A stretch of DNA of 64,000 nt from Arcobacteraceae bacterium. GTDB lineage: Bacteria; Campylobacterota; Campylobacteria; Campylobacterales; Arcobacteraceae. The notes under the pieces were generated by a model. The model was given only the letters and a program-made list of their open reading frames with translations, searched no databases and had not been told where the DNA came from. The stretch spans positions 1-64,000 of the forward strand of contig JAQUAG010000002.1 of the NCBI GenBank assembly GCA_028687375.1, in the 5' to 3' direction. This document shows, piece after piece, positions 1 through 64,000 of the stretch (its first letter is position 1; every line of letters begins with the position of its first letter). The translations under genes were made by a program, and so were the position numbers.

Positions 1-33
1 AGTTTATCTTTTTTAAGATAAACTCTTTTTTTA
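1..33 (+). terminator. Rho-independent terminator of a gene left of the window
   Basis: A perfect 10-bp stem (1-10 with 15-24) closes a TTTT loop and is followed by a run of T at 26-33. This is the classical intrinsic terminator layout for + strand transcription. It lies only 9 bases before the tRNA, so it probably ends the upstream gene rather than acting on the tRNA. Confidence 0.75.
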
Positions 34-42
34 TTTTTATAT

Positions 43-126
43 GCCCGTGTGGAGAAATGGTAAACTCAGTTGATTCAAAATCAACCGCTTCACGGCTTGG
101 CGGTTCGAGTCCGCCCACGGGTACCA
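43..126 (+). tRNA. tRNA-Leu (anticodon CAA)
   Basis: The acceptor stem GCCCGTG (43-49) pairs with CACGGGT near the 3' end with one G-U pair at the first position. The anticodon stem GTTGA/TCAAC encloses the loop TTCAAAA, which gives anticodon CAA. The T stem GGCGG/CCGCC encloses TTCGAGT, and the 3' CCA is encoded at 124-126. The long variable arm fits a leucine tRNA. Its 3' 61 bases (66-126) are repeated exactly at 37535-37595, so the gene is the integration site of the element to its right and stays intact after integration. Confidence 0.95.
66..126 (+). repeat. attL: 61-bp direct repeat in tRNA-Leu
   Basis: These 61 bases run from the D-arm side of the anticodon stem through CCA and are identical to 37535-37595 in the same orientation. 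Integration by tyrosine recombinases into tRNA 3' ends leaves exactly such a copy at the far end of the element. Confidence 0.93.
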
Positions 127-440
127 CGATGTTCTCTCGATTCTAACTACTTTAAGATTAACTAGGGTCTCCTCTAAAGTCTCCGCTTCTTTTTTAATAT
201 TCCTATTTTAAATTAAACATTACTATATAATTAAATTAATCATTGATGCTTTTTATACATATGATATGCATTCGTATATCGAAAAAGAGATAGCTATAGA
301 AAAAATAAAATACACAAAAATGAAGAAGAGCTTATAAGTTGGGCTTTTTTTCGTTTAAGTTTTCTTTGGGTGACACCTTGGGTGACACCTTCTCTGATTT
401 TCATGTACTTTTTGCTAGAATCACTTTAGGAGAAATAAAT
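127..440. other. Gene-free left end of the element with arm-type sites
   Basis: No convincing gene starts here. An open frame runs into the following gene from 339, but the good ribosome binding site is at 428-432, so the gene starts at 441. Two GTCTCC boxes at 167-172 and 179-184 match, with the same spacing, boxes at 37417-37434 upstream of the integrase. The rest is AT-rich and probably holds the promoter of the gene at 441. Confidence 0.6.
167..188 (+). repeat. Candidate integrase arm-binding repeat, left end
   Basis: A 22-base stretch with two GTCTCC boxes 12 bases apart, ending in GCTT. It matches 37417-37438 at 20 of 22 positions in the same orientation. Both copies are inside the element near its ends, which is where arm-type sites of tyrosine integrases are found. 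The function is inferred. Confidence 0.6.
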
Positions 441-2561
441 ATGATTTTTGATTTAGATAATATGATAAATAAGAACTGTGAACAAATTTTAAAGCAATAT
501 CTGGGTGTTGATTCTTTTGAGAATTATGATGTTAAAATACAATTGTTATCGCAAAACGATAATCAGAGATTTTTTGATACTTATTTTAAATTAACTTACA
601 AACTTACACATCTTAAAAATCATCTGTTAGTAATAACGGCTAAATCGCAATCTTTTTGTATTCACAATTTTCCAGTATCAAATCTAAATAAATTTAAAAA
701 GTTATTTACTTATAATGATATAGATTTTGCTACTATAAACCGCCTTCAAGCGAATAAACAGTCTATAGAATCAAAAAAATATGTATTTAGCATAAATTCT
801 AAAATCGATACAAGTAATACATTTTATATTTTACTAGAGTTAGAAAAAACTGAGCTAGAAATTCAAGCTAAACGGTTTATAAAGAATTACTTAGTGATGT
901 ACAAATTAAAATATAATATGAATGGATGGTACAAGAAATTCAAATATCATTTATTAAGTTGTTATAAAGATGAAGAGACGCTACCTAATAGAGATGATAA
1001 AGCTTATAGAAAAATTGAAGGTTTTCATCCTTTTGAACTTACATATAGAATTTTTTACGAGATGGCTATTAGAAATTGTCGTGTTAAAAAGATAATGCAT
1101 ACTTTAGGTTATCTTTATGATCTTAAAAAAGTTCAAAAGGATACAATTATTACAATTGATGATATAAGCTGTGAAATTATAAATGAAGAAAAAGTTTATA
1201 AAATATTTGGTGCTGTAATGGGAAATGACATCTCTAATAAAACTAAGTTTTTTATGGGAGTAAATAGTTTTAAATATCAGTGTGTCGAGGAGATAACTGA
1301 AAATTACTATGAAATGAAATTGTTCCTAGATAAGTCTAACGATAGTGTAGATTTGGATATAACTGTAGGAACAAAAGATAACAAATTTAATAATAAAGAT
1401 TTGGATATAACTGTAGGAACAAAAGATAACAAATTTAATAATAAAGATGTAGAAAAACCACTAGACCATTGCTCTGTTTCAATAAGAAGCTCAATTACAG
1501 AAGTAGCAGAAACAAATAAGAAAACAACGATTACAATTTGTAAAGGTCTCAAAAAATATACTATAGAGCCGAAGCAAGATGGAAGTTGGTCGTTAGAATT
1601 GGATGATTCAACAGAACTCTTAGACGAGAAGATTTTTTTGAAAACATATATCGATTTTTTAACACCAGAAGAGCACCAAATTTACTTAACATCAGGTTTG
1701 CCTATAATTAGTGAACTGATTAATGAATTTGAAAAAGAATTAGAAGAAAAATATTTGATTCATTCTCCATATTTACACAAGAAACATTCAGAAACAAGTT
1801 ATATTCGTAACAAAAAGATTTGTCATAATCATTTGGGTAATAGTGAATATCAAGATAAATATTTTGCACATGAACTTGCGTTTGATGGCTATAGCGTTTA
1901 TCAGGGAATTTTTAAAGATAGTGATGGTGAATTTGATATAAATATTATTAAACAAAATATGACTAAATTAGTAGTAGATAAAAATTTATCCCCTATCCAA
2001 TTAAATCTTAATCTACCAAAAGCTGAATTAATAGCTTATCTTTCAAAAATCAAAGATAACTACGACAATGATAATTCTATAATTAAATCTCCTTTGGAGC
2101 TTTTTAAAGAATCATTTGAAGCAAAAGATGATATTGGGTTAGCGTCAGAGGATCGTCGCAAAAATTTTAAAACAAAACTTACAGAAATAGCTGATATGTT
2201 TTTTACATACGACATAAATCCATTTATCTTACAACGAAAAAAAGCATTAGAGGATGAAATTAAAGTATTGAAAATTAAAAGAGATGAACTGAAAAGTGAA
2301 AAAACTTATAAACTGAACCCTGATAGAAATGTTGGAAAACCAAACATAACCCCAACATATAGATCAATAAAAGTAGAATATGAAACATTAATTGACGACT
2401 GTAAAAAAGACATAAAAAGACTGGAAGAAGATGTAAAAAAGAACAATAATCATATTGCTACGGAAATTGGTGAAACTGCAGATACTGTAAAAACATACAA
2501 CGATATAATGAGTGATTATATAGAAAACAAAAAGTATATAAAATTCCTTACTAAAACATAA
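441..2561 (+). CDS. Large hypothetical protein with a duplicated 16-residue segment
   Basis: I do not recognise this 706-residue protein. The start at 441 is preferred over the upstream in-frame start at 339 because AGGAG lies at 428-432, 8 bases before the ATG. Residues about 304-335 are two identical copies of a 16-residue unit (LDITVGTKDNKFNNKD), encoded by an exact 48-bp tandem repeat. The C-terminal part, from about residue 595, is rich in Lys and Glu and looks like a coiled coil. No signal peptide or membrane segment is visible. It is the first gene of the element, transcribed away from the tRNA; a role in element biology is possible but unsupported. Confidence 0.7.
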   Translation: MIFDLDNMINKNCEQILKQYLGVDSFENYDVKIQLLSQNDNQRFFDTYFKLTYKLTHLKNHLLVITAKSQSFCIHNFPVSNLNKFKKLFTYNDIDFATINRLQANKQSIESKKYVFSINSKIDTSNTFYILLELEKTELEIQAKRFIKNYLVMYKLKYNMNGWYKKFKYHLLSCYKDEETLPNRDDKAYRKIEGFHPFELTYRIFYEMAIRNCRVKKIMHTLGYLYDLKKVQKDTIITIDDISCEIINEEKVYKIFGAVMGNDISNKTKFFMGVNSFKYQCVEEITENYYEMKLFLDKSNDSVDLDITVGTKDNKFNNKDLDITVGTKDNKFNNKDVEKPLDHCSVSIRSSITEVAETNKKTTITICKGLKKYTIEPKQDGSWSLELDDSTELLDEKIFLKTYIDFLTPEEHQIYLTSGLPIISELINEFEKELEEKYLIHSPYLHKKHSETSYIRNKKICHNHLGNSEYQDKYFAHELAFDGYSVYQGIFKDSDGEFDINIIKQNMTKLVVDKNLSPIQLNLNLPKAELIAYLSKIKDNYDNDNSIIKSPLELFKESFEAKDDIGLASEDRRKNFKTKLTEIADMFFTYDINPFILQRKKALEDEIKVLKIKRDELKSEKTYKLNPDRNVGKPNITPTYRSIKVEYETLIDDCKKDIKRLEEDVKKNNNHIATEIGETADTVKTYNDIMSDYIENKKYIKFLTKT
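1350..1445 (+). repeat. 48-bp exact tandem repeat, two copies, inside a gene
   Basis: Units 1350-1397 and 1398-1445 are identical and keep the reading frame, so each adds 16 residues. Perfect identity points to a recent duplication or to a copy number that changes by slippage. Confidence 0.9.
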
Positions 2562-2798
2562 TAATTCAACTTAGCTAACCTATAACTTAGACTACATAAT
2601 ATAACTTAACATCTACTTAAATAATACATATTCAAGAAGGAATTTTATACATTAAAATTTCCTTAGCTATTTCCAATTACCCTACCGTTAACCAAATAAT
2701 CGCCTCGTATAATTTCATCGCTACTGATCGAATGAGCTCAAATATCGTTCAGTACATTAAATGAGATTGCAATTTCAAATTTAAAAAAAGGTTAAAAA

Positions 2799-3044
2799 AT
2801 GACAAAAATAAATTTGGAAAAAATAGATTATAGTGAGAAGTATAGACAGTTGGCAGAGAAGAGATGGTTAAATCCTTTGCTATTAAAAGAATTAACAGGT
2901 TGGTCGTTATCTTGGCAAAGTAAAGCTCGTATGAGTTCAAATAAGATGAGACTCCCATTTAAAAAAATAGGAAAATTCGTCATTTATGATAGATATGAAA
3001 TTGATGCATTTATAGAAAAGCATACAGTAGTGGGTGGTGAGTAA
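2799..3044 (+). CDS. Small helix-turn-helix protein, possible excisionase
   Basis: An 81-residue protein preceded by AAAGG. The segment WLNPLLLKELTGWSLSWQSKARM followed by LPFKKIGKFVIYDRYEIDAFIEKH has the layout of AlpA/MerR-type excisionase domains: a helix-turn-helix, then a wing ending in an 'R.Y..DAFI' segment that normally reads the key position on the DNA. Such proteins act as recombination directionality factors or as regulators in integrative elements. It sits directly before a helicase-primase gene set. The HTH call is fairly safe; the excisionase role is inference. Confidence 0.6.
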   Translation: MTKINLEKIDYSEKYRQLAEKRWLNPLLLKELTGWSLSWQSKARMSSNKMRLPFKKIGKFVIYDRYEIDAFIEKHTVVGGE

Positions 3045-3045
3045 T

Positions 3046-3480
3046 ATGGAAAATATAACTAACAACACCGAATGTGAACACAATTTAAATCGAGCAATAA
3101 CTCTCGATAGGTTAATTAAAGGTAGCTTTCAAAACGATAAAACTTATTGTTGTGAGAAGTTAAAAGGTTTTAAAGCTTTACAAAAAAGGGCTTTAGAAAA
3201 TGCTGTAGAAACTACTCAAACAACTGATGATTTAATAAAGTGTGCTTTGACGATAGAGCAAATAGATTTTTGTAATGAAATGGATGTTGTTGATCTGATA
3301 ATCTTAGTATTAAACAAAACTCAATATTTAGAGTGGTCTTTACAGGAATACTTTTATACTTGGGGAAATCAAATAATTCATAGCTATAGCAATAGGGAAA
3401 AACCTATAGACCCTGAAACTATAATTATAGATATATCGGTGGACGATGAAAGTGATAGAGGATTTCATTATGGAAGATAA
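3046..3480 (+). CDS. Hypothetical protein, coupled to the primase gene
   Basis: A protein of about 144 residues that I do not recognise. An in-frame GTG exists at 3034, but the ATG at 3046 follows GGTGAG at short spacing and comes right after the stop of the HTH gene. The sequence is mixed alpha-helical with two Cys pairs (TYCCEKL, IKCALTIEQIDFCNE) and has no membrane segment. Its end overlaps the start of the next gene (3470) by 11 bases, which suggests translational coupling with the helicase-primase. Confidence 0.6.
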   Translation: MENITNNTECEHNLNRAITLDRLIKGSFQNDKTYCCEKLKGFKALQKRALENAVETTQTTDDLIKCALTIEQIDFCNEMDVVDLIILVLNKTQYLEWSLQEYFYTWGNQIIHSYSNREKPIDPETIIIDISVDDESDRGFHYGR

Positions 3481-5164
3481 TAATTATAATATTGGTGGGT
3501 CTAGTGCCCCGCACCTGAATAATGATGAAAACCAAGATTTGTTAAGCAATCCCCAAAAAGATGAGTATGAAGCTCATCTTGTTGACCCAGAAATTGAGGC
3601 TGAGGAATTGGCAGAATCATATAATGCAGAAGAACATCAGACTGAACCTGACTATGGTAATCCCGAAGATGAAGAGTATGAACTTGAAGATAAGAATGAT
3701 GATGATCCGTTGATTACTGATGAAATACAAGAGGTTATTGAGTCACACAAGACATTTGATGAAACGAATACAGAAGAGGGTGCAGTTAAAAAATCACTGA
3801 ATGCATTGTTGAGTGTTATTGTCTTTTTTATCTCTGTACGATGGGGTCAAATATATGACGAGCTAAATGAAGGGATAATTGGCAAAAAAGTTCCAGCTAA
3901 AGATTGTTATAGAATTGGTTTTATAGATCATTTAAAGCAATTTGCTAAAACTAGCAATATCCTTTTCGCAAAAGATGCAAATCATCTTTATGTATATAGC
4001 GGAGAATATTGGATAAAGATTAGTGAGGATTTAATCAAAGGATTTCTTCACAGAGCTGCTAAGAAAATGGGTATTCCTGAAGGTTTAAGTAAATGTGTAA
4101 AGTTTATCAAAAGCACATATGAACAGCTTATAGAATCAGGGTTCTTTGAAAAGATGGTGCAAACAAATATAACCTGTTTAAATCTATTAAATGGAACATT
4201 AAAAATAGATTCAAATGGAATTGAGCTTGTAGAGTTTAATCCTAAGCACTTTTTGACACATCAATTAGATTTTAAGTACGATAAAAGTGCTATAAATCAA
4301 CTATGGTTAGATTTTTTAGACAAGGTACTTCCAGATAAAGATACGCAAAAGACTTTACAACAGTCGTTAGGATATTTATTTATAAGAGGTCTAAAACTTG
4401 AAAAGGCATTTTTCTTAGTTGGCAATGGCTCTAATGGGAAATCTGTTATTTTTGAAGTATTAAAAGGAATTTTATCTTCAGATATGATGACAAATCATTC
4501 CTTAGTGCATTTAACAAATAAACTCGGATACCATGTAGCCGATTTGAATAATAAGCTTATAAACTATGGAACAGACATCTCTATGAAGAATGTTGATCCA
4601 GCTGTATTTAAGCAGTTAGTATCAGGTGAGCCGATTGGGACAAGACAAATTAGGGAAAAAACTTTTACTATGAGGGTTTATGCAAAGCTAATTTTTAATG
4701 TCAATAAGTTAGAAAATGCTGATGTTGAAAATACGGATGGCTTTTTTAGAAGGATGATCTTTATTTACTTTGGTATAACTATTCCAGATGAGTTACAAGA
4801 TAAAAACTTGCATATAAAGCTTTTGGAAAACAAGGCTGGTATTATGAATTGGATTGCAGAAGGAATTTTGGAAGTCCTTAAAAATGAAGAGATATTCCAA
4901 TCTGAACAAAGTAAAAACTTTTTGGAAAATTTCAAAAAAGAAGTAAGTCCAATTCAACTATTTTTAGCTGATAGTGGTTTAGTTCCAGCATCAAAAGAAG
5001 CAATTAGTTTTCAAGATGTGTATGAGATGTATAGGGAGTTTTGTAAAAAACAAGGGGAAAAGGTTGTTGAGCAGAGATTGTTAATAGCTGATTTAGTAAG
5101 ACTAGGTTTCACAAGAACGAGAAGAAATGTTGGCAATGTATTGCTAGCAGAGATTAAAAAATAA
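3470..5164 (+). CDS. P4/D5-type SF3 helicase-primase
   Basis: A protein of 564 residues of the phage/plasmid primase C-terminal (D5-like, P4 family) superfamily 3 helicase type. Walker A is GNGSNGKS at about residues 318-325, and the Walker B region follows at about 365-371 (NYGTDIS). The sensor-1 asparagine of motif C is in LIFNVNKL at about 405-414, and FFRRMIFI supplies the arginine finger region. Residues about 15-95 are very acidic and probably disordered. The catalytic part of a primase domain is not evident. The start at 3470 follows GAGGAT; an upstream in-frame ATG at 3446 lacks a better site. In this family the protein melts the origin and unwinds DNA for element replication. Confidence 0.88.
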   Translation: MEDNNYNIGGSSAPHLNNDENQDLLSNPQKDEYEAHLVDPEIEAEELAESYNAEEHQTEPDYGNPEDEEYELEDKNDDDPLITDEIQEVIESHKTFDETNTEEGAVKKSLNALLSVIVFFISVRWGQIYDELNEGIIGKKVPAKDCYRIGFIDHLKQFAKTSNILFAKDANHLYVYSGEYWIKISEDLIKGFLHRAAKKMGIPEGLSKCVKFIKSTYEQLIESGFFEKMVQTNITCLNLLNGTLKIDSNGIELVEFNPKHFLTHQLDFKYDKSAINQLWLDFLDKVLPDKDTQKTLQQSLGYLFIRGLKLEKAFFLVGNGSNGKSVIFEVLKGILSSDMMTNHSLVHLTNKLGYHVADLNNKLINYGTDISMKNVDPAVFKQLVSGEPIGTRQIREKTFTMRVYAKLIFNVNKLENADVENTDGFFRRMIFIYFGITIPDELQDKNLHIKLLENKAGIMNWIAEGILEVLKNEEIFQSEQSKNFLENFKKEVSPIQLFLADSGLVPASKEAISFQDVYEMYREFCKKQGEKVVEQRLLIADLVRLGFTRTRRNVGNVLLAEIKK

Positions 5165-5341
5165 GATGATGCACTAGGGGTGTAGTTGGGGTGTATCCCA
5201 ACTACACCATACAATTGCCTTATTTATGGGCTTTAATGTGATTGGGTGTAGAAGGTGTAGTCAAATGTGAAACATATAAAAATTACACAATGCACTACAA
5301 CAATATAAATATATGAGCTATAAGCTCAAAAAGGATAAAAA
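5165..5341. repeat. GGTGTAG repeats with a perfect hairpin, candidate origin or operator
   Basis: A perfect 12-bp inverted repeat (5179-5190 with 5197-5208) encloses a 6-base loop. Its arms carry GGTGTAG and its complement. Two more direct GGTGTAG copies lie at 5245-5251 and 5254-5260. No T run follows the hairpin, so a simple terminator is unlikely. Its place right after the helicase-primase gene suits an initiator or regulator binding site, but that is inference. Confidence 0.5.
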
Positions 5342-7006
5342 ATGATAAATGAAAATGAAAAAAATGAGTTTCTATCAACTATGAGAACTCTTGTTAGTGT
5401 GACACCTTTGTATATTCCTTTTAATTGTGGAAATGTTAGAAAATTGGTTCTAAATAATGAATTTATATATCTGTGGCAAGATGCGAAAGGTGATGCGTGT
5501 TATTGCTTTACACTTTTGGAAAAAGAATTTTTTACGACTAGCATAGCAAAGCTTGGTAGTGTACTTACTGGGCATTTTGGATGTGAAATTGAGGTCATTA
5601 ATAATGAAAAAGAACATATCAAGAAATTAATAAGTGCTACAAATAGCTTAAATAAATCATTGACTGATAATGAGCAATATAAATTTTATAATGATACCTC
5701 ACAATCAAACCAATTTCCATCGGAACGCAAAGACTTTGATGTAATTAATATTGATATGCTAGGTAATCAATTAGTTACAATTCAACCACCTGATTTAGTT
5801 CCCTATTCACATCAGAAGCATCCTTTACATAATCAAGAAAAATTATATATGAGTAGTGTTCAATTGGCAACTTATAGCATGGAGTCACATATTAATACTT
5901 TATATATTAAAATAAATGAACTACCTGTAGTTCATAATATGGCATATAGACCAATTATGAAACAAGCTTTTTGCAGAGATGAAAAAGGGTTAAGCTGTAG
6001 AAATAAATTTATTCCAACTGAGTTTATGATAACACCTTCGTTTAATTATGATCTCAATAATTCTTACATATTAATGTTTATCTTTTTTATGGCAAAAAAA
6101 GATGTTATAAAAACACTACAAATACTAAAATGGCTATTTTTATCCTTTAGTTGGTTAAATAAAGCATCATTTGCTCTAGTTCTTTATTCAAACAATGATA
6201 CCTACATGAAACTATTTTACGAAGAGATAATTGAGCCTCTTTTCAATAGTAAACAATGTGAAAAAATAGAAAATAGTAATCTTGATAAAAAATCATTGTC
6301 AACACTATTACACGAAAAAATTATCTATAATTTTGACAATATCACAGATACTACAATACTTAATGAACCTGCTAAGGAGTTGACAAATAGATTAATACAT
6401 AAAAATCAATGGAAGCTAAACGGTAAGAACTTAACAACTGTAGGCAATATACTTATTACCTCTACGACAAATTATATACCGATGATTGCCAAAGATGTGC
6501 CAAGTATTGTTGTGAATGTTGATTCGGCAATTGATAATTTTTGTAATGAATATAATATTAAACCACATAAATACGAAATATCCAAGCTTATTAAACATGA
6601 TTTTAATAATTTTGTATCTATTTTAAAATCTCTTGATATATCAAGCATATTTGATTTATCAGGCTATGGCTCGTATGATGTTTGTGCAAATGTACTAGAT
6701 GGCGATATAGATCCACTAGAAGTGTTTGATAAAATCATAAGAGATATGGATATTGTTCCTTTTGAAGCTGCCATAAAGACGGAAAAAGACGAAAAACTCG
6801 CAGAAGAGATTCGTAACAATTTTAATAAAAATAGAGTTGATAAAAATCATTTGTTGGATTATTTTAGAATATTATTTAGAAATGGTATAGATAAAACCAA
6901 TCGAGCACTCATTGCTGATTTAAAAAAGTTCTATAGTAAAACTGATGAGCCATTTGAAAATGAAAAAACTCATGTTAGAGATGGTAGAGCATATTACTTT
7001 TTATAA
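5342..7006 (+). CDS. Large element protein, possibly an inactive SF3 helicase relative
   Basis: A protein of 554 residues preceded by AAGGAT, next to the helicase-primase. I do not recognise the family with certainty. The middle part resembles an SF3 ATPase fold with lost motifs: FALVLYSNNDTYMKLFYEEI at about 278-297 sits where a P-loop would be but has no GK[ST]. NFDNITD at about 330 and NILITSTTNYIP at about 369 resemble the Walker B and sensor-1 strands. If this reading is right, the protein could be a non-catalytic partner of the helicase. No membrane segments or signal peptide are seen. The gene end is followed by an iteron-like cluster (7037-7115). Confidence 0.5.
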   Translation: MINENEKNEFLSTMRTLVSVTPLYIPFNCGNVRKLVLNNEFIYLWQDAKGDACYCFTLLEKEFFTTSIAKLGSVLTGHFGCEIEVINNEKEHIKKLISATNSLNKSLTDNEQYKFYNDTSQSNQFPSERKDFDVINIDMLGNQLVTIQPPDLVPYSHQKHPLHNQEKLYMSSVQLATYSMESHINTLYIKINELPVVHNMAYRPIMKQAFCRDEKGLSCRNKFIPTEFMITPSFNYDLNNSYILMFIFFMAKKDVIKTLQILKWLFLSFSWLNKASFALVLYSNNDTYMKLFYEEIIEPLFNSKQCEKIENSNLDKKSLSTLLHEKIIYNFDNITDTTILNEPAKELTNRLIHKNQWKLNGKNLTTVGNILITSTTNYIPMIAKDVPSIVVNVDSAIDNFCNEYNIKPHKYEISKLIKHDFNNFVSILKSLDISSIFDLSGYGSYDVCANVLDGDIDPLEVFDKIIRDMDIVPFEAAIKTEKDEKLAEEIRNNFNKNRVDKNHLLDYFRILFRNGIDKTNRALIADLKKFYSKTDEPFENEKTHVRDGRAYYFL

Positions 7007-7392
7007 GTTGATATTATGAAATTTAAAGTAATTTAGTAGCAATAGAATAGCAATTTAATAGCAATTAAAAAAGAGTTTTAATGTACTTTTTTAGACTTCA
7101 ATTGCTATTAAATTGTACATAAATAGCACCACAATTTTTTTAGATTTTCGCTTTTAAACCCCTTATTTATAATACTTCTCAGCCATTATTAGAAATTTAA
7201 CAAAATTATTTATGTTATTGTAAATTTTAGATACACAATTGTTGATTTTTATGTATTTTATAATGCTTTCATTTAATCTCCACGTTTTTACAACCACATA
7301 TCATACCTATAGCAAATACTAGAGTGACTCCTCATTTGGAGTTATTCTATATTTTAGCACTTCAAAAACCAATATCAACACTAGGAGCAAAA
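7007..7392. other. Gene-free stretch with phased TAGCAAT iterons
   Basis: No gene is seen. TAGCAAT occurs three times at exactly 11-base steps (7037, 7048, 7059), and its complement ATTGCTA occurs at 7101-7107. A perfect 16-bp inverted repeat joins 7051-7066 with 7100-7115. The remaining part up to 7392 is AT-rich and must hold the promoter of the small-gene operon that begins at 7393. Confidence 0.6.
7037..7115. repeat. Three phased iterons plus a 16-bp inverted repeat
   Basis: The three TAGCAAT copies fall on one face of the helix (11-bp period), and the inverted repeat partner lies 33 bases beyond the last. Direct repeats at helical spacing next to an inverted copy are typical of plasmid initiator binding sites and of cooperative operators. 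Which of the two applies here is not shown by sequence alone. Confidence 0.6.
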
Positions 7393-7479
7393 ATGATTAC
7401 AGACAAAGACCAAAAGTTTTACTCAAAACCTCAAAGTATCATCTGTAGATTACTAGGATGTAAAAGGGGGAGAGCATGA
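7393..7479 (+). CDS. 28-residue peptide, translationally coupled
   Basis: A short reading frame beginning MITDKDQKFYSKPQ, with AGGAG placed 7 bases before the ATG. Its stop overlaps the next start in an ATGA (7476-7479). The basic C-terminus (CKRGRA) comes from the purine-rich ribosome binding site of the next gene, so it could be a leader peptide. I do not recognise a family. Confidence 0.4.
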   Translation: MITDKDQKFYSKPQSIICRLLGCKRGRA

Positions 7480-7688
7480 AGATGAACACCTTTCAAATGG
7501 AACAACAAGAGGATGAGTTTTCTAAAAATCTATCCTATGAAGAGTGGCTAAGGGATAACCTTCAACCGCTCACAATCGCAGAACTAAATAAAATGGAGAA
7601 ACAACACAAAGCTTTCATTATCAAAAAGCCTAGCATTTTCCCCTATCCAATCAACACCTACAATTACCAACCACTACAAGGAGCATAA
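7476..7688 (+). CDS. Small hypothetical protein
   Basis: A 70-residue protein with the strong site GGGGGAGAG just before its ATG and a 4-base overlap with the preceding short frame. The sequence is acidic and Gln-rich at the N-terminus and Pro/Tyr-rich at the C-terminus (FPYPINTYNYQP). No domain is recognised. It belongs to the closely packed small-gene operon that leads into the DUF932 gene. Confidence 0.55.
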   Translation: MKMNTFQMEQQEDEFSKNLSYEEWLRDNLQPLTIAELNKMEKQHKAFIIKKPSIFPYPINTYNYQPLQGA

Positions 7689-7689
7689 G

Positions 7690-7764
7690 ATGATACCACT
7701 AGGAACTATCCTAACTATTGCAATAGCAGTAGGAACAGCAGTTCGAGATAATCTTGACGATTAA
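7690..7764 (+). CDS. 24-residue hydrophobic peptide
   Basis: The frame encodes MIPLGTILTIAIAVGTAVRD followed by NLDD, with AAGGAG 7 bases before the ATG. It starts one base after the stop of the previous gene. The hydrophobic core is long enough to cross a membrane once. A similar start (MLPLILGAVALSAIGYGVG) occurs in the protein at 10280, so a small membrane peptide is plausible. Confidence 0.4.
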   Translation: MIPLGTILTIAIAVGTAVRDNLDD

Positions 7765-7821
7765 AGTTTTAGCCCACAGGCTTTCAACCACAAATAAACA
7801 AACATAAAAAAGGAAATAAAA

Positions 7822-8631
7822 ATGTCAATAAGACCATTAACAATAGATGAATTAAGAGAAAAAGCACCAACACTCTTTACGGAAACACCACACTATGAAG
7901 TAAGTGAAAAATACCACTTCATCCCTACTATTGAGGTATTGGAAGAGATAAAATTTCACAATTGGCATCCAGTAAGTGTATCTCAAGCTGGTGTTCGAGA
8001 TGAAGAGAAAGAGGGATACCAACAGCACTTAGTACGATTTCGACACTTTGAAGATTTATTAAACCCACAAGATAATGCAGTAGAACTACTCTTATTTAAC
8101 TCTCACGATAGAAGCAAAAGCTTTTCAATTAGTGCTGGTATATTTAGATTTGTATGTGCAAATGGATTAGTGATAAGTGATAGTGTATTTGAAACTTATA
8201 AAATCAAACACTTAGGAGATAGAGAAAGTGATGTTGCTACAGCAGTAGCAAATATAACAGCCATCAAACCCAAACTTATGGCAAAAATAGAAACACTAGA
8301 ATCTATTAAGCTAAACAATAGTGAAAAAGAATCCTTTGCAAAAAGTACCATACCTCTTAGATTTGAAAAGCATCTTCACATTGACCACAATGATTTACTT
8401 ATCCCTCATAGAGAAGAGGATAAAAAAGATGACCTCTACACCGTCTTAAATGTAATCCAAGAGAACTTAATCAGGGGAAATATCGCTGGTACAAACAAAG
8501 AGACTGGAAGACGATTCACAAGTAAAGAAATTACCTCCATTTCAAAAGATGCAGATGTAAACAAAGGTATTTGGGATATTGCAGAACGAATAGCTACTAT
8601 CAAAAACCCATCTTATCAATTTGTAGCATAA
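7822..8631 (+). CDS. DUF932 family protein
   Basis: A protein of 269 residues of the DUF932 (phage/plasmid-like, YfjQ-type) family. Recognition rests on the order of conserved segments: HNWHPVSVSQAGVR near residue 48, HLVRFRH near 72, LLLFNSHDRSKSF near 92, GIFRFVCANGLVI near 106, and a C-terminal domain of helices. AAGGA lies just before the ATG. The molecular role of the family is not established. It is usual on plasmids and integrative elements beside recombination genes, as here (Gp157-like and Rad52-like genes follow at once). Confidence 0.85.
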   Translation: MSIRPLTIDELREKAPTLFTETPHYEVSEKYHFIPTIEVLEEIKFHNWHPVSVSQAGVRDEEKEGYQQHLVRFRHFEDLLNPQDNAVELLLFNSHDRSKSFSISAGIFRFVCANGLVISDSVFETYKIKHLGDRESDVATAVANITAIKPKLMAKIETLESIKLNNSEKESFAKSTIPLRFEKHLHIDHNDLLIPHREEDKKDDLYTVLNVIQENLIRGNIAGTNKETGRRFTSKEITSISKDADVNKGIWDIAERIATIKNPSYQFVA

Positions 8632-8638
8632 GGGGTAA

Positions 8639-9235
8639 ATGATGAAACTTGTCAATTTCCAACTACAAACTCAAATCGAATATCTAAGTGAGGGAAAAAC
8701 GAACTCTCATTTTAGGGAGTATCTACAGTCAATTTTAGAGGACACGAGTAAGCCTTATTACACTAGATGCGATTACATAGGGCTTTCACTTCAAGAGATA
8801 ACATCAAAAATTAGCACGATTGCTAAAGACATCAAAGAGCTACAAGCCCTCAAACAACGATACACCGAATCTCTTGAAATTGCAAAAGAGATAACAGCTG
8901 AGATGTTTATTAGTAATGGGATAGATAGAATAGATGGGAATATTATCTCATCTTTAACTCTCACAGCTTCATCTACTAAAACTAAAACAGATATTACTAT
9001 CCTTGATGAAAAGGAAGTGATGAAGTTAGGTTATGTGAAGTTTGAACCTGATATTGAAGCTATTAAACTAGCTTATGCCACCAAAGAGGGGCAAGAGGAG
9101 CTAAAAGAACTTGTAAATGTGATAACAATTACAGAAGAAACACCAGCCAAAGTCAAAATCAATCAAAAACGAACAGCAAATAATACAGCATTTGAAGTAG
9201 TTGAAGAGATTTTAACCATAGATGTAGCAGCATAA
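8639..9235 (+). CDS. Siphovirus Gp157-like protein
   Basis: A protein of 198 residues. The N-terminal half is helical with a long coiled stretch (ISTIAKDIKELQALKQRYTE). The second half, with GIDRIDGNIISSLTLTAS, then ITILDEKEVMKLGYVKFEPD and a helix-rich tail, resembles Gp157-type phage proteins, where a similar beta segment follows the coil. RBS is AAGGGG at the end of the DUF932 gene. It lies between DUF932 and the Rad52-like gene, so a part in element recombination is likely. Family assignment is moderate. Confidence 0.6.
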   Translation: MMKLVNFQLQTQIEYLSEGKTNSHFREYLQSILEDTSKPYYTRCDYIGLSLQEITSKISTIAKDIKELQALKQRYTESLEIAKEITAEMFISNGIDRIDGNIISSLTLTASSTKTKTDITILDEKEVMKLGYVKFEPDIEAIKLAYATKEGQEELKELVNVITITEETPAKVKINQKRTANNTAFEVVEEILTIDVAA

Positions 9236-9249
9236 AGGAGAATAAACCA

Positions 9250-10038
9250 ATGTTTACAAAAGAGCAAAATGAACTATTAAATCAAGAATTAGATTCAAAT
9301 AGAATAAAAAGTCGTTCCAAAGGGAATGTGAACCTCTCTTATTTAGAGGGGTTTGATGTCATTGAAACTGCAAATGGAATATTTGGTTTTGGGAATTGGA
9401 GCTATGCTATTACGACGCTAGAACAAGTAAGCGAAGAGATTAACTCTAACCAGAACACCGTAATTTGCTATAAAGCGATAGTAAGATTAACCATACAAGA
9501 TGAAAATCATACTAAAACAGTTCATCGTGAAGATATTGGATTTGGTAGTGGAATCTCAAAAACTCTAGCAGAAGCACACGAGGGGGCAGGGAAAGAGGCG
9601 GTCACAGATGCGATAAAAAGGGGACTAAAGGGGTTTGGTAATCAGTTTGGTTTATCACTCTATGATAAAACTAGAAACCAACAAACTACAAACCAACCAC
9701 AAAATAACCAATCTCAAAATCAAACAAGCTATCCACCGAACAATGGGCAACAGTCACAACGAAACAATCAACCACAAAACTATCAAAACCAAAACCAACC
9801 AGCTAATACACAACCACCAAAGAGAAATACACCTCCACAACAACAGCAACAGTCACATTACGATCCGTACGAGTATGAATCTTTAAATCGTATTGGATTG
9901 GAGGTTATCGAGGATAGCGGTTATTTGGTGATTTCAGGTGATGACCAATTCGCCAAAAAAGATAGTATCAAAGCTTGTGGTTTCAATTGGGATAAAAATT
10001 CAAAAACTTGGTACAAAGCCCTAAATCAGGCGGCTTAA
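9250..10038 (+). CDS. Rad52-type single-strand annealing protein
   Basis: A protein of 262 residues. Residues 1-145 match the Rad52/22 family: RSKGNVNLSYLEGFDVIE, then ANGIFGFGNWSYAI, then EDIGFGSG, and the signature AGKEAVTDAIKRGLKGFGNQ followed by GLSLYDK. This fold forms rings that anneal complementary single strands, as phage recombinases do. A linker very rich in Gln and Asn (about 143-205) follows. The C-terminus (SIKACGFNWDKNSKTWYK) looks like a small domain often attached to phage and plasmid DNA proteins. RBS AAGGAG is at 9235-9240. Confidence 0.88.
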   Translation: MFTKEQNELLNQELDSNRIKSRSKGNVNLSYLEGFDVIETANGIFGFGNWSYAITTLEQVSEEINSNQNTVICYKAIVRLTIQDENHTKTVHREDIGFGSGISKTLAEAHEGAGKEAVTDAIKRGLKGFGNQFGLSLYDKTRNQQTTNQPQNNQSQNQTSYPPNNGQQSQRNNQPQNYQNQNQPANTQPPKRNTPPQQQQQSHYDPYEYESLNRIGLEVIEDSGYLVISGDDQFAKKDSIKACGFNWDKNSKTWYKALNQAA

Positions 10039-10040
10039 CA

Positions 10041-10262
10041 ATGAAGGAGTATATCTTCTTCACCACAGATGGATTCACATACGACATTAATCAAAAGGAA
10101 ATTAGCAATATGCAAATTTTAGGGTCTGCTGAGGGAGTGGACATCTTAGAAGCATTTAAAAACTTCAAAACATCTCACTCTTATCTATTGACCGATTATG
10201 AATTTACAGAGGTAATCGCAAATGAAATCGTAGGTGGATTTATCAAAAATTTACAACTATAA
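10041..10262 (+). CDS. Small hypothetical protein
   Basis: A protein of 73 residues beginning MKEYIFFTTDGFTYD. The frame is open further upstream from 10008, but that would overlap the Rad52-like gene by 31 bases, while the ATG at 10041 comes just after its stop. The fold looks alpha/beta (IFFTTDGFTYDI, EAFKNFKTSH). No family is recognised. It is part of the small-gene operon. Confidence 0.55.
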   Translation: MKEYIFFTTDGFTYDINQKEISNMQILGSAEGVDILEAFKNFKTSHSYLLTDYEFTEVIANEIVGGFIKNLQL

Positions 10263-10279
10263 AAAAGGAGAAAACAAAA

Positions 10280-10486
10280 ATGTTACCACTAATATTAGGA
10301 GCAGTTGCTCTATCGGCTATAGGCTATGGTGTAGGTAGAATACTTACGGATGATGATTTCAGAGATGATGTCAAAGATAAAATTCAAGATTTAACTATGA
10401 AAGGGTATGAATCAATAGAAAAGCTTGAAGAGAAAATGGGTCTAAATGAATATAGATTTGAAGATGATGAAGTAAAGGAAGATTGA
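10280..10486 (+). CDS. Small single-membrane-segment protein
   Basis: A protein of 68 residues with AAAGGAG before the start. Residues 1-20 (MLPLILGAVALSAIGYGVGR) form a hydrophobic glycine-rich segment. The rest is a charged acidic helix ending in EDDEVKED. It may be a small inner-membrane protein with a cytoplasmic tail. No function can be given. Its stop overlaps the next ATG by one base (TGATG). Confidence 0.55.
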   Translation: MLPLILGAVALSAIGYGVGRILTDDDFRDDVKDKIQDLTMKGYESIEKLEEKMGLNEYRFEDDEVKED

Positions 10487-10791
10487 TGGAGAAGCTGATA
10501 CCAACTACACTTTTGGAAAACTTACCAAAACTTTATGAAACAGAGGGGGCTACTGACCCTCTTTGTCATATTAAACTCTTCACTCCTGATAGTAACTGGA
10601 CTTGGTATATTATAGAATTTTCAAACGATACTAGAAAAATCTTTTATGGCTATGTTGTAGGATTTGAAAAAGAACTTGGATATTTTAGTTTAGAGGAGAT
10701 TGAATCAATCAGAGGGATTTTGGATCTACATATTGAAAGAGACACTTCTTTTCAGCCAACACCCCTATCAATTATCAAGGCTCAAATATGA
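10486..10791 (+). CDS. DUF2958 family protein
   Basis: A protein of 101 residues. LIPTTLLENLPKLYETEG at the start, then KLFTPDSNWTWYIIEF, GYVVGFEKELGYFSLEEIES and a C-terminal PLSI match DUF2958 almost along its whole length. The family is common on plasmids and conjugative elements; its function is not known. An upstream in-frame TTG at 10483 is possible, but the ATG at 10486 fits the AAAGGA site. Start and stop overlap both neighbours, so it is translated with them. Confidence 0.85.
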   Translation: MEKLIPTTLLENLPKLYETEGATDPLCHIKLFTPDSNWTWYIIEFSNDTRKIFYGYVVGFEKELGYFSLEEIESIRGILDLHIERDTSFQPTPLSIIKAQI

Positions 10792-11144
10792 TTACGAAAG
10801 AATTTAGATTTGTATCAATTGTGAGGATTACAGATGAAGCCAAATACAAATATCCAAACTATGCTATCAATGGTTTCACTCCAAAATCTTTAGCAAAAAG
10901 ACTTATATCTGGTAATAGTGAAAAAGGAACTAAAGAGAATTTTGGATTTGAATACAAAACAATCCAAACAAAACCACTTAAAAAACTGTATGTAGTACAA
11001 GAGGTTGGAGAGAGTATCAAAAATCTAACAGTAACCCTTGATAAACAAATAGCAGAAGATTATCTTTTATTGTATCCACTTCCAAATACTACAATCATTC
11101 TAAATGAGCTAGATATATCTTGTATGGAGGTGTATCGTGGTTAA
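10788..11144 (+). CDS. Hypothetical protein
   Basis: A protein of 118 residues that overlaps the DUF2958 gene by an ATGA. It is basic in the middle (SLAKRLISGNSEKGTKENFG) and seems alpha/beta. No signal peptide, membrane segment or known motif is seen. The position in the coupled run of small genes is the only clue to its use. Confidence 0.6.
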   Translation: MITKEFRFVSIVRITDEAKYKYPNYAINGFTPKSLAKRLISGNSEKGTKENFGFEYKTIQTKPLKKLYVVQEVGESIKNLTVTLDKQIAEDYLLLYPLPNTTIILNELDISCMEVYRG

Positions 11145-11299
11145 TATAAAAGAATTAATACTGTACGATAAAAAAGTACAATTGATCAAAACTTCATAGA
11201 TTTAAACTCAATCGTTATGATGTTGATTTTGAGGGGCTTATTAGGTATATCAAGGGGAATATTACAGCAGATGAAACAATACAAGAAAGGAAAAAATGA
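11137..11299 (+). pseudogene. Short gene broken by a frameshift
   Basis: A GTG-started frame (VVNIKELILYDKKVQLIKTS) stops at 11199. A second frame covering the same region continues as KLHRFKLNRYDVDFEGLIRY and on to a stop at 11297-11299. The latter overlaps the start of the next gene, as the other genes of this operon do. Joined at the AAAA near 11188 they would give one protein of about 53 residues. A one-base change in that small A run is the simplest explanation; a sequencing error is possible. Confidence 0.45.
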
Positions 11300-11601
11300 T
11301 GGAAATTATCTTAGATAAAAAGAGGATAGAAATAGAGATTGATGATAATAAAATCACTGGTATCACAAAGAAAAAACTACATCAACACGATGATGAGATA
11401 GTGGTAATCTGTGAAGATGATAGCTATTTTGCAAATGTTTTTAGTTCAGTCGAGGGTGGTTATGCTATCTATTGGTATGAAGCAAAAGATTTAGATCAGT
11501 TTTTAAAAGGAGATGGAGCGGTAGAGTTAGAGGAAGTTGATGGAGCACATTGTACTGGTAAAATCGTTGATACTCTTCTTTGGGCTTATTGTCAAGAGTG
11601 A
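11296..11601 (+). CDS. Small acidic hypothetical protein
   Basis: A protein of 101 residues (or 100 if the second ATG at 11299 is used) with AAGG just upstream. It is acidic with many Asp and Glu residues, seems mostly beta (IEIEIDDNKITGI, YAIYWYEAKD), and ends in WAYCQE. No family is recognised. It is the last gene of the + strand small-gene run and converges on the XRE repressor gene. Confidence 0.6.
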   Translation: MMEIILDKKRIEIEIDDNKITGITKKKLHQHDDEIVVICEDDSYFANVFSSVEGGYAIYWYEAKDLDQFLKGDGAVELEEVDGAHCTGKIVDTLLWAYCQE

Positions 11602-11617
11602 AAGGGATGAAGTAATA

Positions 11618-11875
11618 CTATTCTTCATCCTCTTTAAAAAATTCATCAATACTAACTTCAAGTACAGTTGCTATTTTGTAAAGGTGTTCAAGATTAAAAT
11701 GTTTATTTTCCGCTAATAATTCAGCTTTTCCTAAAAAAGTTGCGTTTTGGTGTCCAATAGCATTTGCTAACTTTAATTGGGATATTTTCTTTTCTTTTCG
11801 TATTCTTATGACATTTTTACTTATTTTTGCATAAAAATTATCTAAGCAACCATCATCAAAATCAACTATTTTCAT
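11618..11875 (-). CDS. XRE-family HTH repressor
   Basis: A protein of 85 residues. Residues about 15-78 are a Cro/C1-type helix-turn-helix domain: ISKNVIRIRKEKKISQLKLA, GHQNATFLGKAE, LEHLYKIATVLEVSIDEFF. There is no second domain, so it resembles a small element repressor. It reads opposite to the genes on both sides. Upstream are two near-identical 17-base boxes (11881-11897, 11931-11947) that are good candidates for its own operators, so autoregulation is likely. Confidence 0.85.
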   Translation of the reverse strand: MKIVDFDDGCLDNFYAKISKNVIRIRKEKKISQLKLANAIGHQNATFLGKAELLAENKHFNLEHLYKIATVLEVSIDEFFKEDEE

Positions 11876-12188
11876 TATTTAACACCCTATAAGGTTTTGT
11901 TAAATTTCATTAGTATATAATTTTTCTTACAACACTCTATTAGGTGTTATTAATATGATAAAAAACGAAAAATGTAATTTTTTGACATATTCTTTTAGTA
12001 CAATTTGACAAATATATATCATTTCAGTTTGTACTTTTGGGTTTTAAAATATTATTGTAAGTTATAATATAAATTATTATGTATTATTAAAACTGCAAAT
12101 TTTTATTTACTATTAAGTTTTGTTTTATTAACATTCAAGCAGAAGTGACATGGTTCAGTGTTATAAATGATGTTTTAAAGGGGAAAAA
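11876..12188. other. Divergent control region between the XRE gene and the signalling genes
   Basis: No gene is seen. It holds the paired operator-like boxes (11881-11897 and 11931-11947) near the XRE gene and very AT-rich DNA toward 12188, where the promoter of the + strand unit (12189 onward) must lie. AGGGG at 12179-12183 is the ribosome binding site of the remnant at 12189. Confidence 0.5.
11881..11947. promoter_or_regulatory. Two operator-like boxes for the XRE repressor
   Basis: The boxes AACACCCTATAAGGTTT (11881-11897) and AACACTCTATTAGGTGT (11931-11947) begin exactly 50 bases apart. The second one, extended to AACAC...GTGTT, is an inverted repeat, as expected for a dimeric HTH repressor. 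The first box lies within a few bases of the repressor start codon, which suits negative autoregulation. Confidence 0.6.
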
Positions 12189-12338
12189 ATGTTTAGAAAT
12201 ATGAGTTTACGAGGGAAGTTATTTACACTTGTTGGTGTATTTTTGGTAGCTATTATAGGTAAAACTACCTCCGCAAAAACACCAATCCAACCAATCGTGG
12301 CTTCTAAAAACGATGAGGATGAGTGGGCAAGTTTTTAG
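12189..12338 (+). pseudogene. Chemoreceptor remnant with its middle deleted
   Basis: A 49-residue frame with AGGGG upstream. The N-terminus MFRNMSLRGKLFTLVGVFLV and on (AIIG) is the usual first membrane segment of a methyl-accepting chemotaxis protein. The rest, from about KTPIQPIVASKNDEDEWASF, is a typical receptor C-terminal tail ending in a W-x-x-F motif like the CheR tether. Everything between, some hundreds of residues, is missing, and the frame is kept. It is best read as an in-frame internal deletion. The product is unlikely to work as a receptor. Confidence 0.6.
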
Positions 12339-12342
12339 AAAT

Positions 12343-14565
12343 ATGAAAAAGTTAAGGATATATTTTTTTGTAATACTCTTTTTTAGCATAAGTTTGTATG
12401 CTAAAGAGAGTATTCATTTCGGGGTATTTGCATATCTTGGATATGAAAAAACGAAAGAAAAATATGCTCCACTTATCGAATACCTCAATACAAAACTAGA
12501 TAAAAAAGTGGTTCTTGAAGTCCTGACTCAACAAGAGATGGATAATAAAATAAAAAATAAAGAACTTGATATCGCCACTACAAATCCAACACACTTTTTG
12601 GTTGTACGACATAACACCCATTTAAGTGGAGCAATAGCAACACTTATCGAAAATGGAAACGGGATAGCTGTTAATTCACTTGGAGGGATAATTTTAGTAC
12701 GAAAAGATAGCCCTATCCATACATTAAAAGATATAAAAAATAAAAAGATTGCTACTCCAAGTTTAAAACATATGGGTGGTTTTAGAGCTCAAGTATATGA
12801 ATTTTATAAAAACAATCAAAATGTTTTAAAAGAAAATGAAATTGTCATCACACAGATACATCAAGAAGCGATAAAAAAGGTGGTTGCAAAAGAGGTGGAT
12901 GTTGCATTTGTTCGAGATGGCATTTTTGAAAAAATGTTAGTAAATAATATACTGAATCCTGATGATGTAAAAATCATCAATGAGCAAAAAGATTCAACTC
13001 ATCCTTTTAAAATATCTACAGCACTTTATCCTGAATGGCCAGTTTTTGCATTGCCTTATGCTGATAAAGAGGATGTCAAAAAAGTATTATCGGCTTTATT
13101 GGCATTTGATTCAAATTCAAGTTATGCTCAGAAATCTGGAATTTATGGTTATGATTTACCTGCTGATTATCTTGTAGTTGAGGAATTGGCTCGAGCTTTA
13201 AGACTACCACCATATGAATCTATAGGATTAATAAATCATGAAGATATTTGGAAACAACATAAAGAAGATTTAATTTTTGTTGTTTTTTTACTCGGTATGA
13301 TTGTTCTTTATGTTATCCGAACTAAAAAACAAAATATTTTTGTAGATTCTCTTCTCTCAAATATTGGTGATGGTGTGTATGGAATTGATAAGGATGGTAT
13401 TTGTATTTGGATAAATCAAAAAGCTCTTGATATGTTAGGATTTCGAAGAGATGAAGTTATTGGATTTCACCAACACTATAAGTTTCATCATCATACGATT
13501 GAGCACAAAGAGTATAAAGAGGAAGATTGCCCAATATACAAAACAGCAAAAGATAAACAAACAAGAAATTGTATGGAGTATTTTATTAGAAAAGATGGGA
13601 CTTTTTTCCCAGTGTCTCTTACTGTAGCTGCTGCAAATAATTATGGTGCAATTATTGTTTTTCGAGATATTACAGAAGCAAAAAACTATGAAACAAAACT
13701 TGAATATGAAGTGTCGCAAAAAACAGAAGAACTCCAACAACTTAATCTTAATCTTGAAAATAAAATCTTTGAAGCAATAGAGCAAAATAAAAAACAACAA
13801 GCTCTCCTTGAACAACAATCAAGACTTGCTGCTCTTGGGGAGATGATAGGGAATATTGCTCATCAGTGGAGACAACCACTATCAGTTATAACGACAGCAA
13901 TATCTGGAATGAAAGTTAAACAAGAATTTGGAATACCAATAACGGAAGAGTCGATGACAGAAGTAACAGACACAATCATAAATCATGCTAATTATCTCTC
14001 TAAAACAATAGATGATTTTAGAGATTTTATAAAAAATGATAATACTCAAGAGATTTTCAATCTTTCAAAAGTGATAAACGATACAGCAAATCTTTTAAAT
14101 GCCACATTAAATTCAAATCAGATTGAACTTATTTTAGAGCTTGATGATACGATTATGTGTGATGGATATCCAAGTCAATTTTCACAAGCACTTATGAATA
14201 TAGTTAATAATGCAAAAGATGCTTTTACAGAAAAAAATCAAGAGTATAAACAAATAATAATCATGACACTACAAGATGCTAACCTGATAAGAATTGAAGT
14301 TACCGATAATGCAGGTGGGATACCTGAAGAGCTTAAGTCAAAGATTTTTGACCCTTATTTTACGACAAAACATCAAAGTCAAGGGACAGGACTGGGACTT
14401 TATATCTGTGTCAATATCATTCAAAAATATTTTAATGGAAAAATATCTCTTGAAAATGTAGATGCAATTATAGAAGATAATTTTTATAAAGGGACAAAGT
14501 TTATAATAGAGTTTGAAGCAAATCAGGTAAATCATAAATCACATCTCTTTGATAATATCAAATAA
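12343..14565 (+). CDS. Histidine kinase with PhnD-like periplasmic binding domain
   Basis: A protein of 740 residues. Start at 12343 gives a clean signal peptide (MKKLRIYFFVILFFSISLYA); a frame opening at 12313 would lie in the remnant before it. Residues about 25-265 form a PhnD-type substrate-binding domain (IHFGVFAYLGYEKTKEKYAP, ELDIATTNPTHFL, VDVAFVRDG). A membrane segment at about 305-322, a PAS domain at about 330-450, a coiled coil, the H-box [16 protein letters not shown] and an HATPase domain (NIVNNAKDAF, DNAGGIPEE, FTTKHQSQGTGLGL) follow. The ligand is unknown; PhnD-like domains bind phosphonates, phosphite or other small molecules. No receiver is fused, so a separate regulator is needed. 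Confidence 0.88.
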   Translation: MKKLRIYFFVILFFSISLYAKESIHFGVFAYLGYEKTKEKYAPLIEYLNTKLDKKVVLEVLTQQEMDNKIKNKELDIATTNPTHFLVVRHNTHLSGAIATLIENGNGIAVNSLGGIILVRKDSPIHTLKDIKNKKIATPSLKHMGGFRAQVYEFYKNNQNVLKENEIVITQIHQEAIKKVVAKEVDVAFVRDGIFEKMLVNNILNPDDVKIINEQKDSTHPFKISTALYPEWPVFALPYADKEDVKKVLSALLAFDSNSSYAQKSGIYGYDLPADYLVVEELARALRLPPYESIGLINHEDIWKQHKEDLIFVVFLLGMIVLYVIRTKKQNIFVDSLLSNIGDGVYGIDKDGICIWINQKALDMLGFRRDEVIGFHQHYKFHHHTIEHKEYKEEDCPIYKTAKDKQTRNCMEYFIRKDGTFFPVSLTVAAANNYGAIIVFRDITEAKNYETKLEYEVSQKTEELQQLNLNLENKIFEAIEQNKKQQALLEQQSRLAALGEMIGNIAHQWRQPLSVITTAISGMKVKQEFGIPITEESMTEVTDTIINHANYLSKTIDDFRDFIKNDNTQEIFNLSKVINDTANLLNATLNSNQIELILELDDTIMCDGYPSQFSQALMNIVNNAKDAFTEKNQEYKQIIIMTLQDANLIRIEVTDNAGGIPEELKSKIFDPYFTTKHQSQGTGLGLYICVNIIQKYFNGKISLENVDAIIEDNFYKGTKFIIEFEANQVNHKSHLFDNIK

Positions 14566-14584
14566 AGATTGGAGAAAGTAAGAC

Positions 14585-15118
14585 ATGGCTTTAGATGATG
14601 CTTATAATAAATATCTTCAACCAGAGCAACTTATTCTTTTTTTAGCTAAAAATGAACTTTATTATCAAATATTATTGAGTCATTATATATCTTTAACTTC
14701 ATTTGATGGAGATGATGCTTTAGAAAAAATGTCAGAACTGAATCTTCAAGTAGATACAAATACCGCATATATGGTCTTAAAAGAGATTCTTGAACGATTT
14801 TGTTATCAAGAAGATTTTGAAAAGCAGATAGATGAATATATTAAAATAGGTGCTTGTTTTCAGAGTCTTGCAGATTTTGTTCATAGTGATACAGAACTAC
14901 TTCATAATCATATTTTTAAAGCAAATATGTCAAAAACTATTGAAAATGGAACATTCTTTAGTGCATATCTTCAAAAAAAATTTGATGAAGAAATTGATGA
15001 ATCAATACAAAAGTGGGATTTGATAATTCGTTCGATTGTAACAGAGCTAAAAATTACTTCAGAAGAATTGAGTTTTTTACTCTCAAAAGAACCTCTCAAA
15101 AAGTGCCTTAACTCCTAG
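14585..15118 (+). CDS. Helical partner protein of the PhnD-type kinase
   Basis: A protein of 177 residues, 19 bases after the kinase stop and preceded by GGAG, so it is surely in the same transcript. It seems all-helical and acidic, without membrane segments (LQPEQLILFLAKNELYYQIL, YMVLKEILERFCYQEDFEKQ). I do not recognise the family. It has no receiver-domain Asp pocket or DNA-binding motif, so it is not an ordinary response regulator. A role as an adaptor or modulator of the kinase is inference from position. Confidence 0.55.
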   Translation: MALDDAYNKYLQPEQLILFLAKNELYYQILLSHYISLTSFDGDDALEKMSELNLQVDTNTAYMVLKEILERFCYQEDFEKQIDEYIKIGACFQSLADFVHSDTELLHNHIFKANMSKTIENGTFFSAYLQKKFDEEIDESIQKWDLIIRSIVTELKITSEELSFLLSKEPLKKCLNS

Positions 15119-15633
15119 CCATTTTCCCAAAAACTTTCAAAAGAATGACACAATTATCATCCTTACCTCTAAAATAAAGACTTATTTTTTTCATTTTCCA
15201 CTTGCTAACTTTGTATATCACCCCTAATCTCAAAAATCCCTCAATCTCCAGCAATAAAAAATTCAGTATACCCACTTATCTAGGAGTAGTTACATATACA
15301 AAGATTAGGTTATTAATGTTATATAATATATAACTATTTATAATAATACTTAGATAATAAATATATAGCTAGTAGTGTAGCAGTAGTAGTTTAATAAGCT
15401 TATGTCTATTGTGCAATAAGCAACAAATAGACATTATATTTTTAATATTAATATCTAATAAATAGTGATGATAGAAAGATAGACATAGAGTTGTAATGTG
15501 TAGTGCTAAAAGATAAAGAAAGAAGAAGAGCTAAAGTGTAGTTACTACTGTTATTGTTATTATTATAAAAATAAAATATTTATATTCTGTATACAGTATT
15601 AATTGATAATAAAATTAATACAAGGATAAACAG
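15119..15633. other. Gene-free AT-rich stretch before the Gp2-type gene
   Basis: No gene is seen in these 515 bases. A 9-bp inverted repeat ATGTCTATT (15402-15410) / AATAGACAT (15426-15434) lies in the middle, and a further TAGACAT is at 15480-15486. A 10-bp palindrome CTGTATACAG lies at 15587-15596, shortly before the next gene. Palindromes in AT-rich DNA upstream of an HUH-motif protein would suit a rolling-circle origin or an operator; neither is shown. Confidence 0.5.
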
Positions 15634-16251
15634 ATGGATACTAAAAATACAAGTAACAGTAACAGCAATAAAAACAAAAGGGTAGATAGCACAGTCAAGT
15701 ACATTGATGATTTAAGCAAAGAATACTCAAAGTTAAATGTAGTAAGAGTAGATTTGTCTTATAAGAAACCATACAGCGATAAGATTACTCTTGAAGATGC
15801 TAACAATGACATTAATCGAATGATGAACAATAGACGAAGTAAACCATCTGTATTTAAAGACCAAATTGGCTATGTAGTTAAACGAGAGTTTACAGAAGAT
15901 AAAGGTGTCCATTTTCATACGATGTTTATTTATGATGGGCAAAAAGTACAAAAGGATGCTTTCAAAGGTGAACAGATAGGGAAATATTGGGAAGAAACCA
16001 TTACGAAAGAGAAAGGTTGCTATCACAATTGTAACAGAAACAATTACGAACATAGTGGTATTGGAATGATTGACCACAGGAATATTGATAAGCGAAATAT
16101 ACTCAATGATGTTGTGGTGCCTTATATGTGTAAAGATGAGCAAGAAGTGATTAAAGCAAATAAAAAAGATAGAGCATTTACTCGTGGTGTTGTAGTTACT
16201 AAGGATAAGGGGAATATGGGACGACCTAGAAAGAAGAGTGAGGAGGAGTGA
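15634..16251 (+). CDS. Inovirus Gp2-type (YagK/YfjJ) protein with HUH-like motif
   Basis: A protein of 205 residues with AAGGAT before the start. The core resembles the inovirus-type Gp2 / YagK-YfjJ C-terminal family: VVRVDLSYK, GYVVKREFTEDKGVHFHTMF, then GQKVQKDAFKGEQIGKYWEE and VVPYMCKDEQEV. HFH in GVHFHTMF matches the metal-binding HUH motif of replication initiators. The single Tyr in PYMCK could be the nicking residue, which is inference. Ser/Asn-rich N-terminus and basic C-terminus are low-complexity. Such proteins are linked to filamentous phages and rolling-circle replicons. Confidence 0.68.
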   Translation: MDTKNTSNSNSNKNKRVDSTVKYIDDLSKEYSKLNVVRVDLSYKKPYSDKITLEDANNDINRMMNNRRSKPSVFKDQIGYVVKREFTEDKGVHFHTMFIYDGQKVQKDAFKGEQIGKYWEETITKEKGCYHNCNRNNYEHSGIGMIDHRNIDKRNILNDVVVPYMCKDEQEVIKANKKDRAFTRGVVVTKDKGNMGRPRKKSEEE

Positions 16252-16313
16252 TACAAGCTACATTTTATTTAATTAGATATATACTACAAGTATAAACTTA
16301 ATAAGGAAGTACA

Positions 16314-16553
16314 ATGACTGTAACTGCTAAAGATTTACGATTTAATGTCAATATGCTTTTTGATGTGCTGGGTAAAGGTGAAGATATTACTATCACTTAC
16401 AGGGGTAAACCAAAAGCAAAACTCATCTCTACTGATAAAAATAGTGATAACAACAAAAAAGATGATTCATTATTTGGATTATGGAAAGATAGAGATGTAT
16501 CTGTAGATGATATGGTTCGAAGTATGAGAAGAGGAAGAAATTTTGGTATATGA
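16314..16553 (+). CDS. Phd/YefM-type antitoxin
   Basis: A protein of 79 residues with AAGGAAG upstream. The start MTVTAKDLRFNVNMLFDVLG and the following EDITITYRGKPKAKLIS are the DNA-binding fold of Phd/YefM antitoxins. The C-terminal half (LFGLWKDRDVSVDDMVRSMR) is the usual toxin-binding tail that also appears in antitoxins paired with PIN toxins. Its end overlaps the toxin gene by 11 bases. It should neutralise the toxin and repress the operon. Confidence 0.85.
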   Translation: MTVTAKDLRFNVNMLFDVLGKGEDITITYRGKPKAKLISTDKNSDNNKKDDSLFGLWKDRDVSVDDMVRSMRRGRNFGI

Positions 16554-16932
16554 TTATTTAGTAGATACTGATGTTCTTATTTGGTATCTAAGAGGCAATG
16601 ACAATGCTTATAAGCTCATTCATTCTCTAGGAGATTTTTGTATCTCTTCTATAACATATATGGAGCTAGTACAAGGGATGAGAAATAAAGATGAACTACG
16701 AGCTTTACAAAAGACACTTAAACAGTGGAATGTCAAAACTATATTTGTAAGTGAAGAGATTTCAGCTAAAGCACTTTTTTATGTGGAAGAATATTTCTTA
16801 AGTCACTCTATGGAGTTAGCCGATAGTTTAATAGCTTCAACAGCTACACAATACGGTATGAAACTTATCACTGCAAATGATAAGCACTATCGGACAGTAA
16901 AAGAGTTGGATTTAAAGGTTTTTAGACCGTAA
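16543..16932 (+). CDS. PIN-domain toxin, VapC type
   Basis: A protein of 129 residues that is one PIN domain. The acidic active site is visible: LVDTDVLIWYLRG at the N-terminus, ISSITYMELVQG for the Glu, ELADSLIASTA and LITANDKHYR for the later Asp residues. The only fitting start is TTG at 16543, inside the antitoxin end, after a purine-rich GAGGAAG. VapC toxins are RNases that cut tRNA or rRNA when the antitoxin is lost. With its antitoxin it should help maintain the element. Confidence 0.88.
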   Translation: MVYDYLVDTDVLIWYLRGNDNAYKLIHSLGDFCISSITYMELVQGMRNKDELRALQKTLKQWNVKTIFVSEEISAKALFYVEEYFLSHSMELADSLIASTATQYGMKLITANDKHYRTVKELDLKVFRP

Positions 16933-17150
16933 TTTCTCTTTTCATTTCTTTTGAGTTTAATCTATCGATGATGCGATTACGAGGTTTAATCGGCTCAGAT
17001 AGTGATACGATTAGCGTTTCTTACAAAGAAAAGTACACTACTTAAACAATAATCCTTTTTATCATATGTTGTTGATATATAAATTATATGTATTGTATTA
17101 CATATAATATTTTGATATAATCGGATTATAAAACAATTAAAGGCTACAGT

Positions 17151-18392
17151 ATGTTAGAAGAACTTTTTATAAAGAGTAGAGATTTTATCAATATCAATAA
17201 CCAAGAGTACAAAAGGTACTTTATTAAAACCAAACAACTAGAACATAGGTTATCTATTATCATTGGTTCAAGGGGTATCGGTAAAACAACTACAGTTGCA
17301 CAATATATCAATGCAAACTACAAAGAAAACGAAGCACTTTATGTCAATCTTGATGATATACAAATCTCTTCAAAATACACTATGACAGCTATAGCAGAGG
17401 AGTTTGTACTCAATGGTGGTAAGCTTCTGTGTTTTGATGAGATACACAAATATGAGAATTGGTCGGCTGAACTCAAAAACATCTATGATAGATTTGATAA
17501 ATTAAAAATGATAGCAACTGGTAGTTCTGCACTCCAAATAAACAAAGGGAGTCATGATTTAAGTAGAAGAGCTATTGTTTATAATATGGTAGGTATGAGC
17601 TTTAGAGAGTTTTTGGAGCTTCACTACGGTTATAAGTTTGATGCAATTTCATTAGAAGCCCTAGTAACAAATCATATAACAATAGCAACTACGATTAAAA
17701 ATACAATAGAGGAAAATGACCAAAAGATAATTCCACTCTTTAAAGAATATCTTAAACACGGTTACTATCCATATTTTTTATCTATGCCAAATGAAGTGAT
17801 GTTTTTACAAACCTTACAACAAAACATCAATGTATCAATAGAGAGTGATTTACTCAATATCTATCCTAAGCTCAATGGTAATAGTGTAAAGAAAATCAAG
17901 CTATTACTATCAGTGATTATCAAAAGTGTACCGTTTGAGCCAAAAATAAGTGAACTCAAAATTGCAACTGATATAAAAGATGATAGAACCCTAAAAGATT
18001 ATTTAGCAAAACTCGACGATACTGGTCTTATTAAACTATTAATGCAAAATTCACTGAGCATGAAAGCATTTGATAAACCAGAAAAGATTTTTTTAGCTAA
18101 TCCAAATTTGATGTACACAAGAGAGCCAAATATTGGAAACTTAAGAGAAACATTTTTTGTAAATCAATTGGATAATTACTACAAGAATAAACAGTCACTT
18201 AGTGATGAGGGTATATATGCTAGTAATAGTGGTGATTTTTATTGCCAAGAAAAATATATATTTGAAGTTGGTGGTAAAGGAAAAGGATTTAGTCAAATCA
18301 AAGATATACCAAATTCTTATGTTGCGAGTGATGATTTGGAAGTTGGTATTGGAAATAAAATTGCTCTTTGGTTGTTTGGGTTTTTGTATTGA
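17151..18392 (+). CDS. AAA ATPase with DUF4143-type C-terminus
   Basis: A protein of 413 residues. Walker A is GSRGIGKTT at about residues 43-51, Walker B is LLCFDEIHK at about 91-99, and sensor 1 is MIATGSSALQI. A helical lid with SFREFLELHYGY follows, as in the AAA_14/DUF4143 family. The C-terminal part has the restriction-endonuclease-like fold typical of DUF4143, with EKYIFEVGGKGKG. The biological role of the family is not settled. It stands alone after the toxin-antitoxin pair. The start ATG at 17151 has only a weak ribosome binding site. Confidence 0.85.
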   Translation: MLEELFIKSRDFININNQEYKRYFIKTKQLEHRLSIIIGSRGIGKTTTVAQYINANYKENEALYVNLDDIQISSKYTMTAIAEEFVLNGGKLLCFDEIHKYENWSAELKNIYDRFDKLKMIATGSSALQINKGSHDLSRRAIVYNMVGMSFREFLELHYGYKFDAISLEALVTNHITIATTIKNTIEENDQKIIPLFKEYLKHGYYPYFLSMPNEVMFLQTLQQNINVSIESDLLNIYPKLNGNSVKKIKLLLSVIIKSVPFEPKISELKIATDIKDDRTLKDYLAKLDDTGLIKLLMQNSLSMKAFDKPEKIFLANPNLMYTREPNIGNLRETFFVNQLDNYYKNKQSLSDEGIYASNSGDFYCQEKYIFEVGGKGKGFSQIKDIPNSYVASDDLEVGIGNKIALWLFGFLY

Positions 18393-18748
18393 ACAAAAGT
18401 TAAAAGCCTAACTAAACAATTGGCTTTATCAATCACTTGTATACTTTAAATTTCAATACTTTTGAGGGATAGCTTGATGGCTTGTTCATTTTGTTTGCTC
18501 TTTCAATACAATTTGATATTGGAGTAGATATAATCCTGTTAATATTAAATTATAATGGATAAATTAAACAAATGATAAAAAAAGAGATTACGGATAACAA
18601 TATATGAAACAAAAAATCACATTACAAAATTTACACCTAAATGTTTTTGGATTATCTCTTTAGTTTTAGATTACATTTTTATTACACTTTTTTTAAATAT
18701 AATCATTTCTCGTTTTAGTAAACAGTGGAAAGTTACGGAGTAAGAGAT
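18393..18748. other. Gene-free stretch leading to the signalling block
   Basis: A short stem AAAGCC/GGCTTT at about 18410-18428 may end the ATPase gene weakly. The region close to 18700 holds a promoter with a 16-bp direct-repeat box (18671-18686) and TATAAT at 18698-18703. A 19-residue frame at 18604 has no recognisable ribosome binding site and is not called. Confidence 0.5.
18671..18703 (+). promoter_or_regulatory. Activator-type promoter with TTACA direct repeats
   Basis: The box TTACATTTTTATTACA (18671-18686) contains two TTACA copies 11 bases apart. TATAAT follows at 18698-18703, 11 bases after the box, with no proper -35. The same 16 bases occur at 26865-26880 upstream of the PAS-PAS kinase, with the same distance to a -10-like TACTAT. 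Tandem half-sites at 11-bp spacing that replace the -35 are how PhoB/OmpR-type regulators activate. The regulator at 24241 is the obvious candidate, by inference. Confidence 0.6.
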
Positions 18749-19714
18749 ATGTATGAAAGTATAAACAACCTTATAGAAAGTATAGCTTGTAATAAAGAGA
18801 AAAAAGAGGATTTTAAAAAAGTAATTGAGCTTTTTAGTAATCTAAGGTTTTGTTACAATGTTGATGAGATGGCACATGTGATTTGTAACTGGGTCAAAAA
18901 AACTTTTCAAGTAAAAAACATCTACTTTAATCTTTATAATATCTCTAAAAATAACAATTGTATTTTAGTTACCAAAGGGAAAAAGTTTACCCTTGAAGAA
19001 GAAAATAGTTTTTATTTTATTATAGACACTAAAACAGATTTTAATGCCCTAGTTGCATTTCAAGCAGATGATACCAAAACAGCAACAGATATTAGAAACA
19101 ATCAAGGTTTATTAGATAGTGTTTCTTTGCTAATCTCCCCTATGGTTGAAAATACTATTATGAAAAAGCTTTATATTGACTCCGCTTCAATTGATAGTGT
19201 AACAAATGTTTATACAAGGGAGTATCTCTTAGAACATCTCAATAGTATTTTAAAACTCAAAGAGGATCAGCAAAATTCTATCACTTTTTTAATGATTGGT
19301 ATTGATAGATTTAAAGCAGTTATTGATGAATTTAATCATGATATTGGGAATGTAGTATTAAAAGAATTAGCTAAAGTGATCCACACAAATATCACTAACA
19401 ATGATATCGTAGCAAGAGTTATAGGGGATGAGTTTTTAGTTGCTTTACTAAACTCGTCTGAAAAGAAAACATTAAAAGTAGTAAGAAATATTATTAGAAT
19501 TTTTGGACATACACACATAACAGTCAATAATAAATCGGGTCAAACTCTTACTAAGTCTATTTGTGTCGGTATCTCTTCATATCCAGATGATTCAAATGAT
19601 ATTAATCAAGTTATTAAAAATGCAGACACAGCTCTTTATATTGCAAAAGAGAAACAAAGAGGTTCTTATGAGATTTATAAACAAGTAGAAGAAAGCTCAA
19701 TAGATCTGTTTTAA
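18749..19714 (+). CDS. Degenerate GGDEF-domain protein with GAF-like N-terminus
   Basis: A protein of 321 residues. The ATG at 18749 is preceded by CGGAG; a GTG in the same frame at 18725 is less well placed. Residues about 15-150 look like a GAF-type sensor. The rest is a GGDEF domain in fold (DSVTNVYTREYLLEHL, NHDIGNVVLKELAKVI, CVGISSYPDD, NADTALYIAKEKQRG). The active site is altered: GGDEF reads IGDEF, and the usual metal-binding DxDxFK reads GIDRFK. No RxxD inhibitory site is seen before it. It is therefore probably a receptor or scaffold rather than a working cyclic-di-GMP synthase. Confidence 0.8.
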   Translation: MYESINNLIESIACNKEKKEDFKKVIELFSNLRFCYNVDEMAHVICNWVKKTFQVKNIYFNLYNISKNNNCILVTKGKKFTLEEENSFYFIIDTKTDFNALVAFQADDTKTATDIRNNQGLLDSVSLLISPMVENTIMKKLYIDSASIDSVTNVYTREYLLEHLNSILKLKEDQQNSITFLMIGIDRFKAVIDEFNHDIGNVVLKELAKVIHTNITNNDIVARVIGDEFLVALLNSSEKKTLKVVRNIIRIFGHTHITVNNKSGQTLTKSICVGISSYPDDSNDINQVIKNADTALYIAKEKQRGSYEIYKQVEESSIDLF

Positions 19715-19734
19715 ACTAAAAAAAGGATAAAAAA

Positions 19735-22281
19735 ATGAATAAAATAAAAAATATTGAATATTATATTGTTAGCTTGGTAGCATTGTTATTTGCACTAGTT
19801 CTTTATGGGGAATATAACTTAAAAATTGATATGTATCATAAAGAAAAAATAGAAGATTTAAATAGTGAATATAATACACAATTAAAATTTACTAAAGTGC
19901 TTTCAGAAACACTATTTGGAGATGTATTAGAAAATGAAACTGTATTAAAAATAATTGACGATGCTAATAGAGATATTCATAAAGATATAAATAGAGAAAA
20001 ACTCTATCAACTATTTAAAGAGAAGTATAAAAGGATGGAAGAGAGGGGGATACTCCAATTTCACTTTCATCTAAAAAATGGAGAGAGTTTTTTAAGATTT
20101 CATAAACCTTCTCAATACGGAGACAACTTATTATTTAGAAAAAGTATAACAAAAGTGATTAGAACACAAAAGTTTGTTTATGGTTTTGAAGCTGGAAGAT
20201 ACTTTGAAGGGTTTCGATATGTATACCCTCTTTTTTTAAAAAATAAGTATGTGGGAAGTGTTGAATCCTCAATGAAGGTGCAAACAGTTGTAGGATATAT
20301 GAAAGAAAACCTTGAAGCAGATTATTCAATTATTTTAAATAAAAATATGATGGATAAAGTGGTTGACAAAAACTATATAAGTAAAAGCTTTCAAATATCT
20401 CCACTTGATAAAAACTATTACCAATATATTCAAGATAAAAAGGAAACAGATACAGCCATATTAGAAAAGATAAAAATGCAAGCTTTACAATATTTGAAAA
20501 GAGAGCACTCATTTGTTCTAAGTGTAAAAGATAAAAATGGTGATAGAAATGTTTTTACATTTGTTGCAATTCAAGATATTGACAACAATGAAGCTGGCTA
20601 TATCTATTCTCAAAAGATAGATAATAGTGTAAATGAAATTGTTTTTTTACAAATAGTTAAGTTTATAATAGCATTTGGTATCCTTTTAATACTATGGTAC
20701 TACTATAAAGTTTTTAAAGCTAAGAACAATACAATTGAGCAGTTAAAGGAGACAATTGATAAAACTACATTGGTATCTAAAACCGATTTAAGTGGAAGAA
20801 TAACGTATGTAAATCAAGCTTTTTGCGATATTTCAGGGTATACAGAAAATGAGCTTCTAGGAAAAACTCATAATATTATACGGGATCCTAAAGTATCAAA
20901 AGAGGTATTTAAAGAGATGTGGGGGACTATTAAAAACAAAAAAGTATGGCATGGCACTATCTCAAATAGAAAAAAAGATGGCTCAATTTATATTGTTGAT
21001 GCAACGATTATTCCATTACTTAATACAAATAATAATATTCAAGAGTATATCGCTATTAGACATGATATAACTGAGCTTGAAAGCTATAAAGAGATATTAA
21101 AAGAGCAACTAGATGACAAAAGTAAAACTTTAGAAGAAAATATCTATTATACAAAGCAATATGAAGGTGCCATGGATGACTCAGTAGCTATTTTAAAAAC
21201 AGATCATCAAAATATTATAAATTATGTTAACAAACAGTTTTGTGAACTTAGTGGATATTCAGCTATAGAGCTTATTGGGACAAGCTGTAGAAATTTTCGT
21301 GACAAAAGTCATCATGAAGCAGGTGATTGCGATAGACTTATAGAGCAGATGTCAAATAAAGAGATAATATCTATGGTATTTAAAAATATTGCTAAAAATG
21401 GTGAGCCATTTTATATGAAAACAAAAATATTTCCAATCTTGAATATAAATGGTGAAGTTTGTGAGCACCTCCATCTAATGAATGATATTAGTGAAATTGT
21501 TAATTTTAATCAAGAATTAACAATAAAGATAAATGAAGCTGTTGAAGAGAATAGTAAAAAAGAGCAGCAAATATTTGAGCAGGCAAAAATAATCTCATTG
21601 GGTGATATGATAGGAAATATTGCACATCAATGGAGACAACCATTAAGTGCTATTACTTCAACTGCATCGGCAATAAAGCTCCATAATGAACTTGGGATTT
21701 TAGATAATACAGAAATTGATGATAAAATGGAGATGATACTAAACAAGGCTACTTATTTATCAAACACTATAGATACATTTAGAAATTTTATTAAAGAAGA
21801 TAAAGAGCTTAAAGTAGTACTTATACAAAATATTATACAAGACGCTTTGAAAATAGTAGAAGCTTCACTTTATAATTATCATATTGATATTATTAAAAAT
21901 ATTGATGATTTAAATCCTATAAAGGTAAGAATTTTTAAGGGTGAACTTGAACAAGTGATTATTAATATTATAAATAATGCTAAAGATATTTTAGTAGAAA
22001 AAAAGATTGATCAAAAATGGATAAAAATCGATCTATTTTTGAAAGAAGAGAATGTTGTAGTAGTTACCATTGAAGATAATGGTGGAGGTATTCCTGAGGA
22101 TATAGGACAAAAAATATTTGAACCATATTTTACAACAAAACATCAGTCTCAAGGTACAGGTTTAGGGCTTCATATGAGTAAAAAAATTGTTAATGATAGT
22201 TTAAAGGGTAATTTATATGTTAAAAATACCAATGATGGTGCTAAGTTTTTTATTGAGTTACCTTTCAATAAGGTAGATTAA
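19735..22281 (+). CDS. Cache-PAS-PAS membrane histidine kinase
   Basis: A protein of 848 residues with AAAGGAT upstream, 20 bases after the GGDEF gene. A membrane segment at about 8-26 and one at about 302-322 enclose a periplasmic Cache-type domain. It holds FHFHLKNGESFLRFHKPSQY, FEAGRYFEGFRYVYPLF and VGSVESSM, and resembles the sensor of the chemoreceptor at 28580. PAS 1 (about 345-455) has the GKTHNIIRDPKV / WHGTISNRKKDG pattern, and PAS 2 (about 470-590) has ECGxxx-like CRNFRDKSH. The H-box is [16 protein letters not shown], followed by HATPase (NIINNAKDI, EDNGGGIPED, TKHQSQGTGLGL). No regulator is fused. Confidence 0.88.
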   Translation: MNKIKNIEYYIVSLVALLFALVLYGEYNLKIDMYHKEKIEDLNSEYNTQLKFTKVLSETLFGDVLENETVLKIIDDANRDIHKDINREKLYQLFKEKYKRMEERGILQFHFHLKNGESFLRFHKPSQYGDNLLFRKSITKVIRTQKFVYGFEAGRYFEGFRYVYPLFLKNKYVGSVESSMKVQTVVGYMKENLEADYSIILNKNMMDKVVDKNYISKSFQISPLDKNYYQYIQDKKETDTAILEKIKMQALQYLKREHSFVLSVKDKNGDRNVFTFVAIQDIDNNEAGYIYSQKIDNSVNEIVFLQIVKFIIAFGILLILWYYYKVFKAKNNTIEQLKETIDKTTLVSKTDLSGRITYVNQAFCDISGYTENELLGKTHNIIRDPKVSKEVFKEMWGTIKNKKVWHGTISNRKKDGSIYIVDATIIPLLNTNNNIQEYIAIRHDITELESYKEILKEQLDDKSKTLEENIYYTKQYEGAMDDSVAILKTDHQNIINYVNKQFCELSGYSAIELIGTSCRNFRDKSHHEAGDCDRLIEQMSNKEIISMVFKNIAKNGEPFYMKTKIFPILNINGEVCEHLHLMNDISEIVNFNQELTIKINEAVEENSKKEQQIFEQAKIISLGDMIGNIAHQWRQPLSAITSTASAIKLHNELGILDNTEIDDKMEMILNKATYLSNTIDTFRNFIKEDKELKVVLIQNIIQDALKIVEASLYNYHIDIIKNIDDLNPIKVRIFKGELEQVIINIINNAKDILVEKKIDQKWIKIDLFLKEENVVVVTIEDNGGGIPEDIGQKIFEPYFTTKHQSQGTGLGLHMSKKIVNDSLKGNLYVKNTNDGAKFFIELPFNKVD

Positions 22282-22337
22282 AATATGAAAAAAACAATCA
22301 GATTAAAAACAAAAACAAATAAAAAAGAGGTAGTGAT

Positions 22338-24239
22338 GTGAGTCAAATAAAAATATTAGTTGTCGATGATTCTAAAACTTATAATAATATTTTATTTTCA
22401 ATGTTCCAAGATCTTGGTTATGATACATTGCAAGCATACTGCTTGGAAGATGCAAAAAATATTTTAATTTCACACAAAATTGAGTATGTTTTATTAGATT
22501 TGCATCTTCCTGATGGTGATGGTGTTTGTGTCGTTGAGGAGATAAAAAGTTATTGTCCAACTATTAAAATTATGGTAATTACAGGGGATGAGAATACTCA
22601 AATAAGAGATAAGATATTTGAAAAAGGGATTATTGATTATTTTCTTAAAAAATCACCTGTTTCTGTTGTAGTAAATTGTGCAGATCTACTTATAAAAACT
22701 ATAGAATCTCATAAAAACATAAATATTTTAACAATTGATGATTCAACTTTTATCCGTAAATTGTTAAAAAATGTTCTTCAAGCAAAAGGATACAATGTTT
22801 TTGGAGCAACCAATGCTTTGGATGGTGAGAAAATAATTGAACAAAATGATATCCATTTAGTCTTACTGGATCTTATTATGCCTGGATTAAATGGTGTCGA
22901 GTTTTTAATAAAACTTAAAAAAGGGAAATACTCTAATATTCCTGTGATTGTTATTTCAGGTGATGAATCTAGGGAAAACTATACAAGAGTTTTAAAACAA
23001 GGAGCCAATGATTTTATTAGAAAGCCGTTTATTATAGAGGAGGTTCTTTTAAAGTGTGATATACATATTGATTCATATCTATATAAGAAAAGCTTTTTTG
23101 AGCGAGCACAAGAGTTAAAAAGACAAAATAACTATTATAAAAACTTAATCGAAGCAAATCTTGATCCTTTGGTTACTATTTCAAAAGAGGGTAAAATAAC
23201 AGATGTAAATAATGCGACTATTGAGATAACGGGATATAGCAAAAATAACTTAGTAGGTTCAAATTTCTCCTCATATTTTACAGACTCAATAGAAGCAAAG
23301 AAAGCTTATGAGAAAGTTTTAAGTGAAGGGAAAGTTATAGATTACCCTTTGAGTTTGAAACATAAAGAGGGTAAAGAGTTTGATATGTTATATAATGCTT
23401 CAGTATATAAAGATGAAAATGAAGAAATAGCTGGTGTATTTGCATCTGCTAAAAATGTAACTGAACTCAATACTTTAAGAGAAAAAGATGAAGAAAGCAA
23501 AAGACTACAAAGTAATTTAACTCTTTTGAGTAATATAGCACATCATTGGAGACAACCTCTTAGTGTGATATCAGCTTCAGCTTCAGGGATGCAGTTTAAA
23601 CATGAAATGGGAATTTTAGATGATACACAATTGAAACAATTCTGCGATAATATAAACGATAATGCACAGAAATTATCTAAAACTATTAATGAATTTGCAA
23701 ACTATTTAAATAGTAGTAGTAAGAGTTATTCTCTATCTGATGATTCAAGACAAAAAGATAAAAAAGACTTTATAGAATTTGTTCATTCTACCCTTGAAAA
23801 CACCAATATCAAAATTGTATTGCACTTTAATGATGATAAAATAAAAAATTATCCTAATAAATTAGTAGATTGTTTTGAAAGTATATTGCTAAATGCAAAA
23901 GATGCCTTAATGGATCTTTTAGAAGATGAGAGATATTTGGTTATTACACAAAATTTTATAGATAACAATATTGTAGTAAGCTTCAAAGATAATGGAGGTG
24001 GAATACCACAAGAAAACCTATCAAAAGTTTTTGAACCATATTTCACAACTAAACATCAATCTTATGGTACAGGTCTTGGTCTTAGTTTGGTTTACAATTT
24101 AATTGTCAATACATTTAAAGGGACAGTAGAGATTAAAAATATCGATATTGAATATAATAAAAAACAATATAAAGGTACAGAAGTTACAATTGTATTGCCT
24201 TTTAAATTTTTTTTCGTAAGTAATTTAGATAAGGCTTAA
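22338..24239 (+). CDS. REC-REC-PAS hybrid histidine kinase
   Basis: A protein of 633 residues starting with GTG after AGAGG. The first receiver has DDSK, LLDLHLPDGDG, VITGDE and LKKSP; the second has IDDST, LLDLIMPGLNG, VISGDE and IRKPF. Both keep the phosphoacceptor Asp. A PAS domain (about 270-375) and a kinase core follow: the H-box reads LSNIAHHWRQPLSVIS, with DNGGGIPQEN and TKHQSYGTGLGL in the ATPase. It is soluble, so it could take phosphate from the membrane kinase upstream and relay or integrate it. An 18-residue frame (22285-22341) overlaps its start and may be a leader. Confidence 0.87.
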   Translation: MSQIKILVVDDSKTYNNILFSMFQDLGYDTLQAYCLEDAKNILISHKIEYVLLDLHLPDGDGVCVVEEIKSYCPTIKIMVITGDENTQIRDKIFEKGIIDYFLKKSPVSVVVNCADLLIKTIESHKNINILTIDDSTFIRKLLKNVLQAKGYNVFGATNALDGEKIIEQNDIHLVLLDLIMPGLNGVEFLIKLKKGKYSNIPVIVISGDESRENYTRVLKQGANDFIRKPFIIEEVLLKCDIHIDSYLYKKSFFERAQELKRQNNYYKNLIEANLDPLVTISKEGKITDVNNATIEITGYSKNNLVGSNFSSYFTDSIEAKKAYEKVLSEGKVIDYPLSLKHKEGKEFDMLYNASVYKDENEEIAGVFASAKNVTELNTLREKDEESKRLQSNLTLLSNIAHHWRQPLSVISASASGMQFKHEMGILDDTQLKQFCDNINDNAQKLSKTINEFANYLNSSSKSYSLSDDSRQKDKKDFIEFVHSTLENTNIKIVLHFNDDKIKNYPNKLVDCFESILLNAKDALMDLLEDERYLVITQNFIDNNIVVSFKDNGGGIPQENLSKVFEPYFTTKHQSYGTGLGLSLVYNLIVNTFKGTVEIKNIDIEYNKKQYKGTEVTIVLPFKFFFVSNLDKA

Positions 24240-24240
24240 A

Positions 24241-24945
24241 ATGATAAAAACAGATTTAAAACAGATGCTATCCTCACTAACTATTGTTTATATAGAGGAT
24301 GATGATAATATTAGAGAAAACTTTTGTGAGTTTTTTGAGCGGTTTCATGCAAATATATTTTGTACATCTAATGCTGAAGATGGATTAGAGTTATATAAAA
24401 CGAAAAAGCCTGATATTATGGTTGTAGATATAAATCTTCCAAATATGAGTGGTATAGAGTTGGTATCTCAACTTCGTCAAGAAGACAAATTAACAAGGTT
24501 TATAATCACTACGGCATATACAAATCCAGAATTTACTTTGCAAGCAATTGAACTAGATATCACTAGATATATTGTAAAACCAATAACAAGCAATACTCTT
24601 CTTCCCGCTTTAGAAAAATCGTTACAAGAGCTTCAAAAAACTACCGATATCTATACAGATATACATCTAGCGGAAGGTTTCGTATTTAATTTAAAAAAAG
24701 AGCAACTATTTTGCAATGGTGTTGCAATAAGCTTACGAAAAAAAGAGCTTTTACTTTTGAAGCTTTTGTTACAAAATAAAGATGCAGTAGTAAGTTATGA
24801 GATGATAGAAAGAAAGTTGTGGGATGAACTACATATGACAGATAATGCTATTCGAGGACAAGTGCGAAACCTAAGAAGAAAAACCCATCAAAATATTATA
24901 AAAAATATTAGTGGTATTGGGTATAAAATTAATTGTAAAGAGTAA
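24241..24945 (+). CDS. OmpR-type response regulator
   Basis: A protein of 234 residues, one base after the hybrid kinase stop. The receiver has IEDDDNIREN, VVDINLPNMSGIEL with the phosphoacceptor Asp, TTAYTN and VKPITS. The C-terminal winged helix (about 140-234) has LRKKELLLLKLLLQNKDAVVSYEMIE and the DNA-recognition segment NAIRGQVRNLRRKT, then ISGIGYKIN. It is the only DNA-binding regulator in the element's signalling block. So it is the best candidate for binding the TTACA direct-repeat boxes at 18671 and 26865. Confidence 0.9.
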   Translation: MIKTDLKQMLSSLTIVYIEDDDNIRENFCEFFERFHANIFCTSNAEDGLELYKTKKPDIMVVDINLPNMSGIELVSQLRQEDKLTRFIITTAYTNPEFTLQAIELDITRYIVKPITSNTLLPALEKSLQELQKTTDIYTDIHLAEGFVFNLKKEQLFCNGVAISLRKKELLLLKLLLQNKDAVVSYEMIERKLWDELHMTDNAIRGQVRNLRRKTHQNIIKNISGIGYKINCKE

Positions 24946-24948
24946 ACT

Positions 24949-25137
24949 ATGAAGATTTTAAAAGAGTTAAAAACAGATAAAAAGATGACAATAGATTCTC
25001 AGGCTTCTATAAAAGAAGCTATGGGTGTGATGTATAAAAATAAAAATGGTTGTGTTGTTTTAATTGAAAAAAATAAACCAAAAGGGATAATTACTGAGAG
25101 TGATATAGTTAATGGACTTAAAAAAATGTTTTATTAA
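24949..25137 (+). pseudogene. N-terminal part of a CBS-PAS kinase, cut by a frameshift
   Basis: A frame of 62 residues, starting 3 bases after the regulator. It encodes the first half of a CBS domain: MTIDSQASIKEAMGVMYKNK, then CVVLIEKNKPKGIITESDIV. It stops soon after an A7 run at 25120-25126 that lies in frame as AAA AAA A. A shift of minus one at this run joins it to the frame of the next entry as LKKNVLLTHDALKIAKMG, which restores a full CBS pair. It is not an independent protein by design. Whether the shift is programmed, phase-variable, a real mutation or an error cannot be decided here. Confidence 0.7.
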
Positions 25138-25163
25138 CACATGATGCTTTAAAAATAGCAAAG

Positions 25164-26822
25164 ATGGGCTTATTAACTGCAGATGAAAATAGACCAATTG
25201 AGTATGCCTTTGATATGTTGGGGCAATATAATATAAGAAGAATAATTTTAGTTGATAAAGATAAAAATTTTTCAGGAGTTGTTTTACAAGAGGATCTTTT
25301 TGACTATTTAGAGGAAGATGTTTATAAGGTTGATTTGAAAATCGAGAATATTATTAATAAATCCCTAAAACTACAAACTGTGTGTATTGATGATTCAATA
25401 AAAAAAGTGATTGAGTTGATGCAAAAGTTTAAGATAGGTTCATTGGTCGTTCTACACAATAATAAGTGTGTTGGTATAGTAACTGAAAAAGATATTCTAA
25501 AGGTGCAGTTTAATGAGGTAAACTTAGAAGAGAAAGTCTCATTACATATGAGTTCCCCTGTTATTAGTTTAAAAGAGAGTATTTTTGTTACTGATGCGAT
25601 TGAGGTGATGAAAGTTAAACATATCCGAAGAATTGTTATTACTAATGAAGATGATGTACCTATATCGATTTTAACAAATAGAGATATTTTAAAACATGTT
25701 AAAGGGAACTATACAAGAACCTTACAAAATAAAATCAAACACGCTCAAGAGATTATGAATTTTTTACCTGAACCAATTATTGAGGTTTATTACACACATA
25801 ATGAAGATATGATCCATTGGGTGAATACTCAAGCACAAAATGTATTTGGTGAAAATATTATAGATAGTAAAATTACAGATATTATTAAAAAAGAGGATTG
25901 GGATTATATAAAAGATTTTTTAAAAGATCAAAAAATATTAAAGGATCTAAACATTCAAGTCAAAGAAAAAGTATTTGAACTATCTGGATCACTAATGAAC
26001 AGTTCAGGGAATAACTATATAAAACTTTTGTTTAAAGATGTGACAGATTATGAATTAGAAAAAGTAAAATTACAACAAATAATTGAAGATGAAATAGCAA
26101 AACGGATAGATAGTGAATACTTAATGATGCAGCAATCAAAGCTTGCTACTATGGGTGAGATGATTGGACATATTGCACACCAATGGAGGCAACCACTAAA
26201 TCAACTAGGCGGAATATTTTTAAACCTTGAAACAGCTTCCTCCTTTGGTGAATTAGATCAAAAATATCTACAACAAAAACTAAATAGTTGTAATGAGATT
26301 ATAACTCATATGTCAAATACAATTGAGGATTTTCGATATTTTTTTAGACCAACAAAAGAAAAAGAGCTTTTTGATATTTGTAAATATATCAATAATGCTA
26401 TTAATCTTATTAAGGCATCGTTAACATACAGTAAAATCAAAGTTAAATTTCAAGAGAGTGATAACAAGTTTTTCATCCAAGGCTACCCTAGTGAGTTTGC
26501 ACAAGTAGTTTTAAATATACTCTCAAATGCCAATGATGTATTAGTGCTGAATAAAATAAAAGATCCATATATAGAGATAGTGATAAGGGAAAACAATAAA
26601 AAAGTTTTTATAGATATCAAAGACAATGGGGGAGGTATAGATAATGAGATTATCGATGAGATTTTTAATATATACTTCTCTACAAAAACAAAAGAGGAAG
26701 GGACAGGGATTGGTTTATATATGTCTAGATTGATTATTGAAACCAAATTTGGCGGGAAACTCTATGCTACAAATTCAAAAGATGGAGCTGTTTTTACAAT
26801 TGAGTTTACAAAAACAAAATGA
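25164..26822 (+). CDS. CBS-PAS histidine kinase (main part)
   Basis: The frame is open from 25122; the first ATG is 25164, giving 552 residues. The original gene very probably began at 24949. The domains seen are the rest of the first CBS pair (IEYAFDMLGQYNIRRIILVD), a second CBS pair (DDSIKKVIELMQKFKIGSLV, ESIFVTDAIEVMKVKHIRRI), a PAS-like segment (about 200-300), the H-box [18 protein letters not shown] and HATPase (NILSNANDVL, DNGGGIDNEI, TKTKEEGTGIGLYMS). CBS pairs bind adenine nucleotides, so the intact kinase may sense energy charge or a second messenger. No membrane segment is seen. Confidence 0.82.
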   Translation: MGLLTADENRPIEYAFDMLGQYNIRRIILVDKDKNFSGVVLQEDLFDYLEEDVYKVDLKIENIINKSLKLQTVCIDDSIKKVIELMQKFKIGSLVVLHNNKCVGIVTEKDILKVQFNEVNLEEKVSLHMSSPVISLKESIFVTDAIEVMKVKHIRRIVITNEDDVPISILTNRDILKHVKGNYTRTLQNKIKHAQEIMNFLPEPIIEVYYTHNEDMIHWVNTQAQNVFGENIIDSKITDIIKKEDWDYIKDFLKDQKILKDLNIQVKEKVFELSGSLMNSSGNNYIKLLFKDVTDYELEKVKLQQIIEDEIAKRIDSEYLMMQQSKLATMGEMIGHIAHQWRQPLNQLGGIFLNLETASSFGELDQKYLQQKLNSCNEIITHMSNTIEDFRYFFRPTKEKELFDICKYINNAINLIKASLTYSKIKVKFQESDNKFFIQGYPSEFAQVVLNILSNANDVLVLNKIKDPYIEIVIRENNKKVFIDIKDNGGGIDNEIIDEIFNIYFSTKTKEEGTGIGLYMSRLIIETKFGGKLYATNSKDGAVFTIEFTKTK

Positions 26823-26864
26823 TATCTAGTTTTATTTATAGTTGAAGTATAAGATTAAGAACCA

Positions 26865-26897
26865 TTACATTTTTATTACATTTTTTTTCGATACTAT
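26865..26897 (+). promoter_or_regulatory. Second TTACA direct-repeat promoter
   Basis: TTACATTTTTATTACA at 26865-26880 is identical to 18671-18686. A -10-like TACTAT lies at 26892-26897, again 11 bases after the box. It should start a transcript for the regulator stub at 26915 and the PAS-PAS kinase and chemoreceptor genes. This links both halves of the signalling block to one regulator; the regulator itself is inferred. Confidence 0.58.
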
Positions 26898-26914
26898 TTT
26901 GGAGATATCAGATT

Positions 26915-26980
26915 ATGAAGTCTTTCAAGAGAATATTGATAATGGATAATTCAAAAGTTACTCAAATGAGAGTGATTTGA
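26915..26980 (+). pseudogene. Receiver-domain stub
   Basis: A 21-residue frame, MKSFKRILIMDNSKVTQMRV and one more residue, then a stop. It looks like the first strand and helix of a receiver domain (ILIVDDSKVTRM in family members) with one acidic residue changed. Only this start is left. It may be the remains of a lost response regulator, located between the promoter and the PAS-PAS kinase. The short length keeps the call tentative. Confidence 0.35.
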
Positions 26981-27046
26981 CTTTGTCTGTTAATTAGACA
27001 CTAAGGGAAAAATGAAACAATCCAATGTAATAAGGAGCAATAATAT

Positions 27047-28558
27047 ATGAAAACAGCTCAAAAAATTTTAGATAATTATAAAAAGACTATTCGAAGTGAT
27101 TTCATTTTAGATGGGATACTTATAGTTTTTATTTGGCACAATGAAGCTACTTGGTCTGTTGAAACAGTTTCTAAAAATATTGAAAAATATCTAGGATATG
27201 AAGATGAATTATTTTTGAATAATATACTTTCTTATTCAAGTTTGATCCATCCTGATGATTTAAATAGGGTTATTGAAGAGGTGAGTGATGCTTCAAGTAG
27301 AAAGTTAATGTCTTTTAATCATGAGCCATATCGAGTTCTTACTAAAAGTAATAATTATATTTGGGTAAAAGACTCTACAACTATCATTTATGATGAAAAT
27401 AACAATATTACACATTTTATTGGGAATGTTATTTCAATAAATGATGAAATTGAGAAAAACCTACAATATCAAAAAAGATTGGAAGAGCAAACAGCAGAAC
27501 TTCAAACAATATTTGATACCACAAAAGATGGTATAGCTATAACTGATTTGGAATCTAATTTTCAAAAAGTCAATAAAGCTTACACAAAAATCACAGGTTT
27601 AAGTGATGAGGAACTCTTAAAAACTTCTTGCTTTAACCTTACCCATCCAGATGATGTTACTAGTACTATAGACAAAATGGTACTCTTATTTAAAGAAGGT
27701 CATGTTGATAACTATGAAAAAAGATGCCTTATCAATGGGAAAACAATAGTTGTTAGCATCTCTGCTACCATATTGCCTGATGGTAATCGTATGCTTATCA
27801 GTATGAAAGATATTACAAGATTAAAAACATTTGAAGAACATGCGAAACTAGCTTCTATGGGTGAGATGATAGGAAATATTGCACATCAATGGAGACAACC
27901 CCTTAGTGTTATAACAACAATGGCTAGTGGAATCCAATTAAAAAAAGAACTTGGTATGTTAAATGAAAATACCCTTGATGAGAGTATGGATACTATTGCA
28001 GAACAAGCAAACTATCTCTCTCATACTATTGATGATTTTAGAAATTTTATACGAAATTCAGATGAAGAGATGCCACTCGATATCAAAACAACTCTTTTAA
28101 AAACACTTTCATTAGTCTCAGCTGTTTTAAAAAATCATGATATAACAGTGATACAAAATATAGAGGATACCATTACAATTATTGGGCACGAGAATGAACT
28201 TATACAGGCATTTATCAATATTATAAATAATGCAAGAGATGCTGTAGAGGAAAATATTTCAAATAAAGATGATAAATTTATTTTTATAACTACAAAAGCT
28301 ACAGATAATGGAGTTATTATAGAGATAAAAGATAATGGTGGAGGGATTCCACAAAATATTATAAATAAAATATTTGAACCATATTTTACTACAAAACATC
28401 AAAGTATAGGGACAGGGATAGGTCTTTCAATGACTTATAAGATACTTACTGAACATCATAATGGGAAAATTGAAGTTCATAATGAAGAGTATCAATATAA
28501 TGGAAAAAACTATAAAGGTGCTTGTTTTACAATGATGTTTAGAAATAATGTAAGTTAA
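27047..28558 (+). CDS. PAS-PAS soluble histidine kinase
   Basis: A protein of 503 residues with AAGGAG before the start. PAS 1 (about 15-135) has TWSVETVSKNIEKYLGYEDE and IHPDDLNRV, ending in a PAC-like segment; PAS 2 (about 150-265) has TIFDTTKDGIAITDLES and THPDDVT. The kinase has the H-box [20 protein letters not shown] and HATPase motifs NIINNARDAV, DNGGGIPQNI and TKHQSIGTGIGLSM. No membrane segments are present, so it senses a cytoplasmic or redox-type signal. It is followed 21 bases later by a chemoreceptor, under the TTACA-box promoter. Confidence 0.88.
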   Translation: MKTAQKILDNYKKTIRSDFILDGILIVFIWHNEATWSVETVSKNIEKYLGYEDELFLNNILSYSSLIHPDDLNRVIEEVSDASSRKLMSFNHEPYRVLTKSNNYIWVKDSTTIIYDENNNITHFIGNVISINDEIEKNLQYQKRLEEQTAELQTIFDTTKDGIAITDLESNFQKVNKAYTKITGLSDEELLKTSCFNLTHPDDVTSTIDKMVLLFKEGHVDNYEKRCLINGKTIVVSISATILPDGNRMLISMKDITRLKTFEEHAKLASMGEMIGNIAHQWRQPLSVITTMASGIQLKKELGMLNENTLDESMDTIAEQANYLSHTIDDFRNFIRNSDEEMPLDIKTTLLKTLSLVSAVLKNHDITVIQNIEDTITIIGHENELIQAFINIINNARDAVEENISNKDDKFIFITTKATDNGVIIEIKDNGGGIPQNIINKIFEPYFTTKHQSIGTGIGLSMTYKILTEHHNGKIEVHNEEYQYNGKNYKGACFTMMFRNNVS

Positions 28559-28579
28559 CTAGTTAAAAAAGGGAAAGAG

Positions 28580-31120
28580 ATGAAAAAAAGTTCAATTTTA
28601 AATAAATTTACTGTGATTGCAGTAATGGTGTCTGTTGTGACGATAATTTTGAGTTATATTGGATTGAGTATATATAAATCAACTATTACAGATAGTGTGT
28701 ATGAGAGCACCAAAAATGATTTATTGTCTGCATTACATAATAGTTTAGCTGCAAAAAAAGATGTAGGGATAACCAATGCATACTCTATTGCAAATGATGG
28801 AATGATAAAATCAGCATTAAGTGAAAATAGACGAGAGTTAGCAATTGCTAGCTTACAAAATATTAATAAAACTTTCAAAGAAAATACAGAGTTTAAAAAT
28901 ATAAAAGTACACATCCATACAAAAGATAATAAATCATTTCTTAGAAACTGGAAACCAGAAAAATTTGGGGATGATTTAAGTAATTTTAGAGCAAGTGTTG
29001 TGGCAGTAAATAGTAATTTGAAACCTATAAATGAATTTGAAGTAGGTAATGATGGATTAGGCTTAAGATCAGTAGTTCCAGTATTTGATGGAGCTACCCA
29101 TGTAGGTTCTTTAGAATTTATGCAAGGGATGAATTCTGTTGCTAAAGATTTTGATAAAAATAAAGATGGCTTTTTACTTTTAATGGATCTTGATAAAAAA
29201 ACTGAAGATGTAGCTTCAGATTTAATATTTAGGGAAAAATATGTTATTTCTCAAAAATTTATTAATAAAGAATTTTTAGCGGATGTTTCAAAAATAGATT
29301 TAGAACAATTATTAACTAACAAGATGCTGTTTAATGAAAATTATTTATATACATATGATGAGATAAAAGATTTTCAGGGGAATAAAATAGGTATTGCAAT
29401 TGTAGCAAGACCACATGATATCGTAAATGAATCTTTAGATAAAACATCAAACCTTATCTATTTTGCTATTTTAGGACTGGTACTAGCAATTGTAATTAAT
29501 CTTATTGCATCTTTAATAAATATGAAAAAAACTGTTCTTGCCCCTATTGCTTCTTTAAAAAAATCGATTGATACAGTTAAAGATTCAAAAGTAACAGATA
29601 CTATTGAAGTTTTAAGTGATGATGAAATAGGCGAGGTTGTAAAGAGTTTTAATGAATATTTACATTCAATAACAGAAGGTGTAAAAATTGATCAAATTGC
29701 TATTGATGAAGTGAAAGGTGTTATTACAAGGGCAAAAAGAGGGATGTTAAATTCTCAAGTTAAAGCGAAAGGAAATTCTCAAGCTGTAAATGAATTAATA
29801 GGTGCAGTAAATGAATTGACTAATGATGTACAAAAAAACCTTACTATCCTTTCTGATGTAATGATAGCTTATGGAAACTCTAAATTTGATCATAAAGTTC
29901 CTAAACTTGAAGGTGTTACTGGGATTATAGCTTCATTATTTGTGGGTATTGAAGCAACAGGAAATACAGCTTCTGAACTCTTAGCATTGATGAGCCAATC
30001 AAACAAAAAACTTCTGGAAAGTTCAGAACAACTTGCACACTCTTCAGGACAACTAAGTCAAGCATCAAATTCACAAGCAGCAAGTTTAGAACAAACCGCA
30101 GCTGCTATTGAAGAGGTAACAAGTACAATAGCAAATACAGCAAATACTACTGTAGCTATGAGTAATCTTGCAAAAGATGTAACTGTGTCAGCTACAAAAG
30201 GGAATGATTTAGCAAATAAAACTGCCGATGCGATGGAAGAGATTGCACATGAAGTGACAGCTATTAATGAATCAATTAAGCTTATTGAACAAATTGCATT
30301 TCAAACAAACATCTTATCTTTAAATGCAGCAGTTGAAGCTGCAACGGCAGGGGAAGCTGGAAAAGGGTTTGCAGTTGTTGCACAAGAGGTACGAAACTTA
30401 GCAAATAGAAGTAGTGATGCTGCAAATGAGATAAAAGCTTTAGTAGAATCAGCAAAAGCTAAAACAATAGAGGGGAAAGAGATTTCAGAAAGTATGATAT
30501 CAGGTTATGCAAAATTACTTAATGATATCAACAGTACAATTGATTTAATAAGTGATGTATCAACAGCAAGTAAAGAACAACAAGAGGCAATGACACAAGT
30601 AAATGATGCAATCTCTCTACTAGATCAAACTACACAAAGAAATGCACAAGAAGCATCAGCTATTAATGATATGGCGAAACTCAATCAAACTTTAGCAAAT
30701 AATTTACAACAAGCGATTAATAGAACTTCATTTGATAAAAATAGTGAAAAAAGAGTTTGTGACGTAGATTTGATATTTGATATGGCACGAATGAAACTCA
30801 ATCATGTAACATTTAAAAATGATGCTTTTAGTAAAGCAGGAGCTGGTACGAAATTTACTGTTACAAATCATCACAGTTGTGCATTAGGGAAGTGGATAGA
30901 TGAACAAGAACAACATGGGGGAAAAATAACTCAAAGCAAAGCTTGGGAGGAGTTAAAACAATATCATCAAAATGTTCATATGATGACTCAAGATGTTGTA
31001 GATCTTCAAACAAGAGGATATGATAATGGACAATTGTTTGCAGTATCTGATAATATAGAATTAAATATTGCAGAAGTAGTTCAAAGACTCAATACAATTC
31101 GTGAAGAAAATTGCAAATAA
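28580..31120 (+). CDS. Chemoreceptor with Cache sensor and CZB domain
   Basis: A protein of 846 residues with GGGAAAGAG before the start. A membrane segment (about 9-31), a Cache-type periplasmic domain ([37 protein letters not shown]), a second segment (about 293-315) and HAMP come first. The signalling domain carries the highly conserved hairpin tip ([36 protein letters not shown]). The C-terminus is a chemoreceptor zinc-binding domain with [22 protein letters not shown] and a later YHQNVH. So the receptor could sense zinc or hypochlorous acid from inside as well as a ligand outside. It must rely on chromosomal Che proteins. Confidence 0.92.
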
Positions 31121-31130
31121 AGGATAGTAG

Positions 31131-31508
31131 ATGGCTTTAAATCAAGAAACAATTTTAAGTGATGATGCTTTTTTAGTAAGTGAAACTGATGCAAAAGGGA
31201 TGATACGATTTGCAAATAAAGAATTTTGTAACATTGCAGAATATTCTCTTGAAGAATTGATGGGTAAGAATCATAATATTGTTAGACATAAAGATATGCC
31301 AAAGGCTGCATTTAAAGATCTTTGGGATACTGTAAAAAGTGGAAAAGTTTGGCAGGGATATGTAAAGAATGGCACAAAAAGTGGTGGATTTTATTGGGTA
31401 TTTGCTACTAAAAATGAGAAAAATGAACAATGTTATCTTTCATGTAGAAGAAAACCATCAAGAGAAGATGTTTTAAAATATGGTGATTTATATAAAACGA
31501 TGCAATAA
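31131..31508 (+). CDS. Lone PAS-domain protein of Aer/CetB type
   Basis: A protein of 125 residues that is a single PAS domain, 10 bases after the chemoreceptor, with AAGGAT upstream. It has GMIRFANKEFCNIAEYSLEE, GKNHNIVRHKDMPKAAFKDL and KVWQGYVKN, which is the pattern of FAD-binding PAS domains in Aer and in the CetB half of the split Campylobacter energy-taxis receptor. It likely acts with the receptor before it as a two-protein redox sensor. The cofactor and the partnership are inferences; the PAS fold is clear. Confidence 0.8.
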   Translation: MALNQETILSDDAFLVSETDAKGMIRFANKEFCNIAEYSLEELMGKNHNIVRHKDMPKAAFKDLWDTVKSGKVWQGYVKNGTKSGGFYWVFATKNEKNEQCYLSCRRKPSREDVLKYGDLYKTMQ

Positions 31509-31574
31509 ATTAAGGATTTTTTTTAAAATTTGCTCTAATATTACCTCTAAAAATTTATTACTATAAGGAACACT

Positions 31575-33410
31575 TTGACCAAAGATAACTTTCACAAATT
31601 TTTTACCATTTATTTTATTGGTTTTGGTATTATCATCTCTTTATTTGGGGCTTTTACAAGTTATATATTTGAAATGAATAATATTCAAAATAGATTAGAT
31701 AAAAAAGCAATAGAAATTTTTGATATCAAAACAAACACGATTTTAAAACCAGTTATTGAAAGCATAGATAATGTAGTGAAGGCTTTAACTTTTAATGACA
31801 CTGTTGTAGAGTTTACTAAAACAAACGATATCCATAAGCGAAATGAATTAGAACAATTATTTTTAGCTATCGCAACATCTCAAAATAAAATTATGCAAGT
31901 ACGACTACTTTCAAAAAATGGTGATGAAGTTATTAGAATTGATAGACAAAATGAAACAACAAAACCTTATATTGTTGCAACTAAAAACTTACAAAATAAG
32001 AGTGAAAGAGACTATTTTCAAATTGTATCAAATATGACTAAGCAAACCATTTGGCATTCAAAATTAGATTTAAATGTTGAAAATGGAAAGGTTGAGATTC
32101 CCTATAAACATACCATACGAGCTGCTATGCCACTCTTTTTAAATGGTAAATTTGCTGGTATGGTTATAGTCAATATTCTGACTAATGATTTATTTAAAGC
32201 GATTGGAACATCTTCCGTATTTGAACATTTTATAATCGATAAAGAGAAAAACTATATCTTCCATCCTAATAATCAGTTTTCAGGTAATAAATACACAGGT
32301 ATAAAAAGAGATATAAAAGAAGATTTCCCTGATGGACTTAATGTAAATGGCATATATACTTATCCGATAGACGATATTTTAAATAATGATGATGATGCTA
32401 TTTTGGTTTTAAAAACAAAAGAAAATTATGAAAATTTATTGATTGATGAGAAGCTAAATAGTGCAATTTTTGTTTTAATGCTAACTGTCATTCTTAGTCT
32501 ATTATTAGCAATCTATATATCTAAAAAACCAAGAAAAATTCAAAGAGCACTAGTAAAAGCAAATGAAAAACTAAATAAATTTAGTTCAATCATAGATAAG
32601 TATGTTATCACAGCAACTACAAAACCTGACAGTACAATCATAAGTGTAAGTACTGCATTTGAACAATTATCAGGATATGAAAAAAGTGAACTTATAGGAA
32701 GCAAGATGAATATATTAACTAATCCCCTTCAAGATAAATCACTTTTTAAAGAATTATGGGAAACTATTTTATCTGGTAAAATTTGGATGGGAGAGATTAT
32801 AAATAAAAAGAAGAATGGCGAATCATATTGGGTAGATCAACATATTATTCCAACAATCAATGATAAAAATGAAATAGAATCTTTTGTTAGTATATGCATC
32901 GATATTACAGCAAAAAAAGAGTTAGAAAAAATAGCATCTATTGATGTATTGACTGGATTATACAATAGAAGAATGATAAATGAATTTGTAAAAAATGAAC
33001 TTGAAACTGTAAAAAGAAATTCAAATGGATTATCTATCATAATGATAGATATTGATTATTTCAAGCAGGTAAATGATACTTTTGGACATCAAGTAGGGGA
33101 TATTGTTTTATCCCAGCTCTCCAAACTCATTTTAGAAAACACAAGAAAATCTGACATCCAAGGAAGATATGGTGGTGAGGAGTTTATCATTATTTGTCCA
33201 CAAACGACAAATGAAGCTGCATGTATTTTGGCTGAAAAGTTAAGAAGTGCTGTTGAAAACTTTGCATTTGATGTTGCTGGTCATAAAACAATAAGTTTAG
33301 GAGTATCATCATTTAACAAAAATGATAATGTCGAATCAATGATAAAAAGAGCTGATGATGGACTATATCAAGCTAAAAATAGCGGAAGAAATCGGTTCAT
33401 TTCACTATAA
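31575..33410 (+). CDS. Cache-PAS diguanylate cyclase
   Basis: A protein of 611 residues that starts with TTG after ATAAGGA. A membrane segment (about 10-33) and one at about 295-316 enclose a Cache sensor (QVRLLSKNGDEVIRIDRQN, IRAAMPLFLNGKFAGMVIVN). A PAS domain (about 335-450) and a GGDEF domain (about 455-611) follow. The active site is intact: MIDIDYFKQVNDTFGHQVGD and RYGGEEF at about residue 533. The inhibitory RxxD site (RKSD) lies exactly five residues before GGEEF. It should make cyclic-di-GMP and be feedback-inhibited. It stands after the receptor pair but has its own spacing of 66 bases. Confidence 0.9.
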   Translation: MTKDNFHKFFTIYFIGFGIIISLFGAFTSYIFEMNNIQNRLDKKAIEIFDIKTNTILKPVIESIDNVVKALTFNDTVVEFTKTNDIHKRNELEQLFLAIATSQNKIMQVRLLSKNGDEVIRIDRQNETTKPYIVATKNLQNKSERDYFQIVSNMTKQTIWHSKLDLNVENGKVEIPYKHTIRAAMPLFLNGKFAGMVIVNILTNDLFKAIGTSSVFEHFIIDKEKNYIFHPNNQFSGNKYTGIKRDIKEDFPDGLNVNGIYTYPIDDILNNDDDAILVLKTKENYENLLIDEKLNSAIFVLMLTVILSLLLAIYISKKPRKIQRALVKANEKLNKFSSIIDKYVITATTKPDSTIISVSTAFEQLSGYEKSELIGSKMNILTNPLQDKSLFKELWETILSGKIWMGEIINKKKNGESYWVDQHIIPTINDKNEIESFVSICIDITAKKELEKIASIDVLTGLYNRRMINEFVKNELETVKRNSNGLSIIMIDIDYFKQVNDTFGHQVGDIVLSQLSKLILENTRKSDIQGRYGGEEFIIICPQTTNEAACILAEKLRSAVENFAFDVAGHKTISLGVSSFNKNDNVESMIKRADDGLYQAKNSGRNRFISL

Positions 33411-33440
33411 AAAATAATAAAATGAACGATCAATAAAAAA

Positions 33441-33989
33441 CTATTCTTGTTCTTTATGAACTAATCGGATGGTTTTATAAAACCATCCAAGTCCAACAAA
33501 CATAATCGTTGTTCCAATGATAAGATAAAATGCAGATAGCATCTCAGATTTATCATCAGATAGAGCTATTTTAAAAACTACCAATAAAGTTTCAATTGAA
33601 AGAGCAATGATAATAGAAATCAAAAACTTCCCTAATACTTTGTATTGTTTATCTTCATCATGTTCTAATGTTTGAAATAAAACTTCATGTTCAAAAATTT
33701 GTTTTGCTAAATCAAAAATAGCAAGTCCTAATGTAACTGCAATAATTGCTTTGAAAACATCATGAATAAGATTTGTTTCTCCTGAAGAAAATAATAAAAT
33801 CGTTCCAAATATATATATTCCATAACCAATCAACAAAATAGACACCAAGGCTAAAATTGTCGAACCTAAAAAATATACTGCTCGTTTAAATTTATCATGA
33901 AACTGATTGAACTCAATGAGCTTTAACTCTTCAAGTAACTCGATTAAATTAACATCATAAACATAATAATAATTATCTTTAAATTGCAC
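33441..33989 (-). CDS. Membrane protein with four predicted segments
   Basis: A protein of 182 residues on the opposite strand to its neighbours. Four hydrophobic segments are visible at about 40-64, 78-100, 121-143 and 153-172, with an acidic loop HEVLFQTLEHDEDKQYK. It resembles small uncharacterised membrane proteins of Campylobacterota, but I cannot name the family. It separates the cyclase from a kinase fragment, so it may have come in with a rearrangement. Confidence 0.65.
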   Translation of the reverse strand: MQFKDNYYYVYDVNLIELLEELKLIEFNQFHDKFKRAVYFLGSTILALVSILLIGYGIYIFGTILLFSSGETNLIHDVFKAIIAVTLGLAIFDLAKQIFEHEVLFQTLEHDEDKQYKVLGKFLISIIIALSIETLLVVFKIALSDDKSEMLSAFYLIIGTTIMFVGLGWFYKTIRLVHKEQE

Positions 33990-34097
33990 TACAGAAACAC
34001 TAGCTTTTCCAGTTCTATAATGGATGTAGGGATTTGAAATATAAATCTGAAATGCTGTTACAAGCTACAGCTGATGATGTTGAAAAACTAATCATAA

Positions 34098-34439
34098 GAA
34101 AACTTAATCAATATTTTTAATAATGCTAAAGATGTTTTAAAAGATAGAAGTGAAGAAGAGAGAGCTATCTTTATATCAACAATAACAGAAGATAATAAAG
34201 CAATTATAACCATTAAAGATAATGCGGGAGGGATACCACAAGATGTATTGCCAAAAATATTTGAACCATATTTTACTACAAAACACCAATCTCAAGGGAC
34301 AGGACTTGGACTTAGTATGAGTTATAAACTCATAGTCGATGGAATGGATGGAACTATTGAAGCTTCAAATACAGAATTTGAATACAATGGGAAAACATAT
34401 GTTGGAGCTGAGTTTACCATTACATTACCTTGTAACTAA
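34098..34439 (+). pseudogene. C-terminal fragment of a histidine kinase
   Basis: The frame opens after a stop at 34095 and has no good start. It encodes ENLINIFNNAKDVLKDRSEE, then DNAGGIPQDV, TKHQSQGTGLGLSM and a C-terminal end typical of the HATPase domain of the kinases in this element (EASNTEFEYNGKTYVGAEFT). The sensor, the H-box and the start of the ATPase domain are absent. It is the left-over end of a sixth kinase. The ATG at 34248 could give a 63-residue piece with no likely function. Confidence 0.75.
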
Positions 34440-34617
34440 AATATTTCAAGCCTAATGTCGTTTGTATTCTAAATGATTTATTGAACAATATGCCAATGTG
34501 GAATTGGAACTTAACCCTTTCACAATTGGCAATATTTTTCGAGGGTAGATTAGATAGTGAGCTTAAAATTTAAGTATAATTGAACATAATTTTATAAAAA
34601 ATATTAGGAGTTTTATA

Positions 34618-35172
34618 ATGGCACAATTAATAGATTTGCCTACTAATTTACCTATTCCAGTTGATGATGGAAAATGTAATCATCTTAAAGGAATGTATTT
34701 ACCAAATATTACACTTAATTCAACAAATGATAATAAAATCAATTTAGCTGAATTAAAAGGACTATATGTATTATATTTTTATCCTATGACAGGAAGACCT
34801 GATGTTGAATTACCAGAAGGTTGGAATGAAATACCAGGAGCAAGAGGTTGTACTCCTCAATCTTGTTCATTTAGAGATAATAGTGAAGTTTTAACAAATC
34901 TCAATGCAAAAGTTTATGGAATTAGTACTCAATCAACAGCTTATCAGAAAGAAATGGTTGAAAGATTACATCTTCCATTTGAAGTTTTAAGTGATGAAAA
35001 TTTAGAACTTACAAAAGAATTAAATTTGCCTACTTTGATTGTAAATGATATGACTTTGATTAAAAGAATTACATTTATTTGCAAAGATAATAAAATAGTT
35101 AAAGTTTTTTATCCTGTATTCCCACCTGATAAAAATGTGGATGAAGTAATTAATTGGATAGAAAATAATTAA
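34618..35172 (+). CDS. Peroxiredoxin (AhpC/TSA, redoxin type)
   Basis: A protein of 184 residues with TAGGAG before the start. It has the thioredoxin-like fold of peroxiredoxins: YVLYFYPMTGRP, then PGARGCTPQSCSFRD with the likely peroxidatic and resolving Cys pair, KVYGISTQS and a C-terminal FPPDKNVDEVINWI. The first Cys sits in GCTPQSC, as in the BCP-like branch. It would reduce peroxides at the expense of thioredoxin. It has its own promoter region and no clear link to the signalling genes. Confidence 0.85.
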   Translation: MAQLIDLPTNLPIPVDDGKCNHLKGMYLPNITLNSTNDNKINLAELKGLYVLYFYPMTGRPDVELPEGWNEIPGARGCTPQSCSFRDNSEVLTNLNAKVYGISTQSTAYQKEMVERLHLPFEVLSDENLELTKELNLPTLIVNDMTLIKRITFICKDNKIVKVFYPVFPPDKNVDEVINWIENN

Positions 35173-35181
35173 GTTAAGGTA

Positions 35182-35201
35182 TGATAGGATTTCTCCTATC
35201 A
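35182..35201 (+). terminator. Hairpin after the peroxiredoxin gene
   Basis: A perfect 8-bp stem TGATAGGA/TCCTATCA with a 4-base loop lies 10 bases after the stop. The following AGAATTTG has only a short T run, so termination may be weak. Confidence 0.45.
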
Positions 35202-35339
35202 GAATTTGTTGACACGGAATAGTTAACGGTCTCTAAAACAAGGAAGCGACTAACTCGGAAGCTAACCGCCGACTGACTTTAGCCAATCCATTTATGAGAG
35301 AATTATATCTTAAAAGTTTGGAAATAGAATCAAAAATCT

Positions 35340-35741
35340 TTAAACAGCAACTCTTCTTACATCATCTAGTGATATTTTATTAGAATCTATAAGGCGAAGT
35401 AAAATATCAAGTGGTTTGCTTTGTGTAGCTTCTGCTGTTTCATATTTATGAAATGCTCTTATTCCCCCACCAAATAATGTGGCAGCATCTTCCTGTGTAA
35501 GATTGATTTTTTTTCTAATTTTCTTTAGTTCATTAGTTGTAAGCAAATGGTCAATGCTTCTTTGTAAATCTATAATCTCTTTTTTTGTGGCTTTTATATC
35601 TTTTGGAGATAAAAAACTCTCATTACATTGTGAACAATAATGTCCAGATTGATTTATTGTTAGATTGTGATTTCTGTAATTATAAACAATAGGTTTGGTT
35701 GTATATTCAATATTTCCATTACAAATAGGACAATTGGTCAT
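35340..35741 (-). CDS. mqsA: MqsA-family antitoxin
   Basis: A protein of 133 residues. The N-terminal part has two zinc-binding Cys pairs (CPIC, CSQC), the C-terminal part is an XRE-type HTH (TQEDAATLFGGGIRAFHKYE). This matches MqsA (YgiT) in order and length. It would bind the MqsR toxin with the zinc domain and repress the operon with the HTH. Its start overlaps the end of the toxin gene by 4 bases; as in other MqsRA systems the toxin comes first. Confidence 0.9.
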   Translation of the reverse strand: MTNCPICNGNIEYTTKPIVYNYRNHNLTINQSGHYCSQCNESFLSPKDIKATKKEIIDLQRSIDHLLTTNELKKIRKKINLTQEDAATLFGGGIRAFHKYETAEATQSKPLDILLRLIDSNKISLDDVRRVAV

Positions 35742-36037
35742 GTTCTCTCCTTGAAAGAAATTATAATAGCATTTTGTGTTATCTGAAGTTTAATGTATAA
35801 ATCAATACCATTTATTTTTTTATGGTATACATCTTGCCAAATAGTGTTATTTTGCAAAGAGGTCATAGACTTATATAAGTTTTTTGATTCCAAGCTACAA
35901 ATAACCTCTAAAACTTCATCATCGCTAAAACCAAGATTGATATAATCAATTCTTGCAGTTTGTGTTATAAAATATTGCTCATCAAGTATCAATTTTTTTA
36001 TAGATTCCAAACTGTAGTGAGCGATTCTTTTTTCCAT
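35738..36037 (-). CDS. mqsR: MqsR-type mRNA interferase toxin
   Basis: A protein of 99 residues. The start MEKR, the middle LYKSMTSLQNNTIWQDVYHK and the end IIISFKER match MqsR (YgiU) closely. The family is a RelE-fold RNase that cuts mRNA at GCU sites. The palindrome AACCTAATAGGTT lies 28 bases before the start codon, where the antitoxin should bind. Together with the VapC-type pair it gives the element two maintenance modules. Confidence 0.92.
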   Translation of the reverse strand: MEKRIAHYSLESIKKLILDEQYFITQTARIDYINLGFSDDEVLEVICSLESKNLYKSMTSLQNNTIWQDVYHKKINGIDLYIKLQITQNAIIISFKERT

Positions 36038-36064
36038 TTAATGCCTTTTATTATTTGTAATATT

Positions 36065-36077
36065 AACCTAATAGGTT
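36065..36077. promoter_or_regulatory. MqsA operator palindrome
   Basis: AACCTAATAGGTT is a perfect inverted repeat of AACCT/AGGTT with a 3-base centre, the form known for MqsA operators in Escherichia coli. It lies in the promoter region of the mqsR gene. Confidence 0.8.
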
Positions 36078-36271
36078 AAAAATGTCAAGGTGTAGACTAG
36101 AGTATTATTCCAATTGATTTGTATTACCTAATGCTTATAGACATTCGGAAGATCTTGAATTTTCATAAATTGGATAAATAAAATAGTCCTATAAGTATTA
36201 TTCATATATCAATAATTATTGATTATTTATTAAATGGATAACTATAATAGACATTTAAAACTTATTCATAA

Positions 36272-37366
36272 TTATCTAGTTATTTCATCAATAACATTAA
36301 TTACAGCTTGTGTTGCTGTTGTATGATTAGGTGTAATATAGTGTTTAGTTGCAGTTGCAATATTCAAATGACCTAATGAAGCTGCCATAATAGTTGGGCT
36401 AATGTCAGGTCTCGTAGCAAGTAAAGAAGCTAATATGTGCCTTGTAGTATGTAGAGTTAAATATTTAATACCACTTTTCTCTTTCAATTTTTCTACTTGA
36501 GCACGGACATCTTTCATCATTCCACCACTAATAGGCGATGTAAATACATAATCACCTACATTTTTAAATTCTTCTAATGCTTCTTTAATTATTGTTGGTA
36601 GAACATAAATCTGTTCACGACCAACTTTATTTGATTCTCTTTGAATTGTATAAAGATTTCTAGACAAATCTATATCTGTCCATTTAAGCGATCGAACTTC
36701 TCCCCATCTTCTTCCATAGAGACAAAATAAAAATAAACCCTTATAAAATGGGTTATCCTGATAAAGTTCTATAATTGCTTGGAAGAGGGCGATAAAATCT
36801 TTTTCAGGGTTATTAATAGGTTTTGGCTTATTGTTTACTGGAGAAATTTCTATCTTTGGGACTTTTTCTATAATATCATTATCAAGAGCATATTCCATAA
36901 CTGGTTTTAGAATGTTTTTTAAAATGACCTGTATTGTTCGTGGGCTACAGCCATTTTTATTCTGCAATGATTTACCTGATGTTTGAAGAGTTGCTTTAAA
37001 TTGGTCAATATCAACTCGCTTAATTGCGATTATTTTTTTCTCACCAAGAGTAGGGGATATATGAGCATTATAAATCAATTGCATTTTTTTAGTCCACTCA
37101 CTTTGAGGACGTTGCAAAAAATACATATCAGCTATTTGATTAAGGGTAGATCTTTCTCCTATATGAATTGAGGAATTTTCTTTTTTCTCTTTTAACTCTA
37201 TAAGGAATTGTTTTGCTTTTGCGATTCTAGTTCTTTTATCCCAAGATTTATGAGAAAAATCTAAAGTATGTTGACATCTTTTTTTATGAACTCTGAAGTC
37301 CAATCTAAATTTCATATAGTCAGATGTTGCTTTTATATTTTGTTCAATTGTAATTGTAAAATCCAT
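36272..37366 (-). CDS. Tyrosine integrase
   Basis: A protein of 364 residues. The N-terminal domain has a SAM-like core-binding part (LNQIADMYFLQRPQSEW). The catalytic domain has the first Arg in LFCLYGRRWGEVRSLKW, the HxxR motif in LTLHTTRHILASLLA, LGHLNIATATKHYI with the second His and the Tyr nucleophile. Only 168 bases separate its start from the att copy at 37535, and three GTCTCC boxes lie in that gap. It should catalyse insertion into the tRNA-Leu gene and, with a directionality factor, excision. It lies at the end away from the intact tRNA. Confidence 0.94.
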   Translation of the reverse strand: MDFTITIEQNIKATSDYMKFRLDFRVHKKRCQHTLDFSHKSWDKRTRIAKAKQFLIELKEKKENSSIHIGERSTLNQIADMYFLQRPQSEWTKKMQLIYNAHISPTLGEKKIIAIKRVDIDQFKATLQTSGKSLQNKNGCSPRTIQVILKNILKPVMEYALDNDIIEKVPKIEISPVNNKPKPINNPEKDFIALFQAIIELYQDNPFYKGLFLFCLYGRRWGEVRSLKWTDIDLSRNLYTIQRESNKVGREQIYVLPTIIKEALEEFKNVGDYVFTSPISGGMMKDVRAQVEKLKEKSGIKYLTLHTTRHILASLLATRPDISPTIMAASLGHLNIATATKHYITPNHTTATQAVINVIDEITR

Positions 37367-37406
37367 TTTAATCTCCTAATGAATTTGTACAATAATTTTA
37401 TTTAAA

Positions 37407-37438
37407 GTCTCCGTATGTCTCCTCTTAGGTCTCCGCTT
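37407..37438 (+). repeat. Candidate integrase arm-binding repeats, right end
   Basis: Three GTCTCC boxes occur at 37407-37412, 37417-37422 and 37429-37434. The last two with their flanks match 167-188 at 20 of 22 positions. They lie between the integrase start and the att copy. An arm-site role is inferred; they may also serve autoregulation of the integrase promoter. Confidence 0.6.
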
Positions 37439-37534
37439 TATAGGAAATAATAAGAATTATAAGGAATTCATAGAAAAATAAAGTATGTTAACAAAGGGCT
37501 TTATGAACTAATAATAACCTTAAGGAAAGCTGTA

Positions 37535-37595
37535 TCAGTTGATTCAAAATCAACCGCTTCACGGCTTGGCGGTTCGAGTCCGCCCACGGGTACCA
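37535..37595 (+). repeat. attR: 61-bp copy of the tRNA-Leu 3' part
   Basis: All 61 bases are identical to 66-126. No acceptor-stem 5' half or D arm precedes it (the sequence before is unrelated), so it is a partial tRNA and not a gene. It marks the right border of the element. Confidence 0.93.
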
Positions 37596-37664
37596 TTCAC
37601 TAATCTAATACAATCTAAATCCATTCAAAAATTTCTTTATATTAAAAAATATTTAAAATCTAAT

Positions 37665-38250
37665 TTACGGCTTCTCATCAATCACTATTTTCCCATTAGA
37701 ATAGCTTATAATGTAGTTACTTTCAAAAGATTGTTTTATCCTAAAAGTCTCTGGATAAGATAGTTTATTAAAATTACCAATATAACTACCAAAAGAATTT
37801 TCTGAATAATCTAATACTTGAATATCATTTAGTACCTTAGTGATAAGCATATTATTTGCTGGACTTGGTGTTTTGATTGTAAGTGTTTCAATTGGGTTTA
37901 TATAGTTCAATGTTACTGTATTCATGGTATTGATATTTGTATTGTCATTTGATCCAACGAAAAGTTTGTAGTTTAGCTCATTACCATTTAGTAAAGTCAA
38001 ACTTGTAAAATAATCCGCACTTAGGTTATCGCTATTTATAGTTGCTGTACTGACCGTTGTATCTATGTCATTACAGTATAGTGGGGTTATCTGCAATGGT
38101 ACAATATTTCAGCTCTTTCAAATAGAAGTATTTAGCAAAAATTATTGGTCTTGTCCCATACAATCGTAAAATTGGTTTTGCAGTGTGGGGATATAAGTTA
38201 TCTGTTTCTATCGATTCACCTTTAAATACAGATAAAGTGATGACTTATTA
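37665..38250 (-). pseudogene. Broken gene beside attR
   Basis: The minus-strand frame 37665-38096 (TTG start, 143 residues, beta-rich with many Asn and Thr) has no good start. Another frame directly upstream (about 38090-38250) encodes FKGESIETDNLYPHTAKPIL followed by RLYGTRPIIFAKYF and ends in a stop just at the junction. The two look like one protein split by a frameshift near 38085, with its 5' part missing. I do not recognise the family; the Thr/Asn-rich C-terminus suits a surface protein. It borders the integration site. Confidence 0.4.
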
Positions 38251-38285
38251 AATTAAGCCGAAATTTACAAAACAAAGGACAAATT

Positions 38286-38594
38286 ATGAGTACAAAAGAG
38301 ATATATAAACAAAAAATGGAAGCTGAAATGGAATTGGTTCAAGCGAACCTTGAAGTGTTAAAAGCAAAAGCAAAAAGTGCTGTAGCAGATGCACAAATTA
38401 GCTTTTCTAAAGAAATTGAAACACTTGAAAAAAACTATACTACTATGCAAAAAAAACTAAATGAATTAGCTGATGCTAGTGAGAACACTTGGGAACATAT
38501 TAAAAAAGAGATTGAAAGTACTTGGGAAACAGTAAGTGCTTATGCAAAAAAAATTCCTGAAAATATCAGTGAAATCAAAAAAAATCTTAAATAA
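38286..38594 (+). CDS. Coiled-coil protein
   Basis: A protein of 102 residues with AAAGGA before the start. It is helical and charged along its whole length (KMEAEMELVQANLEVLKAKA, SFSKEIETLEKNYTTMQKKL), with heptad-like hydrophobic spacing. No signal peptide is seen. Small proteins of this shape are usual in bacteria and have no settled role. Confidence 0.7.
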   Translation: MSTKEIYKQKMEAEMELVQANLEVLKAKAKSAVADAQISFSKEIETLEKNYTTMQKKLNELADASENTWEHIKKEIESTWETVSAYAKKIPENISEIKKNLK

Positions 38595-38800
38595 AAGTAA
38601 TGTAACATACGATAAATGAAGCTTTTGAAAGATTAAACAGAGGTTTAGTTTAGAATCTTAATAGATCTAAAATGGACCCATATTGAAATCAAGGTGATAA
38701 GATAAAGAAAAAATATAAATAAATTTCAACAGTTAACCTTTTGTTTACTATTAAAAGATACAATAAATTCAATATAGACAATTTAAAAAGAGGGGAAAAG

Positions 38801-39976
38801 ATGTACAAAAAACTAGTTTTAATTACTTTATCAAATGTTTTTGTGTTGGGTTCAGATTTATCTATCTTACATCAAGAAAAGCAAGAGATACAAAATTATA
38901 AACTTCAAGAGATAGAAAGTTCATACCAAAATGAAAAATATAATTGGATAAATCCATTAACATTGTCAATATCTGCAAATAGAAATAAATCAGCAAACAG
39001 TAGTGCCATAGATGAAAAACAAAACGCTTCCATTGGGATGAGCCAAGATATTTTTCGTTTTGGTGGAATTGACTATGCAATCTCGTATGCTAATGCAAAT
39101 AAAGAGGTTAAGATTTTAAATTTAGAAATTGAAAATGCGACTTATTTTCAACAAATCTATACGGCAATTTTGACAATTAAAAAGCTCAAATTGCAACTAG
39201 AACAAAGCCAATATCGTCTTAAAAATAATGAGTTGGATATCTTTCTAAAAAAAGAGCAATATAAAAAAGGGATAGCAGATATAACTTTACTCAATAATGC
39301 TATTATGAGTAAAAATACAGAATTAAAAAATATCATCACAATTGAGCAATCAATAACTATACAAGAGAAAGAACTTGCTAAATTAACACCACTTCAATAT
39401 GATAAAATAACTATACCAACATTTGTTTTTTTAGAAAAAGAAAACTTTCTCAAATCAAATTATCAAATCAACCAAGCGAGTTTAGAAACTAAAGCAACCG
39501 AAGCACAACTCAAAATAACAAACTCTAATTACTTACCTCATCTCACTTTTAATGGTGAAGTTGGGTATCAAGAATATACACATTATTACGATGGAGATTA
39601 TTATAATATGGGATTGAAATTGAGTTTACCTCTTGATTTTAACAAAAAGACAACGATAGAACAAAGCAAAATAGCCACTTTAAAACAAAAAGTAGCACTT
39701 GAAGATAAAAAAATAGAACAACTTGTTAACTATGAAGAGATAGCAAGCAATATTAAAAATTACAAAGAGTATCAAGAGATTACTAAAAGAAATATTGAGT
39801 TATACAAAGAGATTTTAGATATGACACAAAAGGGATTTGAAGCTGGATATAAAACTGGTTATGACTTACAAATCATCCAAAATACACAACATATAGATAC
39901 CATAGAGGTAAATATTTATGAGATGAATATAGAATTAGAATTAATTAAATTACACTATTTAGCAATGGAAGGATAA
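38801..39976 (+). CDS. TolC-family outer membrane protein
   Basis: A protein of 391 residues. The ATG at 38801 has GAGGGG before it and gives a signal peptide (MYKKLVLITLSNVFVLGS); the in-frame upstream start at 38741 does not. The long helical hairpins and the repeated pattern (NPLTLSISANRNKS, SIGMSQDIFRFGG, YKKGIADITLLNNAI, YYNMGLKLSLPLDF) fit an outer membrane efflux protein, as do the aromatic and Gly residues near the barrel strands. It starts an operon with a MacA-like adaptor and a MacB-like ABC exporter, 5 bases before the next gene. Confidence 0.85.
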   Translation: MYKKLVLITLSNVFVLGSDLSILHQEKQEIQNYKLQEIESSYQNEKYNWINPLTLSISANRNKSANSSAIDEKQNASIGMSQDIFRFGGIDYAISYANANKEVKILNLEIENATYFQQIYTAILTIKKLKLQLEQSQYRLKNNELDIFLKKEQYKKGIADITLLNNAIMSKNTELKNIITIEQSITIQEKELAKLTPLQYDKITIPTFVFLEKENFLKSNYQINQASLETKATEAQLKITNSNYLPHLTFNGEVGYQEYTHYYDGDYYNMGLKLSLPLDFNKKTTIEQSKIATLKQKVALEDKKIEQLVNYEEIASNIKNYKEYQEITKRNIELYKEILDMTQKGFEAGYKTGYDLQIIQNTQHIDTIEVNIYEMNIELELIKLHYLAMEG

Positions 39977-39981
39977 CAATA

Positions 39982-41232
39982 ATGGATAATACAAAACAAA
40001 AAATAACAACAGAAGATATCAACAAAGCTTTAAATATAGACGATAAAAAGAAAAATTTCTTTTTGCGATATTGGTGGCAATTACTCCTCATAATAGCTAT
40101 AGCTTTAGGTTTATTTTATTATTTCACCAAAGATGATGAGCAAAAAATCAATAACTTTAAAACTATAAAACTAGAGAAAAAAGACTTAGTAGTAAAAGTG
40201 ATAGCAACTGGAAATCTTGAGCCAATAAAAACGGTAGATATAGGAATTGAGGTATCTGGAACTATAAAAGAGGTTTTAGTTGATTATAGTGATAAGGTTG
40301 TCAAAAATCAGGTTTTAGCAAGGTTGGATACTACAAAATTGTTATCACAAGTGAATAATTCCAAAGCATCACTTGATGTTGCAATTGCAAATTTAAAAGA
40401 TAGCAAAATATCTTTAGATGATGAGAAGCATGAATTACAAAGGATAGAAGATCTCTATAAATCTACAAATGGCAACTACCCAACTGTAAAAGAGATAGAT
40501 CAAGCAAAAATAGCTGTAAGGAGAGCGGAACAAAATCACAATTCGATGTTAGCTAGAATCACACAAAGTGAAGCAACTTTAAAATCAGATCAAGAAGATT
40601 TAAATAAAGCAGTTGTAGTTTCCCCAATCGATGGGATAATTTTAGATAAAAAAGTAGATGTTGGTCAAAGTGTTGTAGCTAGTATGCAAGTTCCAATTTT
40701 ATTCACTTTAGCACAAGATTTATCTAAAATGCAAGTGGTTGTGAGTATAGATGAAGCGGATGTTGGAAAAGTAAAAGAGGCACAAGATGTCAGTTTTAGT
40801 GTTGATGCATATCCTTCCAAAATATTTTATGGAAAATTAAAACAAGTAAGGATGAACTCTCAAATAGTAAATGGGGTAGTTACCTACGAAGCACTAGCGA
40901 TTGTTGATAATTCTGCTTTACTTTTAAGACCAGGGATGACAGTATCAGCGAATATTGTGACAAAAGTTATCAAAGGAGATATGGTAGTTCCAAATACTGC
41001 ATTGAGATTTTCACCTAACTTAGATGATGTTAAAAGCTCAAAAAAATATATCTTTTCGGCACAACCAAAAAAAGAAACAAAAGCAAATACTCAACAAGCA
41101 ACTCTTTGGATTTTAAAAAATGGGGAAGCTATACAAATCCCTATAGAAGTAGGGGATAGTGATGGTATGTATACAATTATTAAAAGTGATAAACTCAATA
41201 GCAATAGTGATATTATTATAGGTACAAAATAA
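39982..41232 (+). CDS. macA: MacA-like membrane fusion protein
   Basis: A protein of 416 residues. A single membrane segment at about 29-45 (RYWWQLLLIIAIALGLFYYF) is followed by the lipoyl/barrel-sandwich half (VKVIATGNLEPIKTVDIGIE), a long coiled-coil hairpin, the second half (VVSPIDGIILDKKVDVGQSV) and a beta-barrel domain (LRPGMTVSANIVTK). This is the periplasmic adaptor of ABC-type tripartite pumps, joining the exporter to the TolC-like channel encoded upstream. The substrate is not evident. Confidence 0.87.
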   Translation: MDNTKQKITTEDINKALNIDDKKKNFFLRYWWQLLLIIAIALGLFYYFTKDDEQKINNFKTIKLEKKDLVVKVIATGNLEPIKTVDIGIEVSGTIKEVLVDYSDKVVKNQVLARLDTTKLLSQVNNSKASLDVAIANLKDSKISLDDEKHELQRIEDLYKSTNGNYPTVKEIDQAKIAVRRAEQNHNSMLARITQSEATLKSDQEDLNKAVVVSPIDGIILDKKVDVGQSVVASMQVPILFTLAQDLSKMQVVVSIDEADVGKVKEAQDVSFSVDAYPSKIFYGKLKQVRMNSQIVNGVVTYEALAIVDNSALLLRPGMTVSANIVTKVIKGDMVVPNTALRFSPNLDDVKSSKKYIFSAQPKKETKANTQQATLWILKNGEAIQIPIEVGDSDGMYTIIKSDKLNSNSDIIIGTK

Positions 41233-41234
41233 AA

Positions 41235-41939
41235 ATGGATGAACATAATTATTTTATTGAACTCAAAAATGTAACAAGACAATATGGGGAAGGGGAATCC
41301 CTTACTTATGCCTTAAAAGGGATAGATTTACAAATAAAAGAGGGTGAATTTATAGCAATTATGGGTAGTAGTGGTTCTGGTAAATCTACAACAATGAACA
41401 TAATAGGATGTTTGGACGAACCAACACAAGGGGAATATCTCTTTCAAGGTGTTGATGTTATGGCATTGAAAAGAACTCAAAAATCTCTTTTGCGAAAGAA
41501 TTTTATGGGATTTATCTTTCAAGGATTTAATCTATTATCAAGAACATCAGCTTTAGAAAATGTTGAGTTACCTTTAATCTATAGAGGTATGAATCAAAAA
41601 GAGAGAGAAGAGAAAGCTTTAGAATCTTTAGCAAAAGTGGGGCTTAAACACGTAGAGTCACATTCCCCAGCTGAACTTTCAGGGGGACAACAACAAAGGG
41701 TGGCAATTGCAAGAGCATTAGTAACAAATCCAATGCTGATGTTAGCAGATGAACCAACTGGAAATTTGGATAGTGTCAATAGCATAGAAGTTATGAACCT
41801 TTTACAAAAATTAAATAAAGAGCAGGGGATAACTATTGTTATGGTTACCCATGAGATGGATATGGCAGAATTTGCGGATAGAATTATTATTTTTAAAGAT
41901 GGATTAATAGAAAAAATAATTCAAAAAAAGGATAATTAA
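41235..41939 (+). CDS. MacB-type ABC transporter ATPase
   Basis: A protein of 234 residues. Walker A is GSSGSGKST, the signature is LSGGQQQRVAIARAL, Walker B is LMLADEPTGNLD, and the H-loop is VMVTHEMD. These define the LolD/MacB subfamily. The ATPase and permease, fused in E. coli MacB, are separate proteins here, with a 1-base overlap of the genes. It would drive export with the adaptor and TolC-like channel. Confidence 0.92.
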   Translation: MDEHNYFIELKNVTRQYGEGESLTYALKGIDLQIKEGEFIAIMGSSGSGKSTTMNIIGCLDEPTQGEYLFQGVDVMALKRTQKSLLRKNFMGFIFQGFNLLSRTSALENVELPLIYRGMNQKEREEKALESLAKVGLKHVESHSPAELSGGQQQRVAIARALVTNPMLMLADEPTGNLDSVNSIEVMNLLQKLNKEQGITIVMVTHEMDMAEFADRIIIFKDGLIEKIIQKKDN

Positions 41940-43150
41940 TGTTGTTAAATGCCTTTATTTTAGCACTAAGAACCATTAGACGAAATATTTTACGCTCATT
42001 TTTAACTATATTAGGTATCGTTATTGGTGTTGCCTCTGTTATTACAATGGTTATGCTTGGAGATGGAACAACTGCTTATGTAACTCAAAGTATTACAAAA
42101 CTTGGTAGCAATATGCTCACTATTAGTCCAGGACAAGAGAGACGAGGACCACCAACAGGTGATAATAGTGCAAAATTGTTTAGAATGTCTGATATTGAAG
42201 CTATTAAAAGAGAGATATCTGGATTAAAAGCAGTTACACCAATTGGCTCAACAAGTCTTAATAGCGTTTATGGAAATGAAAACTATAGCACCACTATTTA
42301 TGGAGTAACAAATGATTATTTTATTATAAAAGATTGGGGTTTACAAAGTGGAAGAATTTTTACAGATGGTGAATTGCTTTCTGGTGCATCTGTTTGTATT
42401 ATTGGAGAAACTGTTAAGAAAAAACTTTTTAATGAACAAGACCCTTTAAATGCAAATATTCGTTTAGAAAAATTCTCATGTAAAATAATTGGGGTTTTAA
42501 ATTCAAAAGGTGCCGCTGCTTTTGGGATGGATCAAGATGATTTAATCGTAGTTCCTTTCAAAATGTTTCAAAGGAGAATAAGCGGACGACAAGATCTCTC
42601 TTCAATTGTATTATCTGTAGAGGAAAGTGCCTCTTCACAAAGAGTTCAAACCGATATAAAAGAGCTTTTACGACAAAGAAGACATCTAAAAGAGGGTGAT
42701 GAAGATGACTTTAATATAAGAGATATGAAAGATATTATCGCAACTTTGTCTTCCACTACTGAAATGTTGACTTTATTACTTGGAGCAGTTGCAGCCATTA
42801 GTTTAGTGGTTGGTGGTATTGGTATTATGAATATTATGTTGGTTTCTGTAACGGAGCGAACAAAAGAGATAGGGATAAGGCTAGCTATTGGTGCATTAGA
42901 GAGAGAAGTTATGATGCAGTTTTTAGTGGAATCAGTTGTATTATCTTCAATTGGAGGCATTATTGGGATAATTTTGGGAATTGGGATAACGGTTCTTGTG
43001 ACAAATGTTTATGATATTCCATTTATATTCAATCAAAATATAGTGATTATATCGTTCTTTTTTTCAACAATCGTTGGGGTGGTTTTTGGTTATTTTCCTG
43101 CAAGAAAAGCTGCAAAAATGAATCCAATAGATGCGTTACGACATGAGTAA
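41939..43150 (+). CDS. MacB-type ABC transporter permease
   Basis: A protein of 403 residues. One membrane segment lies at the N-terminus (LRSFLTILGIVIGVASVITM), then a MacB-type periplasmic domain (LGSNMLTISPGQERRG), then three segments from about residue 275 with the FtsX signature (GGIGIMNIMLVSVTERTKEI). The C-terminus GYFPARKAAKMNPIDALRHE is typical. It completes the four-gene tripartite pump operon (38801-43150). Confidence 0.92.
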   Translation: MLLNAFILALRTIRRNILRSFLTILGIVIGVASVITMVMLGDGTTAYVTQSITKLGSNMLTISPGQERRGPPTGDNSAKLFRMSDIEAIKREISGLKAVTPIGSTSLNSVYGNENYSTTIYGVTNDYFIIKDWGLQSGRIFTDGELLSGASVCIIGETVKKKLFNEQDPLNANIRLEKFSCKIIGVLNSKGAAAFGMDQDDLIVVPFKMFQRRISGRQDLSSIVLSVEESASSQRVQTDIKELLRQRRHLKEGDEDDFNIRDMKDIIATLSSTTEMLTLLLGAVAAISLVVGGIGIMNIMLVSVTERTKEIGIRLAIGALEREVMMQFLVESVVLSSIGGIIGIILGIGITVLVTNVYDIPFIFNQNIVIISFFFSTIVGVVFGYFPARKAAKMNPIDALRHE

Positions 43151-43285
43151 TATTTAAAAGTATAGTTATTTAGGATAGATAAGGTTTATCTTGAATATCT
43201 CAATGCTTTAATAGAGTTATTTTCCGAAGCATATAAAACTTTGAAAATTATAGTTTTCAAGACAAAAAATAGAAATAAAAGAAGA

Positions 43286-43636
43286 TTAATAAAAATAAAC
43301 AACAAATCCAACCCAAATCAAAAAAGTTATCATAATACTAATAGCAACACCAAATGCAGCAATATCTTTTGCGTGTTTTGCTAAGATATGATAATCATCG
43401 CTCACCAAATCAACAACTTTTTCTATACTTGTATTAAAAGCTTCAGCAAACAAAGGTAAAAACAATGAAGCAAATAAAAATATTTTACTCCATAAGGGAT
43501 AAGGTAAAAAAAACAAAACTATACTAAATAAAAAGAAAAACACAAGCTCTATCTTAAAAGCTTTCTCTTTGTAAAGTTCCTTTAATCCATCTATTGCGTA
43601 CAAAAAATTGTTTTTTATAGAATATTTTGGTTTCAT
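43286..43636 (-). CDS. dgkA: Diacylglycerol kinase
   Basis: A protein of 116 residues with three membrane segments (about 30-49, 52-66, 93-114). The DgkA signature lies in PLFAEAFNTSIEKVVDLVSD, with the acidic catalytic Glu and the following HAKDIAAFGVAI. The enzyme phosphorylates diacylglycerol to phosphatidic acid at the inner membrane with ATP. The gene follows a PAP2 phosphatase gene 18 bases upstream on the same strand, so the two probably act in one lipid-recycling step, with the phosphatase doing the reverse type of reaction. Confidence 0.9.
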   Translation of the reverse strand: MKPKYSIKNNFLYAIDGLKELYKEKAFKIELVFFFLFSIVLFFLPYPLWSKIFLFASLFLPLFAEAFNTSIEKVVDLVSDDYHILAKHAKDIAAFGVAISIMITFLIWVGFVVYFY

Positions 43637-43654
43637 TTTATTTCCCTTTATCTT

Positions 43655-44200
43655 TTACCATTTGTAAGCTAATTGCATACCAATGTGGTCTCTTTCCACT
43701 ATAGGCATTATTGAAAGATTTTGATATGAAGAGGTAAAATATAAACTACTACAAGTACCAATCAATGCACCAGCCAAAACATCTTTTGTATAATGTTTCT
43801 TAGCATCAACCCTGTTCCATCCAGTAAATGTAGCTGCCATATATGCTGGAATAGCATAGTTCAATCCATATCTTTTATGAATAAATACGGCAGATTGAAA
43901 AGTAGCCGAAGTGTGTCCAGATGGAAATGATTGATTGTCACTTTTATCTGGTCGCTCTTCATTTACTGTATATTTTAGTGAATATGTAATTCCCGCATTT
44001 GTTAGAAAAGATTTATAAAATTCTTCTCTTCCCTTCTCATCATCCATCATATAGGTTGAGGCATAAGCAGTTGATGGGAGAAGAATTAAAAATAGATCCC
44101 CAGCTTTTTCAGTATCACTTTTTGGTTCACTTGCATCAAGATTTAAACCACATGATAGACAAAGGATAGGGAGAATTTTGAGTAAAGATTTTAATTTCAT
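43655..44200 (-). CDS. PAP2-type phosphatase
   Basis: A protein of 181 residues. The three PAP2 motifs are visible: KYTVNEERPDKS, SFPSGHTSATF and a last one with KKHYTKDVLAG. A signal-type hydrophobic start (MKLKSLLKILPILCLSCGL) and at least two further hydrophobic stretches place it in the envelope. It may dephosphorylate phosphatidic acid, undecaprenyl diphosphate or a lipid A phosphate. The neighbour dgkA points to a membrane lipid substrate. Confidence 0.85.
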   Translation of the reverse strand: MKLKSLLKILPILCLSCGLNLDASEPKSDTEKAGDLFLILLPSTAYASTYMMDDEKGREEFYKSFLTNAGITYSLKYTVNEERPDKSDNQSFPSGHTSATFQSAVFIHKRYGLNYAIPAYMAATFTGWNRVDAKKHYTKDVLAGALIGTCSSLYFTSSYQNLSIMPIVERDHIGMQLAYKW

Positions 44201-44298
44201 TATTATACTTTCAACTTTTTTTAAGAAGAGATTCTATCGAAATTACACTTTGATTATTGGATTATCATAACTTTGGAAATTTTTAGTATTATTCCATT

Positions 44299-45066
44299 AT
44301 GAAAAAGAAATCGTTATCAATAGTCACTTTTCTATTTGTCAATATCTTTTTATCCTCACATCTTTATGGGATTGAAGAGCCTTTACAATGGGGTGAAAAT
44401 GTCAGTGGTGTAAGCACTAATTTTTTTACAACCAAAAAAGAGATCGCCCTTACTTTTGATGCTTGTGGTGGTAATACTTTTAGTAGAGGATACGACAAAG
44501 AGTTGGTTGATTTTTTGATTAAAAATAAGATACCAGCTACCCTATTTTTAAATGCTGGTTGGATTGAAACAAATATAGAGATATTTAAACAGCTTCAAAA
44601 AATACCCTTTTTTGAACTTGAAAATCACGGAATGAAACATCGACCACTTTCCATTAATGGAAAGAGTATCTATAAAAGAAAGGGTACAAACTCAAAAAAA
44701 GAGGTGATTGAAGAGGTAGATGAAAATAATAAACTTTTTACTTCACTTCATCAAACAAGACCCCTATTTTTTCGTTCAGGAACAGCTTATTATGACGAAA
44801 TAGCTGTTGATATTGTAAGGAAAAAGCTCAATATGGAGATAGCTGGATTTAGTGTAAATAGCGACAGAGGAGCTACTTTAACAAAAAATGAGATAGTTAA
44901 TATCCTCTGTAATAGTTCAAGTGGTGATATTGTAATAGCACATATGAATCATCCAGAAGGATTTACAGCAGAAGGTTTTATTGAGGGTTTAAAAATCTTA
45001 AAAGAGAAAGGTTTTAGTTTTGTAAAACTTTCTGACGTAAAAGATTCTCTTATTCGAATTCCGTAA
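44299..45066 (+). CDS. Polysaccharide deacetylase family protein
   Basis: A protein of 255 residues with a signal peptide (MKKKSLSIVTFLFVNIFLSS). The NodB-type motifs are visible: IALTFDACGG with the metal Asp, ELENHGMKH with the two His residues in place of the usual HTxxH, FFRSGTAYYDE, and IVIAHMNHPEG near the C-terminus. The enzyme would act on envelope glycans, such as peptidoglycan or an extracellular polysaccharide. The gene stands alone, divergent from the PAP2 gene. Confidence 0.82.
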   Translation: MKKKSLSIVTFLFVNIFLSSHLYGIEEPLQWGENVSGVSTNFFTTKKEIALTFDACGGNTFSRGYDKELVDFLIKNKIPATLFLNAGWIETNIEIFKQLQKIPFFELENHGMKHRPLSINGKSIYKRKGTNSKKEVIEEVDENNKLFTSLHQTRPLFFRSGTAYYDEIAVDIVRKKLNMEIAGFSVNSDRGATLTKNEIVNILCNSSSGDIVIAHMNHPEGFTAEGFIEGLKILKEKGFSFVKLSDVKDSLIRIP

Positions 45067-45205
45067 TATTATTCATCTTTCTGATTTTAAATAGCAAACA
45101 TAAAATTTATTATTCAAAAATGTAAAGAATGTGTCAAGAAGTGTATTTACCGATTTTACAAATACCCATTACAATTCGAGTAAGAAATCAAAATAGGAGT
45201 TGAAA

Positions 45206-45622
45206 ATGAGATTAAAAACATTATGTTTTATAGCAATGGTATCTAGTTTGAGTGCGAATACATTCAATCCAGAGATGAGCAATTATATAACTAAATTAAA
45301 AGGTGAAGCAAAAAAAGCTGACAGTAGTTTTGTAGATTTTGATGCGTCAAAAGGTGAAACAATTTTTACCACAAAGCATAAAGGAAGTAAAGGTGAAATG
45401 GTATCGTGTACAAGTTGTCATAATAGTGATTTAAAAACTACTGGTAAAAATGTATTTACAAATAAATTGATAGACCCACTTTCACCAAAAGCAAATCCAC
45501 AAAGACTTACAAAAGTAAAAGATGTAGAGAAATGGCTTAGAAGAAATTTTAATGATGTCTATACGAGAGAGGGAACTGCAAAAGAAAAAGGTGATGTACT
45601 TTACTACATCAATTCAAAATAA
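45206..45622 (+). CDS. DUF1924 cytochrome c (SHP-like)
   Basis: A protein of 138 residues. The start at 45206 follows AGGAG; a TTG at 45200 is in frame but too near that site. A signal peptide (MRLKTLCFIAMVSSLSA) leads into a domain with one heme motif CTSCH and the DUF1924 pattern RGxxxF-like KGETIFTTKHKGSKGEM and VEKWLRRNFNDVYTREGTA. SHP-type proteins are c-type cytochromes that bind oxygen or other small ligands. It is followed 9 bases later by the diheme cytochrome that is its usual partner. Confidence 0.87.
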   Translation: MRLKTLCFIAMVSSLSANTFNPEMSNYITKLKGEAKKADSSFVDFDASKGETIFTTKHKGSKGEMVSCTSCHNSDLKTTGKNVFTNKLIDPLSPKANPQRLTKVKDVEKWLRRNFNDVYTREGTAKEKGDVLYYINSK

Positions 45623-45631
45623 GGAAAAATT

Positions 45632-46141
45632 ATGAAAAAAACTATTTTATTACTATCGTTGGCAGGAGTGTGTTTTGGGAGTTCTTTTTTTTCAAGAGGT
45701 GATGTTGCACCTATCAATAATGAACTTTACAAAAAAGAGTGTGTAAGTTGCCATATGGGTTACCAACCTGGTCTATTACCATCGAAATCATGGACTTATA
45801 TGATGAACAATTTAGAGCATCACTTTGGGACAGATGCCTCACTTGATAAAGTTGATAGAGATGCTATTTTAAAATATTTAACTGCAAATGCAAGTGAAAA
45901 TGCAACACAATATAAAAGAAGTGCTAAAATTACAGCTTCTGTGGATGAATCTAAAATATATAAGTCAATCTCAGAAATACCTTATATAATACAAAAACAC
46001 AGAAAAATTGACCAAAAACTTATAAACCAAAAAGATGTTGGTGGGCTTTCAAAATGTATGGCGTGTCATACCACTGCTGATAAAGGTGTTTATGGTGATG
46101 ATTATATAAAAATACCAAATTATGGAAGATGGGATGACTAA
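45632..46141 (+). CDS. Diheme cytochrome c (DHC family)
   Basis: A protein of 169 residues with a signal peptide (MKKTILLLSLAGVCFGSS). It has two heme motifs, CVSCH near residue 37 and CMACH near 143, and matches the diheme cytochrome family (YQPGLLPSKSWTYMM, HFGTDASLDKVDRDAILKYL). It passes electrons to or from the SHP-like cytochrome encoded just before it. The usual membrane cytochrome b partner is not in this operon. Confidence 0.88.
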   Translation: MKKTILLLSLAGVCFGSSFFSRGDVAPINNELYKKECVSCHMGYQPGLLPSKSWTYMMNNLEHHFGTDASLDKVDRDAILKYLTANASENATQYKRSAKITASVDESKIYKSISEIPYIIQKHRKIDQKLINQKDVGGLSKCMACHTTADKGVYGDDYIKIPNYGRWDD

Positions 46142-46194
46142 CATCATCTCTTAATGATATAATTCTTGGTGAATGTAACTAACAAAGGGGAAGT

Positions 46195-46578
46195 ATGAAA
46201 TTTTTATTTATGATATTTACATTTGTCCTATTTTTACAGGCAGATGACCATGATGATAAACATAAGCACTCGTATAGTAAAGATTTAACTTATCTCAATT
46301 TGAATAGAACTCAAACTGATTTGATTAAACATATTATAAAAAAATATCGTAAACAGATTAAAGAGTTTAGGGAAAATAAAGAGCTTCTTCAAGAGCAAAA
46401 AGAAGTAGTATTTTTAGAAGATAAATTTGATTCAGATAAAATTATCTCAATAAATAATGAAATTGAAAAAAACAGGACACAAATAGAGGTGGAATTTCTT
46501 AAACAAATCCACCCTATTTTAGATAAATGGCAAAGGGAAAGATTTAAAAATTATATGGAAGAGTGGGAAGTAGAATGA
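46195..46578 (+). CDS. Spy/CpxP-like periplasmic protein
   Basis: A protein of 127 residues with a signal peptide (MKFLFMIFTFVLFLQA) and a His/Asp-rich start (DDHDDKHKH). The rest is helical with LNRTQTDLIKHIIKKY and WQRERFKNYM, like the LTxxQ-type repeats of Spy/CpxP. Such proteins chaperone periplasmic proteins or set the sensitivity of a sensor kinase. It overlaps the regulator gene by 4 bases, so a sensor-modulating role is likely. The His-rich segment might bind metal. Confidence 0.72.
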   Translation: MKFLFMIFTFVLFLQADDHDDKHKHSYSKDLTYLNLNRTQTDLIKHIIKKYRKQIKEFRENKELLQEQKEVVFLEDKFDSDKIISINNEIEKNRTQIEVEFLKQIHPILDKWQRERFKNYMEEWEVE

Positions 46579-47234
46579 GTAAAATTATATTGATTGAAGA
46601 TGATTTGGATATGCAAGAATTATTAACAGATTATCTTCAAAATTATGGTTTTAGTGTTAATGCTTTTGCAAATCCTCTTGATGCTCTTCTTGATTTAAAA
46701 AAAAATGACTATGCACTTGTGATACTTGACCTTATGCTCCCACATCTTGATGGATTTGAAGTATGTAAAAGAATACGAGAAGATAACAATGTTCCCATTA
46801 TCATCTCAAGTGCTAGGGGAAATTTAGGGGATAAAGTTTTAGCTTTTGAATATGGTGCAGATGATTATCTAGCCAAACCTTATGAACCAAAAGAGCTTAT
46901 CATTAGAATAAATGCAATCCTTAGAAGATTACATCCAAAAAATAATAAAAAACAAATTGGTGAATTTATTATTGATGAAGATAAAATGGAGATTTTACAA
47001 AACAATCATCTATTAGAACTTACAAAAATTGAATATGAAATCTTTTCATTTTTACTTCAAAATCCCCTAAAAGTCCTCTCAAGAGAATCAATAGCCCAAT
47101 ATATGGAGAGTGAACTAAAAGATAGAGCGATCGATATGCACATAAGTAATATACGAAATAAAATCTTTGATGATTCAAAATCTCCCAAATATATAAAATC
47201 TATTTGGGGTGTTGGTTATAAATTTATAGGATAA
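46575..47234 (+). CDS. OmpR-type response regulator
   Basis: A protein of 219 residues. The ATG at 46575 overlaps the stop of the preceding gene (ATGA); an earlier in-frame start at 46563 is less likely. The receiver has IEDDLDMQEL, VILDLMLPHLDG, ISSARG and AKPYEP; the winged helix has LTKIEYEIFSFLLQNP, DMHISNIRNKI and WGVGYKF. It pairs with the kinase that follows and may control the cytochrome and Spy-like genes before it. Confidence 0.92.
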   Translation: MSKIILIEDDLDMQELLTDYLQNYGFSVNAFANPLDALLDLKKNDYALVILDLMLPHLDGFEVCKRIREDNNVPIIISSARGNLGDKVLAFEYGADDYLAKPYEPKELIIRINAILRRLHPKNNKKQIGEFIIDEDKMEILQNNHLLELTKIEYEIFSFLLQNPLKVLSRESIAQYMESELKDRAIDMHISNIRNKIFDDSKSPKYIKSIWGVGYKFIG

Positions 47235-47238
47235 TGTG

Positions 47239-48465
47239 ATGTCTATTTTTACAAAAGTTGTTGTTTTATTTCTATTTAGTTTTATCCTTATGTTATTTTT
47301 ATCTAACAAAACAAATGAGATAAACGATAAAAAAATTGAACTTATCTACAAAGAAAAATACCTTCAAACATCAAAAGAATTTTTTAATTATTTTATTAAT
47401 GATGATACAAAAATATTAACAAAACGATTAAAAGATTTGAACTACGAGCAAATAGAGAGATTAAATCCAAACTCTTCTAAAATTATTTATGAAGAAAATA
47501 TCTCTTTTGGTACAATTAAAATCATCAAACAAGAGAGTTATCTCTACCTTTATATGAAATATTTAGATGATGAAGCTATTTTTTACGATGCAACTCAAAA
47601 AGAGGAATTTAACCAAAAAAATATCCTAAACTATCTTATTTATGCTGATATCTTTGTGTTGTTTATCATTTTTTTAATCATCATCCAAATTTTAAGACCA
47701 CTAAAATATATCTCACAAGCGATAGAAAGATTTGGAAAAGGTGATTATACTTTTCGATTAGATGAGCTTAAAAGTAACGATGAGATTTCCAAAGTTGTCA
47801 ATGAGTTTAATAAAATGGCAAATAATTTGGAAACTTTAAACACCTCCAGAACACAGTTTTTAAGTGATATTAGTCATGAGTTACGAACCCCTATTGCAAA
47901 AGGAAAACTAGCTATCGAGATGCTCGAAGAGACAAAATACAAAACAATACTGCAAAAATCTCTTCAAAATATGGATGAGCTTACAAATGAACTTTTACAA
48001 ATCGAAAAGTTAAATTCAAATAAAATAGTATTTGATTTTAAAAAATACACAATAGAAACTATTTTAGCAAACGCTTTTTCTAAAATGATTATCGATGAAG
48101 ATAGTTTAAATGTAAATATCGAAAATAGTTTTGAAGCCAAGGTTGATATAAATTTTATAAGTATCGCTATTAAAAATCTCATCGATAATGGTATCAAATA
48201 CAACGACTATACCACAAATGATAAGATTATTTTAGAGATTAAAAATAATAGATTAAGTATCTTTAGTAAAGGGACAAAATTAACCAAAGAACTTGATTTT
48301 TATACTCAAACTTTTACACAAGATGATAGCTCAAGGTCAAATATTGGCTTCGGACTTGGACTAAATATCGTTAAAAGAATCTTAGAAATACACCATTATC
48401 AATTAGAATATACTCATAAAGATGGCTTTAATATCTTCACTATTTTATTTTATCCAAAACAATAA
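47239..48465 (+). CDS. Membrane histidine kinase (EnvZ/CpxA-like)
   Basis: A protein of 408 residues (ATG at 47239; a GTG lies one codon earlier). Two membrane segments (about 4-20 and 130-152) enclose a periplasmic part of about 110 residues, HAMP follows, and the kinase has SDISHELRTPIAKGKLAIEM with the phosphoacceptor His and HATPase motifs (NLIDNGIKYND, GFGLGLNIVKRIL). The H-box is the common HELRTP type, unlike the HQWRQP kinases elsewhere in the window. With the regulator before it, it forms a complete two-component system. Confidence 0.92.
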   Translation: MSIFTKVVVLFLFSFILMLFLSNKTNEINDKKIELIYKEKYLQTSKEFFNYFINDDTKILTKRLKDLNYEQIERLNPNSSKIIYEENISFGTIKIIKQESYLYLYMKYLDDEAIFYDATQKEEFNQKNILNYLIYADIFVLFIIFLIIIQILRPLKYISQAIERFGKGDYTFRLDELKSNDEISKVVNEFNKMANNLETLNTSRTQFLSDISHELRTPIAKGKLAIEMLEETKYKTILQKSLQNMDELTNELLQIEKLNSNKIVFDFKKYTIETILANAFSKMIIDEDSLNVNIENSFEAKVDINFISIAIKNLIDNGIKYNDYTTNDKIILEIKNNRLSIFSKGTKLTKELDFYTQTFTQDDSSRSNIGFGLGLNIVKRILEIHHYQLEYTHKDGFNIFTILFYPKQ

Positions 48466-48470
48466 ACTAA

Positions 48471-50507
<2,037 letters not shown>

Positions 50508-50512
50508 TTAAT

Positions 50513-51565
50513 TTGAGTGGTTTTATAGTTTTTATTTTAGTACTTTCGGTACTTGTGTTTGTTCATGAACTTGGACATTTTAGTGTTGCTAGATATTTTG
50601 GTGTAACAGTGCATCAGTTTTCGATTGGTTTTGGACCAAAATTGGTAAGTAAATACTGGAAAGGGACAAACTGGAGTATTTCACTAATTCCCCTTGGTGG
50701 ATATGTTCAAATGAAGGGGCAAGAGGACTTAGACCCCACAAAAACAAGTATGGAAAAAGATAGTTACTCTATATTAACACCTAGTAAAAGGATTTTAGTA
50801 CTTTTAGCTGGTCCATTTGCAAACTTTATTTTGGCATTTTTCCTTTATATTTTTGTAGGACTTATGGAGCACAATGAGTTAGGAAATCAAATTGGTGGTG
50901 TGTTAAAAGACTCTCCTGCTTATCAAGGTGGGTTAAGAGATGGTGATAAAGTTATTGCTATCAATGATGAAAAAGTAGTTATCTGGAGTGATTTACAATC
51001 AACCATCAAAAGTCATGAAGATGAGAGACTTTATGTAACTGTTGAGCGAAATAGTACAACTTATACTTTTGCAGTTGTCCCAAAAATTCTCGAAACAAAA
51101 AATATGTTTGGGGAAAATGAACAACGAAAAATGATAGGTATTGCCCCTGGAAACATTGTCTCTATATCATTTACTTTTTTTGAAAGTATCTCATATGGTG
51201 TAAATAAAACAATCGAATCAAGTAAACTTATCTTTCAAGGGCTTCAAAAATTACTCCAAGGTATCGTTCCAAGTAGTGAAGTTGGAGGGGTTATCTCAAT
51301 TGGAAAAGTTATTTCTGATGCTAGTGATACTGGGATTGTTTCACTTTTTATCATAGGTGCGCTCATCTCTGTAAACTTAGGAGTTTTAAATCTTCTCCCT
51401 ATTCCAGCGCTTGATGGTGGGCATATTATGTTCAATATTTATGAACTCATCACAAAAAGAAAACCAAGCACAAAGGTATTACTAAATCTCACTATTGGTG
51501 GTTGGGTAGTTTTACTTGGACTTATGGCTCTTGGACTTTATAACGATATCAATAGGTTTTTTTAG
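50513..51565 (+). CDS. rseP: RseP-type site-2 membrane protease
   Basis: A protein of 350 residues with a TTG start after AGGAG. The zinc site HELGH at about residue 18, a PDZ domain (GVLKDSPAYQGGLRDGDKV) and the second metal motif in NLLPIPALDGGH define a RseP/S2P protease. Four membrane segments are present. It cuts transmembrane regions of regulatory proteins or leftover signal peptides. The bidirectional terminator that follows at 51583-51611 ends this unit. Confidence 0.93.
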   Translation: MSGFIVFILVLSVLVFVHELGHFSVARYFGVTVHQFSIGFGPKLVSKYWKGTNWSISLIPLGGYVQMKGQEDLDPTKTSMEKDSYSILTPSKRILVLLAGPFANFILAFFLYIFVGLMEHNELGNQIGGVLKDSPAYQGGLRDGDKVIAINDEKVVIWSDLQSTIKSHEDERLYVTVERNSTTYTFAVVPKILETKNMFGENEQRKMIGIAPGNIVSISFTFFESISYGVNKTIESSKLIFQGLQKLLQGIVPSSEVGGVISIGKVISDASDTGIVSLFIIGALISVNLGVLNLLPIPALDGGHIMFNIYELITKRKPSTKVLLNLTIGGWVVLLGLMALGLYNDINRFF

Positions 51566-51582
51566 AAACCTGAATAAATAAA

Positions 51583-51611
51583 AAAGCCCAAGAGTTTTTC
51601 TCTTGGGCTTT
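51583..51611. terminator. Bidirectional intrinsic terminator
   Basis: A perfect 12-bp stem (51583-51594 with 51600-51611) with a TTTTT loop lies between the converging rseP and OmpA-type genes. Runs of A before and T after the GC-rich core let it work on both strands. Confidence 0.88.
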
Positions 51612-51641
51612 AACTATTAGAAAACTACATTCTAAGCAATA

Positions 51642-52958
51642 TTATTTAGATAAAATTACTTCAATTCTTCTATTTTCATCTCTACCTTCAACAGTATCAT
51701 TTGAAGCTACTGGTTTCTCTTCACCATATCCAACTGCTGTCATTCTAGTAGTCTCAACACCCTCTTTTGTAAATCTTTCTTTTACAGAGTTTGCTCTTTG
51801 TGTTGAAAGTTTTTTATTTAAAACTGCATCTCCAACATTATCTGTATGACCACCAATTTCAGCTTTATATGCAGGGAAAGTATTCATAAATAATACAAAT
51901 TTAGATATCTCATCATTATATTGTGGTTTGATATCTGCTTTATTTGTATCGAAATTGATTTTAAGATTGTAGCTTATTTCACATCCAGAAGCATCAACAG
52001 TAAATCCAGTAGGTGTATTTGGACATTTGTCTTTCTCATCAATCACACCATCATTATCACTATCTTTTGGAGCTACAACGATTTCACAACCATTTGCATC
52101 AACTTTTACACCTGCTTTTGTTGTAGGACAAAGATCTTTTTCATCAATTACACCATCATTATCACTATCTTTTGGAGCTACAACGATTTCACAACCGTTT
52201 GCATCAACTTTTACACCTGCTTTTGTAGTTGGACATAAATCTTTCTCATCAATTACACCATCATTATCACTATCTTTTGGAGCTACAACGATTTCACAAC
52301 CATTTGCATCAACTTTTACACCTGCTTTTGTAGTTGGACATAAATCTTTCTCATCAATTACACCATCATTATCACTATCTTTTGGAGCAATAACAACTGG
52401 TGCAACTTTTTTCTCTTCAACTACAACTGGTGCTTGTTTCTGAACTTTTCCAAAAGGGATAACTAATCCAATATCAAAGATTGTATGACTATCAAACTCA
52501 TCAAGTCTTATTAAATGTCTTACATCAGTCATTAAAGAAAAGTTTTCATTTATTTTATATTTAATTCCAACCCCAACATTTAAAAATAATGCATCGTTTG
52601 CATCTAATTGTTCATTTGAAAATGTTTCATATCCAATACCTGCTAATCCATATGGAGTATATGCAGTTGTATAGTTATAATGTTTTAAGAAATTTGCACT
52701 AAATCTATTTGTTTTTGTTGAATCCAATCTACTTGTATAATCAACTCCTGTTTGTCTATCGTAAGCAAATTCAAATGTATCTAAACCATATTGATTTTCA
52801 ACTGGCATCCCTACTCTAAAACCATAGATTTTTTCTTTATTTAAGTCACTTGACTCATTGATAACTTTCCCAATTGTAGGTGTAAAATAATACCCTTCAT
52901 CGTTTGCACTTAATAGTGTAGCAGAAGCAACTAAGCTTAATAAAATAACTTTTTTCAT
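51642..52958 (-). CDS. OmpA-family porin with four TSP3-like repeats
   Basis: A protein of 438 residues with a signal peptide (MKKVILLSLVASATLLSA). Residues about 20-172 form an outer membrane beta-barrel. Residues 191-330 are four 35-residue repeats with DSDNDGVIDEKD, the calcium-binding thrombospondin type 3 pattern, and one Cys pair each. The C-terminus is an OmpA domain (INFDTNKADI, GGHTDNVGD, LSTQRANSVKERF) that binds peptidoglycan. Three repeats are nearly identical and the fourth has diverged. It is an OprF-like structural porin. Confidence 0.93.
   Translation of the reverse strand: MKKVILLSLVASATLLSANDEGYYFTPTIGKVINESSDLNKEKIYGFRVGMPVENQYGLDTFEFAYDRQTGVDYTSRLDSTKTNRFSANFLKHYNYTTAYTPYGLAGIGYETFSNEQLDANDALFLNVGVGIKYKINENFSLMTDVRHLIRLDEFDSHTIFDIGLVIPFGKVQKQAPVVVEEKKVAPVVIAPKDSDNDGVIDEKDLCPTTKAGVKVDANGCEIVVAPKDSDNDGVIDEKDLCPTTKAGVKVDANGCEIVVAPKDSDNDGVIDEKDLCPTTKAGVKVDANGCEIVVAPKDSDNDGVIDEKDKCPNTPTGFTVDASGCEISYNLKINFDTNKADIKPQYNDEISKFVLFMNTFPAYKAEIGGHTDNVGDAVLNKKLSTQRANSVKERFTKEGVETTRMTAVGYGEEKPVASNDTVEGRDENRRIEVILSK
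51969..52388 (-). repeat. Four 105-bp tandem repeats in the OmpA-type gene
   Basis: Units of 35 codons cover residues 191-225, 226-260, 261-295 and 296-330. The first three differ by only a few bases, the last (KCPNTPTGFTVDASGCE) is divergent. The near identity suggests recent copying and possible variation of copy number. Confidence 0.9.
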
Positions 52959-53043
52959 TTTCTCTCCCTGTAAATTTTTCGCATTTTAGCTAAAAAATAT
53001 TATTTGGCACTTTTAAAAAATATTTAAATTAAAAGTGGCTAAA

Positions 53044-53081
53044 AATAAAAAAAGGATTAGACAAAATTTGCCTAACCCTTA
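53044..53081 (-). terminator. Terminator after dnaK
   Basis: On the minus strand an imperfect 10-bp stem (AAGGGTTAGG with its partner at 53052-53061, with G-U pairs) is followed by a T run, seen as A bases at 53047-53053 on the + strand. It lies 28 bases after the dnaK stop. Confidence 0.7.
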
Positions 53082-53108
53082 GTTTTATAAATATCTATTT
53101 ATTAGATA

Positions 53109-54989
53109 TTATTCAACATCTGCATCGATGATATCATCATCTTTTTTCTTAGCAGAACCAGCTGTTGCTTGCTCACCACCTTGCTCTTTTTTATACATAG
53201 CTTCTGCTAATTTATGACTTGCATCTGTTAAAGTTTTCACTTTAGCATCAAGCTCATCTTTTGAGATAGCATCATTTTTTAAAGCTTCTTCAACTTCTGC
53301 TGCTGCATCTATGATAGCTTTCTCTTCATCATCACTTACTACACCTTTATTTTCCTCTAAAGATTTTTTAGTTTGGTGTAAAAGAGCTTCAGCTTGGTTT
53401 TTAGACTCAACTAACTCTTTTCTTTTTTGGTCAGCTTCTTTGTTTGCTTCTGCTTCATTTACCATTTTTGCAATCTCATCATCAGATAACCCTGACGATC
53501 CAGAGATTGTAATTTTATTCTCTTTTCCAGTCCCTTTATCTTTTGCAGATACATTTAAAACACCATTTGCATCGATATCAAATGTAACTTCGATTTGAGG
53601 AACACCTCTTGGAGCTGCTGGGATATCACTTAGTTCAAATTGTCCTAAAGATTTGTTATCTCTTGCAAATTCTCTCTCCCCTTGTGCTACTACGATGCTA
53701 ACAGCTGGTTGATTATCAGCTGCTGTTGAGAACACTTGAGATTTTTTAACTGGAATCGTTGTCCCTTTTTCTATAAGTTTAGTCATAACTCCACCCATAG
53801 TTTCGATTCCTAAACTTAATGGTGTAACATCAAGTAAAAGAACATCTTTAACATCACCTCTTAAAACTCCACCTTGAATAGCTGCACCAGCTGCAACAAC
53901 TTCATCTGGATTTACAGAGTTATTAAGCTCTTTTCCAAAGTACTCTTTTACAACTTGTTGAGCTTTAGGGATTCTTGTAGATCCCCCAACCATGATAACC
54001 TCTTTAATCTCACCTTTATCAAGTCCAGCATCTTTTAAAGCTGTTTTGATATGTGCTAATGTTTCAGAGATTAAATCATCTGTCATAGACTCAAATTTTG
54101 CTCTTGTTAAAGATTTTACTAAGTGTTTTGGTCCACTTGCATCAGCTGTAATAAATGGTAAATTTATCTCAGTTTCGTTTGTTGAACTTAACTCTTTTTT
54201 TGCTTTTTCAGCTTCATCTTTAAGTCTTTGCATTGCCATTTTGTCATTTTTAAGGTCTATTCCTGTATCTGATTTGAAATCATTTACAAGCATATCTATG
54301 ATTCTATTATCAAAATCATCTCCACCTAAGAATGCATTTCCATCAGTTGAAAGAACTTCAAATGTTCCATCTCCAATTTCAAGAACAGTAACATCAAATG
54401 TCCCTCCTCCTAAATCGTAAACAATCACTTTCTCTTCACCTTTTTTATCTAAACCGTACGCTAAAGATGCAGCTGTTGGCTCATTGATGATTCTTAATAC
54501 ATTTAATCCAGCAATTGTTCCAGCTTCTTGCGTTGCTTTTCTTTGTGCATCATTGAAGTATGCAGGAACTGTAATAACTGCATCTGTTACAGTTTGTCCA
54601 AGATATGCTTCTGCATCTGTTTTTAATTTTGTTAAAATTTTTGCTGAAATCTCTTGTGGAGTATATACTTTTCCAGCGATTTCAACCGCAGCTGCTCCAT
54701 TTCTATTTACAATTTTATATCCAACTTTACTCATAGCATCTTTTGCATGTTTTTCGTCCATCATAAGACCCATAATTCTTTTGATTGAATATATTGTTTT
54801 TTCTGGATTTGTTACAGCTTGTCTTTTTGCTGGATCTCCAACTAAAACTTCACCTTTATCTGTAAATGCTACAACCGATGGAGTTGTATTTTTACCCTCT
54901 TTATTAACGATGATTTTCGCTTCACCACCTTCATAAACTGCCACACAACTATTTGTTGTTCCTAAATCTATTCCAATTACTTTACTCAT
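53109..54989 (-). CDS. dnaK: Chaperone DnaK (Hsp70)
   Basis: A protein of 626 residues, usual for Dna[61 protein letters not shown] and [14 protein letters not shown] are the ATPase motifs; the substrate domain ([16 protein letters not shown]) and a helical lid ending in [10 protein letters not shown] follow. It folds and protects proteins with GrpE as nucleotide exchange factor. It is the last gene of the hrcA-grpE-dnaK unit, 210 bases after grpE. Confidence 0.98.
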
Positions 54990-55119
54990 ACATTATCCTT
55001 TATTTTTTTAATTTTTAACTTTTAATTTTTAACTTATTCGATAGTTTATTGAGATTTCGCTCAAGGTATTTTCTTTAAACAAAGTAGTTTTATTTTTAGA
55101 AGAGTTCAAGGCGGATAAG

Positions 55120-55166
55120 AAATCTAAAGTAGGAGCTTACATACAGTAAGTGACTATTTTAGATTT
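55120..55166. repeat. Long interrupted hairpin between grpE and dnaK
   Basis: AAATCTAAA (55120-55128) pairs with TTTAGATTT (55158-55166), and inside CTTAC (55136-55140) pairs with GTAAG (55146-55150) around a 5-base loop. It looks like a small palindromic intergenic unit. It lies inside the operon, so it may stop, process or tune the transcript between grpE and dnaK. Confidence 0.55.
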
Positions 55167-55199
55167 TGCAATCCAACGAAGAAATCTTCAAAAAGAAAT

Positions 55200-55784
55200 C
55201 TACTTTTGGCAGATTGAAACCATCGCTGGTCTTAATAGTCTGTCTTTCAGTTTATACCCTTTTTGAAGCACTTGAACAATCGCTCCATGCTCATGGTCAT
55301 CACTATTTACTTGCATTACAGCATTATGATGTTCTGGGTCAAATTCATCAGACTCTACTGCTGAAATATTATTTTTTTCAAAAGAGTTGATTAAATTTTT
55401 TAAAGTAAGCTCAATCCCCTCTTTCAATTTTGGTAACAACTCCTCAGCAGGTGCATCCATATTGGCTGATTGTAAAGCCATCTCTAAAGTATCTATTGTA
55501 CTTAATAGATCTTTAGCAAATTTTTCACTTGCATAATCAATCGCTTGATATTTTTCTCTTTCGAGTCTTTTTTTAATATTTTCAAAATCAGCATGAGTTC
55601 TTAAAAATTTATCTTCAGATTCTTTTGCTCTATTTTCGGCATCTAGAACTTTCCCCTCCATATGAAGTTTGTATTCCTCTTCTAGTGAAGCAAATTTTTC
55701 TTCAATTTTCTCTTTTACATCTTCCATAGTTGTAGATTCAATTGTATCTTCAACTATCTCTTCGTTTAATATTTCCTCTTTCAA
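55200..55784 (-). CDS. grpE: Nucleotide exchange factor GrpE
   Basis: A protein of 194 residues. The long N-terminal helix (ESEDKFLRTHADFENIKKRLER) and the beta-domain segment (EFDPEHHNAVMQVNSDDHEHGAIVQVLQKGYKLKDRLLRPA) are typical; in the C-terminus RPAMVSI is the family signature. It releases ADP from DnaK and is a thermosensor in other bacteria. Its start overlaps hrcA by 4 bases. Confidence 0.96.
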   Translation of the reverse strand: MKEEILNEEIVEDTIESTTMEDVKEKIEEKFASLEEEYKLHMEGKVLDAENRAKESEDKFLRTHADFENIKKRLEREKYQAIDYASEKFAKDLLSTIDTLEMALQSANMDAPAEELLPKLKEGIELTLKNLINSFEKNNISAVESDEFDPEHHNAVMQVNSDDHEHGAIVQVLQKGYKLKDRLLRPAMVSICQK

Positions 55785-56566
55785 ATTATCCCCCTATAAA
55801 AATAATCATAATCTTTACTTAGTTCACCAACTACTAAAATTTTGACACTATCAGCACCAATTTTAGTTTTATGACAAACTCCCATAAATCCAGAAGGAAG
55901 TAAATTTTCAAAATAAACCCCCTCTTTTATATTGTGCATCACATTTCCATGCATAAACCGACTTATTACATCTTCACTTAAATCATATTTGACAGCAAAT
56001 CTTAAAAAATATTTGATATTTATCATACCAAATTCACTTTTTTGTAAGTAACGATTTAATTCATCATACAGTTGTGCTGCACCAACTTGTTTTGCTACAT
56101 CTAAAATATCATCTGCCTCAAGGTCTATCATATCATTCAAAAATCTATAAAGTGCCGAGGTGTATTTAACTGTGATAACAAAAGAACTAAACTCCAAAAT
56201 CATATAAGAATTTTCTATGTTCAAAACTCTTTGGAGTTTTTTCGATTGTTGTTGTAATATAAAAACACTCATCCCCATATTATGAGCTAAAATTTTTAGA
56301 TTATCATAATCAACACTTAAAAGCTCAAAGTTAAGCTTCTCTTTCCAATATGTTTTTAAAGCTTCAATAGTAGGAGTTCTTCCACTACTAATATGCTCTT
56401 GCTCTAAATATCCCTCATCACCTAACTTTTTGAAATAACCTCGAATAGTAGCAGGTGAAAAAGATAAATCATACATAGATTTTAGTTGACTTGAACCAAT
56501 TGGCTCAAGATTTTCTATGTAGGCTCTAATTATTGAATGTAACAAAAACTCTTTTTTATCTATCAT
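55781..56566 (-). CDS. hrcA: Heat-inducible repressor HrcA
   Basis: A protein of 261 residues, short for the family but usual for Campylobacterota. The N-terminal winged helix (LEPIGSSQLKSMYDLSFSPA, TIRGYFKKLGDEGYLEQEHI, SSGRTPT) is the DNA-reading part. The protein binds CIRCE elements, two of which are found directly upstream. It needs GroEL for activity in related species, so the repressor responds to chaperone load. It is the first gene of the heat-shock operon. Confidence 0.95.
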   Translation of the reverse strand: MIDKKEFLLHSIIRAYIENLEPIGSSQLKSMYDLSFSPATIRGYFKKLGDEGYLEQEHISSGRTPTIEALKTYWKEKLNFELLSVDYDNLKILAHNMGMSVFILQQQSKKLQRVLNIENSYMILEFSSFVITVKYTSALYRFLNDMIDLEADDILDVAKQVGAAQLYDELNRYLQKSEFGMINIKYFLRFAVKYDLSEDVISRFMHGNVMHNIKEGVYFENLLPSGFMGVCHKTKIGADSVKILVVGELSKDYDYFYRGII

Positions 56567-56587
56567 TTTTCTACCGTCTTAAATTAA

Positions 56588-56614
56588 TTGGCACTCTAAA
56601 TATACAAGTGCTAA
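56588..56614. promoter_or_regulatory. CIRCE operator 1
   Basis: TTGGCACTC, 9 bases, AAGTGCTAA: CIRCE with one mismatch in each arm against the consensus TTAGCACTC-N9-GAGTGCTAA. It starts 22 bases before the hrcA start codon on the minus strand. Confidence 0.88.
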
Positions 56615-56662
56615 GGAATTGTAGCAAATGTCATTTTATTTGTCAAGAGTTTTTGATTATTT

Positions 56663-56689
56663 TTAGCACTCTTTTTATTCAAGTGCTAA
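56663..56689. promoter_or_regulatory. CIRCE operator 2
   Basis: TTAGCACTC, 9 bases, AAGTGCTAA: only one mismatch against CIRCE. It lies 75 bases from the first, in the promoter region of hrcA and before the end of the response regulator gene at 56718. Two copies should give tight, cooperative HrcA repression. Confidence 0.9.
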
Positions 56690-56717
56690 TATAGTATATT
56701 TATTGTCTCGTTTAAAG

Positions 56718-57449
56718 CTATCTTGCAATTTGTAGCTTATAACCTTTTGCATAAATATTTTGGATAATATCACAAGGGAGTTTTTGTCTTAATCTTTTAA
56801 TCATTGATTTAAGGCTATCTTGAGAAAGTTCTTTATTCTCATCTTCACTAACTACCAAATCATTTAAATCAAATTGAGAAAATATTTTATTTGGATTATT
56901 CACCAAAGTATTCAAGATAGTTGTTTCATTATGTGAAAGTTTAATAACTTTCCCTTCATAGATAAGCTCTTTGAAAATTTTATTCCAAAATAAATTTTCA
57001 CCTAAAATAAAATTATTTTTGTCACTATTTTCCACTAAACTTTCAACAACTTCTAATAATAAATCAACAATTTCATCCATAGTAAATGGTTTTTGTATAA
57101 ATTTCGTAACACCAAGATTAATAAAATTAATTAAAGTATCTTTTTCTCCGTATGCAGAGGTGACGATAATCTTTTGATTTTTATTTTGTTCTAGTATTTT
57201 TTTTACTAATGAAAGACCATCTACCTTTGGCATTCGTAAATCTGTTATCACAATATCATAATAATTATTAGTCTCATAAAAATATGTATCGTACTGTAAA
57301 AGTCCATTTTCACCATCACTTGCTAAATCAACTTGTTTAAATAAATTATCAAATATAGCCTTTGATTTTATTCGTAATCCCATATCATCTTCTACATATA
57401 GGATTGTTAATTTATTTGAAATATTGAAAAGTTGTGTTAGTTTATCCAT
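56718..57449 (-). CDS. Response regulator with winged-helix domain
   Basis: A protein of 243 residues. The start at 57449 ([20 protein letters not shown]) is preferred to one 11 codons earlier, and it overlaps the kinase gene by 8 bases. The receiver has [33 protein letters not shown] and IQKPFT; the winged helix has [33 protein letters not shown] and IYAKGYKL. It is close in type to the regulator in the element at 24241. It is paired with the kinase before it. Confidence 0.9.
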
Positions 57450-58680
57450 TTTCTTTAATCTCAACAGTGAAAGAAGCCCCAAATTGACTATTTTTTACCG
57501 TTATATCCCCTTGATGATGTTCTAGTAATATTTTTTTAGACATATAAAGCCCAAGTCCTGTCCCTATACCATTCCCTTTTGTAGTAAAATATGGTGAAAA
57601 TATTTTATCCAAATTTTCTTCAGAAATACCCCCACCACTATCTTCAAAAGTAACTAAAATGCCATCATTTGTATCTTTTGTAACAATATTTATAAATCTT
57701 TCTTGAGTATCTTGCTCTTCAAAATGTTCCGACGTATTACTAAAAAGATTTAAAAATATATGTATAATCTCACTTTCATAGTAGTTGATATATTTTTGGC
57801 TACTAAAATCCATATTGACTACAATATCACTACTTGTCAAAGAGTCTTTAACTATATTGTAAGCTTTTCCTATAGTGTTTTTAATTTGTGCCGATTGCTT
57901 TTGTGTTTGTGGTTTATAAAAATCTCGAAAATCATCAATTGTATGGGTAAGATTTTGTGTGAAACTTTCTATGTCATTAAGTTGATTATTAATATATTGG
58001 ATAAAATTATCGTCAAATACAACAACATCTTTTAATTTTCTAAAATGAATTTTCATCTTAACATCGATTACCGTTGCTCCTATAGAAGCAAGTGGCTGTC
58101 TCCATTGATGAGCAATCATACTTATCATCTCACCCATTTGTGCTTGTTTAGATTTCATAAATAACATATGTTCTTTTTCCATAAGTTCTTTTGTTTTAGT
58201 TTCTATAATATTTTCAAGATTTGTGTTGAGATTTTTTAGTTCTTCTTCTATTTGCTTTCTTTTATTGATGTTTTTCCAAATCATAAAATATATATTTTTT
58301 GCTAGATAATTACTACTTTTAACTATACTAATCTCTATCCATTTTTCATCATTATTAGCAGCTAAAAAAACCCAATCAAAAGAAACACTTCCAACCTCTT
58401 TTGCAACTTCAAACATTTTATTCGCTTTAGTAAGAGAAAATTCACCATCAGGTTGATAAAGTGGAGATAACTTTAAAGGATGAATATTGAGGAAATCTTT
58501 TTTATTATCATGTCCGAAGAGACGAACTAATGCATCATTACAATCAATTACTTTATCATTTTTGATAATAGAGACACCATCTAATGTATGTAAAAAAAGA
58601 TTTTTATAAAGATTATTCTTCAAAAAAGAAAATAATCCAAAAAAAAGAGCAAGAGTACTTGCGTAAATAAACATATCCAT
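57442..58680 (-). CDS. PAS-domain membrane-anchored histidine kinase
   Basis: A protein of 412 residues. One N-terminal membrane segment ([16 protein letters not shown]) is followed by a PAS domain (about 30-135, [20 protein letters not shown]), a coiled coil, the H-box [20 protein letters not shown] and HATPase ([37 protein letters not shown]). It belongs to the same HQWRQP type as the kinases in the mobile element but lies outside it, with a regulator downstream. Confidence 0.9.
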
Positions 58681-58700
58681 AAAACAATCCTATCTAAAGA

Positions 58701-58883
58701 TTAATAACACTTACCTATAATCTCTTCTTTAAATGCAAAAATATTAATTGACTTTTCAAGTTCAAATTTTCCACCTTTGGATATACATTCACTTTTTTGC
58801 TCTATAAAACTTTTCTTCGCACAACCAGTGATAAAAAGTTGAGCTAAAATAATAATTACGACAAAATAAGATATTTTTTTCAT
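58701..58883 (-). CDS. Small lipoprotein
   Basis: A protein of 60 residues with GGGGAAG before the start. The signal MKKISYFVVIIILAQLFITG ends in a lipobox with the Cys at 21. The mature part has 40 residues and two more Cys that could pair (SECISKG, GKCY). No family is recognised. It stands before the kinase-regulator pair and may be co-transcribed with it. Confidence 0.7.
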   Translation of the reverse strand: MKKISYFVVIIILAQLFITGCAKKSFIEQKSECISKGGKFELEKSINIFAFKEEIIGKCY

Positions 58884-58944
58884 GGACTTCCCCTTTTAAT
58901 TTCAAATTTATTGTATAAAAAAAGAGTGGCAAAAAGTGGCAAAT

Positions 58945-60072
58945 TTAAAATAGTGTAATCATAAATTCCATCCCGTTTCCAAACCCCATATCTACATTTT
59001 TAGCACTTATTTTTCCATCAATCTTGTCCAAAATTCTTTTACACATATAAAGTCCCACACCACTACCGTAATTGATTTTTGTTGTAAAATATTGTTCAAA
59101 AATATTTTCAATTAATTCCTCTTTTATCCCGCCTGCATTATCTTGAATGTATAACGTTATAATCTCATTTTCTTGTTTTGCTTCAAAAAATATTTTTCGT
59201 AGTTCAATATTGCTATCAAGAAAAGAATCTTTTGCATTATTTACAAGATTTATAAGAATATGTATAAATTCATTTTTATAACAATTGATTTCAATCTCTT
59301 TGCCATCTAGTATCATAAATTCAATATTATGTAATAATAAAGTATCTTTTAAAATAATTTTTAGTGTTTCTATAAGTTCCCCAAAAGTAACAATATCTTT
59401 TGTTCCCTTTTGCTTAAAAAAACTTTTAAAACTATTAATCGTCTTAGTAAGATGCTTTGTTTGATCTTCGATATCATGGCTAATATTCATAATTTCTTCA
59501 TTTGAAATTTTTCCATTGTGTTCTATTGAAAAGTTAAGATTTTGTGCTAAACAGGAAATAGAAGCAATAGGTTGCTTCCACTGATGGGCAATAGACTCTA
59601 TCATCTCTCCCATTTGAGCTAATTTGGCTTGTTCTATTAAATTTTGTTCTTCTATTTTTTTAAGGTTTATTTTTTTGACTTGAGTATATATTGTTTTAAA
59701 AAAAGTTTTACTTGAAATTGGTTTAAGTAAAAAAGAATCTATTCCAAGCTCTATAAGTTCCATTAATCTATGTGAATCATTATAAGCAGATGTAACTATA
59801 ATTGGTTGATTATCATCTATACTTTTGATAAATTTAATAAGGTCTCTACCATCTTTTTTGGGCATTCGTATATCTGTAATAACTAAATCATACTTTTTAT
59901 TTTTATAAGCTACGATTCCATCTTCACCATTTGTAGCAACATCTACATCATTAAATATATTATTTAATAATTCTGATGTTTTTTCTAAAATACTTTTATC
60001 ATCCTCAACATACAACACATTTAAATTTTTCGATAACTTTATAATTTCATCTAAATCGATGATTGCATCCAT
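58945..60072 (-). CDS. REC-histidine kinase protein
   Basis: A protein of 375 residues, soluble. The receiver comes first (VEDDKSILEKT, LVITDIRMPKKDG, VTSAYND, LKPISS), then the H-box GEMIESIAHQWKQPIASIS (Lys in place of Arg) and HATPase (NLVNNAKDSF, DNAGGIKEEL, FTTKINYGSGVGLYM). A receiver in front of a kinase lets another kinase switch it on. No output domain is fused. Its gene stands alone, with the small lipoprotein next. Confidence 0.88.
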   Translation of the reverse strand: MDAIIDLDEIIKLSKNLNVLYVEDDKSILEKTSELLNNIFNDVDVATNGEDGIVAYKNKKYDLVITDIRMPKKDGRDLIKFIKSIDDNQPIIVTSAYNDSHRLMELIELGIDSFLLKPISSKTFFKTIYTQVKKINLKKIEEQNLIEQAKLAQMGEMIESIAHQWKQPIASISCLAQNLNFSIEHNGKISNEEIMNISHDIEDQTKHLTKTINSFKSFFKQKGTKDIVTFGELIETLKIILKDTLLLHNIEFMILDGKEIEINCYKNEFIHILINLVNNAKDSFLDSNIELRKIFFEAKQENEIITLYIQDNAGGIKEELIENIFEQYFTTKINYGSGVGLYMCKRILDKIDGKISAKNVDMGFGNGMEFMITLF

Positions 60073-60266
60073 TTATAAACCTTTAATCTTTAATCTTAGA
60101 AAAAAGTATAATGATAAAAAGTATCCAAAAGTGTCAAAAGTTATGATTTTTATAAATAAAAGTGATATTTAGAATAACTTCTTCAAAAAAGAAACATAAA
60201 TAGAAAATTTTACTATTTCCTAAACTCTATTAATTTATCTTAATTCAAAGAGATGATTAGTTCAAG

Positions 60267-61541
60267 TTATTGTCTTGTTCCCAAAACTCTCATCGATACA
60301 AGTCTATCCAAAAGTGTTCCATGTTCATGGTCATAATCTTCCATCTCAATCCCAGGTTTTAGTGAAGTAACATAAGAGCCACCCACTACAAATCTCCCTT
60401 TATTTAAAGTTTTGATACTCCAAAAAGAGTGAAATATAGTTATTTCGTCATTGAAAGTACCAATATATATCATAATGTGCCCTTTCATATACAAAAAAGT
60501 AGCAAAAGGGATCGCTTTTTCTTTGATAAGTTTTATCTTTTCATCACTTGTTTTTCCATCAAAAGAGATAATCTCCTCTTTGTTTTCATTTGCTTGCTGA
60601 TTAGAATTTCGTTCAAGAAAAAGTCCAAAAGGTGTATATAAATCCCTCACAAGCATAGAACAATCACGATTTTCACCACTTCCACCCCAACCATAATTTT
60701 GCCCATAAAGTTGTTTAGCTATTTTTACTAAATTCTCTTTTGTTGGAAGTTCTGGGATAACAGTGAAGTTATCTTTTGATTGTTTCATTACCGTAAGAAT
60801 CGCTTTATCCTTTTCATTTACTCTAAAAAGATATCTATCTCCTTGTGAATTTTCCCAAAAAGTAGCCCCGATAAAAGCTTTAGAGATAAACTTATTTTCA
60901 CTATCAAGAAGTGAAATATCATCTGTTTGAGGTGTTATAAGCTTCATATTTTTTACTTTAGCAATATCTTCATCACTTACAAATGCAATATCATTACTAT
61001 TAATCCAACCACTAACATAAGGGGTTTCCACAAAAGAAAAAGCCAAATCTAATGAATAATGTATAATTTTTAAAGGGGTATTTATATGTATCATTGAGTT
61101 TTGTAAATAATCAAATGGATATCCACCACCAGTATTTTTAAAATCGTAAAAAAATGGCTTATTTGTAGGCATCACTCTGCAATTTGTATTTCGTATCGTT
61201 ATCCCATTTTGGTAAGCTGATGGGAAAGCAGATGGATTTGTATTTAGTGTAAGCTTCTCTTTGAAAGCTTGTGAAATCTCTTGTTTATTATCTCCGAAAT
61301 AGGTTTTGTTTGCAATATATCTAGCACCAAAATCAAAATTAAATCTATTAATAACAAAATCACCATCCCAAGGTTTGTAATATCGAACCAAAAACTCATC
61401 ATTGTATTTTATAAAAGTACTATTTAAATCAACTGCATACCCACTAAAATCCTGAGGAATAACCGAAATATCTTTAATTTTGCTTTCAATAGAGCCAAAT
61501 AAAGAACAAGCAAGGAAAGAGGAAAGAATAATTTTTTTCAC
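60267..61541 (-). CDS. SH3-NlpC/P60 type cell-wall hydrolase
   Basis: A protein of 424 residues with a signal peptide (MKKIILSSFLACSLFGSI). The middle part has SH3b-like beta segments (NGITIRNTNCRVMPTNKPFF, YVSGWINSNDIAFVSDED). The C-terminus is NlpC/P60: YGWGGSGENRDCSMLVRDLY with the catalytic Cys, then GHIMIYIGTFNDE with the His. This order is known for envelope peptidoglycan endopeptidases of Campylobacterota and other Gram-negative bacteria. It lies 8 bases after mfd on the same strand. Confidence 0.87.
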   Translation of the reverse strand: MKKIILSSFLACSLFGSIESKIKDISVIPQDFSGYAVDLNSTFIKYNDEFLVRYYKPWDGDFVINRFNFDFGARYIANKTYFGDNKQEISQAFKEKLTLNTNPSAFPSAYQNGITIRNTNCRVMPTNKPFFYDFKNTGGGYPFDYLQNSMIHINTPLKIIHYSLDLAFSFVETPYVSGWINSNDIAFVSDEDIAKVKNMKLITPQTDDISLLDSENKFISKAFIGATFWENSQGDRYLFRVNEKDKAILTVMKQSKDNFTVIPELPTKENLVKIAKQLYGQNYGWGGSGENRDCSMLVRDLYTPFGLFLERNSNQQANENKEEIISFDGKTSDEKIKLIKEKAIPFATFLYMKGHIMIYIGTFNDEITIFHSFWSIKTLNKGRFVVGGSYVTSLKPGIEMEDYDHEHGTLLDRLVSMRVLGTRQ

Positions 61542-61549
61542 CAGAACCC

Positions 61550-64000
61550 CTATTTTAAATATTTTAAAACTGTAGTGATAATATCGTCATCATCACGACT
61601 TGGTGATTTTATCACCTCTTTTCTATCATCGTTATACACTATTGAGATATTCATCTCGTAATTACTAATTGTTTTTATATTTTTTTCCACACCTTTTAAT
61701 TTGATAAAAATAAGATCAATAAATTGTTTTGTGTAAATATCGAGTTTTCCAAACCTATCTTCCATCTCCTCTTGAATCTCAAAAACTTCACCTTTATCTT
61801 TCGCTTTACTAAGGCGTCTATAAAGCTCCAGACGAAGTCTATCTTCACTTATATACTCACTGCTGATATAAGCACTAATCGTAAGCTTAAGGTCAACAGT
61901 AGCTTTCTCCTCACTAATCTCACCACTTAAAGTTGCTATCGCATCTTCAAGCATCTTAATATAAAGTGCATATCCAATATTTTCAATATGTCCACTTTGG
62001 GCTTCCCCTATAATATTTCCACCACCTCTAATAGCCAAATCTTGATGAGCAAGAGCTGTTCCACTTCCAAGATATGAGTTACTTTCAAGCGCTACAAGTC
62101 TTTTAATTGCATCTTCTGTCAGTTTATTTTTATCCTCAACCATAAAATAACAATATCCCTCTTTGTTACTTCTACCAACTCTTCCTCGAAGCTGATGAAG
62201 GTCAGCAATTCCAAATCTATTAGCACCATCAATTATCATAGTGTTTGCATTTGGAAGATGAAGTCCAGATTCTACGATGCTAGTAGCTAGTAAAATATCA
62301 AATTTTCCATCTGAAAAATCTTCAATAATTCGAATTGAGTCTTTTGGATGGATTTGAGAATGCATTATCTCTATCCTCATATTTGGTAAGATTGAGAGGA
62401 TTTCGTGTTTTTTATTTTCAATAGTTGCTATATTATTGTAAATATAAAAGATTTGCCCACCTCTTCTTTTTTCCCTTAAAATTACCTCTTTGATAATCTT
62501 TTCGTCATACTCTTTAACAAAACTTCGCACCCCAATTCTTTCACTTGGTGGAATAGTAAGGCTACTCATCCCTTTTATCTTAGAAAGTGCTAGATTTAAT
62601 GTACGTGGAATTGGGGTAGCACTCATAGAAAATATATGGGCATCACTTCTTAGTTCTTTTAATTTTTCTTTTTGTTTTACCCCAAATTTATGTTCTTCAT
62701 CAATTACAATAAGAGCTAATTTATCACACTTAACATTTAAAAGTGAATGTGTTCCAACGACAAAATCAATAGTTCCCTCTTCTATGGCTTTTTTAATAAT
62801 GCTTTGCTCTTTTGCAGTAGTTCTTCCATCAAGTTTTGCTATTTTGATACCATATTTTTCAACTCTTTTTTTAAGTCCCTCATAGTGTTGTGAAGCTAGA
62901 AGCGTTGTAGGACAAACTAGAAGTGCTTGATAACCACTTAAAATCGTGGCAAAAATCCCATTGAGGGCAACTTCTGTTTTTCCAAATCCAACATCACCAC
63001 TCAAAAGTCTGTCCATAACAAGTCCACTTGAGATATCATTAAAAAATTCGTCGATACTTCTTTGCTGATCTTTTGTATAGACAAACCCAGATTCATTTTG
63101 CATCAATGCAATCTCTTCTTTTGTTGTATCTATCTTAATCCCCTCTATTAGTTCCCGTTTAGCTGCAAGCGCTATAATTTCACTTGCAATTGCAAAGAGT
63201 TTCTCTTTTACTTTACTTTTGAGTTTAGCAAAAGTTCCTTTTCCAAGTTTATCTAATAGAGCCGTATTTCCACTATCTGCAATATATCTGTCGATAAGGT
63301 CAAGATTTTGAACAGGAACTAAAAGTCTATCATCACCAAGATAATTTAAAACTACAAAATCCATCTTAGCACCCATCACAACAACAGGTTCAATCCCTAC
63401 GAATTGCCCAACGCCGTGTGTTTCATGTACTACATAATCACCTGTTTTTAGCTCATCTATGATGATTTTTGGTTTTTTCTTTTTTCTTTTTTTGACTTCA
63501 GTATTAAGAGATATTATAAGCTCATCATCACTAAGAAGATTAATAAGTTCATCTCTATAAACTACTTCATAGTTTGGAAAATGAGTATCCCTTAAGAGTG
63601 GAAGTTCGTAAGATCTCACCCTTGCTTCAGTGGCACTTATGATAGTAATTTTCTTCTCTTTATGAAACTCTAAAAACTCTTTTTTATTTGATGGTGCTAT
63701 TTGTTTGTAAATATTTTGAGACAAAATAGGTTTGAGTGATAAAATAGCCTCTTTCTCTATCCTTTTTTCATTAAAAATAAAAACTTCGTCGATCTCATCA
63801 AGTGCTTTTTTTGTTATAAAACTTTCTAAAGTTTTTGTATAAAATTCCCCTAACTCATCAAGATACCAAAATCCCAAAGAGTGGATATCTTTGATAAAAG
63901 CATCACTTTTTGAGTTTTTAGCTCTCTCTTCAAGTTCTTCGAATTTTTCAGCTCCGAGGCTTAGAAATGCAGGAGAAATTGAGATAGTTTCAAGTTCCTC
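61550..64000 (-). CDS. mfd: Transcription-repair coupling factor Mfd (partial)
   Basis: The 3' part of mfd, about 816 residues; the frame stays open to the window edge, so the true start lies beyond 64000. The RNA-polymerase-interaction domain (DELKTGDYVVHETHGVGQFV) and the helicase part are visible: RLLSGDVGFGKTEVAL (Walker A), VIDEEHKFG (DExH), SMSATPIPRTL, then ATSIVESGLHLPNANTMIID and QLRGRVGRS. The TRCF C-terminal domain ends it. Mfd removes stalled RNA polymerase and recruits UvrA. Confidence 0.96.
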   Translation of the reverse strand, partial: EELETISISPAFLSLGAEKFEELEERAKNSKSDAFIKDIHSLGFWYLDELGEFYTKTLESFITKKALDEIDEVFIFNEKRIEKEAILSLKPILSQNIYKQIAPSNKKEFLEFHKEKKITIISATEARVRSYELPLLRDTHFPNYEVVYRDELINLLSDDELIISLNTEVKKRKKKKPKIIIDELKTGDYVVHETHGVGQFVGIEPVVVMGAKMDFVVLNYLGDDRLLVPVQNLDLIDRYIADSGNTALLDKLGKGTFAKLKSKVKEKLFAIASEIIALAAKRELIEGIKIDTTKEEIALMQNESGFVYTKDQQRSIDEFFNDISSGLVMDRLLSGDVGFGKTEVALNGIFATILSGYQALLVCPTTLLASQHYEGLKKRVEKYGIKIAKLDGRTTAKEQSIIKKAIEEGTIDFVVGTHSLLNVKCDKLALIVIDEEHKFGVKQKEKLKELRSDAHIFSMSATPIPRTLNLALSKIKGMSSLTIPPSERIGVRSFVKEYDEKIIKEVILREKRRGGQIFYIYNNIATIENKKHEILSILPNMRIEIMHSQIHPKDSIRIIEDFSDGKFDILLATSIVESGLHLPNANTMIIDGANRFGIADLHQLRGRVGRSNKEGYCYFMVEDKNKLTEDAIKRLVALESNSYLGSGTALAHQDLAIRGGGNIIGEAQSGHIENIGYALYIKMLEDAIATLSGEISEEKATVDLKLTISAYISSEYISEDRLRLELYRRLSKAKDKGEVFEIQEEMEDRFGKLDIYTKQFIDLIFIKLKGVEKNIKTISNYEMNISIVYNDDRKEVIKSPSRDDDDIITTVLKYLK

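Follow-up and report, generated by a model that had tools for sequence, protein, structure and literature searches.

This locus raises the question of which protein acts on two promoters that share a 16-bp box, and whether the mobile element carrying them has a regulon of its own. The window, by which we mean the whole 64,000-nt stretch of an Arcobacteraceae genome analysed here, contains two exact copies of the 16-mer TTACATTTTTATTACA (18671-18686 and 26865-26880), each consisting of two TTACA half-sites spaced 11 bp from start to start. An earlier note on this DNA had placed each copy 11 bases ahead of a -10-like hexamer, with the half-sites 11 bases apart, and both the positions and the distances proved exact to the base (Table 1). 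The PhoB/OmpR-type geometry that it proposed is also borne out, since both sites have two direct half-sites 11 bp apart at a fixed 11-nt distance from the -10. The same spacing is found at the aligned sites of relatives and puts the box in the -35 region. Promoter 1 lies approximately 45 nt upstream of the likely ATG of the first gene behind it, and promoter 2 approximately 150 nt upstream of ATG 27047. Compared with the promoter pattern of the relatives, box 1 has one mismatch and box 2 has none. Since the two sites are alike over only about 30 nt, with no similarity in their flanks, a recently duplicated promoter region does not account for them.

We propose that the OmpR-type response regulator encoded between the boxes (regulator 24241, named after the first position of its gene) binds both of them, activates the sigma70 promoters and drives its own operon together with a second one, in a regulon confined to the element. 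From the sequence evidence set out below, we put the probability of this reading at approximately 0.82.

Table 1. Features of the integrative element, its two boxed promoters and the genes behind them (positions in the window)
Feature	Position	Strand	Basis
Element left end, 3' part of tRNA-Leu(CAA)	66..126	+	61-nt exact direct repeat
Box 1, TTACA-N6-TTACA	18671..18686	+	Exact match; 5' of operon 1
-10 hexamer TATAAT, promoter 1	18698..18703	+	Sequence; 11 nt past box 1
Operon 1: GGDEF diguanylate cyclase	18749..19714	+	Pfam PF00990; sequence
Operon 1: dCache-PAS-PAS histidine kinase	19735..22281	+	Pfam
Operon 1: REC-REC-PAS histidine kinase (hybrid)	22338..24239	+	Pfam
Operon 1: OmpR/PhoB-type response regulator	24241..24945	+	PF00072 and PF00486; ortholog clade, helix MTDNAIRGQVRNLRRK
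Operon 1: CBS-domain histidine kinase, putative partner of the regulator	24949..26822	+	Pfam; full-length orthologs; one frameshift
Box 2, TTACA-N6-TTACA	26865..26880	+	Exact match; 5' of operon 2
-10 hexamer TACTAT, promoter 2	26892..26897	+	Sequence; 11 nt past box 2
Operon 2: PAS-PAS histidine kinase	27047..28558	+	Pfam
Operon 2: dCache chemoreceptor (MCP) with CZB domain	28580..31120	+	Pfam
Operon 2: single PAS protein	31131..31508	+	Pfam
Operon 2: sensor-PAS-GGDEF diguanylate cyclase	31575..33410	+	Pfam
Tyrosine integrase, right end of element	36272..37366	-	Pfam PF00589
Element right end, second 61-nt tRNA-Leu 3' repeat	37535..37595	+	100% identity direct repeat

The region carrying both boxes is a tRNA-Leu integrative element of 37.5 kb (66-37595). 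Its left end lies inside a tRNA-Leu(CAA) gene (43-126), and the element has an integrase gene together with direct repeats of the tRNA 3' end at both edges; the Rfam search returned tRNA only. Phage- or plasmid-like genes (D5_N/DUF5906, DUF932, Gp157 and Rad52) are found at 3446-10038. The signalling cargo is arranged in two tight gene runs, one behind each box, which are presumably co-transcribed as operons 1 and 2; no intrinsic terminator above chance was found at the ends of the two runs. For the GGDEF gene that opens operon 1 the likely start is ATG 18749, which has GGAG ahead of it, and the open reading frame list begins at GTG 18725. The regulator between the boxes had been taken to be the one OmpR-type regulator of the element, and it is indeed the only intact one found there. 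Pieces of a decayed second histidine kinase (matching 28261-28440 at 74%) and of a regulator C-terminus (matching 24876-24918 at 74%) are present at 34088-34614 as remnants of a duplicated kinase-regulator pair. The element also encodes, without a box, a fusion of a histidine kinase with a phosphonate-type periplasmic binding domain (12313-14565), and an MqsA-type antitoxin gene, accompanied by a small ORF as its partner (35340-36037), lies beside its integrase end.

Regulator 24241 has a receiver domain (PF00072, 8.8e-24) and a winged-helix Trans_reg_C domain (PF00486, 2.7e-13). In the mechanism that we propose, it would receive its phosphoryl group from a kinase, most likely the CBS-domain kinase whose gene follows directly, and would then bind head to tail to the two half-sites 11 bp apart; direct 11-bp repeats bound in this manner are standard in the OmpR/PhoB family (PMC4415409, PMC3798270). 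Since the boxes sit in the place of the -35 element, 11 nt upstream of the -10, the regulator is most likely a class II activator of sigma70 polymerase, like PhoB and Sulfurospirillum PceP. Promoter 1 would serve the operon in which the regulator and the CBS kinase are encoded, creating positive feedback, and promoter 2 would serve the second operon with its kinase, chemoreceptor, PAS protein and diguanylate cyclase, the regulon of both being limited to the tRNA-Leu integrative element.

The CBS-HATPase kinase gene directly downstream of the regulator is frameshifted in this assembly. Its first frame covers 24949-25137 and the remainder is in another frame from ATG 25164 to 26822; comparison of the reading frames with those of relatives places the shift between approximately 25125 and 25164. 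This is either a true mutation or an assembly error, and which of the two it is decides whether the switch still receives the signal of its own kinase. With the gene as assembled, regulator 24241 may lack phosphorylation or depend on a different kinase.

It is also conceivable, if unlikely, that regulator 24241 is a repressor of both promoters, the bound dimer covering the -35 region. The boxes overlap this region, and the polymerase could be blocked by a protein bound there. However, a consensus scan gave no -35 hexamer for either -10 among the matches listed, and a helper is therefore expected. Furthermore, the sites of PceP, which belongs to the same phylum, also overlap the -35, and activation was argued by the authors (PMC7755780). 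The shared arrangement argues for activation by regulator 24241 and for positive feedback on operon 1.

PceP (RR2), from the organohalide-respiration region of Sulfurospirillum, is likewise an OmpR-family regulator that controls the promoters of its own region, its own included, and in its sites repeats of 5 nt separated by 6 nt, hence of 11-bp period, overlie the -35 region ahead of a -10 of the form TANNAT (PMC7755780). It differs in its half-site, CTATW, and in that the central repeat is assigned to the -35, leaving the outer two repeats, at a distance of 17 bp, to the regulator. It also regulates dehalogenase genes, and its region has no reported CBS kinase and is not described as a tRNA-integrated element (PMC7755780). 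The window boxes further resemble the Pho box, in which 11-nt direct repeat units are bound head to tail by a dimer of the OmpR/PhoB family (PMC4415409), and the ArcA box of E. coli, where direct repeats 11 bp centre to centre are often joined by a third (PMC3798270), just as both window promoters show a degenerate third TT at +22. ArcA, however, has a box of different sequence, a redox signal and a global regulon of many operons (PMC3798270). PhoB differs in its recognition helix, its phosphate signal and its chromosomal global regulon. The Pho box is located in the -35 region, like the window boxes, but its half-site is TGTCA, unlike TTACA.

Instead of regulator 24241, another OmpR-type regulator of the host might bind the boxes, in which case the operons of the element would be plugged into a chromosomal circuit. 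This genome has many OmpR-type regulators, and in its 2.54 Mb TTACA-N6-TTACA occurs 36 times, against 9 in the reversed control, in many cases directly upstream of genes and in one case upstream of another OmpR-type gene. The TTACA half-sites alone are therefore not special. They look like a general currency of OmpR-type regulators in this genome rather than the mark of one regulator, and TTACA-N6-TTACA alone was rejected as a regulon marker. The exact 16-mer occurs three times, against approximately 0.05 expected from a composition estimate, and the third copy lies upstream of a histidine kinase gene (contig C27, position 4122). The full promoter, however, is found at no chromosomal site. Its pattern, TTNCA-N6-TTACATTT-N2-TTT-N3-TANNAT, was drawn up mainly from the sites of relatives, and with up to two mismatches it matched only the two window sites in the 2.54-Mb genome (two matches in the reversed control). 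The idea that the box with its -10 would be particular to these promoters thus stands for the full promoter but not for the bare 16-mer with its three copies. The QxRN helix of the regulator (see below) is found in none of the other checked regulators, and the chromosomal autoregulated case has its -10 at 9 nt, not 11. Control by a host regulator is therefore quite unlikely, and the uniqueness of the promoter and of the helix favours the suggestion of the earlier note that the island has a regulon of its own, under regulator 24241. Elsewhere in this genome, up to four TTACAAAGAAA-like tandem units with an 11-bp period are present upstream of genes (contig C31, 82318-82355 and 87552; loci L018-L021), probably representing the operator of another OmpR-type regulator.

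The assignment of the box to regulator 24241 can be examined in relatives. A search with the CBS kinase gave full-length orthologs (43-53% identity) in 12 further genomes; genome G040 and two metagenome-assembled genomes (loci L034 and L035) bring the comparison to 15 loci. At 12 of these, in several genera, the regulator-CBS kinase pair or its argB/arginine kinase neighbours have the same promoter string next to them, with best-site leave-one-locus-out scores of 17 to 32. The exceptions are G295, with the box upstream of argB-arginine kinase on another contig (L173), G160, whose contig stops next to the kinase gene, and L034, where no box was found within 11.5 kb of the ortholog. Among 16 aligned sites of relatives, T1 T2, C4 A5, T13, C15 A16 T17 T18 T19, T23, T28 A29 and T33 are near-invariant and the six-base spacer is variable, which is the trace that would be expected of a protein contacting two half-sites. 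Since the best relatives of the regulator are only 40-49% identical, conservation of a short DNA box is informative, and the pairing of regulator 24241 with the box, which orthologs keep beside them in other genera, appears well supported. A conserved cytidylyltransferase operon likewise has the box in front of it in both G038 and G040, and in G038 this operon lies on a different contig from the regulator.

The regulators of the box loci form one clade (support 94/93, 12 rows, midpoint root only) apart from 22 paralogs. Their helix reads A[IV]RxQ[IV]RN[IL]R, with S for A in one member, and the recognition helix Q-[IV]-R-N-[IL]-R is present in 12/12 clade members and 0/22 paralogs. It was found in none of the other alignable OmpR-type regulators of this genome (24 rows, including a few repeats). 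The Q and N positions probably correspond to residues of PhoB that contact bases in the PhoB-DNA structure. The viral contigs searched contained no relative of regulator 24241, and plasmids and phages gave only distant regulators (at most 35% identity).

Across 349 genomes the pattern with 11-nt spacing gave seven exact matches, against none in the reversed control, and with a spacing of 10 it gave no match. Four of the seven come from the 13 genomes in which a full-length CBS-kinase ortholog was found (Fisher p 4e-5). This value is to some extent circular, since the pattern had been defined with the help of the window and two relatives, all of them among the four. A profile search of 24 genomes produced many partial matches, so that full-length matches alone were considered. 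In the profile search of this genome with the sites of relatives only, box 2 ranked first and box 1 fourth.

These results also bear on the view that the shared box is not an operator but a core-promoter feature of AT-rich Campylobacterota, in which T-rich upstream elements are usual. RraA-like (RNase E inhibitor) genes of genus g6 and of G024 (L099-L102 and L107) have a conserved TTACA-type promoter; no full-length CBS-kinase ortholog is present in these genomes, and the RraA promoters of genus g6 score as high as some real sites. However, this genome has only two promoters of the full type, their conservation follows the regulator clade, and the spacing is exact with the spacer letters variable, so that this view is very improbable. 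Close to tctC genes, a clade of paralogous regulators (L221-L227, L234 and L115) has a conserved box of its own, TTTTA-N6-TTACATTTTTTT, whose distance from the -10 is the same. This box has the second half-site in common with the window boxes and differs in the first, both window boxes being of the TTNCA form. As the tctC-clade box and the RraA promoters show, specificity for the clade of regulator 24241 does not reside in the second half-site.

A matrix built from the sites of relatives alone scored box 1 at 26.4 and box 2 at 30.6, with the next window site at 14.4; once four later sites of relatives had been added, its scores stayed below 24 on either strand of 5 Mb of simulated sequence. 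That the two promoters resemble each other by chance, or as copies from a recent duplication that has no function, is hardly credible, since, although the window is AT-rich and holds the 16-mer at up to three mismatches 10 times against 8.1 in shuffles, no simulated site reaches 24, the flanks of the two sites are unrelated and the box is kept in relatives before different genes.

With regulator 24241 as the probable activator at the box, its targets can be compared with those of its relatives. In most relatives the box is upstream of argB and an arginine (phosphagen) kinase gene (PF00217), and box-headed operons of this type were seen at six loci (L147, L148, L154, L155, L156 and L173) in several Campylobacterota genera. 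This position is usual in the clade but not universal, being absent both in the window genome and in G040, which has the closest regulator. In G040 the box stands before a CheY/CheX/GGDEF-EAL operon with the regulator among its genes, and before a gene whose start resembles a receiver domain; its targets in the window genome are signalling genes as well. Since no arginine kinase was found in either of these two genomes and the box there precedes signalling genes, the window regulon looks like a rewired or alternative branch. The arginine kinase genes of G004 and G012, in which no CBS-kinase ortholog was seen, have no box in front of them; G004 is from the genus of the window and was outside the kinase search, and the best relative of regulator 24241 there is 39% identical.

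Adenine nucleotides are common ligands of CBS domains, and arginine kinase acts as a buffer of ATP; an energy signal for the CBS kinase-regulator system is therefore plausible. Tentatively, and with the odds somewhat against it, the CBS kinase and the OmpR-type regulator may ancestrally switch on argB and arginine kinase upon an energy change, the mobile element having rewired a copy to private c-di-GMP/chemotaxis genes. The bacterial arginine kinase itself has been described, for example from Sulfurovum (PMC6429109 and references therein), and no regulator of it was found described in the literature searched. It is the relatives of the window regulator that adjoin argB and arginine kinase, behind a copy of the box, whereas the window genome lacks the enzyme.

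The kind of system is known, but as far as could be found the regulator family, the box, the arginine-kinase link and the element-confined regulon are undescribed. A DNA box and likely targets can now be assigned to an uncharacterised two-component family from sequence evidence alone, which also provides a testable candidate regulator for bacterial arginine kinase. The signalling cargo of the mobile element appears to be controlled by its own transcription factor and, since the full promoter occurs nowhere else in the host genome, may travel between hosts as a self-controlled unit. In G160 a strong box (contig C120, locus L183, position 59) lies upstream of an apparent fumarate reductase frdCA operon, which is a possible further energy-metabolism target.
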